A stretch of 61,400 nt of DNA from a virus. This document shows, one piece after another, positions 1-61,400 of this stretch. The notes beneath the pieces were generated by a model, which ran no database searches, was not told the DNA's origin, and was given only the letters and a program-made list of their open reading frames with translations. A program made the position numbers and the translations under genes. The stretch's first letter is position 1, and each line of letters starts with the position of its first letter. Where the stretch lies: positions 1-61,400 of the IMG/VR virus record IMGVR_UViG_3300009502_000053. The stretch is one strand, 5' to 3'.

Positions 1-204
1 ATATTTACTAATTTTAATAGTAGTGAATATTTACATAACACTAAGACATTTTCTTGTTCTAAGTTTAGCAAAACTAAATTTGAACCTTGGAAAGCAGCTT
101 TTAATTTCTCTTCTGCTAATAACTTTCAGTTAGGTACTAAACCTAAATTCTTAACAGATGATATGATGAAAAATCTTGAGAAATTAGCGAATTTTATAAA
201 ATAA
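1..204 (+). CDS. C-terminal end of an unidentified protein (partial)
   Basis: The frame is open from the first base of the window to a TAA at 202-204, giving the last 67 residues of a gene that starts outside. The visible part is rich in Phe, Asn, Lys and Ser and ends MMKNLEKLANFIK. I see no domain. The next gene on the same strand starts within 10 bases, so it is probably the upstream member of the same unit. Confidence 0.6.
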   Translation: MFTNFNSSEYLHNTKTFSCSKFSKTKFEPWKAAFNFSSANNFQLGTKPKFLTDDMMKNLEKLANFIK

Positions 205-213
205 TTAATGATA

Positions 214-630
214 ATGAAAACTTATAAAGACTATGTATTTGAGGCTGTATCACATCCAGATTTTAATGATAAATTTGAAGATGTTTGTGATAAATTAGAT
301 GAATTCTGGAGTAGTTTGGATATTGCATTTGATAATTTAGAAGATTTTAATTCTAAAACTCCACAACAAAATACTCAACAAAATACTCAACAAAAACAAC
401 AGAAGCCAACAAATACTCCACCAGAAAAAATGAGAAATGGCTCTCTTATTGAATATAATTATGTAACTAATAGTGGTAAAACAGTTGTAGTAACAATTGA
501 TACTCCTGATAATGGAACTAATACAAATACAGCTCTTGTTAAGCCTGTATATCCACCTAATTCTAAGAAAATATATCCTGTAAAATGGTCTAGATTAACA
601 CCTTTAGCACCACAATTAAAAACAACTTAA
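214..630 (+). CDS. Leader-tagged protein with T4 internal-protein-like N-terminus
   Basis: Residues 1-10 read MKTYKDYVFE followed by Ala. From memory, the T4 internal head proteins start MKTYQEFIAE-A, a capsid-targeting sequence cut after Glu10 by the prohead protease; this is the closest match in the window. I chose the ATG at 214 because it puts Glu at position 10; an in-frame ATG at 208 would add Met-Ile. After the leader come an acidic helical stretch, a Gln/Asn/Thr-rich linker (about residues 48-70) with a repeated NTQQ unit, and a C-terminal beta-like part that could be a small SH3-like fold. The gene ends 3 bases before the next, also tagged. I infer a packaged internal protein; molecular function unknown. 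Confidence 0.75.
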   Translation: MKTYKDYVFEAVSHPDFNDKFEDVCDKLDEFWSSLDIAFDNLEDFNSKTPQQNTQQNTQQKQQKPTNTPPEKMRNGSLIEYNYVTNSGKTVVVTIDTPDNGTNTNTALVKPVYPPNSKKIYPVKWSRLTPLAPQLKTT

Positions 631-633
631 ACT

Positions 634-1077
634 ATGAAACATCTAAGCAACTTTGAATTATTTTTAGAAGAGAACAATCCAAATACTCCACAAGGTTATT
701 TAAATTCTGTATCTGGAAAACCACCAGTTAATTCTACAATAAAACCTAATCCTAATACAACACAAAATCAAAAACAACAACCACCACAGACACCAACTGA
801 AGAAGTTGATGGAATTTTACAAAATACTGAGGAACAAAAACAAAAAATTCTTTTAAGAAAAGATGCTATTGAAAAAGGACTGTTAAATAATATTAATCAA
901 TTGGAACCACAAAACCAGAAAGATGTAAAAACCCAAGTTGCGGATTATAAAAAACAAGTTACAGAATTTGATAAAACCGTCCAACAAATTGGCAAGTTGA
1001 ATCAAACACTAAAGAAATCTAATATTCCAACTAGCCAACAACCAACTATTAATAACGCAAGACAAAAAAACTTTTAA
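634..1077 (+). CDS. Leader-tagged protein, Gln/Pro-rich with coiled coil
   Basis: It starts MKHLSNFELFLEEN, a leader of the shared type with Glu at positions 8, 12 and 13. Residues 15-55 are a Pro/Asn/Gln-rich low-complexity stretch. About 60-130 is a charged, heptad-like helix (KQKILLRKDAIEKGLLNN onward), so the protein is probably an extended coiled coil. It follows the previous tagged gene by 3 bases and precedes the membrane-protein gene by 6. No enzymatic motif is visible. A packaged or scaffold-like role is inferred from the leader alone. Confidence 0.7.
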   Translation: MKHLSNFELFLEENNPNTPQGYLNSVSGKPPVNSTIKPNPNTTQNQKQQPPQTPTEEVDGILQNTEEQKQKILLRKDAIEKGLLNNINQLEPQNQKDVKTQVADYKKQVTEFDKTVQQIGKLNQTLKKSNIPTSQQPTINNARQKNF

Positions 1078-1083
1078 TCATAA

Positions 1084-3498
1084 ATGTCTAAAATAGACGA
1101 AAAATACATAGACAACTTAGATACATTTTCTTCTGCGCTAGAACAAATTGTAGAACTATTAAAAGAACAACAAAAGGCTAATAAAGCAGATACTGTTAAT
1201 GAGTTTTTAAAAACTCCAATGAACAATTTAGTTGAAGTTGTTTCTGACCTTAAAAAAGTAACAATGCAAGGATTCGCTAAAGTAAATAGTGATAATAGTG
1301 AAATTTTAAAAAAGATAGAAAGTATCAAACAGCAAAAAGAATCTGGAATGTTTGATAGAGTTGAAGATCCTAAAAATAAGAATAGAATTGTTGATGGTAT
1401 AAAGGTTGTGGTTTTAATTGCAGCTGGTGTGTTAGCATTAGGTATGGCATTTAAAATTATTGGAAAGGTTGATTTTCTTTCTGTTATGGCATTGTCTGGC
1501 GCTATATTAGCCATGTCAACTGCATATAGTAAGATTGCTGATATTAAAAATTTAACATATGCTAAGGCATTTGTCATCTCATCAATTTTACCTATAATAG
1601 CCATAGGATTATTAGCTTCTGGTTGGATATTAAAATCATTCCCAGTTATAGGTCTAATGCAAGGTTTATCTATGATTATTGTTGGTGCAACTATTGGTGT
1701 TGCCACTTATTTGATTTTTAATTCTATAAAGGGAATAGATTTGGATAAAAATAAAAAAATGATTTTTGCATTGCCAGCAGTGTTGCCAGCAGTTGCATTA
1801 GGATTAGTATTGTCTGGATTTATTATGCAATCTTTCCCAACAATTGGTTTAATGCAAGGATTATCTATGATTATAGTTAGTGCTACAATTGGTATTGCAA
1901 CTTTCTTATTATTTAAGGCAATAAAGGGTATAGATTTGGATAAACATCAAAAAATTATTTTTGCATTACCTGTAATGTTACCTCTTATTGCAATTGCTAT
2001 ATCTCTATCTAGTATTATTTTACAAAATTTTGTTAAAATAAAAAATCCAATTGATTTATTAATTGGTAGTACAGTGATTGGATTATCTGTATTATTTTTT
2101 ACACCAACAATTTTACTTTTGGGTAAAATGAATCTCGATCAAATTGGAAAAGGTGTACTTGCTATTCCTATGATTGCAGGCGCAATTGTTGCAACTGCTT
2201 GGATTCTAAAATTGTTACCTGCTAAAATGACTTATCCAGATTGGAAATGGACTCTTAGTGTTGGATTAACAGTTGGTGTATTTGCTCTTGTTGTTGCTGG
2301 TGTTGGATATCTTGCTAATAGATTTAAGAAAGAATTTGAAGCTGGTTTAATCGGTGTAGTTGGTGTAGCTGCAGTTATTGCAGTAACAGATTACTTTATT
2401 GGTAAAGGAGATTTTAATAAATATCCAGATTGGAAATGGACTCTTCAAACTGGATTGTCTGTTGCAATATTTGGACTTATTACTTTTGGTGTTGGATATT
2501 TAGCAAATTTAGATAAAACTGCATTTGCTCTTGGATTGTTGAGTGTAGTTGCATTGTCTGCTGTGATACTTGCGAGTGATTGGATTTTAAGTAAGGGTAA
2601 ATATGATAAATATCCTGATGTTGAGTGGGCTAAAGGTGTAGGATTATCACTTGGTGCTTTTGGAGTTGGTGCTTTAGCTCTTGGATTAATAGTTTCAACA
2701 GGAGCTGGCGCTGTTGTAATGGGATTAGGTGTCGCATCTATTCTTGTTTTAGCAGCTTCTATGTTGGCTGTTGATATGATATTTAAGGCTGGGGATTTCA
2801 CTAAATATCCATCAGAAGAATGGGCAAGAGGTGTTGGTAGATCAATGTTATTGTTCTCAAGTTTTGGTTCTGAAGGAAAACCAGGTGTTCTTGGTGCAAT
2901 AGGTAGCGCGGTTTCTGGATTTATAAAAGGAGTTGGTGGAGCAGCAACAAGTGCAGCAATGATTCCAATTGCGATGAGCATGGTTGCTGTAGATAAGATA
3001 CTTAGCCAAGGAGATTTTAGTAAATATCCTACAGCAAATTGGGTTACTAATGTTGCAACATCACTTAATGCATTTTCTAATATTGATATTAAAGCCAATT
3101 CTATTAGAAATTTAGCAGATTCATTTAAATATCTTTCTGAATCATTAAAAGATGTCAACGGTTTTGATAATTTGTCTAAAATATCATCTGGTCTTGTTTT
3201 ATTGAGTGTAATTGATGATGCTAAGCTTCAGGTTGTATTGGACAAAATTAAAGATAATGAAAGTACATTAAAAAGTATTTATGGTGATAATTCTTCAGGA
3301 ATTTTAAATTTAATGGAGAGAATGATTCAACCAGTTCAGGCAACTATAACTCCTGAAAGTATATTATCATTAAAAACATCATCTGATGATAGTGAAATAA
3401 AGAAAACTAATAGTAAATTAGATGAGATTAGTAATAAACTTTCACAATTATTAGACGCAATGTCCCAGCCATCTCAGTCTGGAAGTTTCTATAATTAA
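1084..3498 (+). CDS. Large membrane protein with tandem transmembrane repeats
   Basis: An 804-residue protein. Residues 1-90 are charged and coiled-coil-like; about 98-600 are almost all hydrophobic segments, suggesting a dozen or more membrane spans; the last 150 residues are soluble and helical. Two repeat types are visible. One contains SFPxIGLMQGLSMIIV and KGIDLDK (two copies, about 1637-2000). The other carries KYPxxxW after a GKGDF-like turn, with copies at 2233, 2422, 2611, 2806 and 3025, spaced 189, 189, 195 and 219 bases. I do not recognise the family. A tape-measure-like or membrane-pore protein is possible given the virion context, but nothing shows this directly. The start at 1084 is 6 bases after the upstream stop. 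Confidence 0.8.
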   Translation: MSKIDEKYIDNLDTFSSALEQIVELLKEQQKANKADTVNEFLKTPMNNLVEVVSDLKKVTMQGFAKVNSDNSEILKKIESIKQQKESGMFDRVEDPKNKNRIVDGIKVVVLIAAGVLALGMAFKIIGKVDFLSVMALSGAILAMSTAYSKIADIKNLTYAKAFVISSILPIIAIGLLASGWILKSFPVIGLMQGLSMIIVGATIGVATYLIFNSIKGIDLDKNKKMIFALPAVLPAVALGLVLSGFIMQSFPTIGLMQGLSMIIVSATIGIATFLLFKAIKGIDLDKHQKIIFALPVMLPLIAIAISLSSIILQNFVKIKNPIDLLIGSTVIGLSVLFFTPTILLLGKMNLDQIGKGVLAIPMIAGAIVATAWILKLLPAKMTYPDWKWTLSVGLTVGVFALVVAGVGYLANRFKKEFEAGLIGVVGVAAVIAVTDYFIGKGDFNKYPDWKWTLQTGLSVAIFGLITFGVGYLANLDKTAFALGLLSVVALSAVILASDWILSKGKYDKYPDVEWAKGVGLSLGAFGVGALALGLIVSTGAGAVVMGLGVASILVLAASMLAVDMIFKAGDFTKYPSEEWARGVGRSMLLFSSFGSEGKPGVLGAIGSAVSGFIKGVGGAATSAAMIPIAMSMVAVDKILSQGDFSKYPTANWVTNVATSLNAFSNIDIKANSIRNLADSFKYLSESLKDVNGFDNLSKISSGLVLLSVIDDAKLQVVLDKIKDNESTLKSIYGDNSSGILNLMERMIQPVQATITPESILSLKTSSDDSEIKKTNSKLDEISNKLSQLLDAMSQPSQSGSFYN

Positions 3499-3565
3499 GT
3501 CTTCATTCCATTTTTAATTTATAAAAAATTCATAAAAATATGAATAGAACCTGCTATGTATTATA

Positions 3566-3573
3566 TATAAATA
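3566..3573 (+). promoter_or_regulatory. T4-late-type promoter element TATAAATA
   Basis: TATAAATA lies inside TATATATAAATA, 13 bases before the ATG at 3587. In T4 this octamer is the -10 element of late promoters read by sigma gp55. With T4 spacing, transcription would start near 3579, leaving a leader of about 8 bases. The gap before the gene (3499-3586) holds no other gene. Confidence 0.55.
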
Positions 3574-3586
3574 AAAAAATGAATTT

Positions 3587-4024
3587 ATGAGAAGATTTTT
3601 ACACTTAATAAGATATATCAAACTTCTTAAAAGAAATAAAAAAGTTTTAGCAGATTCTAGAATTAATGATAATCCAAATCCATTAGGTATTCAATATGAT
3701 TGGATATATAGGTTATATACTGTATTAAATTTACCATTTGAAGATGAAGAGTTTGTGAAAAAATATGGGTTTCAAGATACAAAAAACGTTTATTATGTAG
3801 AGAGTAAAGTAAAATTACATATTATTGAAATAAATAAATTTTTGTTTGAATTGGGTATTTTAGAATATGTTACATTAGATCCAGACAACATTAGGCAAAT
3901 TGATGAATATAATGTTAGAATTGCACTTAAATTTAAATATTTGGATCTTAAATTTTGGGTGAGATTTATTTTAATATCATTGCCTATTTTAATTACTGGA
4001 GGATTATTATATTTTTTTATATAA
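3587..4024 (+). CDS. Small protein with C-terminal membrane anchor
   Basis: 145 residues. The first 120 are mixed charged and hydrophobic with a basic start (RYIKLLKRNKK). The last 25 (FWVRFILISLPILITGGLLY) form one transmembrane segment at the extreme C-terminus, the layout of a tail-anchored protein. It sits behind a late-type promoter element and ahead of another TATATAATA box at about 4044. I do not recognise it. Confidence 0.7.
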   Translation: MRRFLHLIRYIKLLKRNKKVLADSRINDNPNPLGIQYDWIYRLYTVLNLPFEDEEFVKKYGFQDTKNVYYVESKVKLHIIEINKFLFELGILEYVTLDPDNIRQIDEYNVRIALKFKYLDLKFWVRFILISLPILITGGLLYFFI

Positions 4025-4070
4025 ACTTTAATTAGAATTATTCTATATAATAAAAAGAAAAATAAATATT

Positions 4071-4538
4071 ATGAGTAAAGAACAATTTACAGAATTAGAA
4101 GCGGATATTATTGAATATTTCAATGAATTAGAAGCAAAATTAGAATTGCCAGTTGATACTAAATATGTTTATCAAGGTGATGAGAAACAAAAAACATTAT
4201 TAAAAATAATTAAAATTCCAGATCGATATGCAACTTTATTGAAAGCTGACATTTTAATAAGTTTTAATGAAAAGTTTTTTGATATTTTTGATGATGAATC
4301 AAAGACTATTCTGATTGAACAAGAGTTAGCATTAGTTGAAATGAATATTGACACTGGTATTCTTAAAATTGGTAAGCCAGACTTAATTACATCAACAGGA
4401 AAAGTTAAAAAATATGGTGTTGAAGCAGTTGAAAGAGCAAATCAAGTTAGCACTTTATATAATCAACAACAAGCAGACCAAGAAAAAGAAAATAAGGCAA
4501 AGAAAAATACTGGCAACAGAACATATAAAAATAAATAA
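4071..4538 (+). CDS. Unknown protein, possibly a degenerate phage metallopeptidase fold
   Basis: 155 residues. The central order (hydrophobic strand ADILISFNEKFFDIFDDESK, helix TILIEQELALVEMN, then ILKIGKPDLITSTGKVKKYG) resembles putative phage metallopeptidases, which have HELCH in that helix. Here the position reads EQELALVE, so the zinc-binding His residues are missing. If related, it is catalytically dead. The C-terminal 25 residues are a Gln/Lys/Glu-rich tail. It is followed 6 bases later by the next gene. The assignment is tentative. Confidence 0.65.
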   Translation: MSKEQFTELEADIIEYFNELEAKLELPVDTKYVYQGDEKQKTLLKIIKIPDRYATLLKADILISFNEKFFDIFDDESKTILIEQELALVEMNIDTGILKIGKPDLITSTGKVKKYGVEAVERANQVSTLYNQQQADQEKENKAKKNTGNRTYKNK

Positions 4539-4544
4539 ATAACA

Positions 4545-5327
4545 ATGGAAGAAAAGAAATTTTTTGATTTTAAAACTAATGAAGAATTTAACTTAGACGA
4601 AGAATACTCAAAATATTTTGATGGAGAACAGTTTAAACAACGTAATGAAACTGAAGATAAATTGAGAGACGCAGAAGCAATTATTAAGGAATTTGGTATG
4701 CTATATTTAGAAGGATTATCAATTGAAAAGTATGAAGATGTTTTTCTTAATCTAAATGCATTTTTAATTAAATTCCGTACAGATTCAGATGAAGTAAAAA
4801 ACATGACAAAATCTGATAGAGATAAATTGTTTGGTTATGGAACATCATTATTCAAAGCTTATCAAGATTCATATAGTGGATTATATTTTAATTTTGAATT
4901 GAGTAGGAAAGAATGGAATTTTGTAGATCATACTTTGACTAAAAAAATATCATATAATGGTCAAGAATTGTTTAATTACTGGGAGCTTTATATGAAATTT
5001 ATTGAACCTACAAGAGAAATTGAAAGTAAATTACCTAAAGGTATTGATGCTTTTGTGGCTGTTTGTTCAATTCAAAGTTTGATATTATTGAGTCACTTAT
5101 TAATGAAACACGAAGAAAAGGGTTCAACAGATAGTTTTCATTCCTTTAGAACTGTTTTAACAGAAGTAGCAAAAATGACTAGGCTTTTCAATGCATACGG
5201 TGTTATGTTAGAAAGAGTTACTAATAACTTTACTAATTGGGTTAATGCATTAAATATGATGGATCATACTGATGATATTATTGGAGTACCAGAAGAATTA
5301 AATGTAGAGTTGAAATTGCAAGAGTAA
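4545..5327 (+). CDS. Unknown 260-residue helical protein
   Basis: Predominantly helical and acidic. It begins MEEKKFFDFKTNEEFNLDEE, has a hydrophobic helix near residues 165-185 (AFVAVCSIQSLILLSHLL) and ends VPEELNVELKLQE. It lies between the metallopeptidase-like gene (6-base gap) and the next unknown gene (3-base gap), so the three are probably co-transcribed. No motif is recognised. Confidence 0.65.
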   Translation: MEEKKFFDFKTNEEFNLDEEYSKYFDGEQFKQRNETEDKLRDAEAIIKEFGMLYLEGLSIEKYEDVFLNLNAFLIKFRTDSDEVKNMTKSDRDKLFGYGTSLFKAYQDSYSGLYFNFELSRKEWNFVDHTLTKKISYNGQELFNYWELYMKFIEPTREIESKLPKGIDAFVAVCSIQSLILLSHLLMKHEEKGSTDSFHSFRTVLTEVAKMTRLFNAYGVMLERVTNNFTNWVNALNMMDHTDDIIGVPEELNVELKLQE

Positions 5328-5330
5328 TGA

Positions 5331-5666
5331 ATGGAAATATACAAGAACAATAAGGAGATATTTTCTGAAATCAGAGATAAATTATTTGAACAAGCGAAAG
5401 ATGTTAAAATATCATCCTTAAAGAATATTAATGTTTTAGAGACTATAAAAACTCTCAAAGTTATTGAATTAGATAACTTTGAGAGTTTTTCGTCTTATAC
5501 TAATTATGATCATTATTTAATATTTAAATTTAATGAAGATTATTATTTTTGTGATACAGAATTAGCATCATTACTTAATACTTCTAGTATGATTAAGATG
5601 ATAGATTTTAATCAATTATTTAGAAGAGAAAAATTAAATAAGATAAATGAAAATTCAATTAGTTGA
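5331..5666 (+). CDS. Unknown 111-residue protein with basic C-terminal tail
   Basis: No domain is recognised. The C-terminus FRREKLNKINENSIS resembles the basic tails of several other unrelated small proteins here (for example genes ending at 47608 and 48007). The coding region contains a perfect 18-bp hairpin at 5447-5490, described separately. Its start follows the upstream TAA by 3 bases. Confidence 0.6.
   Translation: MEIYKNNKEIFSEIRDKLFEQAKDVKISSLKNINVLETIKTLKVIELDNFESFSSYTNYDHYLIFKFNEDYYFCDTELASLLNTSSMIKMIDFNQLFRREKLNKINENSIS
5447..5490 (+). repeat. Perfect 18-bp inverted repeat inside a gene
   Basis: Bases 5447-5464 are the exact reverse complement of 5473-5490, with an 8-base loop. 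The left arm begins with five A and the right arm ends with five T, so on either strand it looks like an intrinsic terminator. It lies in the middle of the 5331-5666 reading frame without breaking it. Confidence 0.7.
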
Positions 5667-5694
5667 ATTTTAAATAACATTTTTAACATTTTTC

Positions 5695-5710
5695 CTGTCA
5701 TAAATGACAG
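5695..5710. promoter_or_regulatory. Palindrome CTGTCATAAATGACAG, candidate operator
   Basis: A perfect 7-bp inverted repeat with a 2-base centre, just upstream of a TATATATAG promoter-like sequence (about 5728-5737) and 49 bases before the ribbon-helix-helix gene at 5759. Such palindromes are typical operators of that DNA-binding family. Autoregulation is inferred. Confidence 0.35.
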
Positions 5711-5758
5711 AAGACAAGATTATTTTTATATATAGTTATAAAAATAATTTTTAACGTC

Positions 5759-6445
5759 ATGAAAACAACAAAAACCTACTCAATCGAAGAATCAATATAT
5801 AGTGCATTTGATTCTTTAACAACAGAAAAAAATATCAATAAAAGTTCATTTATAGAGGATTGTATAAAAAAATTCTTAAAAAAGAATGATATGGATTTCG
5901 TTGACAAAATATATTCTTTAAGAACAAATCCTGATCATATTGTTACAGTTTTATCACAAGATTTATCTTTTTATTTTTTAAGTGATGGAAGTAAGATGCA
6001 GAAAATTTTATTTATGCAATGTTTTAAGGAATGTGAACATGTTAATCCAAATGAATTTTTTAGTAAATCTGCTCCAATTTTTGAGAATATTGTAGAAAAA
6101 ATAAAACATATAGATGAATCAAAGGTAGATGATTTTACTAATGTTACAGCATCATTAGATTCTATTTTTGGTATTTATGAAAATAGATATGGAGTGGAAC
6201 GAGCAAAAGAAATTAGAAGAGCAGATGTAGATTTATTGAATGAAATAAATAATAATTATAAAGCAGGTGAATATTCTAATAAAGATGCTTTACAATTATG
6301 TGAAGTTCTTCTTTGTGTTATGCAACTTAATTTTAAACCTGGTGAAAAAGAATATGAATTACAACAATTATTAATTAATATATTGAATAAAGAACGAAGT
6401 TCAGCAAAACCTATGGAAAGATTTCCATTTAAACAGAGTTGTTAA
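5759..6445 (+). CDS. Ribbon-helix-helix DNA-binding protein with long C-terminal domain
   Basis: Residues 3-45 (KTYSIEESIYSAFDSLTTEK, then INKSSFIEDCIKKFL) match the beta-strand plus two-helix pattern of ribbon-helix-helix regulators, and closely resemble the 51-residue protein encoded at 16920-17075. The remaining 180 residues are helical and unrecognised. The leader contains a palindrome (5695-5710) and a GAC...TATATATAG block like those before other DNA-binding genes here. It is probably a transcriptional regulator; targets unknown. Confidence 0.7.
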   Translation: MKTTKTYSIEESIYSAFDSLTTEKNINKSSFIEDCIKKFLKKNDMDFVDKIYSLRTNPDHIVTVLSQDLSFYFLSDGSKMQKILFMQCFKECEHVNPNEFFSKSAPIFENIVEKIKHIDESKVDDFTNVTASLDSIFGIYENRYGVERAKEIRRADVDLLNEINNNYKAGEYSNKDALQLCEVLLCVMQLNFKPGEKEYELQQLLINILNKERSSAKPMERFPFKQSC

Positions 6446-6474
6446 TTTAATTATACAAAGATATATATGAACTA

Positions 6475-7686
6475 CTAAATTGTTTGCTTATAAAGATTAT
6501 ACTTTATAAGAACTTTAGATAAATCTAAAGGCTCGTTCATAGAAGCAAAGTGATTTCCGAACCATCTATCTAATATATTTATGGCTGAATTTAAGTCACG
6601 ATCTATAATTATGGTGTCTGACAACTGGACTTTCCTATCACCAAGATTTATTTTATCTTTGAATAGTTTTCCAGTTAAACAGTTAATTTGTGTCGTCCAT
6701 TTTTCATCAATTTTAGTTAAATTGATATTTTTTGCTTGACACTTATAAGAAAGGAATTGTAAAAACATATTTATATTAGAATTATGAAATGATTTCCTAA
6801 TACCTTTTTTATTTTCATTAATACCTTCAGTTGACATCAATTTTTTAACTGTTAGATCACCAACTACAATTGTATTGTAGTTCATATTCACTAATTTTTT
6901 ACTTTGAATATGTAAAGTTTGTTTTATTTGCTCATTCTTTTTATGATAACATTTATTTAACACTTTTTTTAATTGCTTATTCCTATTTGATCCTTTTGTG
7001 GTTTTACTTCGCTTGGTTTGTATTTTTGCAATTTGCTTTTGATAATAGTCATTAATTTTTTTAGATTTGTTTTTTAATATAATCATTTCACCTTTATTAT
7101 CTACTCCAGTTCCTAATTTACTTAAACCTAAATCTATGGCTAATACTTTTGTCTTAATGTTTATATTATCATTATATACTATTTTATCATTAATAATTAA
7201 ATCACATAACCATTTATTTCTAACAAATTTTATTCTTATTTCTTTTATATTTAGTTCGTCTAAATTTAAATTAGATTTATATTCAAATGAAATTTTATTT
7301 ACTATAATTATATTATTTTCTTTTATCATCCAACCTGATTGATTCCAAGTTAAAGAATGAAAATAATCATTTTCTATTTTTCTTGGTGGTCTTGCTGTTT
7401 TATCTTTTTTTATTAATCTAAAGAAGGATTGATATGATCCATATAATTCTGTTGCTATGGTTTGTATTGCTTTAGAATTTAATTTCTTCCAATCTGAATA
7501 AGTTTCTTTTAATTCAGGAAGCATATTATTTAAATCAAATTTATTAAATATAGTTTTTGTTTTATTGTATTTCTCTGTTTGAATTTCAATTAATTTATTC
7601 CAAATATCTTTACGAATATCAGATAATTTTTTTAATTCATTAATTTGATGTATATTTGGAAATAATCTAATTTTATATGTTTTCAC
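6475..7686 (-). CDS. tnpB: TnpB-like RNA-guided nuclease (IS200/IS605 OrfB type), altered catalytic site
   Basis: 403 residues, normal TnpB length. The RuvC-I motif AIDLG has Asp185. RuvC-II reads VVGDLTVK (276-277) where the catalytic Glu normally sits, so Gly replaces it, as in some TnpB variants. RuvC-III is DRDLNSAIN (Asp362/Asp364). The usual four-Cys zinc ribbon is replaced by a short segment with a single Cys (QINCLTGKLFKDK). The start is GTG at 7684-7686, giving MKTYKIRLFP, the standard OrfB start. No TnpA gene adjoins, so it is a lone tnpB. Any guide RNA would be expected to overlap its 3' end, near 6450-6600. Activity is uncertain. Confidence 0.85.
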   Translation of the reverse strand: MKTYKIRLFPNIHQINELKKLSDIRKDIWNKLIEIQTEKYNKTKTIFNKFDLNNMLPELKETYSDWKKLNSKAIQTIATELYGSYQSFFRLIKKDKTARPPRKIENDYFHSLTWNQSGWMIKENNIIIVNKISFEYKSNLNLDELNIKEIRIKFVRNKWLCDLIINDKIVYNDNINIKTKVLAIDLGLSKLGTGVDNKGEMIILKNKSKKINDYYQKQIAKIQTKRSKTTKGSNRNKQLKKVLNKCYHKKNEQIKQTLHIQSKKLVNMNYNTIVVGDLTVKKLMSTEGINENKKGIRKSFHNSNINMFLQFLSYKCQAKNINLTKIDEKWTTQINCLTGKLFKDKINLGDRKVQLSDTIIIDRDLNSAINILDRWFGNHFASMNEPLDLSKVLIKYNLYKQTI

Positions 7687-7689
7687 TTT

Positions 7690-7747
7690 TTATATCACTT
7701 ATTTTATATAAGTATATATAAATAAAATAAAGTCATATTTTTCTATT
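7690..7747 (-). promoter_or_regulatory. Shared promoter-like block GACTTTA...TATTTATATATA
   Basis: On the minus strand this reads GACTTTATTTTATTTATATA followed by TACTTATATAAAATAAG, close to the tnpB start. About 45 bases match the block at 17076-17148 with few differences, and the core recurs at 32347-32400. On the plus strand the same DNA contains TATAAATA (7717-7724) facing the gene at 7780, so it could serve both directions. Confidence 0.45.
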
Positions 7748-7779
7748 TTTAATTTAAATATATACATTATAATTTAATT

Positions 7780-8220
7780 ATGATTACACTATTTGAACAT
7801 TTTTATAAGAAAGGCTTATCAATAACATATTCTGGAATTATCTTAGATGATGAATCCAGAAATTTGTTATTGTCTACCTTTATTTATCCAAATCCTGATT
7901 TTTCAGATTGGATCAAAATTGCACATCATTCTACTATATGTTTAGGCGAACTTCCAGAACATATGAAGAGATATTGGCTTGATGAAGAAATCACATTAAC
8001 AGTAAGAGAACTTGGAATAAGTGATAAAGCAGTTGCAGTAAAAGTAACTGGTTTCTATACTATTTCTAAGCCTTCTGTTGAAGAAGGACCAGAATTTCAA
8101 CATATCACATTAGCAATAAATCCAATTGATGCTAAGCCAGCAGACTCTAACAGAATAGAGGATTGGCAAACGGTAACACCATTAAAATTAAGAGGTGTTC
8201 TAAAAGAGATTCAATTATGA
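7780..8220 (+). CDS. 2H phosphoesterase / tRNA-ligase cyclic phosphodiesterase-like protein
   Basis: 146 residues. Two H-x-T motifs are spaced as in 2H phosphoesterases: AHHSTICLG near residue 49 and QHITLAI near residue 107, the latter followed by INPIDAKPADSN. The start YSGIILDDES and the overall order recall the phosphodiesterase domain of fungal-type tRNA ligases, which opens 2',3'-cyclic phosphates. An RNA-end repair or cyclic-nucleotide-cleaving role in infection would fit. The N-terminus MITLFEHF resembles the shared leader (hydrophobic-Phe-Glu at position 6), but less well than others. A nuclease pseudogene overlaps its last 10 bases from the opposite strand. Confidence 0.7.
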   Translation: MITLFEHFYKKGLSITYSGIILDDESRNLLLSTFIYPNPDFSDWIKIAHHSTICLGELPEHMKRYWLDEEITLTVRELGISDKAVAVKVTGFYTISKPSVEEGPEFQHITLAINPIDAKPADSNRIEDWQTVTPLKLRGVLKEIQL

Positions 8221-9073
8221 AAGATTGATAATTTTTCTGTTATGTTTTCATTATATTTTATTATTAATAAGTTTATATTATTTTCCCTACAAAATTTTTC
8301 TTTTATATTAAATCTATTCTTATTTATGTTAAATTCGTTTATACCACCAAAATACTTGTTAGGTTCGTAATGCTGAATTCCGTTATATTCAACACATGTA
8401 TTATAATCTATTAAATAGAAATCAAATCTTAATTTTGCTTTATATTTACAATTTTCAAATGTTTTTTGAGGTTGAGTTTTAAATAATTTCTTATTTCTTT
8501 CTCACCCTTACTTTCATTACAAATAGGACAACCTGAATTTCTAAGATGATGATTTGCTTTTTGCTTAAAAATACCATGTTTTTTACATATAATTTTTACA
8601 TATCTTTTTGATCCAGTATAATTTACTAAACTATAATCATATAGATTATTATGAATGATTTTTGATTTTTCTATAAATTTTTCAGTTGTTGATTTTTTAC
8701 TTTCTTTGAAACATTTTATACAACCTTGGCCTTTCATATGAACATCTGGTCTTTGTTCAAAATCACCATGTGTTTTACAAGATATAATAACTTTAGTTTT
8801 ATTATCAACTATACTAACTTTATCATAATTATAAATGTTTTTATGAATTTTATTGGATCTTTCTATAAATTTTTCAGTTGTTAAAAGGCAACATTTTGGA
8901 CAACCACGACCTTGTGTATGTGAGTGAGCAAGTTGTTCAAATTCTCCGCAAGTAGGGCATATTATTTTGATGAATGTTCTAGTGTTTTTATACTCAACTA
9001 AACTATAATCATATTTATTATTATGTATATTTTTACATTTTTCAATAAACTCTTCATTGGTCAACTTCTTCAT
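8211..9073 (-). pseudogene. Frameshifted homing-nuclease-like gene (KYDYS repeats plus nuclease domain)
   Basis: The intact part (8429-9073) encodes three repeats of the pattern I-H-x-N-x-Y-D-Y-S...V...C..HG.F.Q, each with paired Cys, a DUF723-like DNA-binding repeat seen in phage nuclease genes. The frame then runs into a stop, while the next frame continues from about 8450 to a TGA at 8211-8213 with the nuclease domain (LRFDFYLIDYNTCVEYNGIQ). A one-base change therefore split the gene. The key motif reads EYNG where intact relatives have EYDG, so the catalytic Asp is also lost. Both defects suggest decay. Confidence 0.75.
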
Positions 9074-9121
9074 AAAACTTTTATATTTTATTTGTATATA
9101 TAAAGAAAAAAATATAACATT

Positions 9122-9382
9122 ATGCCAAAATCAAAACATAGACTTAAGCACAAAATTAGACTGAATGATTATAAGTCGACTAAGAAGAAAGAGCAAGAGT
9201 TGTTTAAAAAGAAAATGATTGATAATTATATTAAAATGCAACAGGAAAAACTTGCAAATCAAGAAGCTCACACTTCAACTGAAGAGGTTTCTGGTCCAGA
9301 TATTAACCTTGATGAATTGAACATGGTTTCAGGATCTGGTGGTGAAAGTGGTCAAACTGAAAATATTATAGATGTTGAATGA
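9122..9382 (+). CDS. Small protein, basic N-terminus and acidic C-terminus
   Basis: 86 residues. The first 45 are strongly basic (SKHRLKHKIRLNDYKSTKKK); the last 35 are acidic and Gly/Ser-rich. The design could suit an internal or nucleic-acid-binding protein, but no family is recognised. It follows a TATATATAAAG box at about 9093 and overlaps the next gene by 4 bases (ATGA). Confidence 0.6.
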   Translation: MPKSKHRLKHKIRLNDYKSTKKKEQELFKKKMIDNYIKMQQEKLANQEAHTSTEEVSGPDINLDELNMVSGSGGESGQTENIIDVE

Positions 9383-10434
9383 TAACAATAACTAATAAAT
9401 CCATTTATGTTAGTGAATTTCCTATTTCTTCTTTATCTTCTTTGGATAAAGTAGAAAAAATTCCTATTGAAGAGATTGTAAATTTCTTATCAGATAATGT
9501 TGAATTAGGTGAGAGTGTAACTTTTAAAAGATTATTTGAAATTGTATCAGGTAATCTTTTAAAGTTTAACGAAATATTTTATTCAGCATTAGGTGGTTAT
9601 ACACTTGAACCTTATTTACAAGAAATTGAGAATAATCCAAATGAAACTAATGAATTTGATTATCTTGAAGCTCACTGGTTTTGCGATAAATATGATGATG
9701 AGTTGAATATATGTCCATCACTTCATGGCGTATCTACAAAAGATGAAATTACATATGCTCTTGATTTTACCTCACTTAATAATCTTAAAGATTGTAATGT
9801 AAAAATAAATGAAGCTGTTGATATTTATGATTATAGCAAAGTTAAGGACAAAGGTGAAGAAGTTATAGATGCTAAAGATTTTACAATAAATTTGGGTAAT
9901 AAAGCATTTACACTTTTTGAATTATTTAATGGAATTTTCTACGAAATTTCTTTTCATGGCGGACCTCAAGAGAAAAAGGAGCGAGAAGTGGAAATGATGG
10001 ATTCAATTGATGAAGTTAAAGAAAATTTAGAAGATTATGATTCTGAAAAATATATAACTTTTGAAGAAATGTTAGAAGAGTTTGATGCAAAAGATAAATA
10101 TCTTGTTAAATATGAAGAACTTAGAGACAGAGTAGAAAAAGATAGAATCACAAACAAGAAAAACTTAATTAAATTAAAAAATTGTTTGATAGAAAAACTT
10201 AAAATTTATGATCTTATTGAAAAGTCAGAATCTAATGAAGATTTACAACAATACTATAAGAAATTGACTGATATTGAATATGATATGCAAATATTATATG
10301 GAGAAGAAGAAGATATTACTTATCATAGATTTTGGGATACACCTAAATGTACTTGTCCAAAGATAGATAATTTAGAATTGTATCCTTCTAAAGATCCTAT
10401 ATTTGATAAAAATTGTCCAATACATAAGAAATGA
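9379..10434 (+). CDS. Unknown acidic 351-residue protein with Cys/His C-terminus
   Basis: Acidic throughout, with a charged coiled-coil-like region at about residues 205-300. The last 35 residues hold CTCPK and NCPIHKK, a possible small metal site. The start overlaps the upstream gene by 4 bases, a translational-coupling arrangement. No catalytic motif is visible. Confidence 0.65.
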   Translation: MITITNKSIYVSEFPISSLSSLDKVEKIPIEEIVNFLSDNVELGESVTFKRLFEIVSGNLLKFNEIFYSALGGYTLEPYLQEIENNPNETNEFDYLEAHWFCDKYDDELNICPSLHGVSTKDEITYALDFTSLNNLKDCNVKINEAVDIYDYSKVKDKGEEVIDAKDFTINLGNKAFTLFELFNGIFYEISFHGGPQEKKEREVEMMDSIDEVKENLEDYDSEKYITFEEMLEEFDAKDKYLVKYEELRDRVEKDRITNKKNLIKLKNCLIEKLKIYDLIEKSESNEDLQQYYKKLTDIEYDMQILYGEEEDITYHRFWDTPKCTCPKIDNLELYPSKDPIFDKNCPIHKK

Positions 10435-10566
10435 GAAAAGAAACTAAGTTTTTTTTTTAAATTATTTGCAGGATCATTTTTAATTATATTAATTTTGTCT
10501 GGATTTAGTATGTTTTTTATTAGTGCTGCTGTTATTGGTATTATACTTGCTTATTATATAAAATAA
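10431..10566 (+). CDS. Small hydrophobic protein interrupted at a T10 run
   Basis: An ATG overlapping the upstream stop begins MRKETKFFF, then a run of ten T leads to TAA. With nine T the frame would continue KLFAGSFLIILILSGFSMFF to a TAA at 10564-10566, giving one coherent 44-residue membrane protein. Either the gene is broken by one extra T, the base count is an error, or polymerase slippage on the run restores the frame in some transcripts. Confidence 0.4.
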
Positions 10567-10580
10567 AAATTTTAAAAAAT

Positions 10581-10736
10581 ATGAAATTCGAACATGCAAA
10601 CTTCTTATCTTGCTTTTTTGGTGGAGTGTTATTAGGCTCAATGATTTACAATTTGCCTGGAGCAATTGTTGGCGGAATTGTTGGTGCAATTGTTGGTATA
10701 CTTTCTAATCGTAAATATAAAAAAGTTAATGAATAA
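10581..10736 (+). CDS. Small glycine-rich membrane protein
   Basis: 51 residues: MKFEHANFLSCFFGGVLLGS, then a second hydrophobic stretch with repeated IVGG/IVGA, then a basic end NRKYKKVNE. Two short membrane segments of the glycine-zipper kind are likely. It overlaps the next gene by 8 bases. It resembles small holin or inner-membrane proteins only in size. Confidence 0.55.
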   Translation: MKFEHANFLSCFFGGVLLGSMIYNLPGAIVGGIVGAIVGILSNRKYKKVNE

Positions 10737-10914
10737 ACTGGATAGAGATTTGATGGAATTTCATATAGTTATGAAAGATGTTTTTGGATCTTTTGATATT
10801 CTTAATGATATAGAATATGAAGATTTACCAGCAGTATATCAATTTGCTAAAATAATTTTGAATTATACAAAAATGACGGAAGCCTTAAAAGAATTAAAAA
10901 ATGTAGTTATTTAA
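10729..10914 (+). CDS. Small helical protein of unknown function
   Basis: 61 residues from the ATG at 10729 (MNKLDRDLMEFHIVMKDVFG). I prefer this to upstream starts because it overlaps the previous stop, as most genes here do. Acidic and helical, no motif. Its end overlaps by 21 bases the end of the nuclease gene on the other strand. Confidence 0.5.
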   Translation: MNKLDRDLMEFHIVMKDVFGSFDILNDIEYEDLPAVYQFAKIILNYTKMTEALKELKNVVI

Positions 10915-11760
10915 AATAGGGTGTATCTTATTTATTTCTGTATATTTTATACGCAAAAGATTAATATTATTATTTTTTGCGTATAAATTTTTTAAATTGT
11001 CTTTTTTTATTGTTTCTTTATATTCTTTTTCTCCGCCAAAAAATTCAATAGGTTTAAAATGTTGTATTCCATCATATTCAATTAGTATGTTATATTTTGG
11101 TAAATAAAAATCATATCTTAATTTTATTTTATTTTTACAATTATCAAAACATTTTTGAGGTAAAAATTCTATATTTTTTTCTATAAAATATTTTTTTATT
11201 TTATTTTCACCTTCACTGAATCCAGAAAGTTCTGGTGGTGTTTTAAAATGATATCTTGGTAGTTGCTCGTAAGTTATATCATTATAAACTATTTTAATTT
11301 TAGTTAGTTTATTTACATATTTAGTTAATGAATAATCATATTTGTTTCCGTATAATTTTTTTGATTCTTCAATAAAATCTAATGTTGTTTTATTATTTAC
11401 TATTTTTTCAGGACAGCATCCTCTTAAATGCATATCTGGTGTTTGAGTGTAAATAGTATTATTAAAAATAATTTTTACTTTGGAATATCTATTTTTATAA
11501 CTTACTAGTGAATAATCATATCTGTCACCGTGAATTTTTTTAGAATTTATTATGAAAATTTCTGTGTTAGTTTTTAGTACCTTATTTTCTGGACAAAATC
11601 CAGATAAATGATATGATGGAACTTGATTGTATATTTCGTTATTGTATAATATCTGCACCTCTATCATACAATTTTTATAATCAACTAATGAATAGTCATA
11701 TTTATCACCATGAATCAATTTAGCTTTATCTATAAAATCTTTAGTTGTCAATCTTTTCAT
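10894..11760 (-). CDS. Homing-nuclease-like protein, three KYDYS repeats and a Vsr-type nuclease domain
   Basis: 288 residues. Three repeats of the HGDKYDYSLVDYKN type (about residues 17-65, 72-115, 127-170) are followed by a nuclease domain with LRYDFYLPKYNILIEYDGIQ and FFGGEKEYKETIKKDNLKN; the Asp and Glu-Tyr-Asp resemble the Vsr/EDxHD active site. The repeats lack the Cys pairs seen in the relatives at 31079 and 50119. The gene start overlaps a small MerR-like DNA-binding gene by 20 bases. Probably a free-standing homing endonuclease. Confidence 0.75.
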   Translation of the reverse strand: MKRLTTKDFIDKAKLIHGDKYDYSLVDYKNCMIEVQILYNNEIYNQVPSYHLSGFCPENKVLKTNTEIFIINSKKIHGDRYDYSLVSYKNRYSKVKIIFNNTIYTQTPDMHLRGCCPEKIVNNKTTLDFIEESKKLYGNKYDYSLTKYVNKLTKIKIVYNDITYEQLPRYHFKTPPELSGFSEGENKIKKYFIEKNIEFLPQKCFDNCKNKIKLRYDFYLPKYNILIEYDGIQHFKPIEFFGGEKEYKETIKKDNLKNLYAKNNNINLLRIKYTEINKIHPILNNYIF

Positions 11761-11896
11761 TTTTACCTTTTATTTTATCAAAATAGATATATCTACCTGA
11801 AGGTGTTTTATCTATTTTAATCAACCCTTTTTTAACCCAATTACAGAGTGTATTTCTTGTTATTTGGTATTTATCCATTATTTCTTTTGCTTTCAT
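11741..11896 (-). CDS. Small MerR-like helix-turn-helix protein
   Basis: 51 residues: MKAKEIMDKYQITRNTLCNW, then VKKGLIKIDKTPSGRYIYF. This is the helix-turn-helix plus wing of MerR-type and IS607-resolvase-type DNA-binding domains with nothing after it. The last 20 bases overlap the start of the homing-nuclease gene, so the two are coupled. Upstream on the minus strand are TATTTATATATAC and tandem 10-base repeats (11931-11950), possible binding sites. Confidence 0.6.
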   Translation of the reverse strand: MKAKEIMDKYQITRNTLCNWVKKGLIKIDKTPSGRYIYFDKIKGKNEKIDN

Positions 11897-11930
11897 ATTG
11901 TATATATAAATATTTTTTATTGGTTTTTGT

Positions 11931-11950
11931 ATATTTTAGTATATTTTAGT
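11931..11950. repeat. Tandem 10-base repeats upstream of the MerR-like gene
   Basis: Two exact copies of ATATTTTAGT (11931-11940 and 11941-11950) followed by ATAAAAGTTT. They lie 35-54 bases upstream of the MerR-like start and could be iterated operator sites. AT-rich chance similarity is possible. Confidence 0.3.
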
Positions 11951-12010
11951 ATAAAAGTTTAATATTTTTAATTTATTTTTATTTAATATATAAAAGAAAA
12001 GTTGTCTTTA

Positions 12011-12496
12011 ATGAAGTATCTTAGATATTTTGAGGAATTAAAAATTAATCATAAGCGAGAACCTATTGATATAATAATGGATACTTATTTTGAAAGTGCA
12101 TTATGGTCTGTAGAGGATAAAGATGAAGATTTTAAATATAAAACCATTCACGATTTTTCTGATCAAGCGAGGAATCAAGCAAAAGAAGAAATTAAATGGT
12201 TTCTTGATAATGCTGGTGATGTATTTAGTGAAATTTTGAATACTGAAATTGGTCATGATTTGTGGTTATCAAGAAATGGTCACGGATCAGGATTTTTTGA
12301 TAGAGCTGGTTATGAAGAAGACGATGCGGATTTTTTAATGGATTTAGCACGAATTCTTGGTGAAATATATTTGGAAATTGGTGATGATGATAAAATTTAT
12401 TTTATTGGAGGTTCTGAAAAATATAAAGATTTTGATCTTGATAAATATTTTGAAGATGTAAAATTAAAAAAGGCGAAAAAGAAATATAATATATGA
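12011..12496 (+). CDS. Leader-tagged acidic protein
   Basis: 161 residues from ATG 12011; an in-frame TTG at 12002 is less likely because the leader MKYLRYFEE would then not be terminal. The predicted cut is after Phe-Glu-Glu. The body is acidic, with a region (EIGHDLWLSRNGHGSGFFDR) that resembles a conserved patch of uncharacterised phage proteins. It ends KKKYNI and overlaps the next tagged gene by 4 bases. Confidence 0.75.
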   Translation: MKYLRYFEELKINHKREPIDIIMDTYFESALWSVEDKDEDFKYKTIHDFSDQARNQAKEEIKWFLDNAGDVFSEILNTEIGHDLWLSRNGHGSGFFDRAGYEEDDADFLMDLARILGEIYLEIGDDDKIYFIGGSEKYKDFDLDKYFEDVKLKKAKKKYNI

Positions 12497-12969
12497 TAAC
12501 AAAGTTTAGATTATTTGAAAATGAGGATAGTTTTGACTATACAGGCAGGTATTTAAAATTGAAAATATTAAAAAATGGAAATCTTAAAATAGTTTTAACT
12601 CCTGATGGTAAAGAAGAAATAGCTGACAATCCTAATTTTAATATTTTTTCTTTTTCTGAACTCTTTGATGATATTAGAGCAAGTTCTGATTTATTATATA
12701 TTGAGGATATTAGTGGATTTGATTTGGGTGTGTTATCTGAAGCACCTGCAATTACAGATGGATATTATTACGATGATGATGGCGAATTCACTGATTATGA
12801 TAATATAGAAAACTCTGAGATATTTTATTACCCTAATTATAATATTAAAGATTTTACAAAAGAATTGTATGAAAATGGATTTGTTATATTCGTTACAAAT
12901 GGTAAAAATACTCCAGAAGAAGTTGAGGAAATTAAGAATAAAAGAGAGATAAATAAGTATAATCTGTGA
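12493..12969 (+). CDS. Leader-tagged acidic protein
   Basis: 158 residues. The leader MITKFRLFE-N places Leu-Phe-Glu at positions 7-9. The body is strongly acidic and Tyr/Asp-rich (YYYDDDGEFTDYDNIE), with no enzyme motif. It ends INKYNL although no gene starts at that stop, which argues against the tail being only a side-effect of the next start site. Confidence 0.75.
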   Translation: MITKFRLFENEDSFDYTGRYLKLKILKNGNLKIVLTPDGKEEIADNPNFNIFSFSELFDDIRASSDLLYIEDISGFDLGVLSEAPAITDGYYYDDDGEFTDYDNIENSEIFYYPNYNIKDFTKELYENGFVIFVTNGKNTPEEVEEIKNKREINKYNL

Positions 12970-12975
12970 TTTAAT

Positions 12976-13008
12976 TTTGTTATTTAAATTTTTATCCTTA
13001 TCTTTGTA
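12976..13008 (+). promoter_or_regulatory. Bacteroidetes-type promoter (TTTG, 19 bp, TATCTTTG)
   Basis: TTTG at 12976-12979 and TATCTTTGTA at 12999-13008 match the primary-sigma consensus of Bacteroidetes (TTTG, 17-23 bp, TAnnTTTG). It faces the HNH gene starting at 13032. Near-identical -7 regions occur at 17162-17171 and 26151-26160. Confidence 0.65.
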
Positions 13009-13031
13009 TCATAATTCTAATACACCACACA

Positions 13032-13487
13032 TTGGAAACAATCACATATTATAAATCGTCAACTGGTAGTACAAGATTTAATCATATTATTTACAATGAA
13101 GACATTTCTTGTAAATCCCAATCTGCTCTTATTCTTTTAAATGAATTTTTAAGAGAACTTGATGAAGACTTCTTGCGAGAGGAAAAAGAATTACAATATT
13201 ATCTGAATAAAAGGTGGACATTTTTAGCAAAACATAAGCGTAGACATGGAGCTTTAAGTTGTCATTATTGTGGCAAAACACATTTGGAGATTGGTTATAG
13301 GAGTGCTAAAATGTGTGAAAAGAATAATAGAAATCCAAGATTAGCAACAATTGATCACGTTAAACCAGTTAGTTCTGGTATTGACAAATTGGATGAATCT
13401 AATTGGGTTGTTTCTTGTAAAAAATGCAACAATAGAAAAGGCTCAAAAAGTTATGATGAATTTAAGAAAAACCAATTGAGAAAATAA
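13032..13487 (+). CDS. HNH endonuclease
   Basis: 151 residues. The C-terminal half has the HNH/zinc layout: LSCHYCGKTHLEIG, then LATIDHVKPVSSGIDKL with the catalytic His, then VVSCKKCNNRKGSKS with the second Cys pair and Asn. The best start is TTG at 13032, about 17 bases past the expected transcription start of the upstream promoter; no ATG lies before the domain. Probably a homing endonuclease or mobile nuclease expressed early from a host-type promoter. Confidence 0.75.
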   Translation: METITYYKSSTGSTRFNHIIYNEDISCKSQSALILLNEFLRELDEDFLREEKELQYYLNKRWTFLAKHKRRHGALSCHYCGKTHLEIGYRSAKMCEKNNRNPRLATIDHVKPVSSGIDKLDESNWVVSCKKCNNRKGSKSYDEFKKNQLRK

Positions 13488-13509
13488 GACTATATGAAAT
13501 AAAAACAAT

Positions 13510-13755
13510 ATGAGAAAAATATATTTTACTTCTGATCTTCACTTTCAGGACGAAAGACTAAATCTATATTCAAGAGATTTAGTCTTTCGTAATTCAAAAG
13601 AGTGTGATGATCATATAATCAAAATTTGGAATGAAAAGATAAACAAGGAAGATTTAGTAATTCTTGTTGGTGATATTTCTATGACCAGAGACGGACTACA
13701 TTATTTGTCTGAACTAAATGGTGAAAAATGGCTTGTTAAGAGCACCAATTTATGA
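13510..13755 (+). CDS. Truncated metallophosphoesterase N-terminus
   Basis: 81 residues. It begins MRKIYFTSDLHFQDERLNLY, with the Asp-x-His of calcineurin-type phosphoesterases, and continues to LVGDIS (second metal motif, Gly-Asp). It stops just after EKWLVK, where relatives continue with the GNHD motif, so the last two thirds are missing. The junction runs into the deoxyribosyltransferase-like gene, indicating a deletion fusion. Probably inactive. A 16-bp hairpin lies within it. Confidence 0.6.
   Translation: MRKIYFTSDLHFQDERLNLYSRDLVFRNSKECDDHIIKIWNEKINKEDLVILVGDISMTRDGLHYLSELNGEKWLVKSTNL
13550..13590 (+). repeat. Perfect 16-bp inverted repeat inside a gene
   Basis: Bases 13550-13565 (ACGAAAGACTAAATCT) are the exact reverse complement of 13575-13590, with a 9-base loop. 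It lies within the phosphoesterase fragment, at codons between the first and second metal motifs. No U-tract follows, so it is not an obvious terminator. Confidence 0.65.
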
Positions 13756-14191
13756 TAAAACTTTTGATAATGAGGATGATCTTGCAATATTTTTGGCTGG
13801 GCCTATTCAAGGTGCACCTGATTGGCATGATGAATTTATTCAGAAATTAAAAGAAAAATTAAAGAATACTGTGTTAAATAGAAATATTCTTATATGTTCA
13901 CCAAAAAGAACTGAAATAGATCATACAAATTTTGAATACAATGAACAAGTTGATTGGGAGTCTTTTCATTTGAATAAAGCTTCAAAAAATGGAGTTGTTG
14001 TTTTTTGGCTGGCTAATGAAAAAGAAAAAGTGACTGGTAGATGTTATGCACAAACAACTAGATTTGAAATTGGAGAATGGTGGGCTAAAGGTCAATCTAT
14101 AAAGGACTTTAATATTGTTGTTGGTTCAGAAGAAAATTTTGATGGTTTGAAATATATTTCTAAAAAATTCACAGATTTTATGATAAAATAA
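13718..14191 (+). CDS. Nucleoside 2-deoxyribosyltransferase-like protein
   Basis: 157 residues. The pattern IFLAGPIQGAPDWHDEFIQK near residues 24-43, a middle ILICSPKR, and GVVVFWLANEKEKVTGRCYAQTTRFEIGEWW match nucleoside 2-deoxyribosyltransferase-like proteins, with the catalytic-type Glu in RFEIGEW. The first 12 residues come from sequence overlapping the phosphoesterase fragment in another frame, so the native start may be lost; an internal start is possible. The end abuts a nuclease-gene remnant. Both edges look like deletion joints. Phage relatives act in nucleotide scavenging or modification. Confidence 0.65.
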   Translation: MVKNGLLRAPIYDKTFDNEDDLAIFLAGPIQGAPDWHDEFIQKLKEKLKNTVLNRNILICSPKRTEIDHTNFEYNEQVDWESFHLNKASKNGVVVFWLANEKEKVTGRCYAQTTRFEIGEWWAKGQSIKDFNIVVGSEENFDGLKYISKKFTDFMIK

Positions 14192-14421
14192 TAATTGAAA
14201 ATGCAAAATCTATTGATTATATATTTGAAGGTAAAAATAAAGTATATTTTCCTGATTATTATTTACCAGATTATAATTTGATAGTAGAAATTAAAAGTAG
14301 TTATACTTATGATTATGAAAAAGTTCAGAATGAAGCAAAAAAAGAAGCCGCTATAAATAACGGCTACAATTTCATCTTTATAATTGATAAAGATTATACA
14401 GAATTTTTAACTATGTTATAA
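14172..14421 (+). pseudogene. Remnant of a homing-nuclease C-terminal domain
   Basis: A start-less frame reads FYDKIIIENAKSIDYIFEG, then YFPDYYLPDYNLIVEIKSSY and YNFIFIIDKDYTEFLTML, ending with TAA at 14419-14421. This closely matches the C-terminus of the 15803-16936 protein (FYDKILIEKPKSIIYDF...), including the PD...E-x-K nuclease residues. Its first bases overlap the end of the deoxyribosyltransferase frame. It is the tail of a deleted nuclease gene. Confidence 0.65.
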
Positions 14422-15759
14422 TGGTTTTTTTGGTTTAATTTCCTCTGAAAATTCTGGCATTTCACCTTTTTTAGGTTCTCCTAATTTCTTTTTCTTCTCA
14501 CCACCTGAAGGTAGTTCGGAAATTAATCGATCTACGTCAGGATAAATTTGCTGATCTGCATCCGTGTTATAATTAATATTGAAATAATCTTTAAAATTTA
14601 ATAAATCATTATTTCTTAATAAATACTCACGGTTAACTTTTAATATTTCATCTAGGAAATTTGATAATTTATCAACTTCACTATTATATAAATCAACTGT
14701 AGTTTCATTGAAAATACCTATTGGTTTTTTCTTTTTCTTATTAAAAGAACTTAATATTAGTTTGAATAGATATTCAATTTTATTGTCAGATTTAATTAAT
14801 TCAATTGTTTTTTGATTTTTTAATAAAAATGTATTAATTCTAAATTTATCTTCAGTGAAGAACTCAGGAATAGACAAATTCCAATCCTTTAATTCCTTTT
14901 TAATATTATCAATATATTCATTGAATATTGAAGAAATCATTTCAATATATAATTCATCTTTTGTTATTTCTTTTAACTTTAATTTTTGTAAATCAACAAG
15001 TTGTAAAAATTCTAAGAAATTTAATAGTATCAGAGAATAAGTTTCTAAATATTCAGTTTTATTATCTAACACCATTTTTTCATATGATGGATTTAGTATT
15101 TCAAATGAAAATTCATCATTTCCATTAATTCTAATGATTATTTTTTCTAAATTATCATTAAAATCATACATTAAGAAAGAATTCTCTAAATTAGGATTCA
15201 ATATTTTATAGAAGAAATATGCGAAATTATTTTCACCAAATACAAAATCTAAATCTTTTTCTGATGTGTGTAAAAACAAATTGATAATTTCTAATTGCTT
15301 TTCGTTTAATTTGCCCCTGAAAATTACTGGTAATGAATCAACATTGAACATTTTTGAATATTCAACTATTTCAGAGTAGTTATATTTATATTTTGTACCT
15401 TTAACAATGCAAGTTAGAATTAAATTATTTAATGGTGTTTTTTTATATTCAATATGTGCTGGTTGATGATCTGGAAAGTATTCAAAACAGAACCACCAAT
15501 TTGTTGATAATAAATTTGTTACATAGTCTGGTAGTGAATGAAGATATTGGAAAGCGAAATTAAAAAATTGTTGTATTGCTAAATCTACAAAATTTAATGG
15601 TTCACTATTCAAACTTTTTGTTTTTATATCAAATTTTTGTCCTGTCCATCTAACGAAAATTTGAGCGCCCTGTATATCTTCATAGACAAGCAATTCTTTA
15701 TTTTGTAATAATTCTATTAAATTATCTGGTTGATTATTAAGTTTAACTATCTGTGTCAT
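14416..15759 (-). CDS. Unknown protein, possibly a divergent RNA/DNA ligase-like fold
   Basis: 447 residues. Early segments recall nucleotidyltransferase ligases: YEDIQGAQIFVRWTG at about 26-40 sits where motif I (EKxDG/EKxHG) would be, WWFCFEYFPDHQPAHIEY at about 88-105 looks like motif III, and EKIIIRI plus FEILNPSYE like motifs IV-V. The motif-I Lys that forms the nucleotide adduct is absent (Asp instead), so if related it is inactive or altered. The C-terminal 40 residues are a Lys/Glu/Pro-rich tail. Unassigned otherwise; low confidence in the fold. Confidence 0.65.
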   Translation of the reverse strand: MTQIVKLNNQPDNLIELLQNKELLVYEDIQGAQIFVRWTGQKFDIKTKSLNSEPLNFVDLAIQQFFNFAFQYLHSLPDYVTNLLSTNWWFCFEYFPDHQPAHIEYKKTPLNNLILTCIVKGTKYKYNYSEIVEYSKMFNVDSLPVIFRGKLNEKQLEIINLFLHTSEKDLDFVFGENNFAYFFYKILNPNLENSFLMYDFNDNLEKIIIRINGNDEFSFEILNPSYEKMVLDNKTEYLETYSLILLNFLEFLQLVDLQKLKLKEITKDELYIEMISSIFNEYIDNIKKELKDWNLSIPEFFTEDKFRINTFLLKNQKTIELIKSDNKIEYLFKLILSSFNKKKKKPIGIFNETTVDLYNSEVDKLSNFLDEILKVNREYLLRNNDLLNFKDYFNINYNTDADQQIYPDVDRLISELPSGGEKKKKLGEPKKGEMPEFSEEIKPKKPL

Positions 15760-15802
15760 ATTATTCTTTTGTTTTTTGAATTTTATTTACTTTATATATT
15801 AA

Positions 15803-16936
15803 TTAATTAAGGCTTATTTTATTGATAAACTCTTTATAATCTTTATCTATTATAAAAATAAAATTATAACCGCTTTCTAATGATGCCTTCTTTTTAGCTT
15901 CATTTTTTTCAATATCGTAATTGTAAGTATAACTACTTTTAACTTCAACTATTAAGTTAAATTGTTTAATATAAAAATCTGGATGATATCTTCTATTTTT
16001 ATTATCAAAATCGTATATTATTGATTTTGGTTTTTCAATCAGTATTTTATCATAAAAAGTTTCAAGGAAATTTAATTCATATGTTCCACGATAAAATAAA
16101 TTTTTATATTTTTTTAATTTGAATGCTGATATTTGTTGCTTTTCATGAATATTCACATTTTGTGATGAATATTCAACTCCATATTTTTTTAAGCATGTGC
16201 TTTTACTTTTTTCTAAAATTTCATTTTTTTCTTCTGTTGTTCTGTTTAAACTATTTCTTTTCATTTTATTTCTAAATTTATTGGTTTTAGCATAACTATC
16301 AACACCGTATCTTTTTATTGATGTTTTCCGACTCTTATCTATTGATTTTGGATTTTGTAAAGCGTGCTTATAACCTGTTCTTTCTAGCAATGTATTTTGT
16401 AGTTTTTCTACAGATTTTGGATTTTGCATTACATTTTCAACTCCATAATTTTTTAAAAAAACTTCTTTACATCTTGTCTTATATTCATCTGTTTTTGAAT
16501 AATGTGTTTCTCCATATCTTTTTAATGATGTTTCTTTACTTTTTTTAACACATTTTTTTGTTTTACAATATCTATCAACTTTATATTTTTTCAGGCAGGT
16601 TTTTTCAGATTTTTCTTTAAATTCATCTGTTTCTGTAAAACTTTTTTTACCATATTTTTTCCTACAAGTTTCTTCGTTTTTTAGTGGTATACATTTACTA
16701 CAACAGAATTTATTATTTGATCTTATGCTATAATTATATTCTTTGTAAAATAATTCTTTAATATCACCACAATAATCACATTTTGCGGTTATTGTTTCAT
16801 GACTACCTTTTGGTAATAGTGATATATCAATTTCAATTTCATCACCAAATTTAATATTATTATATCCATTGTCTTTAAAATGCTTGATGTGAAACCCGCT
16901 ATTTACTTTTATTTTAATTTTATCTGTTAACAACAT
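15803..16936 (-). CDS. Homing-nuclease-like protein with KYGV repeats and PD-(D/E)xK domain
   Basis: 377 residues. An N-terminal zinc-finger-like part (CDYCGD ... KFCCSKC) precedes about seven copies of a 30-residue DNA-binding repeat of the type KKYGVxxxxQNPKSxEKxxxT. The C-terminal nuclease domain has RRYHPDFYIKQFNLIVEVKS, a PD...E-x-K arrangement. The start overlaps the end of the small ribbon-helix-helix gene by about 17 bases. A relative lies at 25262-26134 and a remnant at 14172-14421. Probably a free-standing homing endonuclease. Confidence 0.75.
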   Translation of the reverse strand: MLLTDKIKIKVNSGFHIKHFKDNGYNNIKFGDEIEIDISLLPKGSHETITAKCDYCGDIKELFYKEYNYSIRSNNKFCCSKCIPLKNEETCRKKYGKKSFTETDEFKEKSEKTCLKKYKVDRYCKTKKCVKKSKETSLKRYGETHYSKTDEYKTRCKEVFLKNYGVENVMQNPKSVEKLQNTLLERTGYKHALQNPKSIDKSRKTSIKRYGVDSYAKTNKFRNKMKRNSLNRTTEEKNEILEKSKSTCLKKYGVEYSSQNVNIHEKQQISAFKLKKYKNLFYRGTYELNFLETFYDKILIEKPKSIIYDFDNKNRRYHPDFYIKQFNLIVEVKSSYTYNYDIEKNEAKKKASLESGYNFIFIIDKDYKEFINKISLN

Positions 16937-17075
16937 TTTCTTTTATTTCTTTTTCAATATATTCTTTCATAGCATTTTCAACAAATAACGATTTATTTAT
17001 TGATTTATTTTTAGCCAATTTGTCAAATTTCTTATATACATCATCATCAATGGTGAAGGTTTTAGTCTTTTTCAT
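16920..17075 (-). CDS. Small ribbon-helix-helix DNA-binding protein
   Basis: 51 residues: MKKTKTFTIDDDVYKKFDKL, then KSINKSLFVENAMKEYIEKE. This is a complete minimal ribbon-helix-helix fold, similar to residues 1-50 of the protein at 5759. Its stop lies inside the start of the downstream nuclease gene, so both are read from one message and probably co-regulated. A role in restraining the nuclease gene is inferred from the overlap. Confidence 0.65.
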   Translation of the reverse strand: MKKTKTFTIDDDVYKKFDKLAKNKSINKSLFVENAMKEYIEKEIKENVVNR

Positions 17076-17148
17076 AATTATTTATGTTTATTTATAACTA
17101 TATATAAATAAAATAAAGTCGTATTTATCTATTTTTGCTTTTTATTTT
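17076..17148 (-). promoter_or_regulatory. Shared promoter-like block before the ribbon-helix-helix gene
   Basis: Minus strand: GACTTTATTTTATTTATATA, then TAGTTATAAATAAAC, about 40 bases before the ATG at 17075. It nearly duplicates the block at 7690-7747. The plus strand of the same DNA contains TATAAATA at 17103-17110. Confidence 0.45.
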
Positions 17149-17171
17149 AAAATTTTTTTATTATCTTTGTA
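17134..17171 (+). promoter_or_regulatory. Bacteroidetes-type promoter (TTTG ... TATCTTTG)
   Basis: TATCTTTGTA at 17162-17171 with TTTG at 17134-17137, a 24-bp spacer, slightly long for the consensus. It points at the small membrane-protein gene starting at 17196 and the operon behind it. Confidence 0.55.
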
Positions 17172-17195
17172 CTGTTAAATATATTAAAACGAAAT

Positions 17196-17408
17196 ATGAA
17201 AAAATTATCTAAAGGAAAATTAGTTGCGGCGATCTTATTTATGTGTTTTACTTTAAATACAATAATCTATTTTTACTTAAATGGCTCACCATATGCTAAA
17301 GACCCATTTCAATCTGGTTTATGGTGCGCATTTACTGGACTATCATTAGCATTTGTTGCTTTTTTTGTGATAATTGGTGTTATTTCATATATTATTGATA
17401 ATTGGTAA
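17196..17408 (+). CDS. Small two-span membrane protein
   Basis: 70 residues. A basic N-terminus (MKKLSKGK) leads into one membrane segment (about 9-30); a second spans about 45-66 (GLSLAFVAFFVIIGVISYII). It is the first gene behind a host-type promoter, in an operon with 17420 and 17778. Early action in the host envelope is plausible but not shown. Confidence 0.65.
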   Translation: MKKLSKGKLVAAILFMCFTLNTIIYFYLNGSPYAKDPFQSGLWCAFTGLSLAFVAFFVIIGVISYIIDNW

Positions 17409-17419
17409 TCATATAAAGT

Positions 17420-17770
17420 ATGAAAATTGATATTGAAGTAGGTAAATATTTTGAATTAAATGGATCTGAAGAACAAAAATGTGCTCAAGATTTTGAGTAC
17501 TATCCAATTCCACCAATAAAAGTAGAGCATTTAGATATAAATATGCAAGACGACTATAATGGTTATATTTTTATTAGATTATCTAATGAAGATATAATTG
17601 AATATTTTTGTTCTGAACGTAGAAATACTGGGAAAGGTCCTGATTGTGATATATACGTTAAAATAAATGACGAAAAAGTGATTGGTTCCGAATACTTAGA
17701 GGAATATGGTGGTAGAAGAACTTGGGTTGAAGGTCTTTTAGATTTTTATATTAAATCAAAAAATAAATAA
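17420..17770 (+). CDS. Unknown 116-residue protein
   Basis: Acidic, beta-rich in appearance, with two Cys (FCSERR and GPDCDIYV) and GGRRTWVEGLLDFYIK at the end. No family is recognised. It sits 12 bases after the membrane-protein gene and 7 before the TPM-domain gene, so it is expressed with both. Confidence 0.6.
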   Translation: MKIDIEVGKYFELNGSEEQKCAQDFEYYPIPPIKVEHLDINMQDDYNGYIFIRLSNEDIIEYFCSERRNTGKGPDCDIYVKINDEKVIGSEYLEEYGGRRTWVEGLLDFYIKSKNK

Positions 17771-17777
17771 ACTGTAT

Positions 17778-19523
17778 ATGAAAAGATTATTGTTGTCTAT
17801 TCTGTTTTTTGTGACATTTTTCAATGTAAAAAGTCAAGATTTGATGAATTTACGACCAACAGGGTTTGTAAATGATTATGAACAAATTTTTTCAGTTGAT
17901 CAGAAGCAGGAATTGGAAAATTTATTGTCTAATTACGCAAAAACAACAACTGCTGAAATTTGTGTTGTGACTTCAGAAGATTTTCCTGCTGGTGATCATA
18001 TTGAAGCAACTAATCTCTTTAATAATTGGGGATTAGGTAGTAAAGAATTAAAAAATGGATTATTAATAATATTATCAAAAGATAAACAAAATCATGGACA
18101 ATATTCTATTGTAACTGGTTATGGATTGGAGGAATTTTTACCAGATGCTACATTAAAGGCTTTTGAACCTGATATGATAAGTTATTTTAGAGCAGGAGAT
18201 TATTACTCTGGTGTAAAAGGACTTGTTTTTGATGTTCAAAAGGAACTTGGTAATCAAGGAATAGAATTTTTACGTAAACAAAAAGAAATTGATAAGGAAA
18301 AAAGTGCAAAGGCTATTAAAGATACATTATATACATTATTGTATGTTTTCTTACTTTTACTTATATTGGCTGGAATTGGTTGGATTGCTATTATTCAATA
18401 TAGGAAAAGACAGGCATTTTTAATGTTGAAGAAAGAAATTCAAATGGTTCTTAATAGTATTGAGGATCTTAAAAGACAATTAGGCAATAAAATAGATCCT
18501 GATGTTCAAAATTATGTAGGTGCTAATACTATTGATAATTTAACAAATAATCTTGTAAATGAAGAAATTAGATCACGGATGCAACTTGTATATAATAAGT
18601 TGCTTGAAAATAAGCAAGTTGTGAATAGTATTGATAATGCAATTGTAACTATTTCTAAAACAAAGTCTGATATTCAAAAGTACTTGAGTGATAATTATCC
18701 TTATTGTGAAACATATCTTAAAGATCAATTAAATAATATTATAACTGACACTCAAATTGATAAACTTTCACAGTCTGAATATACCAAAAAGATTGCCAAT
18801 AAATTGACTGGTGTTCAGTCATTAATTGATGGTAAATTAAGGACATTTTTGGCTTTGAATGTTAAAATAAATAACATTGTTTCTGATTATAAAAATTTGG
18901 AAAATAAGAATACAGAATTAAAAAAGTTGTATTCTGAATATGTAAGAAAGAAAAATATTTTATCAAGTGTGAAAATTGGAAGAAAATATAGTTCTCTTGT
19001 CAGTTTTGAACTTGCTGAATTTAATAATTTCTTAGGTAAATTACAAAATTATATTTCTCTTAGTATGGATGATTTGAAATCTGGAAATCTAAATTCTGCT
19101 ATTTCAAATTATGGAAATTTCGTTACAACTGGTATTGTTATAACAAGTTCATTTAGTTCTGCTGATACATTATTTAATGATTATAATAATAGTGAAAAAT
19201 TTATCAGAGATAATCAAAATAAACCAGATAGTCTAAAATCTAGTATAGAGTATAAAATAAATAAGTCAGGTGTATCTTACTCAAGAAAAACATCATATGA
19301 GTCTATTAAGAGTGATATGATCAAGTATAAAAGTAATTTAGGTGTGGACATTATCTTAGCGGCAAGCTTGCTTAAAACCTGTATAAGTAGCCTTGAAACA
19401 TTATTGAGTAATATCAATTCTGATATATCTTCAGAAGAATATTCAGTGAGAAGAAAAGCCGAAGCTGCGGCCGCCCTCAGATCGTGGATTAAGTGGTGGA
19501 GATTCTGGTGGTGGAGGAACTAG
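17778..19523 (+). CDS. TPM-domain membrane protein with C-terminal frameshift
   Basis: The first 20 residues form a signal peptide (MKRLLLSILFFVTFFNVKSQ). Residues 27-155 match the TPM domain (FVNDYEQIFSVDQKQELENL ... GYGLEEFLPDA). A membrane span follows at about 181-203, then a long coiled coil to about 550. Bacterial relatives end in a glycine-rich GGGxSGSW tail. Here that tail (SGGDSGGGGTSGSW) is in the +1 frame, ending with TAA at 19534-19536, while the printed frame ends in a Trp/Arg-rich run at 19523. A one-base shift near 19467-19480, beside a GC-rich GCGGCCGC, explains this. It looks host-derived; the function in a phage is unclear. Confidence 0.75.
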   Translation: MKRLLLSILFFVTFFNVKSQDLMNLRPTGFVNDYEQIFSVDQKQELENLLSNYAKTTTAEICVVTSEDFPAGDHIEATNLFNNWGLGSKELKNGLLIILSKDKQNHGQYSIVTGYGLEEFLPDATLKAFEPDMISYFRAGDYYSGVKGLVFDVQKELGNQGIEFLRKQKEIDKEKSAKAIKDTLYTLLYVFLLLLILAGIGWIAIIQYRKRQAFLMLKKEIQMVLNSIEDLKRQLGNKIDPDVQNYVGANTIDNLTNNLVNEEIRSRMQLVYNKLLENKQVVNSIDNAIVTISKTKSDIQKYLSDNYPYCETYLKDQLNNIITDTQIDKLSQSEYTKKIANKLTGVQSLIDGKLRTFLALNVKINNIVSDYKNLENKNTELKKLYSEYVRKKNILSSVKIGRKYSSLVSFELAEFNNFLGKLQNYISLSMDDLKSGNLNSAISNYGNFVTTGIVITSSFSSADTLFNDYNNSEKFIRDNQNKPDSLKSSIEYKINKSGVSYSRKTSYESIKSDMIKYKSNLGVDIILAASLLKTCISSLETLLSNINSDISSEEYSVRRKAEAAAALRSWIKWWRFWWWRN

Positions 19524-19540
19524 TGGTAGTTGGTAATCAA

Positions 19541-19570
19541 AAAAAAAGAGGTCATTAGACCTCTTTTTTT
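19541..19570. terminator. Bidirectional intrinsic terminator
   Basis: AAAAAAAGAGGTC, loop ATTA, GACCTCTTTTTTT: a perfect 13-bp stem with A- and T-tracts, between convergent genes (17778 plus and 19555 minus). It serves both strands and overlaps the last codons of the minus gene. Confidence 0.85.
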
Positions 19571-20340
19571 GCTTTAATAATTTCAGTTTTACCTTTATAT
19601 TTAATTACATGAGTACCATAAGTTCTTTCTAATAGATGTTGATAATTATATTCTCGAAGTTCCGTTAAATCTCCTTTTAGATTAACATTACCATTTTGTA
19701 AAAATTTGATTTCTATTTTACCTAAATTTTGCCATACTCCGAATTTGGCATCATCAACTTCTCCTGGTGATAGTTTCCTACCATATCTAGAACTTGTAAT
19801 TTTATTACAGTCTTCATTATAAAGTAATTTATAAAATTTTTGAAATTCATTACTTTTGTCTCCAAACCTTATTTTAAGAATATTTTTATCTAAATTATAA
19901 TAATAAACATTATCATTGTAATTATCATCTAAATTATATTTAGTTTTAAAATTGAACCATTCAATAATTTCCTTTGTACTTGGATACGAATGTGATGCAA
20001 CTTTTCCAATATCATCTTCCTGTACATAAAAAGTATCAATAAATTCTTTTATTTTATCTTTTGAACTAAATTTTGAAAAATAATTATTTGCGGCATTTAT
20101 CATATCAGAATAATTGTTAAGTTTTGATAACTCAGAATATAATTTCTCTTTATTAGGAATTGTTACACTTAATGTATTTGCTTTATCAATTATTCTGTTA
20201 ATTTTATAATCATTAAGACTAGTATCACTAGGATATTTAACTGCATTAATATTAAAACCTTGATCATCTATAAATTTCAATATTTTTTTCAAATCTTCTT
20301 TATTTCTAATTTCAGATAATACTATTGGTTCTTGTGCCAT
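19555..20340 (-). CDS. Unknown 261-residue protein
   Basis: Helical in the first half, then Tyr/Asn-rich (NYNDNVYYYNLDKNILKIRF) and a basic end. It has no leader of the shared kind (MAQEPIVLSEIRN). It is divergently oriented from the tagged gene at 20395 across a TATATATAA box at 20364-20372. No family is recognised. Confidence 0.6.
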   Translation of the reverse strand: MAQEPIVLSEIRNKEDLKKILKFIDDQGFNINAVKYPSDTSLNDYKINRIIDKANTLSVTIPNKEKLYSELSKLNNYSDMINAANNYFSKFSSKDKIKEFIDTFYVQEDDIGKVASHSYPSTKEIIEWFNFKTKYNLDDNYNDNVYYYNLDKNILKIRFGDKSNEFQKFYKLLYNEDCNKITSSRYGRKLSPGEVDDAKFGVWQNLGKIEIKFLQNGNVNLKGDLTELREYNYQHLLERTYGTHVIKYKGKTEIIKAKKEV

Positions 20341-20394
20341 AAAAAATTGATTATTATTTTTTAATATATATAAAAAAATAAAAGACGATTTTTA

Positions 20395-20772
20395 ATGATA
20401 TATAAATATTTTGATTTTATTAAAGAAGGCGCTACAAGTGATGGTTCACCAATTTATTGGGAAGATCAATTAAAAGAAATAATTGAAAAGGAATGGATTG
20501 ATTTTTCATCATCAAGATATACAGGCGACATATATCATATTAATTTTAAAGTTAATGATGGTAGTAAATATCCATATTATTCAGTATTAGTTAAGAATGA
20601 AAGTTCAGATGTTTATATATTGGAAGATGGTATAGCAGAAAATTTTATTCAAAAATTTAGAAATGATTTTTATAGAAATGTTGAAAAATATCTTCCAGGA
20701 TTTAAAAAATTTAAACCTAAATGTATAGGTGATTGGAATCAATTAGATATGGCAATTAAATATAATGTATGA
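20395..20772 (+). CDS. Leader-tagged protein
   Basis: 125 residues. It starts MIYKYFDFIKE-G, a variant leader with Phe-Ile-Lys-Glu at 8-11, close in shape to MKTYxxFIxE. The body has a strand-rich middle (YHINFKVNDGSKYPYYSVLV) and ends AIKYNV; the stop overlaps the ATG of the next tagged gene by 4 bases. First gene of a three-gene tagged run behind a TATATATAA box. Confidence 0.7.
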   Translation: MIYKYFDFIKEGATSDGSPIYWEDQLKEIIEKEWIDFSSSRYTGDIYHINFKVNDGSKYPYYSVLVKNESSDVYILEDGIAENFIQKFRNDFYRNVEKYLPGFKKFKPKCIGDWNQLDMAIKYNV

Positions 20773-21296
20773 AAATAAAAAGATTTAAAGAATTATTAGA
20801 AGATGTTGGAGATAAATATGCTGAATTGAAATTTAATATTCCACCAAAATTTTCAGAATTTGATAAACAATACAGAAGAAGATATAACAATATTGGTCAA
20901 GAAATTATATTTAAAGATGGTAGGAGAGTAATCTTAAAAAATCCAAAAACTTTAGAAAATATTGGACCTTGGGTTAGAGGAATTATCGATAATAAAGGTA
21001 ATTTATATATTGAACAAGAAGCTATGAATATTCATGACCCATTAATAACAATAGTTAGCAATTTAGGTCTTGTTAATCATAATGTTACAACTTGGCATAT
21101 TGAAAATCCAAATAATCCATTTGTTGGATTTATAACAGTTCAAAGAAAAGATGATGGTAATATATTTTTAGGAGAATCTAATATGTGGTATACTGATAAT
21201 GAAGAAATTTCTTATAGCATATTCCAAGAATATTTGAATAAAGCCAGATTAAGAAATCCAGGTATACATTTTACAAATAAAAGAATAAATAGATGA
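20769..21296 (+). CDS. Leader-tagged protein, paralogue of its downstream neighbour
   Basis: 175 residues. The leader MKIKRFKELLE is joined directly to DVGDKYAELKFNIPPKFSEF. That body recurs in the next gene (DVGDIYAERKFKIAPKFSEF), including RxxNIGQEI, ILKNPKTLENIGPWVRGIID, TVQRKDDGN and a NPGIxF end. The shared fold is unrecognised. Stop and next start overlap by 4 bases. Confidence 0.7.
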   Translation: MKIKRFKELLEDVGDKYAELKFNIPPKFSEFDKQYRRRYNNIGQEIIFKDGRRVILKNPKTLENIGPWVRGIIDNKGNLYIEQEAMNIHDPLITIVSNLGLVNHNVTTWHIENPNNPFVGFITVQRKDDGNIFLGESNMWYTDNEEISYSIFQEYLNKARLRNPGIHFTNKRINR

Positions 21297-22129
21297 AAAT
21301 TAGAAGATTCAATGATTTATTAAATGAACTTAAATTTGAATTTTTAGATGATATCTATTATTTAAGAGAATATACTCAATATCATCAAATACCCCATAAT
21401 AAATCTTGTGAATGTGATAATTGCGGATATGCTAATTTTATGAAACATGATACTTTTGATATTATTGGTTTTTGTAATACCACAATAGGATATATGTGTA
21501 TATTTCAATGCCCAAAATGTGGTGAGGTATATAGACATCATATTACACCAGATAGATATGATTTTGATGAATTTAAAGAACGTCTTGGTATTCTTATGAG
21601 TTTGAAAGGAGAGCCAGTTCTTGAAGATGTTGGTGATATATATGCAGAAAGAAAATTTAAAATTGCACCAAAATTTTCAGAATTTGATCTTAAATATAGG
21701 AGAATGAAAAATACTTCTGGTCAAGAAATTGCGTACAAGGACAATAAAGTTGTTATATTAAAGAATCCTAGAACTTTAGACAATTTAGGTCCATATATTA
21801 GAGGCGTTATAGATTACAAAGGAAATTTATATGTAGAAGATAAATCTACATTGATACATCATCATTTATTAAATAGATTAGATAGAATTGGCGTAATAAA
21901 AGACGTTCAAGATTGGGGAAATGACATTCCGACGAATTTTGTAACTGTTCAAAGACAAGGTGATACTAATATAATTAGAATAGGAGAATCTGAAGATGAT
22001 TATAGTTATATGAAGTTATTTCAAAGCTTTTTAGATAGAGCAAAAATAAAAAATCCTGGTATAGAATTTGAAAATGTTCAAGTTAGAAATACTCCAGGAT
22101 TATCACCATGGATTGATGATGATTTTTAA
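21293..22129 (+). CDS. Leader-tagged chimera: zinc-ribbon insert plus paralogous domain
   Basis: 278 residues. Leader MKIRRFNDLLNE, then about 95 residues absent from the upstream paralogue, with CECDNCGYANF and FQCPKCGEVYRHH (a four-Cys zinc ribbon), then the shared DVGDIYAERKF domain to the end. Leader and C-domain therefore flank an inserted or swapped module. The end overlaps the thymidylate synthase end (opposite strand) by 4 bases. No KYNL-type tail. Confidence 0.7.
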   Translation: MKIRRFNDLLNELKFEFLDDIYYLREYTQYHQIPHNKSCECDNCGYANFMKHDTFDIIGFCNTTIGYMCIFQCPKCGEVYRHHITPDRYDFDEFKERLGILMSLKGEPVLEDVGDIYAERKFKIAPKFSEFDLKYRRMKNTSGQEIAYKDNKVVILKNPRTLDNLGPYIRGVIDYKGNLYVEDKSTLIHHHLLNRLDRIGVIKDVQDWGNDIPTNFVTVQRQGDTNIIRIGESEDDYSYMKLFQSFLDRAKIKNPGIEFENVQVRNTPGLSPWIDDDF

Positions 22130-23214
22130 TTAGACAATTGACCTTTTAACATACTTTCTGATTCATATCCAATAATTTCAACATCTTCATATTTTAATTC
22201 ATCAATTGAAATATTATTCAATTTTATTTTTGGCAATTTAAATGTGTCTCTATTTAATTGTTCTTTTGCTTGTTCTATATGATTAAGATATAAATGAATA
22301 TCACCACCAGAAAATATTAGATCCTCTGTAACCATATTTACCTCTTTTGCTAATAATTCCAATAATAACCCGTAAGATGCTAGATTAAATGGTAATCCTA
22401 AGAACGTATCAACACTACGCTGATGCCATTTCAAAGATAATGCTCTAGTTGGTATGTTGTGTTCATCACAAGCAACACTGTCATAATCCTCACCGTTACC
22501 CATTAATAAGTCCCATTCAAATGGATCAACCCTTTCATATCCTATTTCAATTCTTTCACTTAAACTTAGTTCTCTGGTATAACATTGAAATCCATAATGA
22601 CAAGGTGGCAATACCATAGAATCCAAATCTGCAACATTCCAAGCAGAAACTATTAATCTACGACTATCTGGATCAGTTTTAAGATTATTAATTAATACTT
22701 CAATTTGATCAATATAATCATTTGCACAGCCTTCAATTCCAATGGCTTGTGATTTTTGTTCTTTTTCTGACATATGTTCCCAACTTCTCCATTGCTTACC
22801 ATAAATCGGACCCAATTCTCCCCATTTTTCAGCAAATTCATAATCTACGCTAATTCTTTCAACAAATGATTCTTTAGTTAAATGCTCATATCCATGGACA
22901 CCATCTTTTTCTTGTTGTTCATGTATCTTTTTCTTATAATTTTTATACGCATCACCATCCCATATATGTACATCATTATCAACTAGATACTTTATGTTTG
23001 TATCACCTCTTAAAAACCATATCATTTCGTGTATTACGCCTTTTGTGAACATTTTTTTAGATGTTAAAAGAGGAAAACCTTCTTTCATATTAAATCTTAT
23101 AGTATAATCAAAAACTGATTTTATTCCTGTACCAGTTCTATCTTTTTTAATATTGCCTTTATCTAAAATATGCTGGAGTAATTCCAAGTATTGTTTATCT
23201 AAATTGTTTTTCAT
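22126..23214 (-). CDS. thyA: Thymidylate synthase
   Basis: 362 residues. It makes dTMP from dUMP with methylene-tetrahydrofolate. Visible motifs: KDRTGTGIKSVFDY (phosphate-binding Arg loop), FPLLTSKK, the active-site LPPCHYGFQCY (Cys205), QRSVDTFLGLPFNLASYGLL, and SGGDIHLYLNHIEQ. It is longer than the usual 264 residues because of insertions at about 95-130, about 145-170 and after the active site (about 211-235). Phage thyA genes raise dTMP supply during replication. It overlaps the upstream small gene by 4 bases. Confidence 0.95.
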   Translation of the reverse strand: MKNNLDKQYLELLQHILDKGNIKKDRTGTGIKSVFDYTIRFNMKEGFPLLTSKKMFTKGVIHEMIWFLRGDTNIKYLVDNDVHIWDGDAYKNYKKKIHEQQEKDGVHGYEHLTKESFVERISVDYEFAEKWGELGPIYGKQWRSWEHMSEKEQKSQAIGIEGCANDYIDQIEVLINNLKTDPDSRRLIVSAWNVADLDSMVLPPCHYGFQCYTRELSLSERIEIGYERVDPFEWDLLMGNGEDYDSVACDEHNIPTRALSLKWHQRSVDTFLGLPFNLASYGLLLELLAKEVNMVTEDLIFSGGDIHLYLNHIEQAKEQLNRDTFKLPKIKLNNISIDELKYEDVEIIGYESESMLKGQLSN

Positions 23215-23540
23215 AATGAATTTATTTTTCTTAATTTTAATTCTCTAACTAATCTGTCCCATTGTAATTTTAATTGGTTGGTAGGATCATTTTTTATTTT
23301 ATCTGTTATTTCTGAAATTAAATCATTTATTTCTGGAGAAATTGTATATTTTGGAGTTGGATAAATAATTTTAACATCAGTTTTATTACCTGGAATAATT
23401 ATTTCTTTGATTATATAATTTTCTTTTATTTCTTCGTCTGTTGATAATCCTAATTCTCTAATAACATCGATTATTTGATCACACTCAGAGCTACTTAAAT
23501 TTCTATCTATCTTATATACTATTATTATCAGTTCTTTCAC
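23211..23540 (-). CDS. Unknown 109-residue protein
   Basis: A small alpha/beta-looking protein (MKELIIIVYKIDRNLSSSEC) with a basic C-terminal tail (LVRELKLRKINSL) of the kind seen in other unrelated small proteins here. It overlaps thyA by 4 bases and its upstream neighbour by 29. No family is recognised. Confidence 0.55.
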   Translation of the reverse strand: MKELIIIVYKIDRNLSSSECDQIIDVIRELGLSTDEEIKENYIIKEIIIPGNKTDVKIIYPTPKYTISPEINDLISEITDKIKNDPTNQLKLQWDRLVRELKLRKINSL

Positions 23541-23739
23541 TTATTTCTTTCAATTTTTTTAATTTATCTTTTCTGGTATAATTTCCAACAATTAATAAAA
23601 TACATATCGGATGTTTTAAGTAATCTGTTCTAATTTCTGTGTGATACTCTACTGAATGCGCATCTTTTAATTCTTGATTTAATTTTTCTAAATCTTTAGA
23701 TGGGTCGAATCCATAATATGGTAAATAGATTGCTTTCAT
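23512..23739 (-). CDS. Unknown 75-residue protein
   Basis: MKAIYLPYYGFDPSKDLEKL, then a hydrophobic strand CILLIVGNYT and a basic helix KDKLKKLKEISERT. In an overlapping run of small minus-strand genes between the glycosyltransferase and thyA. It shares a one-strand/one-helix layout with the 23211 product. Function unknown. Confidence 0.5.
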   Translation of the reverse strand: MKAIYLPYYGFDPSKDLEKLNQELKDAHSVEYHTEIRTDYLKHPICILLIVGNYTRKDKLKKLKEISERTDNNSI

Positions 23740-23939
23740 ATTTTATCTAATTTATTTAATTTCGCTTTCCTTAGTTTTTTTAATCTTTCTTTCGTCCAAC
23801 ATTCTTCATTAAAAAGTGACTTAATACGATCATCCTGAGTGTTTATTGTATTGTAGTTTTTACATATTATAGCTTCTTTCGATAAAAACCAACTAATACA
23901 TTTATTACATTCTTTACAATATGAATAAAACATTCCCAT
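23736..23939 (-). CDS. Small Cys-rich protein, probable metal binder
   Basis: 67 residues with YCKECNKC near the start plus Cys26 and Cys47, a plausible zinc site, and a basic tail RLKKLRKAKLNKLDKI. Its start overlaps the end of the glycosyltransferase gene. Unrecognised otherwise. Confidence 0.5.
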   Translation of the reverse strand: MGMFYSYCKECNKCISWFLSKEAIICKNYNTINTQDDRIKSLFNEECWTKERLKKLRKAKLNKLDKI

Positions 23940-25159
23940 TATTCAGATGCTAATTTTTTGAACAATTCTGATCTTTTTTTGTTTACTACATTAATTTCAT
24001 AATTATCTCTGACATATTCAAACATATTTTTTCCGTGTTCTTTAATTTTATCAGGATTTTCAATATAATATTTCATACATTCTAGCCATTTATATTGACT
24101 ATCTATACTTTCATCAATTAAAAAACCTTTTTGTTTACCATCTATTTTACCTTCAATATCGTCAATTGTGTAAGGACCATAATTACTGCATATAATTGGA
24201 CAATGATGTGCACCAGCTTCTACTACTTTGAGTTGAGATTTTACTTGATTAAATATATTATTGTTTTTTAGGGGAGTAATTACAACATCTGCTTCATTAT
24301 ACATTGTTCCATATAAAAGAATTGGCTTAGTCCAACGTCGAATATAGAATTCATTTTTAAATTCTTCTTTATATCCATAGTTATCTCTACCATTATCATC
24401 AGCACTCATAAGCCAACTACCATATTGACCATTTCTTACCCATTTATAATTGTTGGCGAATATAGATTCAAAAAATGTCCACATACTTCTTTTCGGATCA
24501 TCTTTTTTCATACCTTGAGGACTATTGACTCTTAAATCATAACCACATAGATACATTTGTGATTTTTCTAAAAATGTTTTATCTAATTTTTCAAAGGATG
24601 GTTTTAGTAATCTTAAATCTACAAGGTGAGTTATACCACCACCCCATAAAAATCTAATTTTGTCACTTGGTTTTTTGTTTGAAATCCATTGCTGTTCTTT
24701 TAGATTAACAGCGTTAGGCATAACGTGAACATTTTCGTTAAATTGTCTAATTCTTTCTGCTAAGAAAGAAGTTGTTGTTGTTATTGCATCTGCTTCTCTA
24801 ATTTGATTTTCTACTGTTGCTTGTGCATTTTGTTCTTTCCACATTTTGTAATTAGGGTGTGAATTTGTTAATACCCAGTAGTCATCAAGATCAAAAACAA
24901 TTTTTATACCAAGTCTTTTGATCATATCATCAAAATTCTTTTTGTAATCTGGATTAGAGAAAGGAATAGATTTATTGAAAACTATAATTTTATATTGAGA
25001 TAAGAAACCTTCATCATGTAATGGTAATGTTGCATCCATAAGTAATCTAACATCTACCTCAATATCAGGATCATTCCAGCACATATATGGAGTTAAGATA
25101 CGCCAAAAACCAACACCGTCCATATCACTATTGAGAACCAGTACTTTAAATTTATTCAT
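23939..25159 (-). CDS. GT-B glycosyltransferase (family 4-like)
   Basis: 406 residues in the two-domain GT-B layout. The N-domain runs from FKVLVLNSDMDGVGFWRILT to KIVFDLDDYW and ADAITTTTSFLAERI; the linker holds VHVMPNAVNL; the C-domain has FLWGGGITHL and, near the end, QLKVVEAGAHHCPIICSNYG, the nucleotide-sugar-binding region where GT4 enzymes carry the conserved Glu. In phages such enzymes glycosylate DNA bases or modify surface molecules; the sequence does not say which. It is the first gene of the minus-strand unit leading to thyA, consistent with but not proof of a DNA-modification role. Confidence 0.8.
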   Translation of the reverse strand: MNKFKVLVLNSDMDGVGFWRILTPYMCWNDPDIEVDVRLLMDATLPLHDEGFLSQYKIIVFNKSIPFSNPDYKKNFDDMIKRLGIKIVFDLDDYWVLTNSHPNYKMWKEQNAQATVENQIREADAITTTTSFLAERIRQFNENVHVMPNAVNLKEQQWISNKKPSDKIRFLWGGGITHLVDLRLLKPSFEKLDKTFLEKSQMYLCGYDLRVNSPQGMKKDDPKRSMWTFFESIFANNYKWVRNGQYGSWLMSADDNGRDNYGYKEEFKNEFYIRRWTKPILLYGTMYNEADVVITPLKNNNIFNQVKSQLKVVEAGAHHCPIICSNYGPYTIDDIEGKIDGKQKGFLIDESIDSQYKWLECMKYYIENPDKIKEHGKNMFEYVRDNYEINVVNKKRSELFKKLASE

Positions 25160-25261
25160 TATTATTCATTATTTTTATAAAAAAGTTGGATATTGATGGA
25201 GTAGGTACAACTTTTTTTTATATATACAATAGTAAATATATTAAAAATAATAGAAAAGTTT

Positions 25262-26134
25262 ATGTTGATAACAAAAGAAGTAGATATTTTTAATAAGAAA
25301 ATTAGTATTGAGAATTTGTCAAAAAATAGTCACAAATATATTGATGTAAAATGTGATAATTGTGGTAAAGAAAAGAAAGTAAAATACCAATCATATAATA
25401 ATATGACAAAAAATAATACAACAGATTATTATTGTAATAACAAAGATTGTATAAATAAGAAAAGAAATATAGTAATTAAAGAAAAATATGGAGTTGATAA
25501 TGTTTTTCAATTGGAAAAGGTTAAAGATAAGATTAAAGAGACTAATTTAGAATTATATGGGGTGGAAAATCCACATCAGAATGAGAAAATAAAACTTAAA
25601 GCAGAAAATACTAATTTGGAAAGATACGGTGTTAAGAACCCATTTCAATCGGAAGTTATAAAAGAAAAAATGAAAAAAACTAATCTTAAAAATATAGGTT
25701 ATGAATATCCATCACAATCTGATATTATTAAAGAAAAAATGTGTGAGACATCTTTGAAAAATTATGGATTTAGATATCCAGTTCAAAACAAAGATTTTTT
25801 CAATAAAAATCTTAAAAATGGATTTAAATTGACGTATATAGATGAATTGTCTTGTCAAGGTTCATATGAAGTGGATTTTGTGTTAAAATATAAGGATAAA
25901 GTAAAAATAGAGAATGGTTTATCTATTGAATATTATTTTTTAGATGAAAAAAAGATATATCATTCTGATTATTATATACCTGAGTATGATTTAGTTATTG
26001 AAGTTAAATCAATATATTGGTATGAAGTGCATAAAGATCAATGTGATGCAAAAGAAGAATATACTAAAAAATTACATAATTATATTATGATATTAGATAA
26101 GAATTATGATGATTTTGAAAAAATAATTTGTTAG
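25262..26134 (+). CDS. Homing-nuclease-like protein with KYGV repeats
   Basis: 290 residues. It opens with a Cys pair (VKCDNCGKEKKV ... YYCNNKDC), then four to five repeats of the YGVxNPxQxxxxKEKxxxTNL type, and ends with a nuclease domain: KIYHSDYYIPEYDLVIEVKS (Asp...Glu-x-Lys). Shorter than the relative at 15803, mainly through fewer repeats. It is alone on the plus strand behind ACTTTTTTTTATATATAC, and no small DNA-binding gene precedes it, unlike 15803. Confidence 0.75.
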   Translation: MLITKEVDIFNKKISIENLSKNSHKYIDVKCDNCGKEKKVKYQSYNNMTKNNTTDYYCNNKDCINKKRNIVIKEKYGVDNVFQLEKVKDKIKETNLELYGVENPHQNEKIKLKAENTNLERYGVKNPFQSEVIKEKMKKTNLKNIGYEYPSQSDIIKEKMCETSLKNYGFRYPVQNKDFFNKNLKNGFKLTYIDELSCQGSYEVDFVLKYKDKVKIENGLSIEYYFLDEKKIYHSDYYIPEYDLVIEVKSIYWYEVHKDQCDAKEEYTKKLHNYIMILDKNYDDFEKIIC

Positions 26135-26160
26135 TTTAATTTATTATCCTTATCTTTGTA
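26127..26160 (+). promoter_or_regulatory. Bacteroidetes-type promoter (TTTG, 20 bp, TATCTTTG)
   Basis: TTTG at 26127-26130 and TATCTTTGTA at 26151-26160. The ATCCTTATCTTTGTA context is shared with the promoter at 12976-13008. It drives the operon starting at 26182 and overlaps the 3' end of the nuclease gene. Confidence 0.65.
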
Positions 26161-26181
26161 GTCTAATAAAAATAGAACGTT

Positions 26182-26778
26182 ATGAAATTAGTTGAAAAAA
26201 GTCAGAAGGTTATTAAAACATTTGAAGTTGATTATGAAAATGGTATTAAATGTGAATTCACAACTACCAATAGTAAATTGACTAACTATAAGTTCTCTAA
26301 CGGTATTGTTAATTTGACTTATGTTGAAAATATTGAGGATCTTAAAAATTCACATTGGTCTCAGCATTATAAAGTTGTTAAAACTCAAAACCTCACTATC
26401 ACAAAAATTAAAAAATTTGAAAACTTCGATAAATTATTTTACGTTGGTGGTGGTATGGATGGCATGCTTAAAGATAAAGATGGAAATTTTCTTTCTTCCT
26501 TAATTATTTTGGATCAAATCTTTTCTGCTTGCTGGCTTCATATTGAAACTAAAAAAGAAAAATGTCAAAAAATAATAGATTCTCTAAACAAAGAATATGT
26601 TATTGAATCTAATGTTGTTGAAATACCATATTACAATCATAACGATGATAAAAAACATCACCACACATTACATTTAGTTGTTAAATTAACTGATGAATTG
26701 TATAGAAATTTTATTGGTGATAAGAAGCATTTGGATGATACCATTAAAGTTGAAATTTTTAACTTCTTAAAACAATAA
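26182..26778 (+). CDS. Unknown 198-residue protein
   Basis: Beta-rich first half (FEVDYENGIKCEFTTTNSKL), a conserved-looking FYVGGGMDGMLKDKDGNFLS in the middle, and a His-rich patch DDKKHHHTLHLVVKL near the C-terminus. First gene behind a host-type promoter, so probably early. No family is recognised. Confidence 0.65.
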   Translation: MKLVEKSQKVIKTFEVDYENGIKCEFTTTNSKLTNYKFSNGIVNLTYVENIEDLKNSHWSQHYKVVKTQNLTITKIKKFENFDKLFYVGGGMDGMLKDKDGNFLSSLIILDQIFSACWLHIETKKEKCQKIIDSLNKEYVIESNVVEIPYYNHNDDKKHHHTLHLVVKLTDELYRNFIGDKKHLDDTIKVEIFNFLKQ

Positions 26779-26782
26779 TATT

Positions 26783-26950
26783 ATGTCACGAACTAAAGAG
26801 TATCTTGAAGATTTGAGAGAAAGTGGTAGATTGGTTGAAGATGAACCTACTGATTTTGACTATGAACGATATGTTCAAAGTTTGAATGAAATGAATGAAT
26901 TGTTTAACATTTCTGTTGAAGAATCTGAACAAGAATTAAAATCAAAATAA
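26783..26950 (+). CDS. Small acidic protein
   Basis: 55 residues: MSRTKEYLEDLRESGRLVED ... SVEESEQELKSK. Acidic helical protein 4 bases after the previous stop and 1 base before the next start; it keeps an open frame between two good genes. No motif. Confidence 0.55.
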   Translation: MSRTKEYLEDLRESGRLVEDEPTDFDYERYVQSLNEMNELFNISVEESEQELKSK

Positions 26951-26951
26951 T

Positions 26952-27395
26952 ATGAAAACTACGAAAAGAACTATTGATAATACACTTGTATCTAATGTTA
27001 TTTTAGAAGTAAGTACTCAAGATTTGAATTATGATTATGAGTTTGAACTTCTTGGTGAAGAAAGGTATAATGAGGCTTGGGATAAAGACTGCGTTCAAGT
27101 AATTGATAAAGGACTTCAAATTGAGCAATATCCATTTAGTATTGAAAAATTAAGGAAAATTCTTGATTCTCTCGAGGATAATGGTTGTAATTATGTATCA
27201 ATTGATTATAATTGTGATCATCCTGATTATACTTTTTATGGTGTTGATATTCATGTTGCTTTACAAGAAGAAGTTGACGAAGAAGATGAAAAAGAAAGAA
27301 AAAGAGAATTGTCAGAACTCAATAGATCGCTTGAAAAATTAGAAAAAGAGAAAGAAAGAATTCTTAAACTATCAGAAAAACTTAAAACAAAATAA
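26952..27395 (+). CDS. Unknown protein with C-terminal coiled coil
   Basis: 147 residues. The first 100 look beta-rich, with NYVSIDYNCDHPDYTFYGVD; the last 45 are a strongly charged heptad helix (LNRSLEKLEKEKERILKL). A coiled-coil oligomer is likely. Third gene of the early-type operon. Confidence 0.6.
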   Translation: MKTTKRTIDNTLVSNVILEVSTQDLNYDYEFELLGEERYNEAWDKDCVQVIDKGLQIEQYPFSIEKLRKILDSLEDNGCNYVSIDYNCDHPDYTFYGVDIHVALQEEVDEEDEKERKRELSELNRSLEKLEKEKERILKLSEKLKTK

Positions 27396-27397
27396 TT

Positions 27398-27742
27398 ATG
27401 TATAATATTACTGCTGATATTGTTATTGCTAATTATTTTGCTGAAAATTGGGATGCAACTGAATTGCCTTTGTCAAAACTTGCAGAACTTAAAAGGTGGA
27501 TTGAAAATAGATTTTTAGGAAAATTTTTATTTGTTGATACTACTTGGGATTCAATTTCTTCAGCAGTATATTCAAATCCTAAATATTTTTCGTTTAATGA
27601 ATCAAGAACATCTATACTTTTTAATCATTCACAAAGAGAAGAGTTATATGAAGATGTTTATGCTATATTTAATTCAAAACTTGATTTAGATATTAAGTAT
27701 AAATTTCTGGTAGAATTTGAAAAAATTTTTAATAAAGAATAA
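27398..27742 (+). CDS. Unknown 114-residue protein
   Basis: It begins MYNITADIVIANYFAENWDA and is largely helical, with no recognised motif. It is 2 bases behind the coiled-coil gene. The following 56 bases (27743-27798) hold only an imperfect AT-rich inverted repeat. Confidence 0.55.
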   Translation: MYNITADIVIANYFAENWDATELPLSKLAELKRWIENRFLGKFLFVDTTWDSISSAVYSNPKYFSFNESRTSILFNHSQREELYEDVYAIFNSKLDLDIKYKFLVEFEKIFNKE

Positions 27743-27798
27743 AATGAAACCTGAATGGATAAAGATTTAAAAATTTACGCAGATTAAAATTTTTAATC

Positions 27799-28080
27799 AT
27801 GAAACTTATTGCTAATTATTTTTTTATGACCTTGATTATACTTCAAGCATTATTCATAGGACTTTGGTATACAGATATCAATTTTATAGGAATACTTTCT
27901 TGGATTGGTAAAGGAGAAAATTATGACTTTTTCAAACTTTTTTCACCATTGATTGCTTTTGGATTGATTAAAGTTTGTTATTGGGTTGCAGATCCTTTAT
28001 CTAAATTATACACAATGTTTCTTAATGTTGCTGTGTTTTTTGGTATTTTTTATTTAATTTATTGGGTATTCTTCGTATGA
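27799..28080 (+). CDS. Small membrane protein
   Basis: 93 residues, three likely membrane spans (about 5-25, 45-65 and 70-90). The stop overlaps the next ATG by 4 bases, so both small membrane proteins are made together. Confidence 0.6.
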   Translation: MKLIANYFFMTLIILQALFIGLWYTDINFIGILSWIGKGENYDFFKLFSPLIAFGLIKVCYWVADPLSKLYTMFLNVAVFFGIFYLIYWVFFV

Positions 28081-28259
28081 TACTAGAAATTTTAGGACTT
28101 ATATTATTACTTATACTTTACACTTTCCCCATATGGTTTGAAAATAATTGGAGATATTGGAAAGATTGTGCCATTAATTTCTATTTTACTGATAAGAAAA
28201 CTAAAGAATACTTAAAAAATAGGTCTATAATGATTAAACCACACAAGCATTTTAGTTAA
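28077..28259 (+). CDS. Small protein with N-terminal membrane span
   Basis: 60 residues from the ATG at 28077, overlapping the previous stop; an upstream TTG is in frame but unnecessary. One span, MILEILGLILLLILYTFPIW, then a short charged tail. It ends convergently, overlapping the minus gene at 28252 by 8 bases. Confidence 0.55.
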   Translation: MILEILGLILLLILYTFPIWFENNWRYWKDCAINFYFTDKKTKEYLKNRSIMIKPHKHFS

Positions 28260-28587
28260 TTATTTTGAAGTTTTTTACAAAATGTGATGTCACTTCACCC
28301 ATTCCGACATAAAATGAGAATTTGTAACCTTGTCTTAATTTTTTGCTTATAAATCCACCAACCACAAAGTCTTGACATAAATAAATTGATCTATCTTCAA
28401 ATCTAACCAATATACCTTCACATTGTTTACCCATTATTTCTGCTGTGAATTTTTCATGAGTTATATGCTCAGGTTGCCTTGCTTTACTTTCAGCTTTTTC
28501 AGCTTTTTCAGCTTTTGTTGTTCTTTTTCTTTTAGGTTTTTCTATAATTTTTTCTGTAGTGGTTGTAGTTGTGGTTTTTTTTATCAT
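28252..28587 (-). CDS. Unknown 111-residue protein with Thr/Lys-rich start
   Basis: The first 40 residues are low-complexity (TTTTTTTEKIIEKPKRKRTT, KAEKAEKAES), then a compact 65-residue domain with FTAEIMGKQCEGILVRFED. Last gene of a four-gene minus-strand unit headed by the DinG-like helicase. Confidence 0.55.
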   Translation of the reverse strand: MIKKTTTTTTTEKIIEKPKRKRTTKAEKAEKAESKARQPEHITHEKFTAEIMGKQCEGILVRFEDRSIYLCQDFVVGGFISKKLRQGYKFSFYVGMGEVTSHFVKNFKIIN

Positions 28588-28889
28588 TTTTTAATTTTAA
28601 ATACTTTTTTTTCTTCTTTACATTTTAACATTATATCATTTCTTAACTTTTTACCAATTGATTCAGCACAAAGCTTAGCATTGACACAATGACTCAAATC
28701 TTCTTTGTTGTATGGTGACCCATTTACTATTGCAAAACCTTCATATACATTTTGTTTAGGCTTTAGCATACCTTCTACCAGTTTTAATTCTACTTCAACT
28801 GTAAGTTCATTTGGTTTTTTATCTATCGTGTAACTCAATTTATATGAGCCTTTAATTTGAAATGCTGGATATATTTCTTTTTTAACCAT
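28584..28889 (-). CDS. Unknown 101-residue protein
   Basis: It starts MVKKEIYPAFQIKGSYKLSY, then strands and an IVNGSPYNKEDLSHCVNAKL segment. Overlaps both neighbours by 4-8 bases on the same strand. No family is recognised. Confidence 0.55.
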   Translation of the reverse strand: MVKKEIYPAFQIKGSYKLSYTIDKKPNELTVEVELKLVEGMLKPKQNVYEGFAIVNGSPYNKEDLSHCVNAKLCAESIGKKLRNDIMLKCKEEKKVFKIKK

Positions 28890-29421
28890 TTGATATTTGT
28901 CTTATTTTTTTCTTTCTTTGATCTAAAAATCTTCTATTTTCAAGATCAATTGGCGTTTTTATATAATCAATACCTTCTTGCCTTCTATATCTACGACCAG
29001 TGTTTGGATCTATATAGTCATACTCTTTAAATGTTAAATCTTCATAGAAAAATATTTTTCCTTTTTCAAAATCGTCTATTTTTCTGCAACCTCTTTTTAT
29101 GTCAACTGGATCATTATAAACTAATTTGCCATTAATATAGAATGAATAAGATTTTGTTCCAGCAGCAACATAATCACCTTTTTCAAGATATCTTATAATT
29201 GCTGGACCATATAAATTATGTAATACACCGTTTTCAACAAAATATTCATAGCCATCAAATAAGATGTGTGATATATCTTTTTTCATAGTATCTATATATT
29301 CATATAGCGTTGCAAAATTTGGAAATTGACTTTTATATTTTTTATCAGTGTTTTCTGTTAAACAAATAAAATCATTCCAATCTAATTTACATTTTCTCTC
29401 ACCAAAAGAATACTCTATCAT
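28882..29421 (-). CDS. Unknown 179-residue protein
   Basis: It contains HILFDGYEYFVENGVLHNLY, then GPAIIRYLEKGD and YSFYINGKLVYNDP, the pattern of antitoxin- or MORN-like short beta repeats (NG-x-LHN-x-xGPA) widespread in phage hypotheticals, and ends with a basic helix. Placed 4 bases after the helicase gene. Specific role unknown. Confidence 0.6.
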   Translation of the reverse strand: MIEYSFGERKCKLDWNDFICLTENTDKKYKSQFPNFATLYEYIDTMKKDISHILFDGYEYFVENGVLHNLYGPAIIRYLEKGDYVAAGTKSYSFYINGKLVYNDPVDIKRGCRKIDDFEKGKIFFYEDLTFKEYDYIDPNTGRRYRRQEGIDYIKTPIDLENRRFLDQRKKKIRQISNG

Positions 29422-29425
29422 ACTT

Positions 29426-31069
29426 TCAAGTTTTTAAAATTTTTATAGCATCAGTGAAATACTGAGGTAGTATATGCGAATTATATTTTAATAAATCAGA
29501 AAAGTTGGAATCTAAGATAAAGGTATCACAAAAATCCTCATCATTTCGAACTCCGCGGCCTACCATTTGTAGCAATTCAGAGACAGTGGTGTTAGAATAA
29601 TAATCTTTATTGGAATTTTTTCTTGCCACAATTTGTTTTGATCCTAATGATGGATATGGTATTTTTAATATGATACTAAAACGTGCACTATCATTTTTTA
29701 AATCTACTCCGCTGCCCATTGATGGTGAAACTATTACTGTTGGTTCCACACTTTCTAAATGCTTTTCTAATATTTCATCACGATTTTCTGTATTGTGAAA
29801 TAATAATCTTTCATTTTGTATATTTTCTTTAACCCATTCAGAAATTTCGTATGTTGTACAGTGAATTATACCTTTTTTATTTTTATATTTTTTTAAAATT
29901 TTATTAATCCAAGGTAATTGATTTTTGAATGTTTCTTCTTTACTATACATATTCATTTTTCCAATACCTTTTATATAATATATCGGTCTATTTTCTAATT
30001 TAAATGGTGTATCAATCTCAAAGTATGATGTTAATTTAGGATCTAATCCATTAATAGATGAAAAAACTTCTTCAGATATTAATGTAGCTGAGGTGAAAAA
30101 AATATGATCGTAATGTTGATAAATTTTATCGTTTAGGAAGTCGCTAACCCATATATGAGAGCTAATCAATTCACAACCAGAATACATTTTATCGTTTTTA
30201 TTAATATTTACATCAAGAACTATATTATTTGGATTATTTTTGTATGATTCAAATAATTGTTTAAATGATGATAATTTACTTTTTATATTTTGAATAAATG
30301 AACTCAATTCAATTCTTTTTTTTGTATTAGCGCCTCCAGATATTTCTTTTTCAAATTGAGATTCTTTTGATTCTAAATCTGGTATTAATTTTCTTTCTAA
30401 AAATTCAAGATATTTATCTAAATATTTAATTTTTGATATGTATCTTTCATCATATCGTTCTATTTCTTTTAAATTAAATCCACATTTTTTTAAAGTTTTA
30501 GATGAGACTTTGGTATCTAAATAGGTTGAAAAGATACCTTCTAAAAGATGACACTCATCGACGATCAGTACATTAGCATCTCTTCTTTTAAGTGTATCTT
30601 GCTGAAAAAGTGATAATGTGCTGAAAAGATGAAAATTGGTTAGAGATAAGTCTCCAGCAATCCATTTATTTTTTGCTATTTCATATGGACATGCTGTACA
30701 TCCACCTGCTTTTAATATAGTGTGTAATTCCTTAGCTGTGCCGCAGTCTGTATTATATTTATCGCAATAATAATTTGATCTACCTTTATAGTTGTTGATA
30801 AAATCAAAATCTTTTAGATACTGCTGTTGCAAAACTTTTGAGCCAGTTATTATAGTAAATTTTGCACTTTCGTTTATGAAATTTCTATACCAATTACTTA
30901 ATAGTGATGCACTTATGAAGCTCTTACCGACTCCAGTTGGAAGATTTAATAAAAAAAACTTTTTATTAGAAATTATTGATTTTTTTATAAAGTCTAGTGT
31001 TTGAATTTGATAATCTTTTGGAATAAATCGTATCGGAAACCATATTTTTTTATCACCTATTTCAATCAT
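29426..31069 (-). CDS. DinG/XPD-type Fe-S DNA helicase
   Basis: 547 residues, superfamily 2. Walker A LPTGVGKS at 43-50; four Cys at about 102, 109, 124 and 127 in the place of the XPD/DinG iron-sulphur cluster; Walker B variant DECH at 171-174; C-terminal motifs VSPSMGSGVDLKND and LLQMVGRGVRNDEDFCD with the arginine finger. Unwinds DNA 5'-3' in known relatives. It leads a minus-strand unit with three unknown genes; the nuclease gene at 31079 is just upstream. Role in phage replication, repair or R-loop removal is inferred. Confidence 0.85.
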   Translation of the reverse strand: MIEIGDKKIWFPIRFIPKDYQIQTLDFIKKSIISNKKFFLLNLPTGVGKSFISASLLSNWYRNFINESAKFTIITGSKVLQQQYLKDFDFINNYKGRSNYYCDKYNTDCGTAKELHTILKAGGCTACPYEIAKNKWIAGDLSLTNFHLFSTLSLFQQDTLKRRDANVLIVDECHLLEGIFSTYLDTKVSSKTLKKCGFNLKEIERYDERYISKIKYLDKYLEFLERKLIPDLESKESQFEKEISGGANTKKRIELSSFIQNIKSKLSSFKQLFESYKNNPNNIVLDVNINKNDKMYSGCELISSHIWVSDFLNDKIYQHYDHIFFTSATLISEEVFSSINGLDPKLTSYFEIDTPFKLENRPIYYIKGIGKMNMYSKEETFKNQLPWINKILKKYKNKKGIIHCTTYEISEWVKENIQNERLLFHNTENRDEILEKHLESVEPTVIVSPSMGSGVDLKNDSARFSIILKIPYPSLGSKQIVARKNSNKDYYSNTTVSELLQMVGRGVRNDEDFCDTFILDSNFSDLLKYNSHILPQYFTDAIKILKT

Positions 31070-31078
31070 AAAATGTTT

Positions 31079-32170
31079 TTATTGATTATAGATTTTTTCA
31101 ATAGATTTGTTTTTTAAATAATCAATAAGAATATCTTCAACATTTTCATCATATTTTATTCTTAATAGATTAATATTATTATCTTCACAATATTTATTTT
31201 TAATATTATCTTTTATTTTTTGCTTTTCTAATTCAGAGTCCCCGCCCCAATGTTTTGCAGAAATAAAATGTTGTTCACCATCATATTCAATACAAATATT
31301 TAGATCAATAAGATAAAAATCAAAATGTAATAGTCTTTCATATTTACAATTTTCAAAGTTGTGTTGCCTAGTATAGTTTATTTTATTGTTTTTTAAAAAC
31401 ATTCTTATTTTCTTTTCACCGTAAGATTCTTTACATATTGGACAACCTTTTCCTCTTTTGTGATTATCAGGAGTTTGCTCAAACATACCATGAATTGGGC
31501 AAATAATTTTAACTTTATCACGAGCACCATTATAATCTACTAATGAATAATCATATTTATCTCCGTGTACTTTTTTTGCTTTGTTAATAAACTCTTTATT
31601 TGATGATTTTGATTTTTCCTTTGAACATTTTGGACAATTACAATTTAGATGAATTACAGGTTTTTGTTTAAAAATACCATGTTTTTTGCATATTATTTTA
31701 ACTGGTGTTATACTATCTTTATAATCAACTAAAGAATAATCATATTTATTACCGTGCTTTTCTTTTGAATTTTTTATAAATTCGTTGGTGGTTGAGCATT
31801 TTCCACATTTCTGGCAACCACAACCATTCAAATGACAATTAGGTTCTTGATAAAATGCACCATGTATATTACAAATAATTTTAATTTTAATTCTATTATG
31901 TTTATAATCAACAAGAGAATAATCATATTTATCACCGTGTATTTTTTTTGCTTTTTCTACAAATTTATCAGTGTTTGAACCCCTACATTTAGAGCAACCT
32001 TTGTTACTTAAATGTGCATTTGGTGATTGCTCAAATTCTCCGTGTTTAGAACATATGATTTTTACTTTTTTGCTAGATTTTTGATAACAAACTAACGAGT
32101 AGTCATATTTATCTCCGTGAACTTTTTTTGCTTTTTCTATAAAATTTTTAGTATTAGATTGCCAGCTCAT
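31079..32170 (-). CDS. Homing-nuclease-like protein with four zinc-paired KYDYS repeats
   Basis: 363 residues. Four well-preserved repeats (KKVHGDKYDYSLVCYQK, then VKIICSKHGEFEQSPNAHL and a C-x2-C), about 65 residues each, followed by a nuclease domain with LLHFDFYLIDLNICIEYDGE and KDNIKNKYCEDNNINLLRIK. The EYDG motif is intact, so it should be active. The ATG overlaps the stop of a small ribbon-helix-helix gene (32167-32346) by 4 bases. Confidence 0.8.
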   Translation of the reverse strand: MSWQSNTKNFIEKAKKVHGDKYDYSLVCYQKSSKKVKIICSKHGEFEQSPNAHLSNKGCSKCRGSNTDKFVEKAKKIHGDKYDYSLVDYKHNRIKIKIICNIHGAFYQEPNCHLNGCGCQKCGKCSTTNEFIKNSKEKHGNKYDYSLVDYKDSITPVKIICKKHGIFKQKPVIHLNCNCPKCSKEKSKSSNKEFINKAKKVHGDKYDYSLVDYNGARDKVKIICPIHGMFEQTPDNHKRGKGCPICKESYGEKKIRMFLKNNKINYTRQHNFENCKYERLLHFDFYLIDLNICIEYDGEQHFISAKHWGGDSELEKQKIKDNIKNKYCEDNNINLLRIKYDENVEDILIDYLKNKSIEKIYNQ

Positions 32171-32346
32171 AAGATAATTTTCTTATTTTTTAATTCTTCT
32201 CTGAATTCTGAATCTTTACAGAGTTCTTCAATAGCACAATATTCTAAGAATTTTGATCTATTACCTACTGTATCATTTATTATTTTTAGTATATCAGGAT
32301 CTAATGATATAGAGAATGTGACTTTTTTATTTTTCTTTGTTTTCAT
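32167..32346 (-). CDS. Small ribbon-helix-helix DNA-binding protein
   Basis: 59 residues: MKTKKNKKVTFSISLDPDIL, then KIINDTVGNRSKFLEYCAIE. The VTFSISLDPDIL strand and following helices fit ribbon-helix-helix. ATGA overlap with the nuclease gene. Third case in this window of a minimal DNA-binding gene joined to a homing-nuclease gene. Confidence 0.65.
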   Translation of the reverse strand: MKTKKNKKVTFSISLDPDILKIINDTVGNRSKFLEYCAIEELCKDSEFREELKNKKIIL

Positions 32347-32400
32347 GATTAATCTTTATTTTATAGTATATATAAATATTTTAAAGTCAAAACTTAACAA
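32347..32400 (-). promoter_or_regulatory. Shared promoter-like block before the ribbon-helix-helix gene
   Basis: Minus strand GACTTTAAAATATTTATATA, then TACTATAAAATAAAG, ending about 15 bases before the ATG. Same core as the blocks at 7690 and 17076. The plus strand contains TATAAATA at 32371-32378, upstream of the gene at 32478. Confidence 0.45.
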
Positions 32401-32477
32401 TTTTCTATTATTTTTACATTATAAATATGTTATACAACATATTAAACTTTAATAGAAAATATACTATAAATTGTGAT

Positions 32478-32639
32478 ATGAGAAAAACAAAACCAGACGA
32501 ATTAAAGAGAAAGACAATATCTGTTTCAATAGATCCAAGAGTATATGAAATGTGGGTTAAGTATTGTGAGAAGTATGAGATAGAGAACTATTCAGAGTAT
32601 TTTGAAAAGATAATTGTGGATAAATTGAAGGATAAATAA
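32478..32639 (+). CDS. Small ribbon-helix-helix DNA-binding protein
   Basis: 53 residues from ATG 32478: MRKTKPDELKRKTISVSIDP, then RVYEMWVKYCEKYEIENYSEYFEKIIV. An upstream in-frame ATG at 32427 would add 17 residues unlike this family. It ends 1 base before the RNA locus on the opposite strand and converges with it. It could regulate that RNA or the divergent nuclease operon; neither is shown. Confidence 0.6.
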   Translation: MRKTKPDELKRKTISVSIDPRVYEMWVKYCEKYEIENYSEYFEKIIVDKLKDK

Positions 32640-32665
32640 AAAAAGAGCCTGAATTTCAGGCTCTT
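32634..32665 (-). terminator. Intrinsic terminator of the structured RNA
   Basis: On the minus strand AAGAGCCTGAA, one base, TTCAGGCTCTT (11-bp perfect stem, 32643-32665) then seven U. The U-tract exists only on this strand, so the element is oriented to end the minus-strand transcript. Confidence 0.9.
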
Positions 32666-32880
32666 CAACTTTCTATGTTGGTGTGCTGTTACGCCAAAGA
32701 CATTCTTGTACTTTTTTGGTGAGAATATGTTGATACCATAGCCCAACACCGCTCTATTTACCACAGACTACATCAAAAGATACTATTACCATATCTAACA
32801 TTTTGCGATTGTGTAGAGTTTAAGTCACTCATTATAAGATGGCTGCTTCCAAGCCAACTTCCCAACAGTCTTTGAAAGTT
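32641..32880 (-). ncRNA. Structured RNA mimicking the 23S rRNA GTPase-associated centre
   Basis: Read on the minus strand. A closing stem pairs 32874-32880 with 32667-32673 (7 bp), then TGTTGG (32862-32867) pairs CCAACA (32676-32681). Inside, TTGGCTTGGAAGCAGCCA (32840-32857) matches the first hairpin of the L11-binding region of 23S rRNA (E. coli, from memory, TTGGCTTAGAAGCAGCCA; the one change is at A1067). GGCGTAACAGCAC (32683-32695) matches the second hairpin (AGCGTAATAGCTC). In rRNA about a dozen bases separate them; here about 145 do, including an arm 32768-32816 (CTAC/GTAG, AGATA/TATCT) and a hairpin TGTTG/CAACA at about 32728-32748. The locus begins at the stop codon of the upstream minus-strand gene and ends in an intrinsic terminator. 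No open frame fits. Possible roles are binding L11 or factors that recognise this centre. Confidence 0.75.
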
Positions 32881-33120
32881 TTATAAAAATAAATCTGGAT
32901 TATTTTTCAGATTTTCTAATTTTTCTTTACGATCTTTTCTTAAGAAATATTTGTTTGTATCAAGAAAGAATCTGCAAGATTTATCTTCACTTACCATTTC
33001 ATTGAAATATGGACTATTTTCATGCCTACAAGTAGTATTATCAGAGCCAGTCATATCATTTATCATGATATTAATATCTGAATACTCTGAAAACATACAA
33101 TATAAGCAATTATCTTTCAT
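32881..33120 (-). CDS. Small Cys-rich protein
   Basis: 79 residues with CLYC near the start and Cys32 and Cys49 further on, a likely zinc site. The tail RKDRKEKLENLKNN is basic. Its stop is directly followed by the structured RNA, so the RNA may be the 3' part of the same transcript. It overlaps the 33117 gene by 4 bases. Confidence 0.55.
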   Translation of the reverse strand: MKDNCLYCMFSEYSDINIMINDMTGSDNTTCRHENSPYFNEMVSEDKSCRFFLDTNKYFLRKDRKEKLENLKNNPDLFL

Positions 33121-33881
33121 CTAAATCTCCTTTCTTTTTCCATTCTTTTTAATGTTTGAAATGGTGTTTCATTTTTTTTCATTTCATAAGAACAACCAGT
33201 ACAACCACCCTTATATGAGTTCTTCCTTTCTCCAATATCTGTACTGAATTCAATTTCAATACATTTATGAATTTTTCTTGTCCATTTTAGCCATTTAAAC
33301 CATTTCCATCGCCATTCTCTTTCTTCAACTCTAATAGTTGCCAGGCAATGTTGTGCTTCACCACCATTTGTGATATAAAGATAAGGATATGTTTCAGAAA
33401 ATAAAATTCCATACCATTTATCTTTATCCCAAAAATTTCTATTTTTATATTTTTTTGTGTCGTGTTCCCAGGTTCCATCGATTTTTAATGCTGATGTTCT
33501 AATCCAATCAAGTGTCCAAGGAAGATCATATAATTTAGTATTTTTTCCATAGTTAATACCAAACTGATTCATATAGAAATATACACCATATTGTGGTGGA
33601 TCGCATTCATCATATGTTTCTTTCTTATATACTTTTTTCTCTATTTTTTTACCTGAGATGGAATTTAGTTTATCTTTCCTTTTTTCTTTTAGAGTCTTTT
33701 CTCTTTCAACTTTTTTATAATGAACCCAAGGCATATATAGAAAGAGTTTACCCCAGATAAAATATATTTGAAGAACTGGCTTTGTGTCATAGTATCCTGA
33801 TAGTTGATATCTAAATTGAAAACCACTCCAATCAGGAGTAAAATCAAACCATTTGGTTCTATATGTCTTTTTTTCTTTCAT
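33117..33881 (-). CDS. Unknown Trp/Lys-rich 254-residue protein
   Basis: Rich in Trp, Tyr and Lys (WRWKWFKWLKWTRKIHKCIE). Beta-type segments such as FRYQLSGYYDTKPVLQIYFI, a GGEAQHCLATIRVEE segment and a C-terminal GGCTGCSYEMKKNETPFQTL with paired Cys. No catalytic motif is recognised. It heads the short minus-strand unit ending in the structured RNA. Confidence 0.6.
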   Translation of the reverse strand: MKEKKTYRTKWFDFTPDWSGFQFRYQLSGYYDTKPVLQIYFIWGKLFLYMPWVHYKKVEREKTLKEKRKDKLNSISGKKIEKKVYKKETYDECDPPQYGVYFYMNQFGINYGKNTKLYDLPWTLDWIRTSALKIDGTWEHDTKKYKNRNFWDKDKWYGILFSETYPYLYITNGGEAQHCLATIRVEEREWRWKWFKWLKWTRKIHKCIEIEFSTDIGERKNSYKGGCTGCSYEMKKNETPFQTLKRMEKERRFR

Positions 33882-33933
33882 AAAAATTATATGTCATAGA
33901 AATTAATAAGTTTAAATTTTAATATATAAGAAT

Positions 33934-34254
33934 ATGAATATAAAAAGATTTAATGAATCAAAAGAAAATAATATTATCAAAGAATTTGATGATAAAAGAA
34001 CTGAATATAATAAAATTCAAAAAAAAGTTTTTGAATTGATTTATGATTATTATTCTCTTTATCCTGATATGTTCTGGAAGAATTACGGTTATGACGGTGA
34101 GACTATTGTAGATGCGTATTTATATGAAAATTTGTTACATATAAAATCAACTAGTGATATTTCTTTTACATTAGCAGGAAAGCATTTTAAAGATTTTTTA
34201 ATATATGTAAATGACCCAGAATCATATAAAAATAGAAATAAATATAATTTATGA
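33934..34254 (+). CDS. Leader-tagged array protein 1 (LLNEY/NPE-YKN family)
   Basis: 106 residues. Leader MNIKRFNE-S (Phe-Asn-Glu at 6-8). First member of a paralogous set with a central helix (VFELIYDYYSLYPDMFWKNY) and a C-terminal block ending NDPESYKNRNKYNL. It follows a TATATAAG box (about 33923). Stop and next ATG overlap by 4 bases. Function unknown. Confidence 0.75.
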   Translation: MNIKRFNESKENNIIKEFDDKRTEYNKIQKKVFELIYDYYSLYPDMFWKNYGYDGETIVDAYLYENLLHIKSTSDISFTLAGKHFKDFLIYVNDPESYKNRNKYNL

Positions 34255-34646
34255 AAATTCAGAGATTTAATGAATCTATTCCATATCCTCATAATTCAAT
34301 TGGTGATAAAAGTACTAATTTTTTTAAAGATAGTAAATTGTCAGAGTATTTTGATGAACAAAATAAATTCCTTAAAATAAAAGGAGATATGTTGAATTTA
34401 ATCAATGAATACGTTGATTTAAACGATGAAAATAGAGATTATTTTTTGGAAGAATATGAATTACAACCTGGTGATATTATTGATTTTTCTGTTGAACTTA
34501 TAAATAGTGAGCCATATAAAAGGCTGGCATTAAAACTTATTAAAGAAGGTAATATTAATTATATGAGAAATGTTGATTTTAAAAAAATGGTTGAATTTAT
34601 AAATAATCCAGAGATGTTTAGAAATCAAAAGAAATTTAACTTATGA
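34251..34646 (+). CDS. Leader-tagged array protein 2 (same family)
   Basis: 131 residues. Leader MKIQRFNE-S, body with MLNLINEYVDLNDENRDYFL, end NNPEMFRNQKKFNL. Longer than member 1 through an acidic insert near residue 30. Coupled to both neighbours by 4-base overlaps. Confidence 0.75.
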   Translation: MKIQRFNESIPYPHNSIGDKSTNFFKDSKLSEYFDEQNKFLKIKGDMLNLINEYVDLNDENRDYFLEEYELQPGDIIDFSVELINSEPYKRLALKLIKEGNINYMRNVDFKKMVEFINNPEMFRNQKKFNL

Positions 34647-35029
34647 AAATTCAAAAATTCAATGAATCATATCAAGGCGATAAAATTATAAATCAATATA
34701 ATAATAGTATTATACGAAAATATAATATTGATTATGAATTATCTAAAGCTAGATTAGAAGATTCTAGAAATAATATATTGAAACTTTTAAATGAATATGT
34801 ATCAATGAATATATCTTATTTTGTTAAAAAATATAATAACTGGGGTGCATCTTATACAGTAAAAGATTTTAATTTTGATGTTGGTAGTGATAAAAGACCG
34901 TATTTTACATTAAGCCATTCAAAATTTGATTTTGATACAATTGAATTAAAATATATCGATATTGTAAATTTATTTAAGTTTTTAGAAGATCCAGAATTAT
35001 ATAAAAATCAACAGAAATTTAACTTATGA
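34643..35029 (+). CDS. Leader-tagged array protein 3 (same family)
   Basis: 128 residues. Leader MKIQKFNE-S, central ILKLLNEYVSMNISYFVKKY, end EDPELYKNQQKFNL. The first 24 bases closely match those of member 2, and so does the 3' end, so homology is highest at the gene edges. Confidence 0.75.
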   Translation: MKIQKFNESYQGDKIINQYNNSIIRKYNIDYELSKARLEDSRNNILKLLNEYVSMNISYFVKKYNNWGASYTVKDFNFDVGSDKRPYFTLSHSKFDFDTIELKYIDIVNLFKFLEDPELYKNQQKFNL

Positions 35030-35286
35030 AATATATAATGTTCTTTGAATCTTTTCCGTTTAATCAATCATTAAAAATTGGTGATTATGTTGAACTTATT
35101 GATAATGATGAAGGTAGACTTGATGGATATTGGCAAATTGAGGATATTAAACTTGATACATTTAAAAAAACTAAAACTGGATGCATTTATGAACTTGTGA
35201 GGGGCGAAGATACATTATCAGAAGAAGGGAATAATTTGAGAAAAGTTCCAGAAGAAGAATACAACGCTAAGAAATTTAACTTATAA
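35026..35286 (+). CDS. Leader-tagged array protein 4, unrelated body
   Basis: 86 residues. Leader MKYIMFFE-S, then a short SH3-like beta domain (SLKIGDYVELIDNDEGRLDG ... GCIYELVRGED). It resembles the 55035 and 55511 products, which also have GDY/GDIV segments. It ends EEYNAKKFNL although the body is unrelated to its neighbours, so the tail is not merely inherited with the family. Confidence 0.7.
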   Translation: MKYIMFFESFPFNQSLKIGDYVELIDNDEGRLDGYWQIEDIKLDTFKKTKTGCIYELVRGEDTLSEEGNNLRKVPEEEYNAKKFNL

Positions 35287-35287
35287 T

Positions 35288-35728
35288 ATGAAAATTAGAA
35301 GATTATACGAAGATGTGCATGATGATATTATAGAAGCTGGTGAAAGAGAAGAAATGGAATATAAAGCTGCAGAAGAATATATTTCAAATAATCTTAAAGG
35401 TAGTAAATTGAATAATTTTAATAATTTACAAAATGAGTATTTTGAAACAAAGAAAGAGATATTAAAATTACTCAATGAATATACCGAAATAAGAGATAAA
35501 GAAGATCCTGAAGATCATGGTGGTTATTGGCTGGGTCAATATGGATTTGATCATGGAGATATAAATAAGGTAGAAATTGTAAATCATCAATATTTTGGAA
35601 GATGTTTAAAAATAAATGTCTCTTTTAGTAATGAAGATTTTTATATGAGATCAGTAGATTTTCAAAATTTTTTAAGATATGTAGAAGATGCTGAAACATT
35701 TAAAAATATGAAAAAATTTAATTTATGA
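35288..35728 (+). CDS. Leader-tagged array protein 5 (LLNEY family)
   Basis: 146 residues. Leader MKIRRLYE-D, acidic helix, EILKLLNEYTEIRDKEDPED, a GGYWLGQYGFDHGDINKVEI segment like member 2, end EDAETFKNMKKFNL. Here the start is 1 base after the previous stop instead of overlapping it. Confidence 0.75.
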   Translation: MKIRRLYEDVHDDIIEAGEREEMEYKAAEEYISNNLKGSKLNNFNNLQNEYFETKKEILKLLNEYTEIRDKEDPEDHGGYWLGQYGFDHGDINKVEIVNHQYFGRCLKINVSFSNEDFYMRSVDFQNFLRYVEDAETFKNMKKFNL

Positions 35729-36006
35729 AAATTAAAAGATTTACTGAATCATTAGATGATGATATTTATTATAAAGGTACTATTACACATGATTTTACAA
35801 TAAAAAGATCAGATTTTCTTTATATTGTAGATACAGCATATAATAAAGATTGGGTAGAATCTAAAAGTAAAGTAGAGGTTTTATATGAATATCTTAAAGC
35901 CAGATTAACATTATTTGAACATAAAGTTAATTATATAGCTGTAGATAAAGATGGTAAACCTATTGATGAAGATCAATATGATAAAATGACAAAATTCAAT
36001 TTATGA
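35725..36006 (+). CDS. Leader-tagged array protein 6, unrelated body
   Basis: 93 residues. Leader MKIKRFTE-S, then a body not in the LLNEY family (FLYIVDTAYNKDWVESKSKV). It ends YDKMTKFNL. Four-base overlaps at both ends. Confidence 0.7.
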   Translation: MKIKRFTESLDDDIYYKGTITHDFTIKRSDFLYIVDTAYNKDWVESKSKVEVLYEYLKARLTLFEHKVNYIAVDKDGKPIDEDQYDKMTKFNL

Positions 36007-36341
36007 AAATTAAAAGATTATATGAGTCAGATGAAAAAATTGAGTTAGATAAAAAACTTGATATATTTGATTATTTTAGAAAAAGATATATAGTTGATGA
36101 AACTACAAAAAAATTACTAAAATTAATTAATGAGTATATTAAGATTAATGCCAAACATTTTCATCTTTATTATGCCATTAATAAAAATATTAGAGGTGTT
36201 GAATTTTTTGAACCTTTTGATTTGTTTTTACAAGATATAGATAAACGTGATTATAAATTAAACACTGATGATTTTAATGATCTTTTAGATTTTATAGAAG
36301 ATCCTGAAGTATATAAAAATAGAAAAAAATTTAATTTATGA
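36003..36341 (+). CDS. Leader-tagged array protein 7 (LLNEY family)
   Basis: 112 residues. Leader MKIKRLYE-S, LLKLINEYIKINAKHFHLYY, end EDPEVYKNRKKFNL. Last gene of the first array run, yet it keeps the KFNL tail; its stop TTATGATTATTGATTTC still looks like the start of another tagged gene. Confidence 0.75.
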   Translation: MKIKRLYESDEKIELDKKLDIFDYFRKRYIVDETTKKLLKLINEYIKINAKHFHLYYAINKNIRGVEFFEPFDLFLQDIDKRDYKLNTDDFNDLLDFIEDPEVYKNRKKFNL

Positions 36342-36537
36342 TTATTGATTTCTATTTTTATATTTGAACCCATTATTAATATGATTACTAAACAATTCAT
36401 CTAGTATTTTATTATATAACGCCATATTATTATTTTATTTTTTAAATGACATCATTGTAAAATATTTAGATATTATACATTATATATAAATAAATTGAGA
36501 TGTAAATTTAATATATACACTAAAAACTAAATTAAAA
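36342..36537. other. Gap between array halves, with a leader-like relic and a late-type promoter
   Basis: About 200 bases without a clear gene. The first 30 bases (ATGATTATTGATTTCTATTT onward) resemble the start of the gene at 37688 but stop after 9 codons, and F-I-F-E-P appears in the +1 frame, so it may be a dead leader. TATAAATA at 36485-36492 probably drives the gene at 36538. A 27-codon minus-strand frame near the middle is not convincing. Confidence 0.4.
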
Positions 36538-36888
36538 ATGACAGATTTTAAAAATGATGATATAGTTTCTAGATATTTCGATATTGTACAAGAGAAGATA
36601 AAGAAATTGATATCTGAAGATAAGGAAATTAAACCAAGTCAGATTGAAGAATTTAACGATCAAATTTTCAATCAACCTGAGGAAGTTCAAAATCAGATTA
36701 GATTATATATTGATAAAGCAACTATGAATAATTTGGATCTTGATAAAGTGGCAAAGATTATATATGATAAATTTAAGGTACAAACTAAGAATAATCACTT
36801 TGACACAAAGGATACACAACCTGTACCAAATCCAATGCTTGGTGAGAGAAAGCATATAAAAACATTTGAACAGTTTAATGATAACTAA
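36538..36888 (+). CDS. Acidic protein ending in a leader-like sequence
   Basis: 116 residues with no N-terminal leader (MTDFKNDDIVSRYFDIVQEK). The last residues are ERKHIKTFEQFNDN, almost the MKHIKTFE/MKHLKTFE leader of other proteins but at the C-terminus. The next tagged gene starts inside this end, at 36878, in another frame. This could be a fusion to the leader of a lost gene, or a signal used at the C-terminus. Confidence 0.65.
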   Translation: MTDFKNDDIVSRYFDIVQEKIKKLISEDKEIKPSQIEEFNDQIFNQPEEVQNQIRLYIDKATMNNLDLDKVAKIIYDKFKVQTKNNHFDTKDTQPVPNPMLGERKHIKTFEQFNDN

Positions 36889-37303
36889 CTTTAAACTATT
36901 TGAAGGTAAATATGTTAATAAGTTTGATTTTGAAATTGATCAATCATATGAGTATGATGATTTACCTAAAAAAGTTCAAAAAGATATAGATGTTCAATTT
37001 GAAGAAGAAGAAGAATATGAGCCTGATGATTACAATTATATTTTTAAATTATTACCATTAGAAGAATATGGTGAATATGTGGAAAATGCATTTGGACAAT
37101 ATGATATAGTAGATGCTATGGAACATTCATATATGAAAAAATTAGTTAAAGATATTGAAAAAAGAGGAATTGATTATCCATCTGTTGGATTTGAAGGTAA
37201 TCACAGAGCATTAGCATGTTATATGATGAATAAACCATTACCATATTTACAAATGGAATTAAAAAGTGAAGAAGAATTAGAAAAAAAATATAATGGAGAA
37301 TGA
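36878..37303 (+). CDS. Leader-tagged protein with a ParB/Srx-like GNHR motif
   Basis: 141 residues from ATG 36878, giving MITNFKLFE-G; an in-frame TTG at 36866 is less likely. The body has YPSVGFEGNHRALACYMMNK, resembling the GxHRxxA loop of ParB/sulfiredoxin-like domains (an ATP/CTP-binding fold). Acidic otherwise. It ends KKYNGE, not the usual tail. The match is short, so the fold call is tentative. Confidence 0.7.
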   Translation: MITNFKLFEGKYVNKFDFEIDQSYEYDDLPKKVQKDIDVQFEEEEEYEPDDYNYIFKLLPLEEYGEYVENAFGQYDIVDAMEHSYMKKLVKDIEKRGIDYPSVGFEGNHRALACYMMNKPLPYLQMELKSEEELEKKYNGE

Positions 37304-37698
37304 TAACAACATTTAAATTATTCGAAGATTCATATTTCCATTCAATTGAGACAATTGATGAAATATTAGATAAAATTACAGATTATGGCTACGAGAATTT
37401 AGATGAGTCAGATTTAGCAATTCTTATGAATTATTCTAAAGATGATGAAGATATTCATGAGATATTACTTACTATGAATGAGATGACTAAAAAATTCTTA
37501 AAATTGAATGATCAATTAAAAATTATAACCAAAGGTGACGAGGCTCAATTAGAAAAAGCTAAGAAAGAATGGTTTGAATTACATTCTAAGATGGCTGAAT
37601 ATGAAAATAAACTGAGATATTTATATAAAATTGAAGATGTTAAAGATATTTGGAATTATCAAAAACAACATAATATAATGCCAAAAAATGATTATTAA
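37300..37698 (+). CDS. Leader-tagged helical protein
   Basis: 132 residues. Leader MITTFKLFE-D, then acidic and basic helices including ILDKITDYGYENLDESDLAI and a coiled-coil-like KLNDQLKIITKGDEAQLEK. It ends NIMPKNDY. Overlaps neighbours by 4 and 11 bases. It resembles small chaperone- or scaffold-like proteins in composition only. Confidence 0.7.
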   Translation: MITTFKLFEDSYFHSIETIDEILDKITDYGYENLDESDLAILMNYSKDDEDIHEILLTMNEMTKKFLKLNDQLKIITKGDEAQLEKAKKEWFELHSKMAEYENKLRYLYKIEDVKDIWNYQKQHNIMPKNDY

Positions 37699-38074
37699 TT
37701 TTAAAATATTTGAGGAATATGGTGAGATTAAAGAAAAATCTAAAGTATTTTGGGTTGTTGATCATGATGAAAATTTTGAAGTTAGCTTATTTAAGATTGG
37801 TATGTCAATTGCAACCATTGAAAAATTTAAAGCTCATTTAATAAAAAATATGGATGATGGAGCTAAACATTATTATTTTGGATATGATCCAGAAGTAAAA
37901 AAAGAAGGTATTGTTCAAAGAGTGTGGTCTTATGATGATTATAATTATGTATCAGGCGCAAATTCATTTGTAGATAGTTTTTATAAATATATGGGGCATG
38001 TTGAAGTTGATGATAATGATAAATGGATGTATGAGATTAGCAAAAAAGGATATGTAACTAAATATAATTTATGA
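37688..38074 (+). CDS. Leader-tagged protein, related to 39047 and 52274 products
   Basis: 128 residues. Leader MIINFKIFE-E. The segment KVFWVVDHDENFEVSLFKIG, then TIEKFKAHLIKNM and YYFGYDPEV follows the same order as the 39047 and 52274 proteins (FYWALKNDPKKFKKQLKKIG; YWLLPTDERFEKSLEEIG). It ends VTKYNL. A small paralogous family, function unknown. Confidence 0.7.
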   Translation: MIINFKIFEEYGEIKEKSKVFWVVDHDENFEVSLFKIGMSIATIEKFKAHLIKNMDDGAKHYYFGYDPEVKKEGIVQRVWSYDDYNYVSGANSFVDSFYKYMGHVEVDDNDKWMYEISKKGYVTKYNL

Positions 38075-38367
38075 TAACTAATTTTAAAGTATTTGAATCT
38101 TATGTCGAGAAATTTAAACTTGGTGATAGAGTTTATTATTGCCCGCTTGGAGAACTTGGACCTAATGGTGCTTATATAGTTGTTGGAACTAAAAAACCAA
38201 GAAGAAAAATTGAATCACAACAAATTATGGCAAAAAATGAAAAAACAGAACTTTATAAAAATAAATATTTTGATCAAGATACTGGATTTAATAAAGAAGA
38301 TAATTGGATAGAATCATATAAATTTATATCTGAAGATGAATATAATACAATGAAATATAATATATGA
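38071..38367 (+). CDS. Leader-tagged small beta protein
   Basis: 98 residues. Leader MITNFKVFE-S, then KLGDRVYYCPLGELGPNGAY, an SH3/KOW-like start, and a basic stretch. It ends YNTMKYNI. Four-base overlaps on both sides. Confidence 0.7.
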   Translation: MITNFKVFESYVEKFKLGDRVYYCPLGELGPNGAYIVVGTKKPRRKIESQQIMAKNEKTELYKNKYFDQDTGFNKEDNWIESYKFISEDEYNTMKYNI

Positions 38368-39050
38368 AATACATTAAAACATATGAAAAATTAGAACTAT
38401 CTGGAAAGCATTCATTTTTTATGTTTTTACAGATAATATCTAATCATGATTATCATTTCATATTAAATGATCATTATACTAAATTATATAGCTATCATTT
38501 CTTCTTTTCAACTGAAACTATTGAAAAAGTTGATGAATATATTGAAATATTTAAGTTTAAACATTCATTAGCATCATCATATGAAATCTTGAAAAAAATA
38601 AAATCAAATAAATTGGCATTCTTTTTCGGTATAAAAGAGAATTCTCTTTTAAGATATGGTTTTTTAGATTTAGACACTCAAAGAAGTTATGTTGTTGGTG
38701 AATTTAATATAACTAACGGATATTTTAGAGAAATTTCAAAATATAAAGCACTTCAGTCTGTAAATAAGATTATTCAAAACTTAAATGTTAAAAGTTTATC
38801 AATATTAGCAAAAGTTAAACAAGATTTTTCTAAATTCTATTCATCAAAAAAGAGTTTGAAAATTAGAATTGATGATAATAAAGTTATTAATTACTTCAGT
38901 AGAGACCAATTCACTGATGATGATATTAATATGAATAGATTATATAGAACATTAGACCAATGGATATCCAAAAAATCCTGGAGAAATAATGTTGAGTTTA
39001 GTGTTGATGACACTGGAGATCCAGTACAATTTATAATAATTGTAAAATGA
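38364..39050 (+). CDS. Leader-tagged 228-residue protein
   Basis: Leader MKYIKTYEKLE. The body is larger than most array members, Phe/Tyr/Ser-rich, with no motif found; its sequence runs ...IKKIKSNKLAFFFGIKENSLL and ends PVQFIIIVK with no KYNL tail. A 20-base perfect palindrome (TAAAAGAGAATTCTCTTTTA, 38632-38651) lies within. Coupled to both neighbours. Confidence 0.65.
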   Translation: MKYIKTYEKLELSGKHSFFMFLQIISNHDYHFILNDHYTKLYSYHFFFSTETIEKVDEYIEIFKFKHSLASSYEILKKIKSNKLAFFFGIKENSLLRYGFLDLDTQRSYVVGEFNITNGYFREISKYKALQSVNKIIQNLNVKSLSILAKVKQDFSKFYSSKKSLKIRIDDNKVINYFSRDQFTDDDINMNRLYRTLDQWISKKSWRNNVEFSVDDTGDPVQFIIIVK

Positions 39051-39376
39051 AATATCTAAAAACATTTGAAGAAAATAAAAGAGAAATTGGTAAATTTTAT
39101 TGGGCACTTAAAAATGATCCAAAAAAATTTAAAAAACAACTTAAAAAAATAGGCTGTCCTGAAATAACAGTTAAAAAATATACAAATAAACTATATTTAT
39201 TTGATGAAGATACATTATTTGTTGGTGTAGAATCTACTATTGATTATAATAATTGGTCTATGAGCAGTAGAGGATTAAATTTTACTGGATATGAATATAA
39301 AGGTCCAATTATTTTATCAAGAGATGAATTAGATGAAATAGAAGCAGAAGAAAAATCAATGAAATATAATTTATAA
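39047..39376 (+). CDS. Leader-tagged protein, last of the array
   Basis: 109 residues. Leader MKYLKTFEE-N, followed by IGKFYWALKNDPKKFKKQLK and YLFDEDTLFVGVEST, the same order as the 37688 and 52274 products. It ends KSMKYNL before a TAA with no downstream overlap. A short hairpin (39386-39405) follows. Confidence 0.7.
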   Translation: MKYLKTFEENKREIGKFYWALKNDPKKFKKQLKKIGCPEITVKKYTNKLYLFDEDTLFVGVESTIDYNNWSMSSRGLNFTGYEYKGPIILSRDELDEIEAEEKSMKYNL

Positions 39377-39385
39377 ATATAATAT

Positions 39386-39405
39386 AATCATGATCTTGCA
39401 TGATT
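39386..39405 (+). terminator. Possible weak terminator hairpin after the array
   Basis: AATCATG, loop ATCTTG, CATGATT: a 7-bp AT-rich stem between the array and the first virion gene, followed by ATTTGTTTG, a poor U-tract. It may end or slow transcription; the TATATATAATA box at about 39435 restarts it. Confidence 0.35.
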
Positions 39406-39464
39406 ATTTGTTTGCTTTTGAGAAGTAATTTTTTTATATATAATAAAAAAATTAAATCATTACC

Positions 39465-42400
39465 ATGATAAACCAAAAGAATACCTTTGTCTCATTAGCA
39501 GAACAATTAGCACTCTTAAATAAGAATTCAATTGAAGTTATGACTAAACTAAATGACGTCGTAACTAGTAGAAATTCAGTTGTTAATGTTAGTTTGATGA
39601 ACAGTGATGGAACATCATCTACTTACCAATTTCCAACAGTAGGTCAGTTAAAAAATGAATTGGATATAGCCAATAGAAATATAAGAAAATTGGCTGGTCT
39701 TGCTGATTCAACAGCTTATGTATCAGATGGTACAACTATGAGAAGAGTTTATGTTGACGACTTAAATCGTGAACCAGAACCAATTGAAAACCTAAATACA
39801 GTATCAAAATTCGTATCAATTAATAATTCATTCTTTGAATCTCTTTCTAACCCTATGCTGGCTATTGAATTAGATTTGACTGATAAAATAGATAGAAAGG
39901 TAAATAAAGTATTATCTAGAAGATATATCATTGAATTTCAAAAAGATTCATCTGGGAATTATACAACAGATGGTTTAACATCTAAAAAAGATTTTGAGAC
40001 AAGATTCTTAAATAAGAATAATATTTCTATTGATGATTTAACAGTTTGGTATAATAATCCAAAAAATTATGGAGTGGTATATTATAATCAACCATATGAT
40101 GAGCAACAATTTGATTTAGATTATGAACAATTAAAATATTATGGTACTTTTGATGTTGTTGGTATTGATAATGATACAATTAATAAAAAATTATGGTATG
40201 TTTTAGGATCTATAACATATTATGATTATTCTGGTAATACAAATACATTATCAATTGGCGATGAATTAATTATTAATAAGAAAGATTCTTCAACAAAATG
40301 GATCATTAAAGAAGTTAGTACTGCCAAATCAAACTTTAGAGTTATTTTAGAAAGAACAGAAGGGTTAGAGCCTGTTCCAGTTATTTTACAAGCATTAAAA
40401 TTTTATAGTCCAACTTTATCTGACAAATCAATTAAAGTCACAATTGGATATGATGAATATAATGTGATTTTTATTAAACCAATTAATACTGATGCTGGAA
40501 TTGTTGCCTCTACTTGGTCATATGGTACTTGTTTTTATAGTAATGATTTAGTATTAGATACAAATGATACAGTCTCAATGACTAAATATTATGCAGAATC
40601 TGTGTATGATTATGGTGCAATATTAAAGGATATGATTGTTAAAAATATTCCTAGTAAATATGGATCAATTCCAAATGTTCCAGTTTTAGATAGTAGTAAC
40701 TTTAAAGTTGTTCAAATTAATAAACATTTGACAGATAGTGCAAATTCAACTAAACTTAAAGAGTTACAATCACAAAAAACATCAGTACAATCTCAGTTGA
40801 GTCAATTGAATGATGCTATTGCTCAAAAAACTAAGGAAGTTAGTACTAAGCAATATAAATCGGTTTCTGATAAACAAGCAGCACAAAATCAATTGAATTC
40901 TTTAATTGATCAACAGAGTTCTCAAACCAAATTATATACATCTATTGTAAATAGAATTAGTGCTGAAAACACTGGAATAGTTTCAACTGAAACACCAAAA
41001 TTTAGAATTCGTGGATTTTGGAGTTTTCCAGCGCCTATTGTCACAAACACTTCAGGACAGCAGCAAAAACAAGAAGTGATACAATTTAAGATTCAATATA
41101 GATATAGTGCTAAAGGCGGATCAGAACCAACCACAGAAGGTTTTAATCTTAATATGACTCAGACATTTTATACAAATGCTCCGACAACTGGTGATATCAC
41201 AGATCAAACTAAAGCATATACTAATCCTAGTGTTTCAACACAAAATTCAACTGTGACTGGTTATTTTTCTAATTGGATTCCAATAACAAGTGATGTTAGA
41301 CAGAGAATTTATAATAGTGCATTGGATGCTTGGAGTTGGGTATCAGAAGATGTCACTGATGCAAATGCACCAAATATAAATCAATTGGATATTTCAATAC
41401 AACAAAATGAAAAAGTTGATATTAGAGTTAAATCTGTTTCCGAAGTAGGTTGGCCAAATGCTCCGATTGAATCTGATTGGAGTCAAATAATGACAATTGA
41501 ATTTCCAGATGATTTATCACAAATAACTGATAGTTCTGCTATTTTACAAAATGCTCAAACTGAGCAAATTTCAACCCAATTGTTGAGTAATTTTAATTCA
41601 ATGGGTTTGACAACACACTTACAGCAATCATATAATGTTAATGACTTATATGTCGCTCATCAAGATGTAAATTTAGGTACATCTTACAAAGATGCTAATG
41701 GTAATGTTATAATGTTGAATGCATATTTGAAAATATTAACAGATAAAATATCAGCACTTGAACAAACTATATTACGTGCTAAAGGTGAACTTGTTGTTAA
41801 ATTACTTAGAAATTCTAATGAAATTTTAATAGATAATGGAGCATCAGTTAGTGTAGCAATTCGTTGTGAAGAATATGCAACATTATATGGTGGTACATCA
41901 AGAAAATACTATAATAATATTTATTCTATTGATGATTATTATTTGCAATTCGAAAACGCATCTACAAGTAATCAATTAGGATTACTTTCATATAGAAAAT
42001 ATATTCCTAGTGTTGCTGGTGATAATAGATTTTATAATACAGCAGTTGCTAACGGATCTTTAGCTACATATGTTGATTCACTTGATAAATTAAATCAGCA
42101 AGTAGATAATCAATTTATCTGGATATCTGATTCTTCTGGTACTAATCCTATTTATAATTCAGGTTTAACTAATGATGCTAATGGAAAAGGACAAGTTCTT
42201 TATTCACAAAATTGGAACCTTGGAATATCAAATACCTCAACACCATTTAGTATTTTTGATTCAGTTACTTGGAGCGGAATTACTATACCTAATCCTACTG
42301 ATTATGAAACTGATTTCCCAGTTACTGTTCACCCTTATATTGAAAATATCAATAATTATATTTATTCAGATAAGGGTGGAGTAAAACTTATAAATGCAGG

Positions 42401-42638
42401 TACAAAATTCACTTTACCAATTAAAATATTCTTTAAATTGACTAGTGGATCAACTGATACTATAGAATTTCCATCAAATATGTCAACATCACCTTCTGTG
42501 AATAGAAAATTAAGGATATTCTTAGAACAAGAAAGTGCCAGTAGACCATTTGAGTTTGAAGTTAGCTTCCAAATATTTAGAAATAAGACATATACAACAA
42601 GAACACTTAATAGTCCAGACACTTCAACAATGCTTTAA
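39465..42638 (+). CDS. Large virion protein, probable baseplate/tail component
   Basis: 1057 residues. A helical N-terminus (LAEQLALLNKNSIEVMTKLN), Tyr/Asn/Asp-rich beta regions, a coiled coil at about 425-500 (LKELQSQKTSVQSQLSQLND), then a fibronectin-like domain (FRIRGFWSFPAP ... WSQIMTIEF) and a C-terminal beta domain. Size, composition and position next to two other large structural genes and uvsY suggest a baseplate-type protein; no specific T4 counterpart can be named. Preceded by a TATATATAATA box. Confidence 0.75.
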   Translation: MINQKNTFVSLAEQLALLNKNSIEVMTKLNDVVTSRNSVVNVSLMNSDGTSSTYQFPTVGQLKNELDIANRNIRKLAGLADSTAYVSDGTTMRRVYVDDLNREPEPIENLNTVSKFVSINNSFFESLSNPMLAIELDLTDKIDRKVNKVLSRRYIIEFQKDSSGNYTTDGLTSKKDFETRFLNKNNISIDDLTVWYNNPKNYGVVYYNQPYDEQQFDLDYEQLKYYGTFDVVGIDNDTINKKLWYVLGSITYYDYSGNTNTLSIGDELIINKKDSSTKWIIKEVSTAKSNFRVILERTEGLEPVPVILQALKFYSPTLSDKSIKVTIGYDEYNVIFIKPINTDAGIVASTWSYGTCFYSNDLVLDTNDTVSMTKYYAESVYDYGAILKDMIVKNIPSKYGSIPNVPVLDSSNFKVVQINKHLTDSANSTKLKELQSQKTSVQSQLSQLNDAIAQKTKEVSTKQYKSVSDKQAAQNQLNSLIDQQSSQTKLYTSIVNRISAENTGIVSTETPKFRIRGFWSFPAPIVTNTSGQQQKQEVIQFKIQYRYSAKGGSEPTTEGFNLNMTQTFYTNAPTTGDITDQTKAYTNPSVSTQNSTVTGYFSNWIPITSDVRQRIYNSALDAWSWVSEDVTDANAPNINQLDISIQQNEKVDIRVKSVSEVGWPNAPIESDWSQIMTIEFPDDLSQITDSSAILQNAQTEQISTQLLSNFNSMGLTTHLQQSYNVNDLYVAHQDVNLGTSYKDANGNVIMLNAYLKILTDKISALEQTILRAKGELVVKLLRNSNEILIDNGASVSVAIRCEEYATLYGGTSRKYYNNIYSIDDYYLQFENASTSNQLGLLSYRKYIPSVAGDNRFYNTAVANGSLATYVDSLDKLNQQVDNQFIWISDSSGTNPIYNSGLTNDANGKGQVLYSQNWNLGISNTSTPFSIFDSVTWSGITIPNPTDYETDFPVTVHPYIENINNYIYSDKGGVKLINAGTKFTLPIKIFFKLTSGSTDTIEFPSNMSTSPSVNRKLRIFLEQESASRPFEFEVSFQIFRNKTYTTRTLNSPDTSTML

Positions 42639-42653
42639 AAATAACAACTATTG

Positions 42654-45600
42654 ATGATTAATAAAAGCTTTCAATTATTAAGAACAAATCCAGCACTGAC
42701 AACTAATGTTAAGTTAGTTGTCACTTCTGATTATAACCTATATTTAGAATCATTTGATACAAATAAACAACTATCAGATCAAAAATTTAAACACTTCTTA
42801 TTAAATAAGAATAATTTACTTGAAGATCAGATAATTAGATTCTATGATGGATTGTCATCACAAATTGCATTTGATGTTAAATATGATAGTGATAATGACA
42901 CCACATTCTCTAAATATAGCCAACAATTTGATGATATCTATTGGTCTGGTGCTAAAGCTGTTGAAGATAATTGGTACAATGAAGATTATGAATATTTTGC
43001 ACCATTGTTTATAAGAAAAGATAATTTACCTGAAGGATTTATTGTTTTAAGAGTTGATGAGCCTACACCATACGAAGAACAAGATAATGATTATAGTGTT
43101 AGTAAATTAAATAAGGATAATTTTTATAGTCAGGTAGTAGATAAATGGAAATGCGTTAGTTTTACTGATATGAGATATCAAAGTGATATTGGATATTTTT
43201 TATCTAACAATTATACAACTAATTCTAGATTTCCAGAAAAATCATTTGAACTAAATTTCAAACAATATGAATATTCTAAATTTTATGGAATAGATTATAT
43301 TAATGGAGTATATACATCAAAATCTAATTTTTTACAGAATTTATTATATTATGAACAACCACATTTTAAATTAGAAAAAGAAATATTGAATTCATTTAGA
43401 AGTAATGACTTGATATTCCCACATATATTAAATATGAAATTCTTATTTAATGATGTACCAGCAACACCAGATAATATCAAAAATTATTCTCTAAATAGAT
43501 ATTACGGATTTTATGTTGATAAACTAGAATTTATTACAAATTTGACATCTTATGTAACACCTGAATTGAAACAAGGATTAAAATTGAAGAATAATATTTT
43601 CATGAGTGGATCAACAAAACTTACAGAATCTCCATTCGTTGAAGGATTTTATTCAGATAAAACATATTGGATTCAATATAATAATGAATTTTATCAAGTT
43701 ACTAAAGTTTCAAATAGTTCTAACTATCAAGTAATTAGTACATTTGATATGAGTGCAGTTACGTTTAGTAGTGTTAATGATCGATCATGTTTTATTAATT
43801 ATATTCACGATAGTTATGATTACAATTGTAGTAAAATTCAGAATCCTTCAGGTTATACTAATTTCATATCTGGATACACATCAAATTTCAATATAGATCC
43901 ATATTATGAGAATGACCAGTTAAAAACTATGTTTGGTGATCTTTATATAATTGATATAGATGGTGTCCATCATATATTAAAGAAAAGAGGTACTGATTAT
44001 TTTGTACAAAGTGATTATGCTATAAATTCTTATCCAGATAAGTTAGAATATTGGAAAGGTGGTCAAAATAGTAAATATTATAAGGTTAAACCTATATATT
44101 CATATGGAAATAAGCCTATTGTTTATCCAGTATATAGATTGAGATTTAGTGATATTAAAGATTTTGATTTTAATAGGGTTAATACTGGCTTTGCTGATTT
44201 TGATTATGAGAAAGATACATATCATGTAACTAATGAACATAAATTGTATGCTGTTGATTATTCTAATGTTTCAGTATTGAATAAGAGTTTTATGGTTCAT
44301 CCAAGAGGTGAAGATGGACAATATCAAATTATGAATATATCATCAGAATATGTTGCTGATGATGAGTTATATGAAATTTCTTTTAATAATTTAACAGATA
44401 TTTGGAGAAAAAATCAATCTGTTGTTAAGTGGGGTTATGCTGGCTCAAATTCTAATTGTGATTATCCATATAAATTAAATAATTCAATAGATGTTGGTGA
44501 TATTTTTAACAGTGCTTGTGATACTAAGAGTAATGTTCCACACGAAACGGAAAAAAACTTAGATTACTTTTATAGAATAGGTAATTTTATAGATGATAGT
44601 AGAAATACTGTCAGATACTTAAATCAAACTACAAATATAGAAACAGATTTTTTAATTGATAATAAATTCAATTTAAGTACATATCTAAAATCTGATGTTG
44701 ATTATTTTGATTATTTCTTCAAAAATAAACAATTTTTCAGAATAGATGATTTAGATTACACTGGGTCAACTTTGAAGTATTCAACATTTCAAGATGGCGA
44801 TAAGTATTCATCATCCTATACTTTGTTCAAAGGATTACATCTTAGTGCCGTTAATGTGAGTAATATTTCTAGAGATGCGTCTGGAAAAATTGTAAGTATT
44901 ATTACAGATTATGGTAAAAATTATAACAATTATAAATTTGCTATTATTTTAAATGATGTTTATGATTATTATAGTGGAATTACTCATATTGGTTTGACTG
45001 AGAATGGATTAACTGGAAATACTATAATAGATAGCGGAACTACAGGTATTCATGTTTTCTTAAATGATAAATTTAAGAACATCTTAATTGTTATTAATGT
45101 TAGAATACCAATACAACAAGAATGGATAAACTTAAATAATGTTCCTGTTTTTGGTGAAAAATATGGACTTTATAATTCAAAAACACTTAATGGTATTAAT
45201 TTGGTGTCTGGTGTAACTGTAACATATGAATATGACCCAGCATTAATAACAGCAGCTAACTTCAATGATGCATTTGATGATATGAATACTCTATCAGAAT
45301 TTGAATCTGGTATAACCTATTATTATATTGATTCTAATGGTGTGTCAGGTTCAACTGGTCCGATAAATATATTTAACTCTGGTTGTACTATGAAAAATAC
45401 AAGTTGGGGTAAAGCAGATCCTCCATTTGTTTTAACTGTGGATGATCCAGAACTATTAGAAACAAAGAAACAATCATATTCAAAAGGTGCTCTAAAAGGA
45501 CCTTCAAGCAACATCTATGGTGAATATGAAATTTATTATGATGCAGATCAAAAACAAAAATATACAGTTGTTGAACCATTAGCAAGATATATGAATTTGA

Positions 45601-46061
45601 ATATTCAAGAGAATAATATGAATACTGTTTATGCTTCAAATAAAGTAGCAACTAACAATATAATATACAGATATAATGGTAGTTATGAACCAATATTTAC
45701 AGATATACCAATATTTAATAATACTTATATATATTCTGGTAATACTAAGCAATGGGACTCAAATTATAAATTTGATACATCAGTTGAGAATTTTGGTATG
45801 ATAGAAGAATTGGTTTATTCAAAAGTAAATCCAAGTATATCACCTCTTAAGTTGAAAGATACAGATAAAGATAAATCAATTTATCCAATGGTTGATGAAT
45901 ATGGCTATCAATATGGATCAAGATTTATTTTCAATTCATCTTGGGATAAAGATTTCTATATCATAACAAATTCAGATCAAAATATAAATAAGATGGCATT
46001 TTCAAATCTTAATCAAGTTGATTATATCATTGATCCAATACAAACAAAAAATCCAAGTTAA
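42654..46061 (+). CDS. Large virion protein, probable tail/baseplate
   Basis: 1135 residues from ATG 42654; the in-frame TTG at 42651 is not needed. It is Tyr/Asn/Ser/Asp-rich throughout with no transmembrane part, typical of phage beta-structural proteins. A conserved-looking N-terminal block contains VTSDYNLYLESFDTNKQLSD and EYFAPLFIRKDNLPEGFIVL; the C-terminus has NSSWDKDFYIITNSDQNIN. It lies 15 bases after the previous virion gene and 1 base before the next. Specific role unknown. Confidence 0.75.
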   Translation: MINKSFQLLRTNPALTTNVKLVVTSDYNLYLESFDTNKQLSDQKFKHFLLNKNNLLEDQIIRFYDGLSSQIAFDVKYDSDNDTTFSKYSQQFDDIYWSGAKAVEDNWYNEDYEYFAPLFIRKDNLPEGFIVLRVDEPTPYEEQDNDYSVSKLNKDNFYSQVVDKWKCVSFTDMRYQSDIGYFLSNNYTTNSRFPEKSFELNFKQYEYSKFYGIDYINGVYTSKSNFLQNLLYYEQPHFKLEKEILNSFRSNDLIFPHILNMKFLFNDVPATPDNIKNYSLNRYYGFYVDKLEFITNLTSYVTPELKQGLKLKNNIFMSGSTKLTESPFVEGFYSDKTYWIQYNNEFYQVTKVSNSSNYQVISTFDMSAVTFSSVNDRSCFINYIHDSYDYNCSKIQNPSGYTNFISGYTSNFNIDPYYENDQLKTMFGDLYIIDIDGVHHILKKRGTDYFVQSDYAINSYPDKLEYWKGGQNSKYYKVKPIYSYGNKPIVYPVYRLRFSDIKDFDFNRVNTGFADFDYEKDTYHVTNEHKLYAVDYSNVSVLNKSFMVHPRGEDGQYQIMNISSEYVADDELYEISFNNLTDIWRKNQSVVKWGYAGSNSNCDYPYKLNNSIDVGDIFNSACDTKSNVPHETEKNLDYFYRIGNFIDDSRNTVRYLNQTTNIETDFLIDNKFNLSTYLKSDVDYFDYFFKNKQFFRIDDLDYTGSTLKYSTFQDGDKYSSSYTLFKGLHLSAVNVSNISRDASGKIVSIITDYGKNYNNYKFAIILNDVYDYYSGITHIGLTENGLTGNTIIDSGTTGIHVFLNDKFKNILIVINVRIPIQQEWINLNNVPVFGEKYGLYNSKTLNGINLVSGVTVTYEYDPALITAANFNDAFDDMNTLSEFESGITYYYIDSNGVSGSTGPINIFNSGCTMKNTSWGKADPPFVLTVDDPELLETKKQSYSKGALKGPSSNIYGEYEIYYDADQKQKYTVVEPLARYMNLNIQENNMNTVYASNKVATNNIIYRYNGSYEPIFTDIPIFNNTYIYSGNTKQWDSNYKFDTSVENFGMIEELVYSKVNPSISPLKLKDTDKDKSIYPMVDEYGYQYGSRFIFNSSWDKDFYIITNSDQNINKMAFSNLNQVDYIIDPIQTKNPS

Positions 46062-46062
46062 T

Positions 46063-46788
46063 ATGAAGAGTAATTTAATGTTAAAAAAATTTAGTGTAAA
46101 TTCAGTTCCAGGTACAATGAACCAAACTGAGTTGAGAACATTTTTTGGTGGAAAAATTATTTACTCTGAAGATTCTATCAATATCAATGATGATTCTATA
46201 AGTTTTAGCCAAGTTGTTGGAGATTATAATAATGGATATCAATATTATGATAAAGATACAATTCCAGAAATTTGGGAGACTCAGTTCTTTGAGAATTTAA
46301 CAGACTTGAAAGATAACAATCAAAAGATATCTTTATATAATCAAACTGCATCTAATATGACTAATAATACAAGATGGCAAGTAGTTATTAATGGCTCAAA
46401 TATATTAAAGGATTATTTATTTTTCAAAATAAAAGAGCAAAGAGTATTTAAAATTATAAATGCAAACGAAGTTTATTCTAACAATATAAATAATGCAATT
46501 TATGATTATATCACAAATAATATATTTGGTAGATATAAATTAGATAAAATAGACTTTTATGTGAGTTATTATGATATAAAGAAACAAACTGAGTATGATA
46601 ACATTATGTTGCAATATAATCCTAAATTTAATGTTAATGTGTACAAAACTGAAAATATAACAAATAAAAGTGTGATTGATTATAATCCTTATAAGTTTGA
46701 TACAATTACAGTTCAATATAATCAATCAAAACCATCGAACCAATACAGTTTTGATTATTATTTTAACCTTAGTTTCACAAAAATCTAA
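46063..46788 (+). CDS. Virion-associated protein downstream of the tail genes
   Basis: 241 residues from ATG 46063 (MKSNLMLKKFSVNSVPGTMN), 1 base after the previous stop; an earlier in-frame start would overlap the virion gene by 44 bases. Composition matches the upstream proteins (Asn/Tyr/Asp/Ser-rich, ending YSFDYYFNLSFTKI). Probably co-assembled with them. Confidence 0.65.
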   Translation: MKSNLMLKKFSVNSVPGTMNQTELRTFFGGKIIYSEDSININDDSISFSQVVGDYNNGYQYYDKDTIPEIWETQFFENLTDLKDNNQKISLYNQTASNMTNNTRWQVVINGSNILKDYLFFKIKEQRVFKIINANEVYSNNINNAIYDYITNNIFGRYKLDKIDFYVSYYDIKKQTEYDNIMLQYNPKFNVNVYKTENITNKSVIDYNPYKFDTITVQYNQSKPSNQYSFDYYFNLSFTKI

Positions 46789-46810
46789 ACTAATACACAA
46801 TAATTCAATA

Positions 46811-46818
46811 TATAAATA
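46811..46818 (+). promoter_or_regulatory. T4-late-type promoter element TATAAATA
   Basis: Within AATATATAAATAAAA, 17 bases before the ATG of the uvsY-like gene. With T4 spacing, transcription starts near 46824 and the leader is about 12 bases. Confidence 0.5.
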
Positions 46819-46835
46819 AAAATAATGGAATAGCT

Positions 46836-47291
46836 ATGCCCGTAAATGAAGAAAATGAATATCGTACAAAAGTTTCTAAGGAAGTATTAGAATCCAGAAA
46901 ACTATGGAGTTCAGTTGTTAAAAATTTGTCTATGAGATTAAAAGGAGACATAAAAGATATTGTTGATGTTCAATCTGAAGCAATTAGCCATCGTCAGAGT
47001 GTTGTGGAAGAAGTTAATATCTACACTGTTAGAATAGCAAAACTATCTAAGAAAATAAAGAACTTACATAAACAAAGATTTGAATTTTATGCAACTTCTT
47101 ATCAAGTTAAAACAAATGGTACTGAAAAGTTGACGCTGATAAATGCTGACTTATCAGAATTTCAAGAATTTGTTGATGAGTTAGATGAGCATGTTAATTT
47201 TTTAAGAGAAACATCTAAGAATTTTGCAGATATGAATTATGGAGTTAAAAATAGAATTGAGTTGGCTAATATACTAGGAGGATTTAAATGA
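46836..47291 (+). CDS. uvsY: UvsY-like recombination mediator
   Basis: 151 residues, T4 UvsY being 137. UvsY loads the UvsX recombinase on gp32-coated single-stranded DNA. The pattern here is similar: helical N-terminus, KIKNLHKQRFEFYATSYQVK at the RxDYYSG position, LTLINADLSEFQEFVDELDE at the K/D-rich helix, and a C-terminal helix KNRIELANILGGF corresponding to the IKxxxDxxxFxxG end. Identity is low, so the call rests on pattern, size and position near uvsW, as in T4. Preceded by a late-type TATAAATA. Overlaps the next gene by 4 bases. Confidence 0.6.
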   Translation: MPVNEENEYRTKVSKEVLESRKLWSSVVKNLSMRLKGDIKDIVDVQSEAISHRQSVVEEVNIYTVRIAKLSKKIKNLHKQRFEFYATSYQVKTNGTEKLTLINADLSEFQEFVDELDEHVNFLRETSKNFADMNYGVKNRIELANILGGFK

Positions 47292-47608
47292 TACGCTCCA
47301 TTCAAAACCTTTACTCTGTTGATAAATTTATTAGTAAATCTATCTCTGGAACTTCTGGTACTGGCAGTTTTTCAAATGTGTCTAATGATTATATTACTGA
47401 TGAAAAATTGAAAATGTATGGTATAAAAGTTATATATTTAGCTAGTGATGAATATGGTGAAAAGTTATATATTAATCATTTAGATGATAAAGATTATAGT
47501 TATAATGCCACTGGTTTAGATATAAATAATCTTATTAGACAACATATTAATAAATATTGTATAAGAGAAGTTAGAAAAGAAAAATTAAATAGATTAAATG
47601 GAAATTAA
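47288..47608 (+). CDS. Unknown 106-residue protein with basic tail
   Basis: Ser/Gly-rich stretch at 20-32 (GTSGTGSFSNVSNDY), then an alpha/beta part and tail REVRKEKLNRLNGN. It is one of the few genes here with an SD-like AGGAGG 6 bases before the ATG, though that lies inside the uvsY-like coding end. No family is recognised. Confidence 0.6.
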   Translation: MIRSIQNLYSVDKFISKSISGTSGTGSFSNVSNDYITDEKLKMYGIKVIYLASDEYGEKLYINHLDDKDYSYNATGLDINNLIRQHINKYCIREVRKEKLNRLNGN

Positions 47609-47759
47609 AATTGAAAAAATAGAAATAACTGAGATATATACCAGACTTCGTATTACTCATGAAGGTAAAGAACACATATTTGATATATCAAGTAACGTGC
47701 CAGAAGCTGATATTCCCCAAATGGCGGAATATTATATTACTGAGATTTCAAGACAATGA
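47598..47759 (+). CDS. Small protein of unknown function
   Basis: 53 residues: MEIKIEKIEITEIYTRLRIT ... AEYYITEISRQ. One alpha/beta unit. It overlaps the previous gene by 11 bases and the next by 4, and fills an otherwise open gap. Confidence 0.55.
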   Translation: MEIKIEKIEITEIYTRLRITHEGKEHIFDISSNVPEADIPQMAEYYITEISRQ

Positions 47760-48007
47760 TGTACGGCAAGAAATATAATAAATATAGATTAGAAGAATTA
47801 GGTATTACTGTTTTAGAAGATGAAGATGATATTTGGAATCCATCATTAATAATTGAAAGTTCTGATGGAAGTTTTATGAGATATAATATTCATAATAATG
47901 TCGTTATTGATGAGTCTTTAGTTGATATTGCTATTGATAGATTTATAGTTCAACTTAGAAGAGAAAAAATACAAAAACTTAATGAGCAATTTAATAGAAC
48001 ATGCTAA
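47756..48007 (+). CDS. Small protein with basic C-terminal tail
   Basis: 83 residues (MMYGKKYNKYRLEELGITVL ... VQLRREKIQKLNEQFNRTC). The tail matches the RxEKLxKLN ending of other unrelated small proteins here. The next gene starts within its last 26 bases. Confidence 0.55.
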   Translation: MMYGKKYNKYRLEELGITVLEDEDDIWNPSLIIESSDGSFMRYNIHNNVVIDESLVDIAIDRFIVQLRREKIQKLNEQFNRTC

Positions 48008-48581
48008 AAGAGAATTTTTAAAATTAGGTTATAAACCTATTGAAGAATGTGAAAATGATCCAGATAAATGGATTCAAGAAAATGTATTAGAACTATTAGG
48101 AGTTTTTTCAAAACAAGGTCATTCTGGAAGTTCAGCACCGTACGTAATAAATATGTTCAAGAAATTGGCAAACTTTGATCCAATAGCACCTATAATGTGT
48201 ACTGATGATGAATGGAATAATGTTGGTGACGACACATTTCAAAATAATAGATGTTCAGCAGTTTTTAAAAAAGGAAAGGACGGTAAACCATATTATATAG
48301 ATGCAATAATATGGAGAAATCAAAATGGTTCTGGCTATACTGGTTCATCATTCAATTCAAAAAAAGAAAGAATACTTAGCAGACAATATATAAAAATACC
48401 ATTTCAACCAAAATCTTTTTATATAGATAGAATTGATTATGAAATTGCACCAGATGATTGGGAATCATATATTAAAGATGAATCTCAATTAAAAGAAGTT
48501 TGGGAATATTATGAGCATCAAGAAACCTTATCTTACGTGAGATTAAAAAAATTAAAAGCTATTAATGAAGTTCAAGCTTAA
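47982..48581 (+). CDS. Conserved phage protein of unknown function (HSGSSAPYV type)
   Basis: 199 residues. Segments WIQENVLELLGVFSKQGHSG, SSAPYVINMFKKLANFDPIA and MCTDDEWNNVGDDTFQNNRC resemble a protein widespread in tailed phages, usually annotated hypothetical. A middle part (YIDAIIWRNQNGSGYTGSSF) and KFYIDR-like segments are also conserved there. It overlaps uvsW by 17 bases. Function unknown to me. Confidence 0.7.
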   Translation: MSNLIEHAKREFLKLGYKPIEECENDPDKWIQENVLELLGVFSKQGHSGSSAPYVINMFKKLANFDPIAPIMCTDDEWNNVGDDTFQNNRCSAVFKKGKDGKPYYIDAIIWRNQNGSGYTGSSFNSKKERILSRQYIKIPFQPKSFYIDRIDYEIAPDDWESYIKDESQLKEVWEYYEHQETLSYVRLKKLKAINEVQA

Positions 48582-50124
48582 TCAAGATAACACAAAGCTT
48601 ATTTTAACAGAATCAACAAAAGGTGAATATAATCAATTAAAGTTATATCTGACTCGAAAGGTGCACAATTACCGTTTCATGAAGAGATTTAAGCTTGGTG
48701 TGTGGAATGGTGATATTTCTTACTTTTCAGACGGTATAATCAATTTTGGTTTATGGCAGGAGGTATATCAATGCTGTAAACAATATGGATATCCTTTTAT
48801 TATAGAGAATAAAGAACAATTTCCAAGAAATAATGCTATAACAAGAGATCAAGTACAAGAATTTGTAAATGAATTTTACAAAGATCATAAAACACCAGAT
48901 GGTAAAAATTTTATACCATATGAGCATCAAGTAGACGCTATATTTCAATTATTAAAGTATCAATATGGATTGGTTGAAATTGCAACTGCTGGTGGAAAAT
49001 CCTTGGTTTTCGGCACATTATTGTTTTATTATTTAACTCATATTGATCCTACTTCAAAATTCTTATTAATAGTGCCTAGCATCAGTTTGGTCACACAATT
49101 TTATAATGACTTAGGAGATTATAATTATGGATTTTTAAGTGATAATAAGTCACCTTTAGACATTAGAATTGATGAGGTGATGAGTGATAAACCTAGAAAA
49201 TATAGAGAAGAAGAGAAAAAACCTAATATATACATTGGAACATATCAATCACTTGAAAAATATCCTCGTGAATGGTTTCGACAATTTACTGTAGTGGCTT
49301 GTGATGAGGCTCATACTGCAAAAGCAAATACACTTATTGAAATTTTAACTAAAACATTTGGTAGTGCTAAAATTAGATTTGGTATGAGTGGTTCTTATCC
49401 TTCTGATAGTTCAGTAGAAATATTAACTATTCAATCACTTTTAGGACCAAAATTAATTAATATAAGTGCCAAGAAATTAATAGATAAAGGTCTAATATCT
49501 GATCTAAAGGTTAAAGCAGTACTTCTTCATCATGAGAATCATAAATTTGCAGAAGGAGTTTATAATATTAAGAAGAGGGGTGATGGTAAAGCTGCATATG
49601 ATCTGGAGAGGGAATATATTCATAATTCTGTTAAGAGAAAAGTATTTATTAAAAATCTGGTGGACAAATTTAAACAGAACTCATTAATATTGTTTCACAC
49701 AATTGTTTATGGTACAGAACTATACAATTATATAAAAGATAATTGTGTTGGTAAAGATGCTTATTATATTGATGGCTCAACATCAACAGAGAAGAGAGAA
49801 TATATAAAAAAACAGATGGAGATCACGTCTGGAAATCCAAAAATTTTGATTGCTAGTTTTGGAGTATTTTCAACTGGTGTTAGCGTAAAAGCAATTACAA
49901 ATATTGTATTCGCTGATTCTTTTAAAGAGCCTAAAATAATTCGCCAGGCAATTGGTAGAGGATTAAGGTTGCACGCAGAAAAGACTAAACTTATAGTGTT
50001 TGATATAGTTGATGTGTTTCATGCAGATTTTAAAACAATTTTATGGAACCAATACGAATCACGTAAATCAGAAGTATATAAGAAACAACAATATCCACTA
50101 GATGAATTAAAGGTTAAATTATGA
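48565..50124 (+). CDS. uvsW: UvsW-type superfamily 2 DNA helicase
   Basis: 519 residues, close to T4 UvsW (about 500). N-terminal domain with KVHNYRFMKRFKLGVWNGDI as in UvsW; Walker A TAGGKS at 141-146; DEAH at 246-249; GMSGSYP motif III; C-terminal IASFGVFSTGVSVK and IRQAIGRGLRLHAEK. UvsW unwinds R-loops and regresses forks, shifting T4 from origin- to recombination-dependent replication. Beside the uvsY-like gene as in T4. The end overlaps the nuclease gene on the other strand by 6 bases. Confidence 0.93.
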   Translation: MKFKLNQDNTKLILTESTKGEYNQLKLYLTRKVHNYRFMKRFKLGVWNGDISYFSDGIINFGLWQEVYQCCKQYGYPFIIENKEQFPRNNAITRDQVQEFVNEFYKDHKTPDGKNFIPYEHQVDAIFQLLKYQYGLVEIATAGGKSLVFGTLLFYYLTHIDPTSKFLLIVPSISLVTQFYNDLGDYNYGFLSDNKSPLDIRIDEVMSDKPRKYREEEKKPNIYIGTYQSLEKYPREWFRQFTVVACDEAHTAKANTLIEILTKTFGSAKIRFGMSGSYPSDSSVEILTIQSLLGPKLINISAKKLIDKGLISDLKVKAVLLHHENHKFAEGVYNIKKRGDGKAAYDLEREYIHNSVKRKVFIKNLVDKFKQNSLILFHTIVYGTELYNYIKDNCVGKDAYYIDGSTSTEKREYIKKQMEITSGNPKILIASFGVFSTGVSVKAITNIVFADSFKEPKIIRQAIGRGLRLHAEKTKLIVFDIVDVFHADFKTILWNQYESRKSEVYKKQQYPLDELKVKL

Positions 50125-51039
50125 GTATTTTATTCTTATAAATTTGCAATTTAAATGTTTTTCAATTTCATTTTGCCTAATTATATCTTTTTCTTTTAAA
50201 ATACCTTTCTTGAAATGATGTTTTTCATCATACTCATATACAGTATTGTTTAATTCATCATAACCATCTAACCAATATCCAAGTTCTTTGATATAATACT
50301 CTCCTCCATTCATTGCGTGCCGAATAGTTATGTTATTTTCTTTACTTATTTCATCAAAAATTTCACATGCTTTTTTATTATAACTTGGTGTCATTTGATA
50401 GCCATTAAATTTATCTTTATTGATTCGTTCTATTGTTTTTAATCTAACTTTCAAACTCATTATTTTAATAGCGCAAGATTGACAATTGCCTCCATCTTTA
50501 TGCTTTGATGGTGATATAAAAAAACTACCGTGTTCTGGACAAATCACTTCACTTTTAGAGGTTGAATGCTTAAAAATAAATTTTGAATAATCATATTTGT
50601 TATTATGTCTTTTTGATAAAATTTCTATCCATTCTTCTGTATTATTATTTTTTCCTGAGCATTTAGGACATCCATGTGGTAGAGAATGTTCTATTAGACT
50701 TTGATTAAACTCTCCATGAATTGGACAAATAATAATAACTTTTTTTGACAAATTAATAAAGTTCACCTTAGAGTAATCATATTTATTATTATGCATCTTT
50801 TTTGATTTTTCTAAATATTTTTTTAATGTTTCTGACTTTATTTTTTCCTTATTACATTCTTTGCAACCATTTTTTCTTGATAATATTTTATTTGGTGTTA
50901 TTAAGAATGAACCATGAGTTTTACAAATAATCTCAATAGGTGTGTGATTATTAATATAATTTACTTTAGATAAATCAAAATTATCATCAAATATTTTTTT
51001 TATTTCTTCTATAAACTCTTCTGTTGTTTTCGCTCTCAT
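50119..51039 (-). CDS. Homing-nuclease-like protein with KYDYS repeats, different nuclease tail
   Basis: 306 residues. Three to four repeats (KKMHNNKYDYSKVNFIN, then VIIICPIHGEFNQS and Cys pairs). The C-terminal nuclease part differs from the other members: LGYWLDGYDELNNTVYEYDE, then HHFKKGILKEKDIIRQNEIE, with Asp...Glu-Tyr-Asp retained. It lies directly downstream of uvsW on the opposite strand, a typical place for an intergenic homing gene. No small DNA-binding gene precedes it. Confidence 0.75.
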   Translation of the reverse strand: MRAKTTEEFIEEIKKIFDDNFDLSKVNYINNHTPIEIICKTHGSFLITPNKILSRKNGCKECNKEKIKSETLKKYLEKSKKMHNNKYDYSKVNFINLSKKVIIICPIHGEFNQSLIEHSLPHGCPKCSGKNNNTEEWIEILSKRHNNKYDYSKFIFKHSTSKSEVICPEHGSFFISPSKHKDGGNCQSCAIKIMSLKVRLKTIERINKDKFNGYQMTPSYNKKACEIFDEISKENNITIRHAMNGGEYYIKELGYWLDGYDELNNTVYEYDEKHHFKKGILKEKDIIRQNEIEKHLNCKFIRIKYS

Positions 51040-51076
51040 AATGTTTTTTATTCTATAAGTAAAAACTTCTCTTTTT

Positions 51077-51910
51077 TTATATGTTAAATTTTAGCATATC
51101 TTCTTTCACATTCCAGACATCAAGAACTTTACAATAGAATAGTTGTGTAAATTTTATACCTAAGACTTCAGTATGTGCTTTTACTTTAGCTGTTAATTTT
51201 ACAGTGTCCCCGTCTTTTACATCTTTGCCAATGTCATATACTTTATATTTATTACCATCCTCATCAATTAATTTACATTGCATTTGAAGTTTATTATTAT
51301 ATTGACTTGGAACTTTTTTAGCATCATAAACATCTGCTTGTATTGTGATTTTATCCCCAATTTGACCAATATGCTTACTTAAACTTTTTTCTCTATTTTT
51401 ATTGGCTACAGTTTCATAATATAGTTTAGTATAATATAGTATCTTTTCTTTCATAATAGGATCATTTCCCTTATAATTAAAATCTCTTGATAACCATACA
51501 ATATAGGTTGGATCTTCAACAAACACCTCACCAATGGTTTGACCTCTATGTTTACCTCCACTAAATATTTCTGATTTTGCAGCTTGGAACATTCCAGCCT
51601 TTGTTCCAGTTCTATCTATTATAACTGGAATCCTCCCAGCGGCTCTTTTAGCCTTTTCCACGGCTGTCATAAAGTCAGTACTAAGATTTGAGATGAAGTG
51701 ACTACTTCTAAGTGATTCTTTCCATAGAGTATAATATACACTATATCTACCAGATACATCTATATAGAAGTACCCAGTTTTATAATCCCAGTCAGGATCT
51801 ATTCCTTTTTCTAGGTATTCTTCTGCTTCTTTAATCTCATCATCAGTTGGTTGATGTAATGAAGACATTTTCTGAGCTTCATTGAATTGGCTATATTTTT
51901 GAATTTTCAT
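51077..51910 (-). CDS. Leader-tagged protein with ExoX-like C-terminal domain
   Basis: 277 residues. Leader MKIQKYSQFNE-A. The middle has FSGGKHRGQTIGEVFVEDPT, YIVWLSRDF, the signature of the small domain found after exonuclease X and in many phage proteins (GKHKGxxxxEVxxxDPxYIxWL). The C-terminal 90 residues look like an OB-type beta domain (GDKITIQADVYDAKKV ... GDTVKLTAKVKAHTEVLG), and it ends DMLKFNI. No exonuclease catalytic motif is present. The leader suggests packaging; a DNA-binding job on injected DNA is inferred. Confidence 0.7.
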   Translation of the reverse strand: MKIQKYSQFNEAQKMSSLHQPTDDEIKEAEEYLEKGIDPDWDYKTGYFYIDVSGRYSVYYTLWKESLRSSHFISNLSTDFMTAVEKAKRAAGRIPVIIDRTGTKAGMFQAAKSEIFSGGKHRGQTIGEVFVEDPTYIVWLSRDFNYKGNDPIMKEKILYYTKLYYETVANKNREKSLSKHIGQIGDKITIQADVYDAKKVPSQYNNKLQMQCKLIDEDGNKYKVYDIGKDVKDGDTVKLTAKVKAHTEVLGIKFTQLFYCKVLDVWNVKEDMLKFNI

Positions 51911-51922
51911 ATTTAGTAATTT

Positions 51923-52258
51923 TTAATCTATGCTAATGGACAAGCTTCTAACATTACCCATTTCATCAGTATATACATAACAATCAGTTTCATCTTCTGA
52001 TTGGAAATAAATCTCAACCTTAGGTTCAACATTAGAATCAATGACTACACCATATTTTTCTTCTTCAAGAACAGACTCTAAATCTCTTGCCCATTCATCT
52101 TCATCTGTTACAACGTTCCACATATCTTCACTAGTCATATGATCTTTTGGATCAATCCAATCATACTCAGGATAGGTTTCTTTAACAAGATTGTAAATTT
52201 CATCCATTTTATCAACAAATACATTATTCATGTTTTCAAAGGTTTTTAAGTGTTTCAT
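51923..52258 (-). CDS. Leader-tagged acidic protein
   Basis: 111 residues. Leader MKHLKTFEN-M. Strongly acidic, with VKETYPEYDWIDPKDHMTSE and a beta end (NVEPKVEIYFQSEDETDCYV). It ends SLSISID, without the KYNL tail. The function is not recognisable. Confidence 0.7.
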   Translation of the reverse strand: MKHLKTFENMNNVFVDKMDEIYNLVKETYPEYDWIDPKDHMTSEDMWNVVTDEDEWARDLESVLEEEKYGVVIDSNVEPKVEIYFQSEDETDCYVYTDEMGNVRSLSISID

Positions 52259-52273
52259 TTTTAATTTTATTTT

Positions 52274-52606
52274 TTATATGTTATATTTTATTGCTGTCAT
52301 TTCATCTTCTATATTTACATTCCCAGAAAACACATAATCTCTTTTATTGAAAAATACTTCTGAACTTTTTTCATAAGGCATCCAACTCCAACCACTATCG
52401 TTTTTACTTATATAAATATATTTTTGATGATATTTTTTATCATAATTTTCTTTAAAATTTAATATTGAATTAATAAATATTGGACTACTACCAATTTCTT
52501 CTAAGGATTTTTCAAATCTTTCATCAGTTGGCAATAACCAATATTTTCTTTCTATATCTGGAATACCAAACCATTTATCTTCTTCATATAGCTTAATATG
52601 TTTCAT
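52274..52606 (-). CDS. Leader-tagged protein, relative of 37688 and 39047 products
   Basis: 110 residues. Leader MKHIKLYEE-D; KYWLLPTDERFEKSLEEIGS and YIYISKNDSGWSWMPYEKSS align by eye with the 39047 product. It ends AIKYNI. Overlaps the upstream gene by one base (TAATG). Confidence 0.7.
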   Translation of the reverse strand: MKHIKLYEEDKWFGIPDIERKYWLLPTDERFEKSLEEIGSSPIFINSILNFKENYDKKYHQKYIYISKNDSGWSWMPYEKSSEVFFNKRDYVFSGNVNIEDEMTAIKYNI

Positions 52607-52959
52607 TAGAAATTATATTTATTAGATTTATCATATATGTCAGGATTTTCAATATATCTATTTAAATCATTTAAATCCTTAATCAAATATGGTTCAAGCA
52701 TATTATCAGATACATTATCTATTGGTATTACAACTACAGCTTCATCACAAGTTTCATCTATATTATATTCATAGTAAAGATTGCTTATGTGATGTCCATT
52801 TTCAAAAAAATAAAGTTTGTTAAGAAGTGAATATTCTCTTATTAAGTCGTACAATGCATCTTTGTCTGATGCAAATTTTTTTAGAGACTTTGCATTAAAT
52901 TTCTTTTTGTAGTATGGCTTAATATTTTCTCTTAATTGTTCAAATTTATTTATTTTCAT
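52606..52959 (-). CDS. Leader-tagged protein of the NPE-YKN family, away from the main array
   Basis: 117 residues. Leader MKINKFEQLRE-N; ALYDLIREYSLLNKLYFFEN corresponds to the LLNEY helix; ends ENPDIYDKSNKYNF, the family block in variant form. It lies 17 kb from its relatives and on the other strand, showing that such units move. Overlaps the CheY-like gene by 14 bases. Confidence 0.7.
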   Translation of the reverse strand: MKINKFEQLRENIKPYYKKKFNAKSLKKFASDKDALYDLIREYSLLNKLYFFENGHHISNLYYEYNIDETCDEAVVVIPIDNVSDNMLEPYLIKDLNDLNRYIENPDIYDKSNKYNF

Positions 52960-53314
52960 AGTATTTAATACATTTATCTATTTCATTTAATAACTTGTTT
53001 GGAACTATTGGTTTTTGAACAAAAAATAGAATACCCATCTCTTTAATCTTCTTAATGATCTGATTTCCACCAGCAGTTACAATTATAATAGGAATATCAA
53101 AATTTTTCTGTATATAATCAATAGCTTCATATCCGTCCATTTGTGGCATGAATATATCTAATAGTATCATATCTGGTTTATCTTGTTTAATAAATTTTAT
53201 AGCATCTATTCCATTAATTGCTATTTGTGTATAGTATCCTAATTTTTGAACTATTGACTGTTGAATTATTGAACTATCTGCATCATCATCTACTATGAGA
53301 ATTTTATTATTCAT
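52946..53314 (-). CDS. CheY-like receiver domain (stand-alone response regulator)
   Basis: 122 residues, a complete single receiver domain: acidic pair Asp10/Asp11 in LIVDDDADS, phosphoacceptor Asp53 in DMILLDIFMPQMDGYEAI, Thr80 in IIIVTAGG, Lys101 in FVQKPI. All key residues are present, so it should be phosphorylatable, by a host kinase since no kinase gene is seen. No output domain. It starts the minus-strand tagged unit and is itself untagged. Rare in phages; it may be captured from a bacterium. Confidence 0.9.
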   Translation of the reverse strand: MNNKILIVDDDADSSIIQQSIVQKLGYYTQIAINGIDAIKFIKQDKPDMILLDIFMPQMDGYEAIDYIQKNFDIPIIIVTAGGNQIIKKIKEMGILFFVQKPIVPNKLLNEIDKCIKYYENK

Positions 53315-53342
53315 ATCTATATGGATTATATTTAATGCTATA

Positions 53343-53350
53343 TATAAATA
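53343..53350 (+). promoter_or_regulatory. T4-late-type element TATAAATA in a divergent intergenic region
   Basis: Within GCTATATATAAATATTTT between the CheY-like gene (minus) and 53411 (plus). Oriented toward 53411, about 60 bases upstream; AT-rich boxes on the other strand could serve the minus unit. Confidence 0.4.
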
Positions 53351-53410
53351 TTTTTAAACAAAAATTAAAAAAATCCCTATATCTATTAAATCCAAAAAAT
53401 AATTTCATGT

Positions 53411-53896
53411 ATGAATATAGTAGTATGCCCAGAAGATTTAATAAGAAGATGTCTTTTTTCAGATTATAAAAAGTTTGTTTTGAAAGATAAGTCAGAATCA
53501 GAAGTTCAAAATATAGTAAGAGAAAATAAGCCGATATCATTATCAGAGAATGATGGGTATGCAATTGGCTTGCTTAAAGTTATAGAAACAGACAATTTAA
53601 TTCATAGGTTTATGGTTCATATGAAAGAAATGATAAATATTAAGTCAACAATTTTTGATAAGAATGTCTATATTTCAGTCAGAATAATTGAAAATGAATT
53701 GGAGAGCTTTAAGAAGAGATTTCCAGAATATTGGGTTGCTGATCCTATTTATGAAAAATCAATTGCTGAAGTGATTGAATATATTATTAAATTACAAGCA
53801 ATGATAAAAACTTTTGAAATATTTGAATTTAAGATTAAAGATAAGAAAGTTAAATATTTTTCATCAAAGGATATTAAAAAAATGATAGAAAACTAA
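53411..53896 (+). CDS. Unknown 161-residue protein
   Basis: It begins MNIVVCPEDLIRRCLFSDYK and is mostly helical with a basic end (FKIKDKKVKYFSSKDIKKMI). No motif. It forms a short plus-strand unit with the CDGSH gene 1 base downstream. Confidence 0.6.
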   Translation: MNIVVCPEDLIRRCLFSDYKKFVLKDKSESEVQNIVRENKPISLSENDGYAIGLLKVIETDNLIHRFMVHMKEMINIKSTIFDKNVYISVRIIENELESFKKRFPEYWVADPIYEKSIAEVIEYIIKLQAMIKTFEIFEFKIKDKKVKYFSSKDIKKMIEN

Positions 53897-53897
53897 T

Positions 53898-54083
53898 ATG
53901 AAAGAAGTAAACGTAAGTGTTTTAAAAAATGGACCTTTGATGGTTAAAGGTGATTTAGTTAATGTTACCTATAATGGAGCTGAAACTAAAACTGAGAATG
54001 TTGTTTATTTATGCAGATGTGGAGCATCTAAGAATAAACCATATTGTGATGGATCACATAAGACAATAAATTTTGAAGATTAA
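53898..54083 (+). CDS. CDGSH iron-sulphur protein (mitoNEET type)
   Basis: 61 residues. The full signature CRCGASKNKPYCDGSHK is present: Cys39, Cys41, Cys50 and His54 ligate a 2Fe-2S cluster in this family. The N-terminal 35 residues match the strand region of small bacterial CDGSH proteins (LKNGPLMVKGDLVNVTYNG). Bacterial members work in redox and iron handling. No targeting leader. A terminator follows 7 bases later. Unusual in a phage. Confidence 0.88.
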   Translation: MKEVNVSVLKNGPLMVKGDLVNVTYNGAETKTENVVYLCRCGASKNKPYCDGSHKTINFED

Positions 54084-54090
54084 AAAATAA

Positions 54091-54114
54091 AAACCTCTTT
54101 TAAGAGGTTTTTTT
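54091..54114. terminator. Intrinsic terminator after the CDGSH gene
   Basis: AAACCTCTT, loop TT, AAGAGGTTT followed by four more T. With A-rich DNA on the left side it can also stop minus-strand transcripts from the ADP-ribosyltransferase gene, which ends at 54160. Confidence 0.8.
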
Positions 54115-54153
54115 GTATGCAATATACCCCTAAAAAAGGTGTTTATTGCATAC
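54115..54153. repeat. Inverted repeat GTATGCAATA...TATTGCATAC between convergent genes
   Basis: A 10-bp perfect inverted repeat (54115-54124 and 54144-54153) around an imperfect inner CCCC/GGTG stem. It directly abuts the terminator. It may extend termination or be a protein-binding or recombination site. Confidence 0.5.
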
Positions 54154-54159
54154 AAAATA

Positions 54160-55038
54160 TTAATTTTCCCACACTATTTTATAATTGTAAACGCCTGGTT
54201 GCATTATGATTTCTCTTTGATTGGTGTGATAATATTCTTTTGGTAACATTTTAACATTAACTAATACATCTTCTGGTTTAGCCATCATACTTACAACGTA
54301 TGGTGTTGAAGATGGATATTCATCAATAAATCTTCTAGCAATTAACACATTAGTAGTCCAAGATGTTGCATGATTAAAATCTGATTCTATAACTTGACCT
54401 TTTTTATATGGTGGGTTATCATTAGAATAATATTTAATTTGTACTTCTTCTATTCCTTTATAAATTTTTATTGGTTCTTTGCTTTTGAATGGTTCTAATT
54501 CATCTATTATCTCTTGTGTTAATTTTGGTACTTTTAGTGATCCTGATATGTAAAGATATAGCCATCTATCTGTTTCTTCTGATAATTCTATATTTAATCT
54601 ATCAGATTTATCTTTATCATATTTTACAAATCCCCCAATCAATTTAAAACTTGTAATATCTTCTGGTTTAGTTATAGTTACTTGTATATCTCCTAGATTA
54701 TAATAAAAATATCCAGAATATATTGTTTCTTTTTTTGTTGTACCTAATAACATATTATCTTCTGAATCTAATTTGTCAAAATCAAAATTATCAAATCCAA
54801 AGAAACTATTTCCTTCTTTTTTATAGATTGAATTTTTTAATTTGATTTGATAAATATATTCGCTAGCTGTATCAGATGCATCCGCTCTATTATAAAGATA
54901 TAATCTACCATTATTAATGTTATCTTTAGTTAATGGTGTATTTGAATATAAATATACTGGACCATTATATTCATATTCCATTTCATAGAAATCTTGCTTT
55001 TTATAATCTACTAGTTCAAATGTCTTAATATATTTCAT
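54160..55038 (-). CDS. Leader-tagged mono-ADP-ribosyltransferase (T4 Alt-like principle)
   Basis: 292 residues. Leader MKYIKTFE-L. The C-terminal 110 residues have ADP-ribosyltransferase order: IKIYKGIEE (193-195, YKG instead of YRG), a Ser-x-Thr motif in ATSWTTNVLIARRF (226-228) and HTNQREIIMQPG (274-276, Gln-x-Glu instead of Glu-x-Glu, as in C3-type toxins). T4 Alt is an ADP-ribosyltransferase packaged in the head through an N-terminal targeting sequence and injected to modify host RNA polymerase; this gene has both features. The N-terminal 180 residues are unrecognised. The target is unknown. First of three adjacent genes all starting MKYIKTFE. Confidence 0.75.
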   Translation of the reverse strand: MKYIKTFELVDYKKQDFYEMEYEYNGPVYLYSNTPLTKDNINNGRLYLYNRADASDTASEYIYQIKLKNSIYKKEGNSFFGFDNFDFDKLDSEDNMLLGTTKKETIYSGYFYYNLGDIQVTITKPEDITSFKLIGGFVKYDKDKSDRLNIELSEETDRWLYLYISGSLKVPKLTQEIIDELEPFKSKEPIKIYKGIEEVQIKYYSNDNPPYKKGQVIESDFNHATSWTTNVLIARRFIDEYPSSTPYVVSMMAKPEDVLVNVKMLPKEYYHTNQREIIMQPGVYNYKIVWEN

Positions 55039-55514
55039 AAATTGAATTTTTTTATTTCTATGTATATTTCTAAATCTTTTTTATTTTTAGCCCATTTTTC
55101 AACTTTATTAAATGGTATAAAATAATCTTCATCTTCAATTCTTATTGTATAAGATTCTAATTTATCTTCTTTAGTTATAATTTCACCAATTTTATTTCTA
55201 AAAATTATATAATCTCCAACTTGAGGTTTTTTGTTATCTTCAAGTGTTTTAATATATTTTCTATCTAACTCATATTTATCAATTTCTTCTGATGTTAAAT
55301 TTCTAATTATATCATCTTGTAAAATATATTTAAATATTAAACTTTTTTGATCAATTAGTTCTACTACATAATCCCATCTACTACCTGGAAATCCTGTTGG
55401 TTTATATTTCCTTATAATTTTACATAGATGTGATGTAATATTTTTAACATAAACGTAATCATTTATTTTATAGATTAGATTTTCCTGATTTTCAAATGTC
55501 TTAATATATTTCAT
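55035..55514 (-). CDS. Leader-tagged protein with two SH3-like segments
   Basis: 159 residues from ATG 55514 (MKYIKTFEN-Q); longer in-frame starts read into the upstream gene. Two similar beta units: KINDYVYVKNITSHLCKIIR and VGDYIIFRNKIGEIITKEDK, each followed by a strand pair. It ends EIKKFNL and overlaps neighbours by 4 bases. Confidence 0.7.
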   Translation of the reverse strand: MKYIKTFENQENLIYKINDYVYVKNITSHLCKIIRKYKPTGFPGSRWDYVVELIDQKSLIFKYILQDDIIRNLTSEEIDKYELDRKYIKTLEDNKKPQVGDYIIFRNKIGEIITKEDKLESYTIRIEDEDYFIPFNKVEKWAKNKKDLEIYIEIKKFNL

Positions 55515-55819
55515 ATGTTGAGTTTGTATGATTCCCATTTCCATTCTGGGATATAATTATATGCATACCAGTGATTATTTAGTTCTCCAGTCTCAAGATC
55601 TTCAACATCTGCGGAAATAAATCTATCATTCTTGTTATAACCATAGAAATTATCAAATTCTCTATGTTCATCATCTTTATCTGAATATATTTTTACCACA
55701 CGAAATTTTTTATCAGGTCTTTCAAAAGGACCACCACTCTTTTTAATGTCCCACATAACTATATCACCAACTGAATATTCAACGTTATCTAAATTTTCAA
55801 ATGTCTTAATATATTTCAT
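55511..55819 (-). CDS. Leader-tagged small beta protein
   Basis: 102 residues from ATG 55819 (MKYIKTFEN-L), which overlaps the stop of the upstream virion gene; an in-frame ATG at 55825 would add two residues. SH3-like start VEYSVGDIVMWDIKKSGGPF. It ends WESYKLNI. It hangs directly on the end of a tail gene, so it is probably expressed late. Confidence 0.7.
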   Translation of the reverse strand: MKYIKTFENLDNVEYSVGDIVMWDIKKSGGPFERPDKKFRVVKIYSDKDDEHREFDNFYGYNKNDRFISADVEDLETGELNNHWYAYNYIPEWKWESYKLNI

Positions 55820-58242
55820 TCCCATCTAGTGTTTTTAATATTTGCTGTATATAATTCTTTTGTAGCATTATCAGCCAATATTAGATAGTTAGAATCTTGT
55901 ATAATTCTTTGTACTAAAATATTAGATTTTTGTTCTTCTGGTATTACATCATTAAATATTCTAACATTTGTCAATTTAATATCAGATGCAAAAATTGTAA
56001 TTGTTTTATTTATATTAAAGCTATTCAATGGAACGTTTGTATATTCAATTTTAGCAAGGTTCTTTAAATTTACATCATTTAATGTCGAATTTTGTTCAGT
56101 ATTTTTTACTGGTCTATATCCTCTTGATGTGTAGTATGTTATTCCAGTAGAATTATTATAATCTACAGTTGCATTTTGATAACTCTCAGTAAATAACGTA
56201 ATGTTATAACTATAATTTCTCTTATATAAGTCTAGACTTATAGTTCTTTGTCTATTATCAATATTTACTGATAAACCATACCAAATATTTGTAGTTAAAC
56301 CAGTTACGTTTAGATAATAGTTTAAATTATTTATAGTTAATACCATTTGCTGATTAGAATATGATAATTTATATCCTTTTTGAGTAGACGTATTATAATT
56401 ATTTAAGAATTCAAAATACGTACTATTATTTATATAATATGATTGATATACAGATTCATCTATTATTTTGTTAGCATCATATTTATTATTAAAATTGAAC
56501 CATACATTAAATGATCTATTATCACTAACGTTTAGAATAGAGTCTTGTAGTGAGTATGTTACTGCTGATGTACCAGCAGAGAGAGATGATAAATTATAAT
56601 AACTGTCAGAAATTTTGGTACCTTTTAATCCATTGAATATATCTTTCTTAACAATGGATAGCTTTGGATTTACATCTAACCTATAAACTTCATGTGTAGT
56701 TGGTTTGAATTGCTTATTTATAATCTTATTTTCTTCTTGATGATTTTCAAAGCCAAACAAGGCATCAAGTGTATTATTTTGTATTAGTGGTTCAATAATA
56801 TTTCTAGATGCGTCTGATAGGTTTTGCTCGTTTGCAAGTATTTCGTATTTTTCTAATACTACATTATAGTATATTCCCATATACATAATATCACGTTTTA
56901 CTTGAGCATGTCTAACTCTATACATACGATTTGCTTGACAGAAACGTATAACATCTTTTTGACCTGGTCTTTTTTCAATACCAAATGCTTTATGGAATTC
57001 ATCTTTTAATATTATGATATTAAATGTTTCAAATGCATCTAACATATATTCATTGATTTGAACTTGATTATCTGGAAATGTATTATCTGGTACAATAATT
57101 TTTATTTTTTGAACATCAATAATATTAAATAATTGATATTCATGTAGATATCTATCAATACCATTACCATCTGGATCAGTTAAGTGATATTCAACTGTCC
57201 AACCTAATATTTTATTTGTGCTTCCAGCTAAGAAATTGAACCATTGACCAATTTTAGTTGAATCATAAGGATTATAGTTTCCAGCAACTGTTGTTGGATC
57301 ATTACTTTGTGTTGTTAAACTTCCAATTACATTTCCAGTTAAATAACAACTCAAACCTTGAGTGTACCAGTTTCGATCATAGTTATATGTTTTACCATCA
57401 CCCATATAAGATGTTCTTCCAGATAAACATACTAGACTACTGCTTGGTCCTGTTCCAGGCGCACTTGTTGCACCAGACCATTGAGGAAATTGACTTGAGC
57501 AATCTTCTCTTACTCCATATCTATTAGTCTTAAGATAGTTATTGTTTATATTTTGAAAGTCTCCTAATAGTATAATGTCATATACTTTAGAAGTAATAGC
57601 ATTATTTATTTTTGTTACAGAGTATTGAACTTGTGCAAATCTAACTGGATTTAATTTTATTGTTGAGATATTTTCTGTTGTTAATGGCTCCCAAGGTGTA
57701 TATATTCTTCCACTATCTTGAGTGAATCTATATTTTATTGTAAGATTATTAGTATTTATTCCATATAGTTCAAATCCAGTTAATTTGAATACTTTATATA
57801 TGTCTTTTGGAGTAAAAATGTAGCCATCATCTGGAACATTTATAATTTCATCTGTTTCTTCAATATCATATGTTCCTTCTATTACTATAGTGTTTATTGT
57901 AAGTGACGGTGTTGTTGCTGTGTCTACATCGATTCTAAAATATTGTAAATTTAGATAAAGCATATCTAATGCACAGTATTCTTGTGTTATTCCAGTGATT
58001 GGTGCTGGTTCACTATAACTAATTCCGCTTCTTATATTGCTATAAGAGAAATATTTTTTGAAATAATGTTTATCTGTTTCACCTCTGACTATATCAGAAA
58101 AACTTGTTATGGATTTTATACTTTTTGTTGTAGTTATTGCGAATGTTTTTACATCACGATATTGTGTTGATACTTCTTCTGGTGGAGATATCCAACTCAT
58201 TGTAAAGGTTCCATCAAATTTTTTTGTGAAGATATATTGCAT
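55816..58242 (-). CDS. Large virion protein with C-terminal LamG-like domain
   Basis: 808 residues. It starts MQYIFTKKFDGTFTMSWISP. The first 300 residues are beta-rich; the middle has FNIIILKDEFHKAFGIEKRP and RFCQANRMYRVRHAQVKRDI, typical of structural proteins of this phage kind. About 560-720 looks like a concanavalin/LamG fold (SFNVWFNFNNKYDANKIIDE ... LSVNIDNRQRTISLDLYKRN), common in receptor-binding tail proteins. Behind a TATATATAC box at about 58275. Exact place in the virion unknown. Confidence 0.75.
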   Translation of the reverse strand: MQYIFTKKFDGTFTMSWISPPEEVSTQYRDVKTFAITTTKSIKSITSFSDIVRGETDKHYFKKYFSYSNIRSGISYSEPAPITGITQEYCALDMLYLNLQYFRIDVDTATTPSLTINTIVIEGTYDIEETDEIINVPDDGYIFTPKDIYKVFKLTGFELYGINTNNLTIKYRFTQDSGRIYTPWEPLTTENISTIKLNPVRFAQVQYSVTKINNAITSKVYDIILLGDFQNINNNYLKTNRYGVREDCSSQFPQWSGATSAPGTGPSSSLVCLSGRTSYMGDGKTYNYDRNWYTQGLSCYLTGNVIGSLTTQSNDPTTVAGNYNPYDSTKIGQWFNFLAGSTNKILGWTVEYHLTDPDGNGIDRYLHEYQLFNIIDVQKIKIIVPDNTFPDNQVQINEYMLDAFETFNIIILKDEFHKAFGIEKRPGQKDVIRFCQANRMYRVRHAQVKRDIMYMGIYYNVVLEKYEILANEQNLSDASRNIIEPLIQNNTLDALFGFENHQEENKIINKQFKPTTHEVYRLDVNPKLSIVKKDIFNGLKGTKISDSYYNLSSLSAGTSAVTYSLQDSILNVSDNRSFNVWFNFNNKYDANKIIDESVYQSYYINNSTYFEFLNNYNTSTQKGYKLSYSNQQMVLTINNLNYYLNVTGLTTNIWYGLSVNIDNRQRTISLDLYKRNYSYNITLFTESYQNATVDYNNSTGITYYTSRGYRPVKNTEQNSTLNDVNLKNLAKIEYTNVPLNSFNINKTITIFASDIKLTNVRIFNDVIPEEQKSNILVQRIIQDSNYLILADNATKELYTANIKNTRWE

Positions 58243-58341
58243 GAAATATTTCTTTTTTTATGATTTAATTTAAGTGTATATATAAAAATTAGGAACTATC
58301 TTTAAGATACTATAAATATAAAAAATATGATAGTAAAGTAA

Positions 58342-59937
58342 TTATTTATAAATAATTACTTCACTTTTATTTTCTAACTTTTTAGCTATTAGATTTTTAA
58401 TTGATCTATTTCGGTATCTCAATCCCGATTTGGTAAATAGTTTATATAATTGAATCCAACTTATACCTTCAACTAATCCATTCTCACCAACCAGATAACG
58501 TAAATCACTTTTTGTTGTGATTAATTTCAATTTCTGTTGATTAATTCGATTAATTTCAGGATATAAACTATTACCTTTAATATATTTAACGATTCCACGC
58601 CTGCAAATTTCTATTGCCGCAGTTATAGGATCATATTCTTCAAAACACATATTACCTATAAAACTTGAATAACAAGGATTAACTTCAACCTTCAATAAAC
58701 CAATTGTGTTACAATATTTATTTATTAAATTTGTGGTTACCGCTCTATACCATAAGTTTTTAGTCTTTCTATTAAATTCTTTATTGTTGTCTTTTAATGT
58801 TGATGATTTAAAATTCAAATCCTCCATTACGAAACGACCAACCTTATAGTGAACAGCGTAGTCGAATATGTATTTCCATGATTCTTTTAATTCGAATACC
58901 CTTTTATTATTTCTATAAAGTGTATCCTCATCATCGCTGGGCTTGTGATTCTTTTTGTTTAAAAGTTTTAATGAAATGCATTCTTTAAGTAAAATTTTGG
59001 TGTCTCCTTGTTCGTTTAATTTGTCTGCAATGATAAATCCAATTTCTTCAGGATTTAAATCCACAGACATATATCTGGTAGTCATTTTATCTTTTAATAT
59101 TCGTCCTTCTTGATCTTTAATGTATTTTTTATATAACGCCTTTTTCTCATCTGAATTATTTTTATCAATTGTTTTTAGTTCTCTAAAATATTCGTTTTTA
59201 TTGAAATGATAGTTATTAATTCTTTGTTCATCATAAATTAAATGAATCTTAGTTTTGGTTATCCTAACCGTGATTGGTATTTCATTATTATTTACCATTT
59301 TATTTAATTGATATAATAATTTAGAGGTTTTATTAGATTTTTTATAACTAAAATTTATAATGTAATGATTTTTAGAATCAGGTTTGAATATTATTTTATT
59401 GTTGATTAAATCAAATTCCACTTTTCTATTTCCTGATTCGGCTGCTCTACCAATTAAATAAATACCAAAGTTTCTATTTTCTTGGTATTTAACTTTAAAA
59501 TTTTCAAATAGTTTTTGATTATTAGTTTGATGATATTTGGTTATTTTTCTTAGATTTTCTTTACCACCGAAAGTGATGTCTTTATTTATGTTTCTTTTTA
59601 ATTTGTATAACTTATTGATTATGTTATATTTAAACCTTTTTTCTTTTTTAGTGATGAAATTATTTTCCAATAATAACTTATCTATATTACAAATTTCAAT
59701 AGATTTATTTTTTATATCTGTTTGGTGTTGATTATATATGGTTTTTGCTTCTTCTAAACAACAATAAAAAATGGATTTGTCTAGTAAATTAAATTTATTT
59801 AAACAACTTATTATAAATGATTTATCTTGCGATAAATCAAGGTTATTATAAAGAATGTATAATAACCCTGTATATTGATTAAAATATTTATTTATGGTAC
59901 TAGTGTCTGAAATTATTTGAAATATTTTAGTGAGCAT
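58342..59937 (-). CDS. tnpB: Large TnpB/Cas12-like nuclease without zinc ribbon
   Basis: 531 residues, larger than usual TnpB (about 400). All three RuvC acidic residues are present: Asp293 in MSVDLNPEEIG, Glu372 in FVMEDLNF and Asp436 in EEYDPITAAIEICRRG. Between RuvC-II and III it has VNPCYSSFIGN where zinc-ribbon TnpBs have CxxC; this matches the TnpB branch with (N)P(x)YTSxIG and an AA-x-x-IxRR motif. No tnpA and no obvious insertion-sequence ends. It sits between two tail-type genes. Predicted active; the guide RNA would lie near 58250-58400. Confidence 0.8.
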   Translation of the reverse strand: MLTKIFQIISDTSTINKYFNQYTGLLYILYNNLDLSQDKSFIISCLNKFNLLDKSIFYCCLEEAKTIYNQHQTDIKNKSIEICNIDKLLLENNFITKKEKRFKYNIINKLYKLKRNINKDITFGGKENLRKITKYHQTNNQKLFENFKVKYQENRNFGIYLIGRAAESGNRKVEFDLINNKIIFKPDSKNHYIINFSYKKSNKTSKLLYQLNKMVNNNEIPITVRITKTKIHLIYDEQRINNYHFNKNEYFRELKTIDKNNSDEKKALYKKYIKDQEGRILKDKMTTRYMSVDLNPEEIGFIIADKLNEQGDTKILLKECISLKLLNKKNHKPSDDEDTLYRNNKRVFELKESWKYIFDYAVHYKVGRFVMEDLNFKSSTLKDNNKEFNRKTKNLWYRAVTTNLINKYCNTIGLLKVEVNPCYSSFIGNMCFEEYDPITAAIEICRRGIVKYIKGNSLYPEINRINQQKLKLITTKSDLRYLVGENGLVEGISWIQLYKLFTKSGLRYRNRSIKNLIAKKLENKSEVIIYK

Positions 59938-60002
59938 TTAAAAATCCTAGAATTTTATTTTTATATATAATAAAAAATTATCAATATATCTAATAATATA
60001 TA

Positions 60003-60010
60003 TATAAATA
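60003..60010 (+). promoter_or_regulatory. T4-late-type promoter element TATAAATA
   Basis: Within ATATATATAAATAAAAATAG, 14 bases before the ATG at 60025. Another TATATATAATA (about 59971) faces the same way or serves the minus-strand tnpB. Predicted leader about 9 bases. Confidence 0.55.
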
Positions 60011-60024
60011 AAAATAGTACCTAA

Positions 60025-60960
60025 ATGACAAAAATTATACCTAATGACCTACTTAATCCCACTGAAAAAACAATAAAGAATTGGAATTGTTCATTTATTG
60101 CTGTGGAAGGACCTAATGTATTAGATAAGTTGAGTTTAGAGGATTTAGAAATTCCATATGAATCTCAATATAGGGCTCGTATAATATTAAAAGCAGGAGA
60201 AACTGATCAACCACTTAATTATGGATTTATAGGTAGGGCTGTTACATTTTTAATGATAAAAGTTACTTATGATAGTACAAATGATCCATATTATCAGTAT
60301 GAACAGGAGAAGTATAATATTTCATATTATTTTGATAATGATCCAATTTTAAGATCATTAGGTAAACTATTGATAATGACTGGTTCTATTGATGAAAAAA
60401 TACCACAAATATATTTAAATAATCCTTTGGATTATGATGTAGTTTTAGATGTAATGCATGCAACTATGGATTCTGAATATGATAGTGGATCTACATATGG
60501 CGGATTTGGTATTGCTAATTTAGATGATGTTATGTTGTCAGGGTTAACTTCTGGTGATACAATTGTGTATTATGATGGATTTTGGCATAATGTACCTTAT
60601 AATTATTCTGGAGGAACTGGAGGATTTGGTACATCTGGAACATCAGGCAAAAATGGATTATCTGGATCATCTGGAACATCTGGAATAAATGGTGCATGGA
60701 CTGGCGCTACTATACATAATGAATTTTATTATCTTAGTGGTAGTTCCACATTATATGTGCCTAAACTTATAGCATCAGAAATAACATTAACAGGATTAAC
60801 ATCATCAGGATTAACAAGTTATATTGTTACTGATACTATTGGTAAATTATATAAAACTACTGTGGTTGGCAAAACAGAAGATGTTCCTGTTAGTAGGGTT
60901 GGTGGGACAAGAACTTTACATTTTGTTAGTGGCTTATATACAGGATATACTGATAGTTAA
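60025..60960 (+). CDS. Virion protein with collagen-like GTSG repeat, fibre-type
   Basis: 311 residues. N-terminal 150 residues form an attachment-like domain (ARIILKAGETDQPLNYGFIG; LGKLLIMTGSIDEKIPQIYL). About 185 onward is DDVMLSGLTSGDTIVYYDG, then a flexible GTSGTSGKNGLSGSSGTSG repeat, then beta segments ending SGLYTGYTDS. Gly-Thr-Ser-Gly repeats are common in Bacteroidetes phage fibres. It is flanked on both sides by tnpB genes, so the C-terminus may once have been longer. Confidence 0.75.
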   Translation: MTKIIPNDLLNPTEKTIKNWNCSFIAVEGPNVLDKLSLEDLEIPYESQYRARIILKAGETDQPLNYGFIGRAVTFLMIKVTYDSTNDPYYQYEQEKYNISYYFDNDPILRSLGKLLIMTGSIDEKIPQIYLNNPLDYDVVLDVMHATMDSEYDSGSTYGGFGIANLDDVMLSGLTSGDTIVYYDGFWHNVPYNYSGGTGGFGTSGTSGKNGLSGSSGTSGINGAWTGATIHNEFYYLSGSSTLYVPKLIASEITLTGLTSSGLTSYIVTDTIGKLYKTTVVGKTEDVPVSRVGGTRTLHFVSGLYTGYTDS

Positions 60961-60987
60961 GAGTAAATAATTACTGTTGATGGAACG

Positions 60988-61400
60988 TTACGAAACTAAA
61001 GTTTCTTCGTAAAAATTTCTTTTTACAGGATTTAACATTAAATCCACTATTGGTTGGCTTAACCAAGCATCACCAATTACTTTTCTTAAAATATTTCCAG
61101 AACCATTAATATCAGCATTTAATAAAATACCTTTACTTGTCTGAAATAACCCTCTTTTAACTCTTTTACCTAAATAATTATCCTGTTTATTGATAGATTC
61201 AAAATCAATTAAACTACATTTACTGGTATAACTCTCCTCATGATAAATAAAATTAATACTTAATTCATTACATTTATTTTCAAGTTTTATTTTAAACTTT
61301 AAGTAAGGAATTGATTGAAATTTTTGATTATTAACTTTACCAATACCAGATTTTTGTTTCCAACCTTCATTATATCCTATAACTATATTGCCAATATCAA
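60988..61400 (-). CDS. tnpB: TnpB C-terminal part (WKQ/GKRVKRGL branch), cut by window end
   Basis: The minus-strand frame runs from beyond 61400 to a TAA at 60988-60990 (137 codons). It has IVIGYNEGWKQKSGIGKVNN, then EESYTSKCSLIDFESINK, then GKRVKRGLFQ and LLNADINGSGNILRK with the RuvC-III Asp. The zinc ribbon is replaced by the YTSKxS...GKRxxRGL layout of one well-known TnpB branch. An inverted repeat ACGAA...TTCGT lies at the 3' end (60990-61010). A third TnpB type, distinct from those at 6475 and 58342. Confidence 0.8.
   Translation of the reverse strand, partial: DIGNIVIGYNEGWKQKSGIGKVNNQKFQSIPYLKFKIKLENKCNELSINFIYHEESYTSKCSLIDFESINKQDNYLGKRVKRGLFQTSKGILLNADINGSGNILRKVIGDAWLSQPIVDLMLNPVKRNFYEETLVS

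Follow-up and report, generated by a model that had tools for sequence, protein, structure and literature searches.

Among the closest described systems are the internal-protein (Ip) loci of the T-even phages, with a capsid-targeting sequence (CTS) on IPI, IPII, IPIII and Alt (Repoila et al. 1994, as cited in PMC12373910; PMC9026906). Alt is an ADP-ribosyltransferase packaged by T4, whose internal proteins are basic (PMC9026906). Giant-phage head ejection proteins are known from SPN3US and phiKZ (PMC5694885, PMC7411985). A third relevant group are the polyvalent proteins of phages and plasmids (PMC5512222).

The locus analysed here shares with the T4 Ip loci a short N-terminal leader on unrelated bodies, small soluble putative cargo, variable loci, a gp21-type protease in relatives and an ADP-ribosyltransferase among the tagged proteins. 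It differs in scale, with 29-94 N-tagged ORFs per large contig compared to three Ips plus Alt in T4, in its contiguous ATGA-overlapping arrays, and in its main tag, which is MKYIKTFE rather than MKTYQEFIAE, the N-terminus of T4 IPII and IPIII. The likeness to SPN3US and phiKZ would lie in their many packaged proteins with propeptides cleaved after glutamate by a gp21-family protease; however, those propeptides are often long (>100 residues) and have no single shared 8-residue tag. To our knowledge, no cassette arrays occur in these phages. One tagged cassette in the relative L011 has the ART-PolyVal domain of polyvalent proteins, which are multidomain polyproteins, whereas the proteins here are small and mostly single-bodied.

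The window, the whole 61,400-nucleotide stretch of IMG/VR record IMGVR_UViG_3300009502_000053 that was analysed, contains the following features, in which tagged genes are named by their first position.

208..1077, + strand: two genes with the tags nearest to those of T4, MKTYKDYVFEA and MKHLSNFELFLEEN
12011..12969, + strand: tagged gene pair outside the array (12011, 12493)
20395..22129, + strand: three tagged genes outside the array (20395, 20769, 21293), 20395 with the T4-type tag MIYKYFDFIKEG
29426..31069, - strand: UvsW-like helicase, untagged (phrog_2488), upstream neighbour of the locus
33934..34254, + strand: tagged gene, N-tag MNIKRFNES, C-tag NKYNL; body paralogue of 35288
34251..34646, + strand: tagged gene, N-tag MKIQRFNES, C-tag KKFNL
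34632..34650, + strand: boundary repeat AAATTTAACTTATGAAAAT, with further copies at 34240, 35015, 35714, 35992, 36327, 38060 and 39362
34643..35029, + strand: tagged gene, N-tag MKIQKFNES, C-tag QKFNL
35026..35286, + strand: tagged gene, N-tag MKYIMFFES, C-tag KKFNL; body unlike its neighbours
35288..35728, + strand: tagged gene, N-tag MKIRRLYED, C-tag KKFNL
35725..36006, + strand: tagged gene, N-tag MKIKRFTES, C-tag TKFNL; body unlike its neighbours
36003..36341, + strand: tagged gene, N-tag MKIKRLYES, C-tag KKFNL; precedes a 196-bp gap
36538..36888, + strand: core gene, no N-tag; KHIKTFEQF at the C-terminus
36878..37303, + strand: N-tagged gene, MITNFKLFEG
37300..37698, + strand: N-tagged gene, MITTFKLFED
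37688..38074, + strand: tagged gene, N-tag MIINFKIFEE, C-tag TKYNL
38071..38367, + strand: tagged gene, N-tag MITNFKVFES, C-tag MKYNI
38364..39050, + strand: N-tagged core gene, MKYIKTYE; body conserved, other tag in relatives
39047..39376, + strand: tagged gene, N-tag MKYLKTFEE, C-tag MKYNL; last gene of the array, stop TAA
39465..42638, + strand: large conserved protein, untagged (phrog_29329), downstream of the array
51077..52959, - strand: four further tagged genes (51077, 51923, 52274, 52606)
54160..55825, - strand: three further tagged genes (54160, 55035, 55511)

The array consists of 14 ORFs of 86-228 codons running head-to-tail across 33934-39376, with junction distances, in order, of -4, -4, -4, +1, -4, -4, +196, -11, -4, -11, -4, -4 and -4. 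The first-pass annotation had described 14 small genes in line, 13 of them tagged and mostly overlapping by four bases, and this description holds: an N-terminal tag of 8-9 residues is present on 13 of the 14, and nine of the 13 junctions are 4-base ATGA overlaps. Ten of the 14 genes have a C-terminal K(F/Y)N(L/I), which the 36003 gene retains although no downstream start adjoins it. The 14th gene, at 36538, carries its tag sequence at the C-terminus instead of the start, and in its L012 and L013 orthologues this sequence is internal. The bodies at 35026 and 35725, singled out earlier as unrelated, indeed bear no relation to the other bodies of the first seven genes; however, those other five (33934, 34251, 34643, 35288 and 36003) are paralogues of one another.

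Start and end DNA had been claimed to be common to genes with unrelated bodies, and pairwise comparison bears this out. Between pairs of the 13 tagged genes, the first 27 nt are on average 54% identical and the last 18 nt 68%; the control genes of the window reach 42% and 45%, and the body windows of the same 13 genes 34%. Allowing up to 3 mismatches, the window contains 12 copies of the motif AAATTTAAYTTATGAAAAT, compared to 3.5 expected and a maximum of 8 in 100 shuffles. Most of this shared DNA arises because the peptides are shared at 25.8% GC, and as successive genes meet C-tag to N-tag, each junction forms a 30-40-bp repeat. The boundary repeat of about 30 bases in the first-pass annotation is real, but that the edges are protein tags had been missed. 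Two peptide tags, written with extreme codon bias, account for most of the edge homology, and their resemblance to the T4 CTS is the more informative reading of the edges.

The tag pattern is present in the array but not confined to it, since further tagged genes lie elsewhere in the window and in relatives. Across four related contigs, the N-tag occurs on 151 of 1196 ORFs as against 2 of 3048 internal Met positions, and large contigs of related huge T4-like phages have their N-tagged ORFs arranged in arrays. Of the N-tagged ORFs, 67% also carry the C-tag, compared to 3.4% of the remaining ORFs (odds ratio 57, p=8e-77). Tag and body are independent: the 151 N-tagged proteins fall into 105 body clusters. 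Tagged proteins have a median length of 128 aa and a slightly acidic mean charge, and membrane-like segments were seen in 2 of 270, compared to 125 of 1056 other proteins. Among the phages compared, the C-tag was seen in this clade only; it is absent from the T4 Ips and the tagged proteins of PAU, and almost absent from the 735-kb phage LR756501. No description of the N-tag or C-tag motif was found in the literature searched on tags in huge phages, nor any earlier one of the C-tag by itself, which might serve as a further signal for packaging or processing.

We consider that the array represents a hugely expanded T4-style internal-protein system, in which the N-tag acts as the capsid-targeting sequence for bodies that are packaged in the head and injected as cargo, with a probability of roughly 0.7. 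The 38364 body starts with MKYIKTYE here, with MIKNFNDFLINE in L013, with MIT.F.KY.LNE in L012, L097 and L098, and with MRSYYEYIKE in LR756501, while its L051 orthologue has no tag. Compared to the T4 CTS, in which hydrophobic targeting residues precede I/L-x-E, the tags MKTYKDYVFEA and MIYKYFDFIKE and the orthologue tags MIKNFNDFLINE and MRSYYEYIKE match, and the MITNFKLFE and MKIKRFNE tags fit hydrophobic-x-E, whereas MKYIKTFE departs from the pattern at P3 while retaining the hydrophobic spacing. In LR756501, T4-type N-termini are present on 23 of 382 ORFs versus 3 of 1721 internal Mets. The isolated phage PAU, whose host is Sphingobacterium HER1398, has MKT(L/I)xxLYE(A/S) on 20 of 298 ORFs (19 by pattern and gp270 by eye), and this set includes the annotated scaffold and four of five proteins labelled ‘internal capsid protein’ (P=7e-5), a label for which the record states no basis; the fifth, gp70, is untagged.

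Among relatives, a gp21-type protease occurs in G011 (phrog_207, E=5.4e-32) on the same polypeptide as scaffold-like Y(I/L)AE(N/H) repeats, a protein of LR756501 resembles such a protease by eye, and the capsid proteins of both phages have (L/M)NE followed by N close to the N-terminus. No portal, capsid or protease gene, the gp21 family included, could be found in G003, G010 and G015, the largest contigs, which are probably fragments, and the 61-kb window fragment has no gp21-family protease. In L011, a cassette of the same array is a tagged ADP-ribosyltransferase (L011:7577-8440; PF18760, E=2.5e-20). Enzyme-like tagged bodies are few, comprising this ADP-ribosyltransferase, NUDIX and P-loop (kinase) proteins, and PADLOC gave three weak matches among 110 tagged representatives.

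Several observations run counter to packaging. T4 gp21 prefers I/L at P3, and P3 of the commonest tag, MKYIKxFE, is variable (T/K/R/L). The acidity of the tagged proteins differs from the basic T4 internal proteins, 60-90 cargo species would far exceed T4's handful, and most tagged bodies have no recognisable domain. It is rather doubtful that the tags target another site, such as a replication compartment, a membrane or a degradation machine, with the T4 likeness reflecting convergence of short amphipathic peptides. The MKYIKxFE variant without a canonical hydrophobic-x-E at P3, a C-tag with no counterpart among T4 internal proteins, and the metabolic-enzyme resemblance of some tagged proteins (NUDIX, P-loop kinase) are consistent with this, but the cognate PAU tag on scaffold and internal capsid proteins, the T4-type tag on the same orthologous body in other phages and the polyvalent-protein-type ADP-ribosyltransferase that carries the tag argue for the capsid.

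The shared edges could also act as a DNA or RNA translation element, a coupling signal for ribosome re-initiation at ATGA overlaps in hosts with little Shine-Dalgarno use. The frequency of these overlaps in the array, the TGA stop in 114 of 114 counted overlapping C-tagged genes and the over-use of AAC at the C-tag asparagine (56/94 with a downstream start versus 38/100 without) would suit it. Yet 119 C-tagged genes counted without an overlapping downstream start, mostly ending in TAA, retain the motif, and 30 tagged genes retain the C-tag with no downstream start nearby. The upstream motif precedes 4 of 85 N-tagged genes lacking a C-tagged gene just upstream, as against 50 of 66 others, and the genes lacking such a neighbour mostly have A at -3, where the motif has T or C. 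Moreover, the N-tag also lies inside or at the end of proteins of the 36538 family, not next to any start, and its K, F, Y and E codons follow genome usage closely. Translation coupling was rejected as the main cause and is quite unlikely. It is very improbable that the array is a mere tandem-duplicated family in an AT-rich genome, with conserved edges as remnants of recent duplication. The paralogy within the first seven genes and a largest body cluster of 43 members across genomes point that way; however, the wider set of 355 tagged proteins forms 190 body clusters, including ADP-ribosyltransferase, NUDIX and P-loop bodies, the edges are common to bodies without detectable similarity, and one orthologous body has differing tag types across phages.

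Relatives were found with the protein encoded at 39465..42638 as downstream anchor. The eight 82% contigs G001-G008 were counted as one phage because they are practically identical at the locus. A UvsW query for more loci confirmed no relative, and no host or provirus turned up in a scan of the GTDB genomes. The same locus in related phages holds differing sets of whole tagged genes: L098 and L099 differ by exactly one cassette, an LRR-like gene missing from L099, where the crossover falls within the ~40-bp edge repeat and the junction bears a hybrid tag. Cassette exchange is thus supported, as the first-pass annotation had proposed from the boundaries and suggested checking in related phages; whole-gene presence and absence with a breakpoint in the boundary repeat was found, in place of the fixed gene set or mid-gene breakpoints that it had named as speaking against the idea. 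Tagged-gene indels end at gene junctions in 20 of 24 cases. Its ‘diversity-generating effector island’ finds support as to whole-gene exchange, but none as to an excess over the phage's other genes, since untagged genes are likewise inserted or deleted whole, 59 of 68 such indels lying at junctions. That tagged genes turn over faster is unsupported by homologue presence in a relative (63/109 small tagged versus 176/331 comparison genes), although fewer tagged genes are well conserved (homologue of at least 70% identity, 13/109 versus 77/331, p=0.013). A few enzyme domains, together with the tag, make the array genes putative effectors, and the earlier interpretation as a whole is partly supported.

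Integrons resemble the array in their rows of swappable small genes, and both integrons and diversity-generating retroelements (DGRs) focus diversity on one locus, but the repeats here are coding. Reverse transcriptase (PF00078) was not found in the window, G003, G010, G011 or G015, all fragments, nor tyrosine integrase (PF00589) in the window, G003, G010 or G015; the one integrase of G011 (2085-2594) is far from its array. Judged by these two enzymes in the five records, DGR or integron machinery behind the array was rejected.

In the proposed mechanism, the array would be one of many small-cargo islands in a huge T4-like phage of a Bacteroidetes-infecting group. Each protein would combine a soluble body with an N-terminal capsid-targeting peptide (M-K-Y-I-K-T-F-E and variants; hydrophobic-x-x-hydrophobic, then E) that steers it into the assembling head core, and the prohead protease would probably cut the peptide off after the glutamate. 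The cargo would enter the host along with the DNA, and many injected proteins would be expected to act on host machinery or defences. Most cargo in this clade would also bear the C-terminal tag ending K-(F/Y)-N-(L/I), and recombination at the 30-40-bp junction repeats would add, remove or swap whole cassettes. More tentatively, the label at both ends may identify an arsenal of 60-100 proteins that each virion of huge Bacteroidetes phages packages and injects, and the abutting labels would also serve as sockets for recombination, so that the arsenal stays modular. Should the tag prove to be a packaging signal, a single sequence rule would convert hundreds of small anonymous genes in huge phages into candidates for injected anti-host proteins, the tagged ADP-ribosyltransferase among them, and the T4 strategy would be seen here at about ten times its scale. 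For loading cargo into phage heads, the C-terminal tag could offer a new handle.

Pfam search of ten array proteins gave no match above cut-off. The AlphaFold model of the 34643 protein has a pLDDT of 84.8 overall and 56 for the first 10 residues; neither it nor the 38364 model (pLDDT 77) had a significant match in fold searches against the PDB. By eye, the 35026 body is GDYV-type and SH3/KOW-like. In L011, the 37300 and 38364 orthologues form one fused gene.

The array at 33934-39376 most probably encodes a greatly expanded version of a T4-style internal-protein system, to which a clade-specific C-terminal tag has been added. The window spans 61.4 kb of linear viral sequence (25.8% GC), a fragment with UvsW-, UvsY- and Dda/UvsW-like genes. 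The large untagged protein encoded at 39465, used as the downstream anchor, has distant relatives in 735- and 642-kb uncultured phages, Lak phages, Sphingomonas phage PAU and Tenacibaculum phages, which puts the window phage in the Bacteroidetes-associated group of huge T4-like phages. The array comprises 14 ORFs, 13 of which carry the N-terminal tag, with ATGA overlaps at 9 of 13 junctions, in line with the first-pass annotation. Several similar-looking, endonuclease-resembling genes are dispersed across the window, and at least three share a repeated K(Y)DYSLV(D)Y motif:
31079-32170, endonuclease-resembling gene
10894-11760, endonuclease-resembling gene
8429-9073, endonuclease-resembling gene
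50119-51039, endonuclease-resembling gene

Similarity at the gene edges exceeds chance, and the first-pass observation of shared edges was confirmed. The boundary 19-mer (≤3 mismatches) occurs 12 times in the window against 3.5 expected (maximum 8 in 100 shuffles), and tagged genes are 54% and 68% identical at their edges but 34% in their bodies, compared to 42% and 45% for control-gene edges. An iterated position matrix with hand-picked seeds revealed three N-tag types, MKYIKTFE, MITNFKLFE and MKIKRFNE. As this matrix was trained on N-termini, internal methionines served as the control: in four contigs the tag is present at 151 of 1196 N-termini versus 2 of 3048 internal methionines. The C-terminal motif (F/Y)N(L/I) ends 67% of N-tagged ORFs versus 3.4% of others (p=8e-77), and tagged genes run together (60 adjacent pairs in the related phage G015 versus 15 expected). 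The C-tag dialect differs per phage (NKFN(I/L), KKYNIL and KKYNL among G003, G010 and G011), as if homogenised within each genome.

Because AAA, TTT, TAT and AAT account for roughly 80-93% of their codon usage, two abutting peptide tags automatically yield a 30-40-bp DNA repeat. The upstream motif precedes only 4 of 85 tagged genes lacking a C-tagged upstream neighbor, versus 50 of 66 with one, and the C-tag is kept on array-end genes, mostly with a TAA stop; hence the tags belong to the proteins. The C-tag asparagine codon is AAC in 57% (G003) and 49% (G015) of cases, versus 8% and 12% genome-wide. The AAC excess, seen at array ends too, suggests that copying of edges between genes has contributed as well. 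Such copying is the sole explanation offered for the excess in these two phages.

The proposal that the genes are cassettes exchanged at these boundaries largely held, in that whole tagged genes are gained and lost at junction repeats. Tagged-gene sets 5′ of the 39465 gene differ among related phages, and in L007-L010 and L014 the tagged array is absent upstream of the 39465 orthologue with other genes in place. These closest relatives have four replacement genes, glycosyltransferase- and sulfotransferase-like by eye. An LRR-like gene of L098 (9306-9656) is missing from L099, whose junction TTTAACATATGAAATACTTAAAATATTTTGAAAA is identical to the L098 cassette's left edge and then continues into the right-hand gene's body. 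Among 24 whole-tagged-gene indels in four close contigs, both ends lie within 25 bp of a junction in 20, and the median breakpoint repeat is 39.5 bp, versus 18 bp at untagged-gene indels (p=0.004). Whole untagged genes also come and go, with 59 of 68 such indels falling at junctions; the arrays are therefore modular, but not uniquely so.

The N-tags resemble the T4 leader, MKTYQEFIAE in both IPII and IPIII, in which residues 4 and 7 are the main targeting positions and residues 8 and 10 control processing (PMC9026906). The body of the 38364 protein is conserved among relatives while its N-terminus changes, from MKYIKTYE in the window to MIKNFNDFLINE in L013, MIT.F.KY.LNE in L012, L097 and L098, and MRSYYEYIKE in the 735-kb uncultured phage LR756501; the L051 orthologue has no tag. 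T4-type leaders are present on 23 of 382 sampled LR756501 ORFs versus 3 of 1721 internal methionines. In G010, KINENN joins a 37300-type body to the 38364-type body fused behind it, an arrangement suggestive of a cleavable polyprotein. The core gene 36538 product ends in KHIKTFEQF, whereas its orthologues in L012 (KHVKTFENFLFE) and L013 (KFIKTYENFINE) have the tag sequence internally, in a form closely resembling the T4 sequence. On the internal-protein reading, tagged proteins would be packaged, cleaved and injected.

The isolated phage PAU bears the leader MKT(L/I)xxL(Y/F)E(A/S) on 20 of 298 ORFs (19 by pattern, gp270 by eye), many of which surround the portal, protease, scaffold and capsid genes, and the scaffold gp152 itself carries it. 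So do 4 of 5 proteins annotated "internal capsid protein" (gp142, gp154, gp199 and gp270; P=7e-5), an annotation for which the record gives no basis but which is probably independent of the motif, since most tagged PAU proteins lack it. The PAU capsid protein is listed with 585 residues and, once processed, 520 (PMC5646251). In both relatives G011 and LR756501, protease and scaffold are encoded as one polypeptide in which Y(I/L)AE(N/H) recurs, and the capsid proteins have (L/M)NE followed by N. The G011 polypeptide is encoded at:
L085, 8639-11011, prohead protease with a long scaffold-like tail, 790 residues, single polypeptide
It carries the repeat about a dozen times, as if made to be self-shredded.

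Tagged proteins have a median length of 128 aa, and 2 of 270 are membrane-like versus 125 of 1056 others. Most could not be assigned to a family; domains among 110 representatives include NUDIX, P-loop kinase, SprT-like, nucleotidyltransferase and one polyvalent-type ADP-ribosyltransferase (E=2.5e-20), in addition to LRR-like and ankyrin-like bodies assigned by eye only. The ADP-ribosyltransferase cassette sits in the orthologous array of L011 and parallels Alt of T4, which is packaged. A second array type, of untagged small genes sharing starts M..QN.N.GDKL, is located at 121730-125387 of G003, and its gene copy number differs between G003 and G015.
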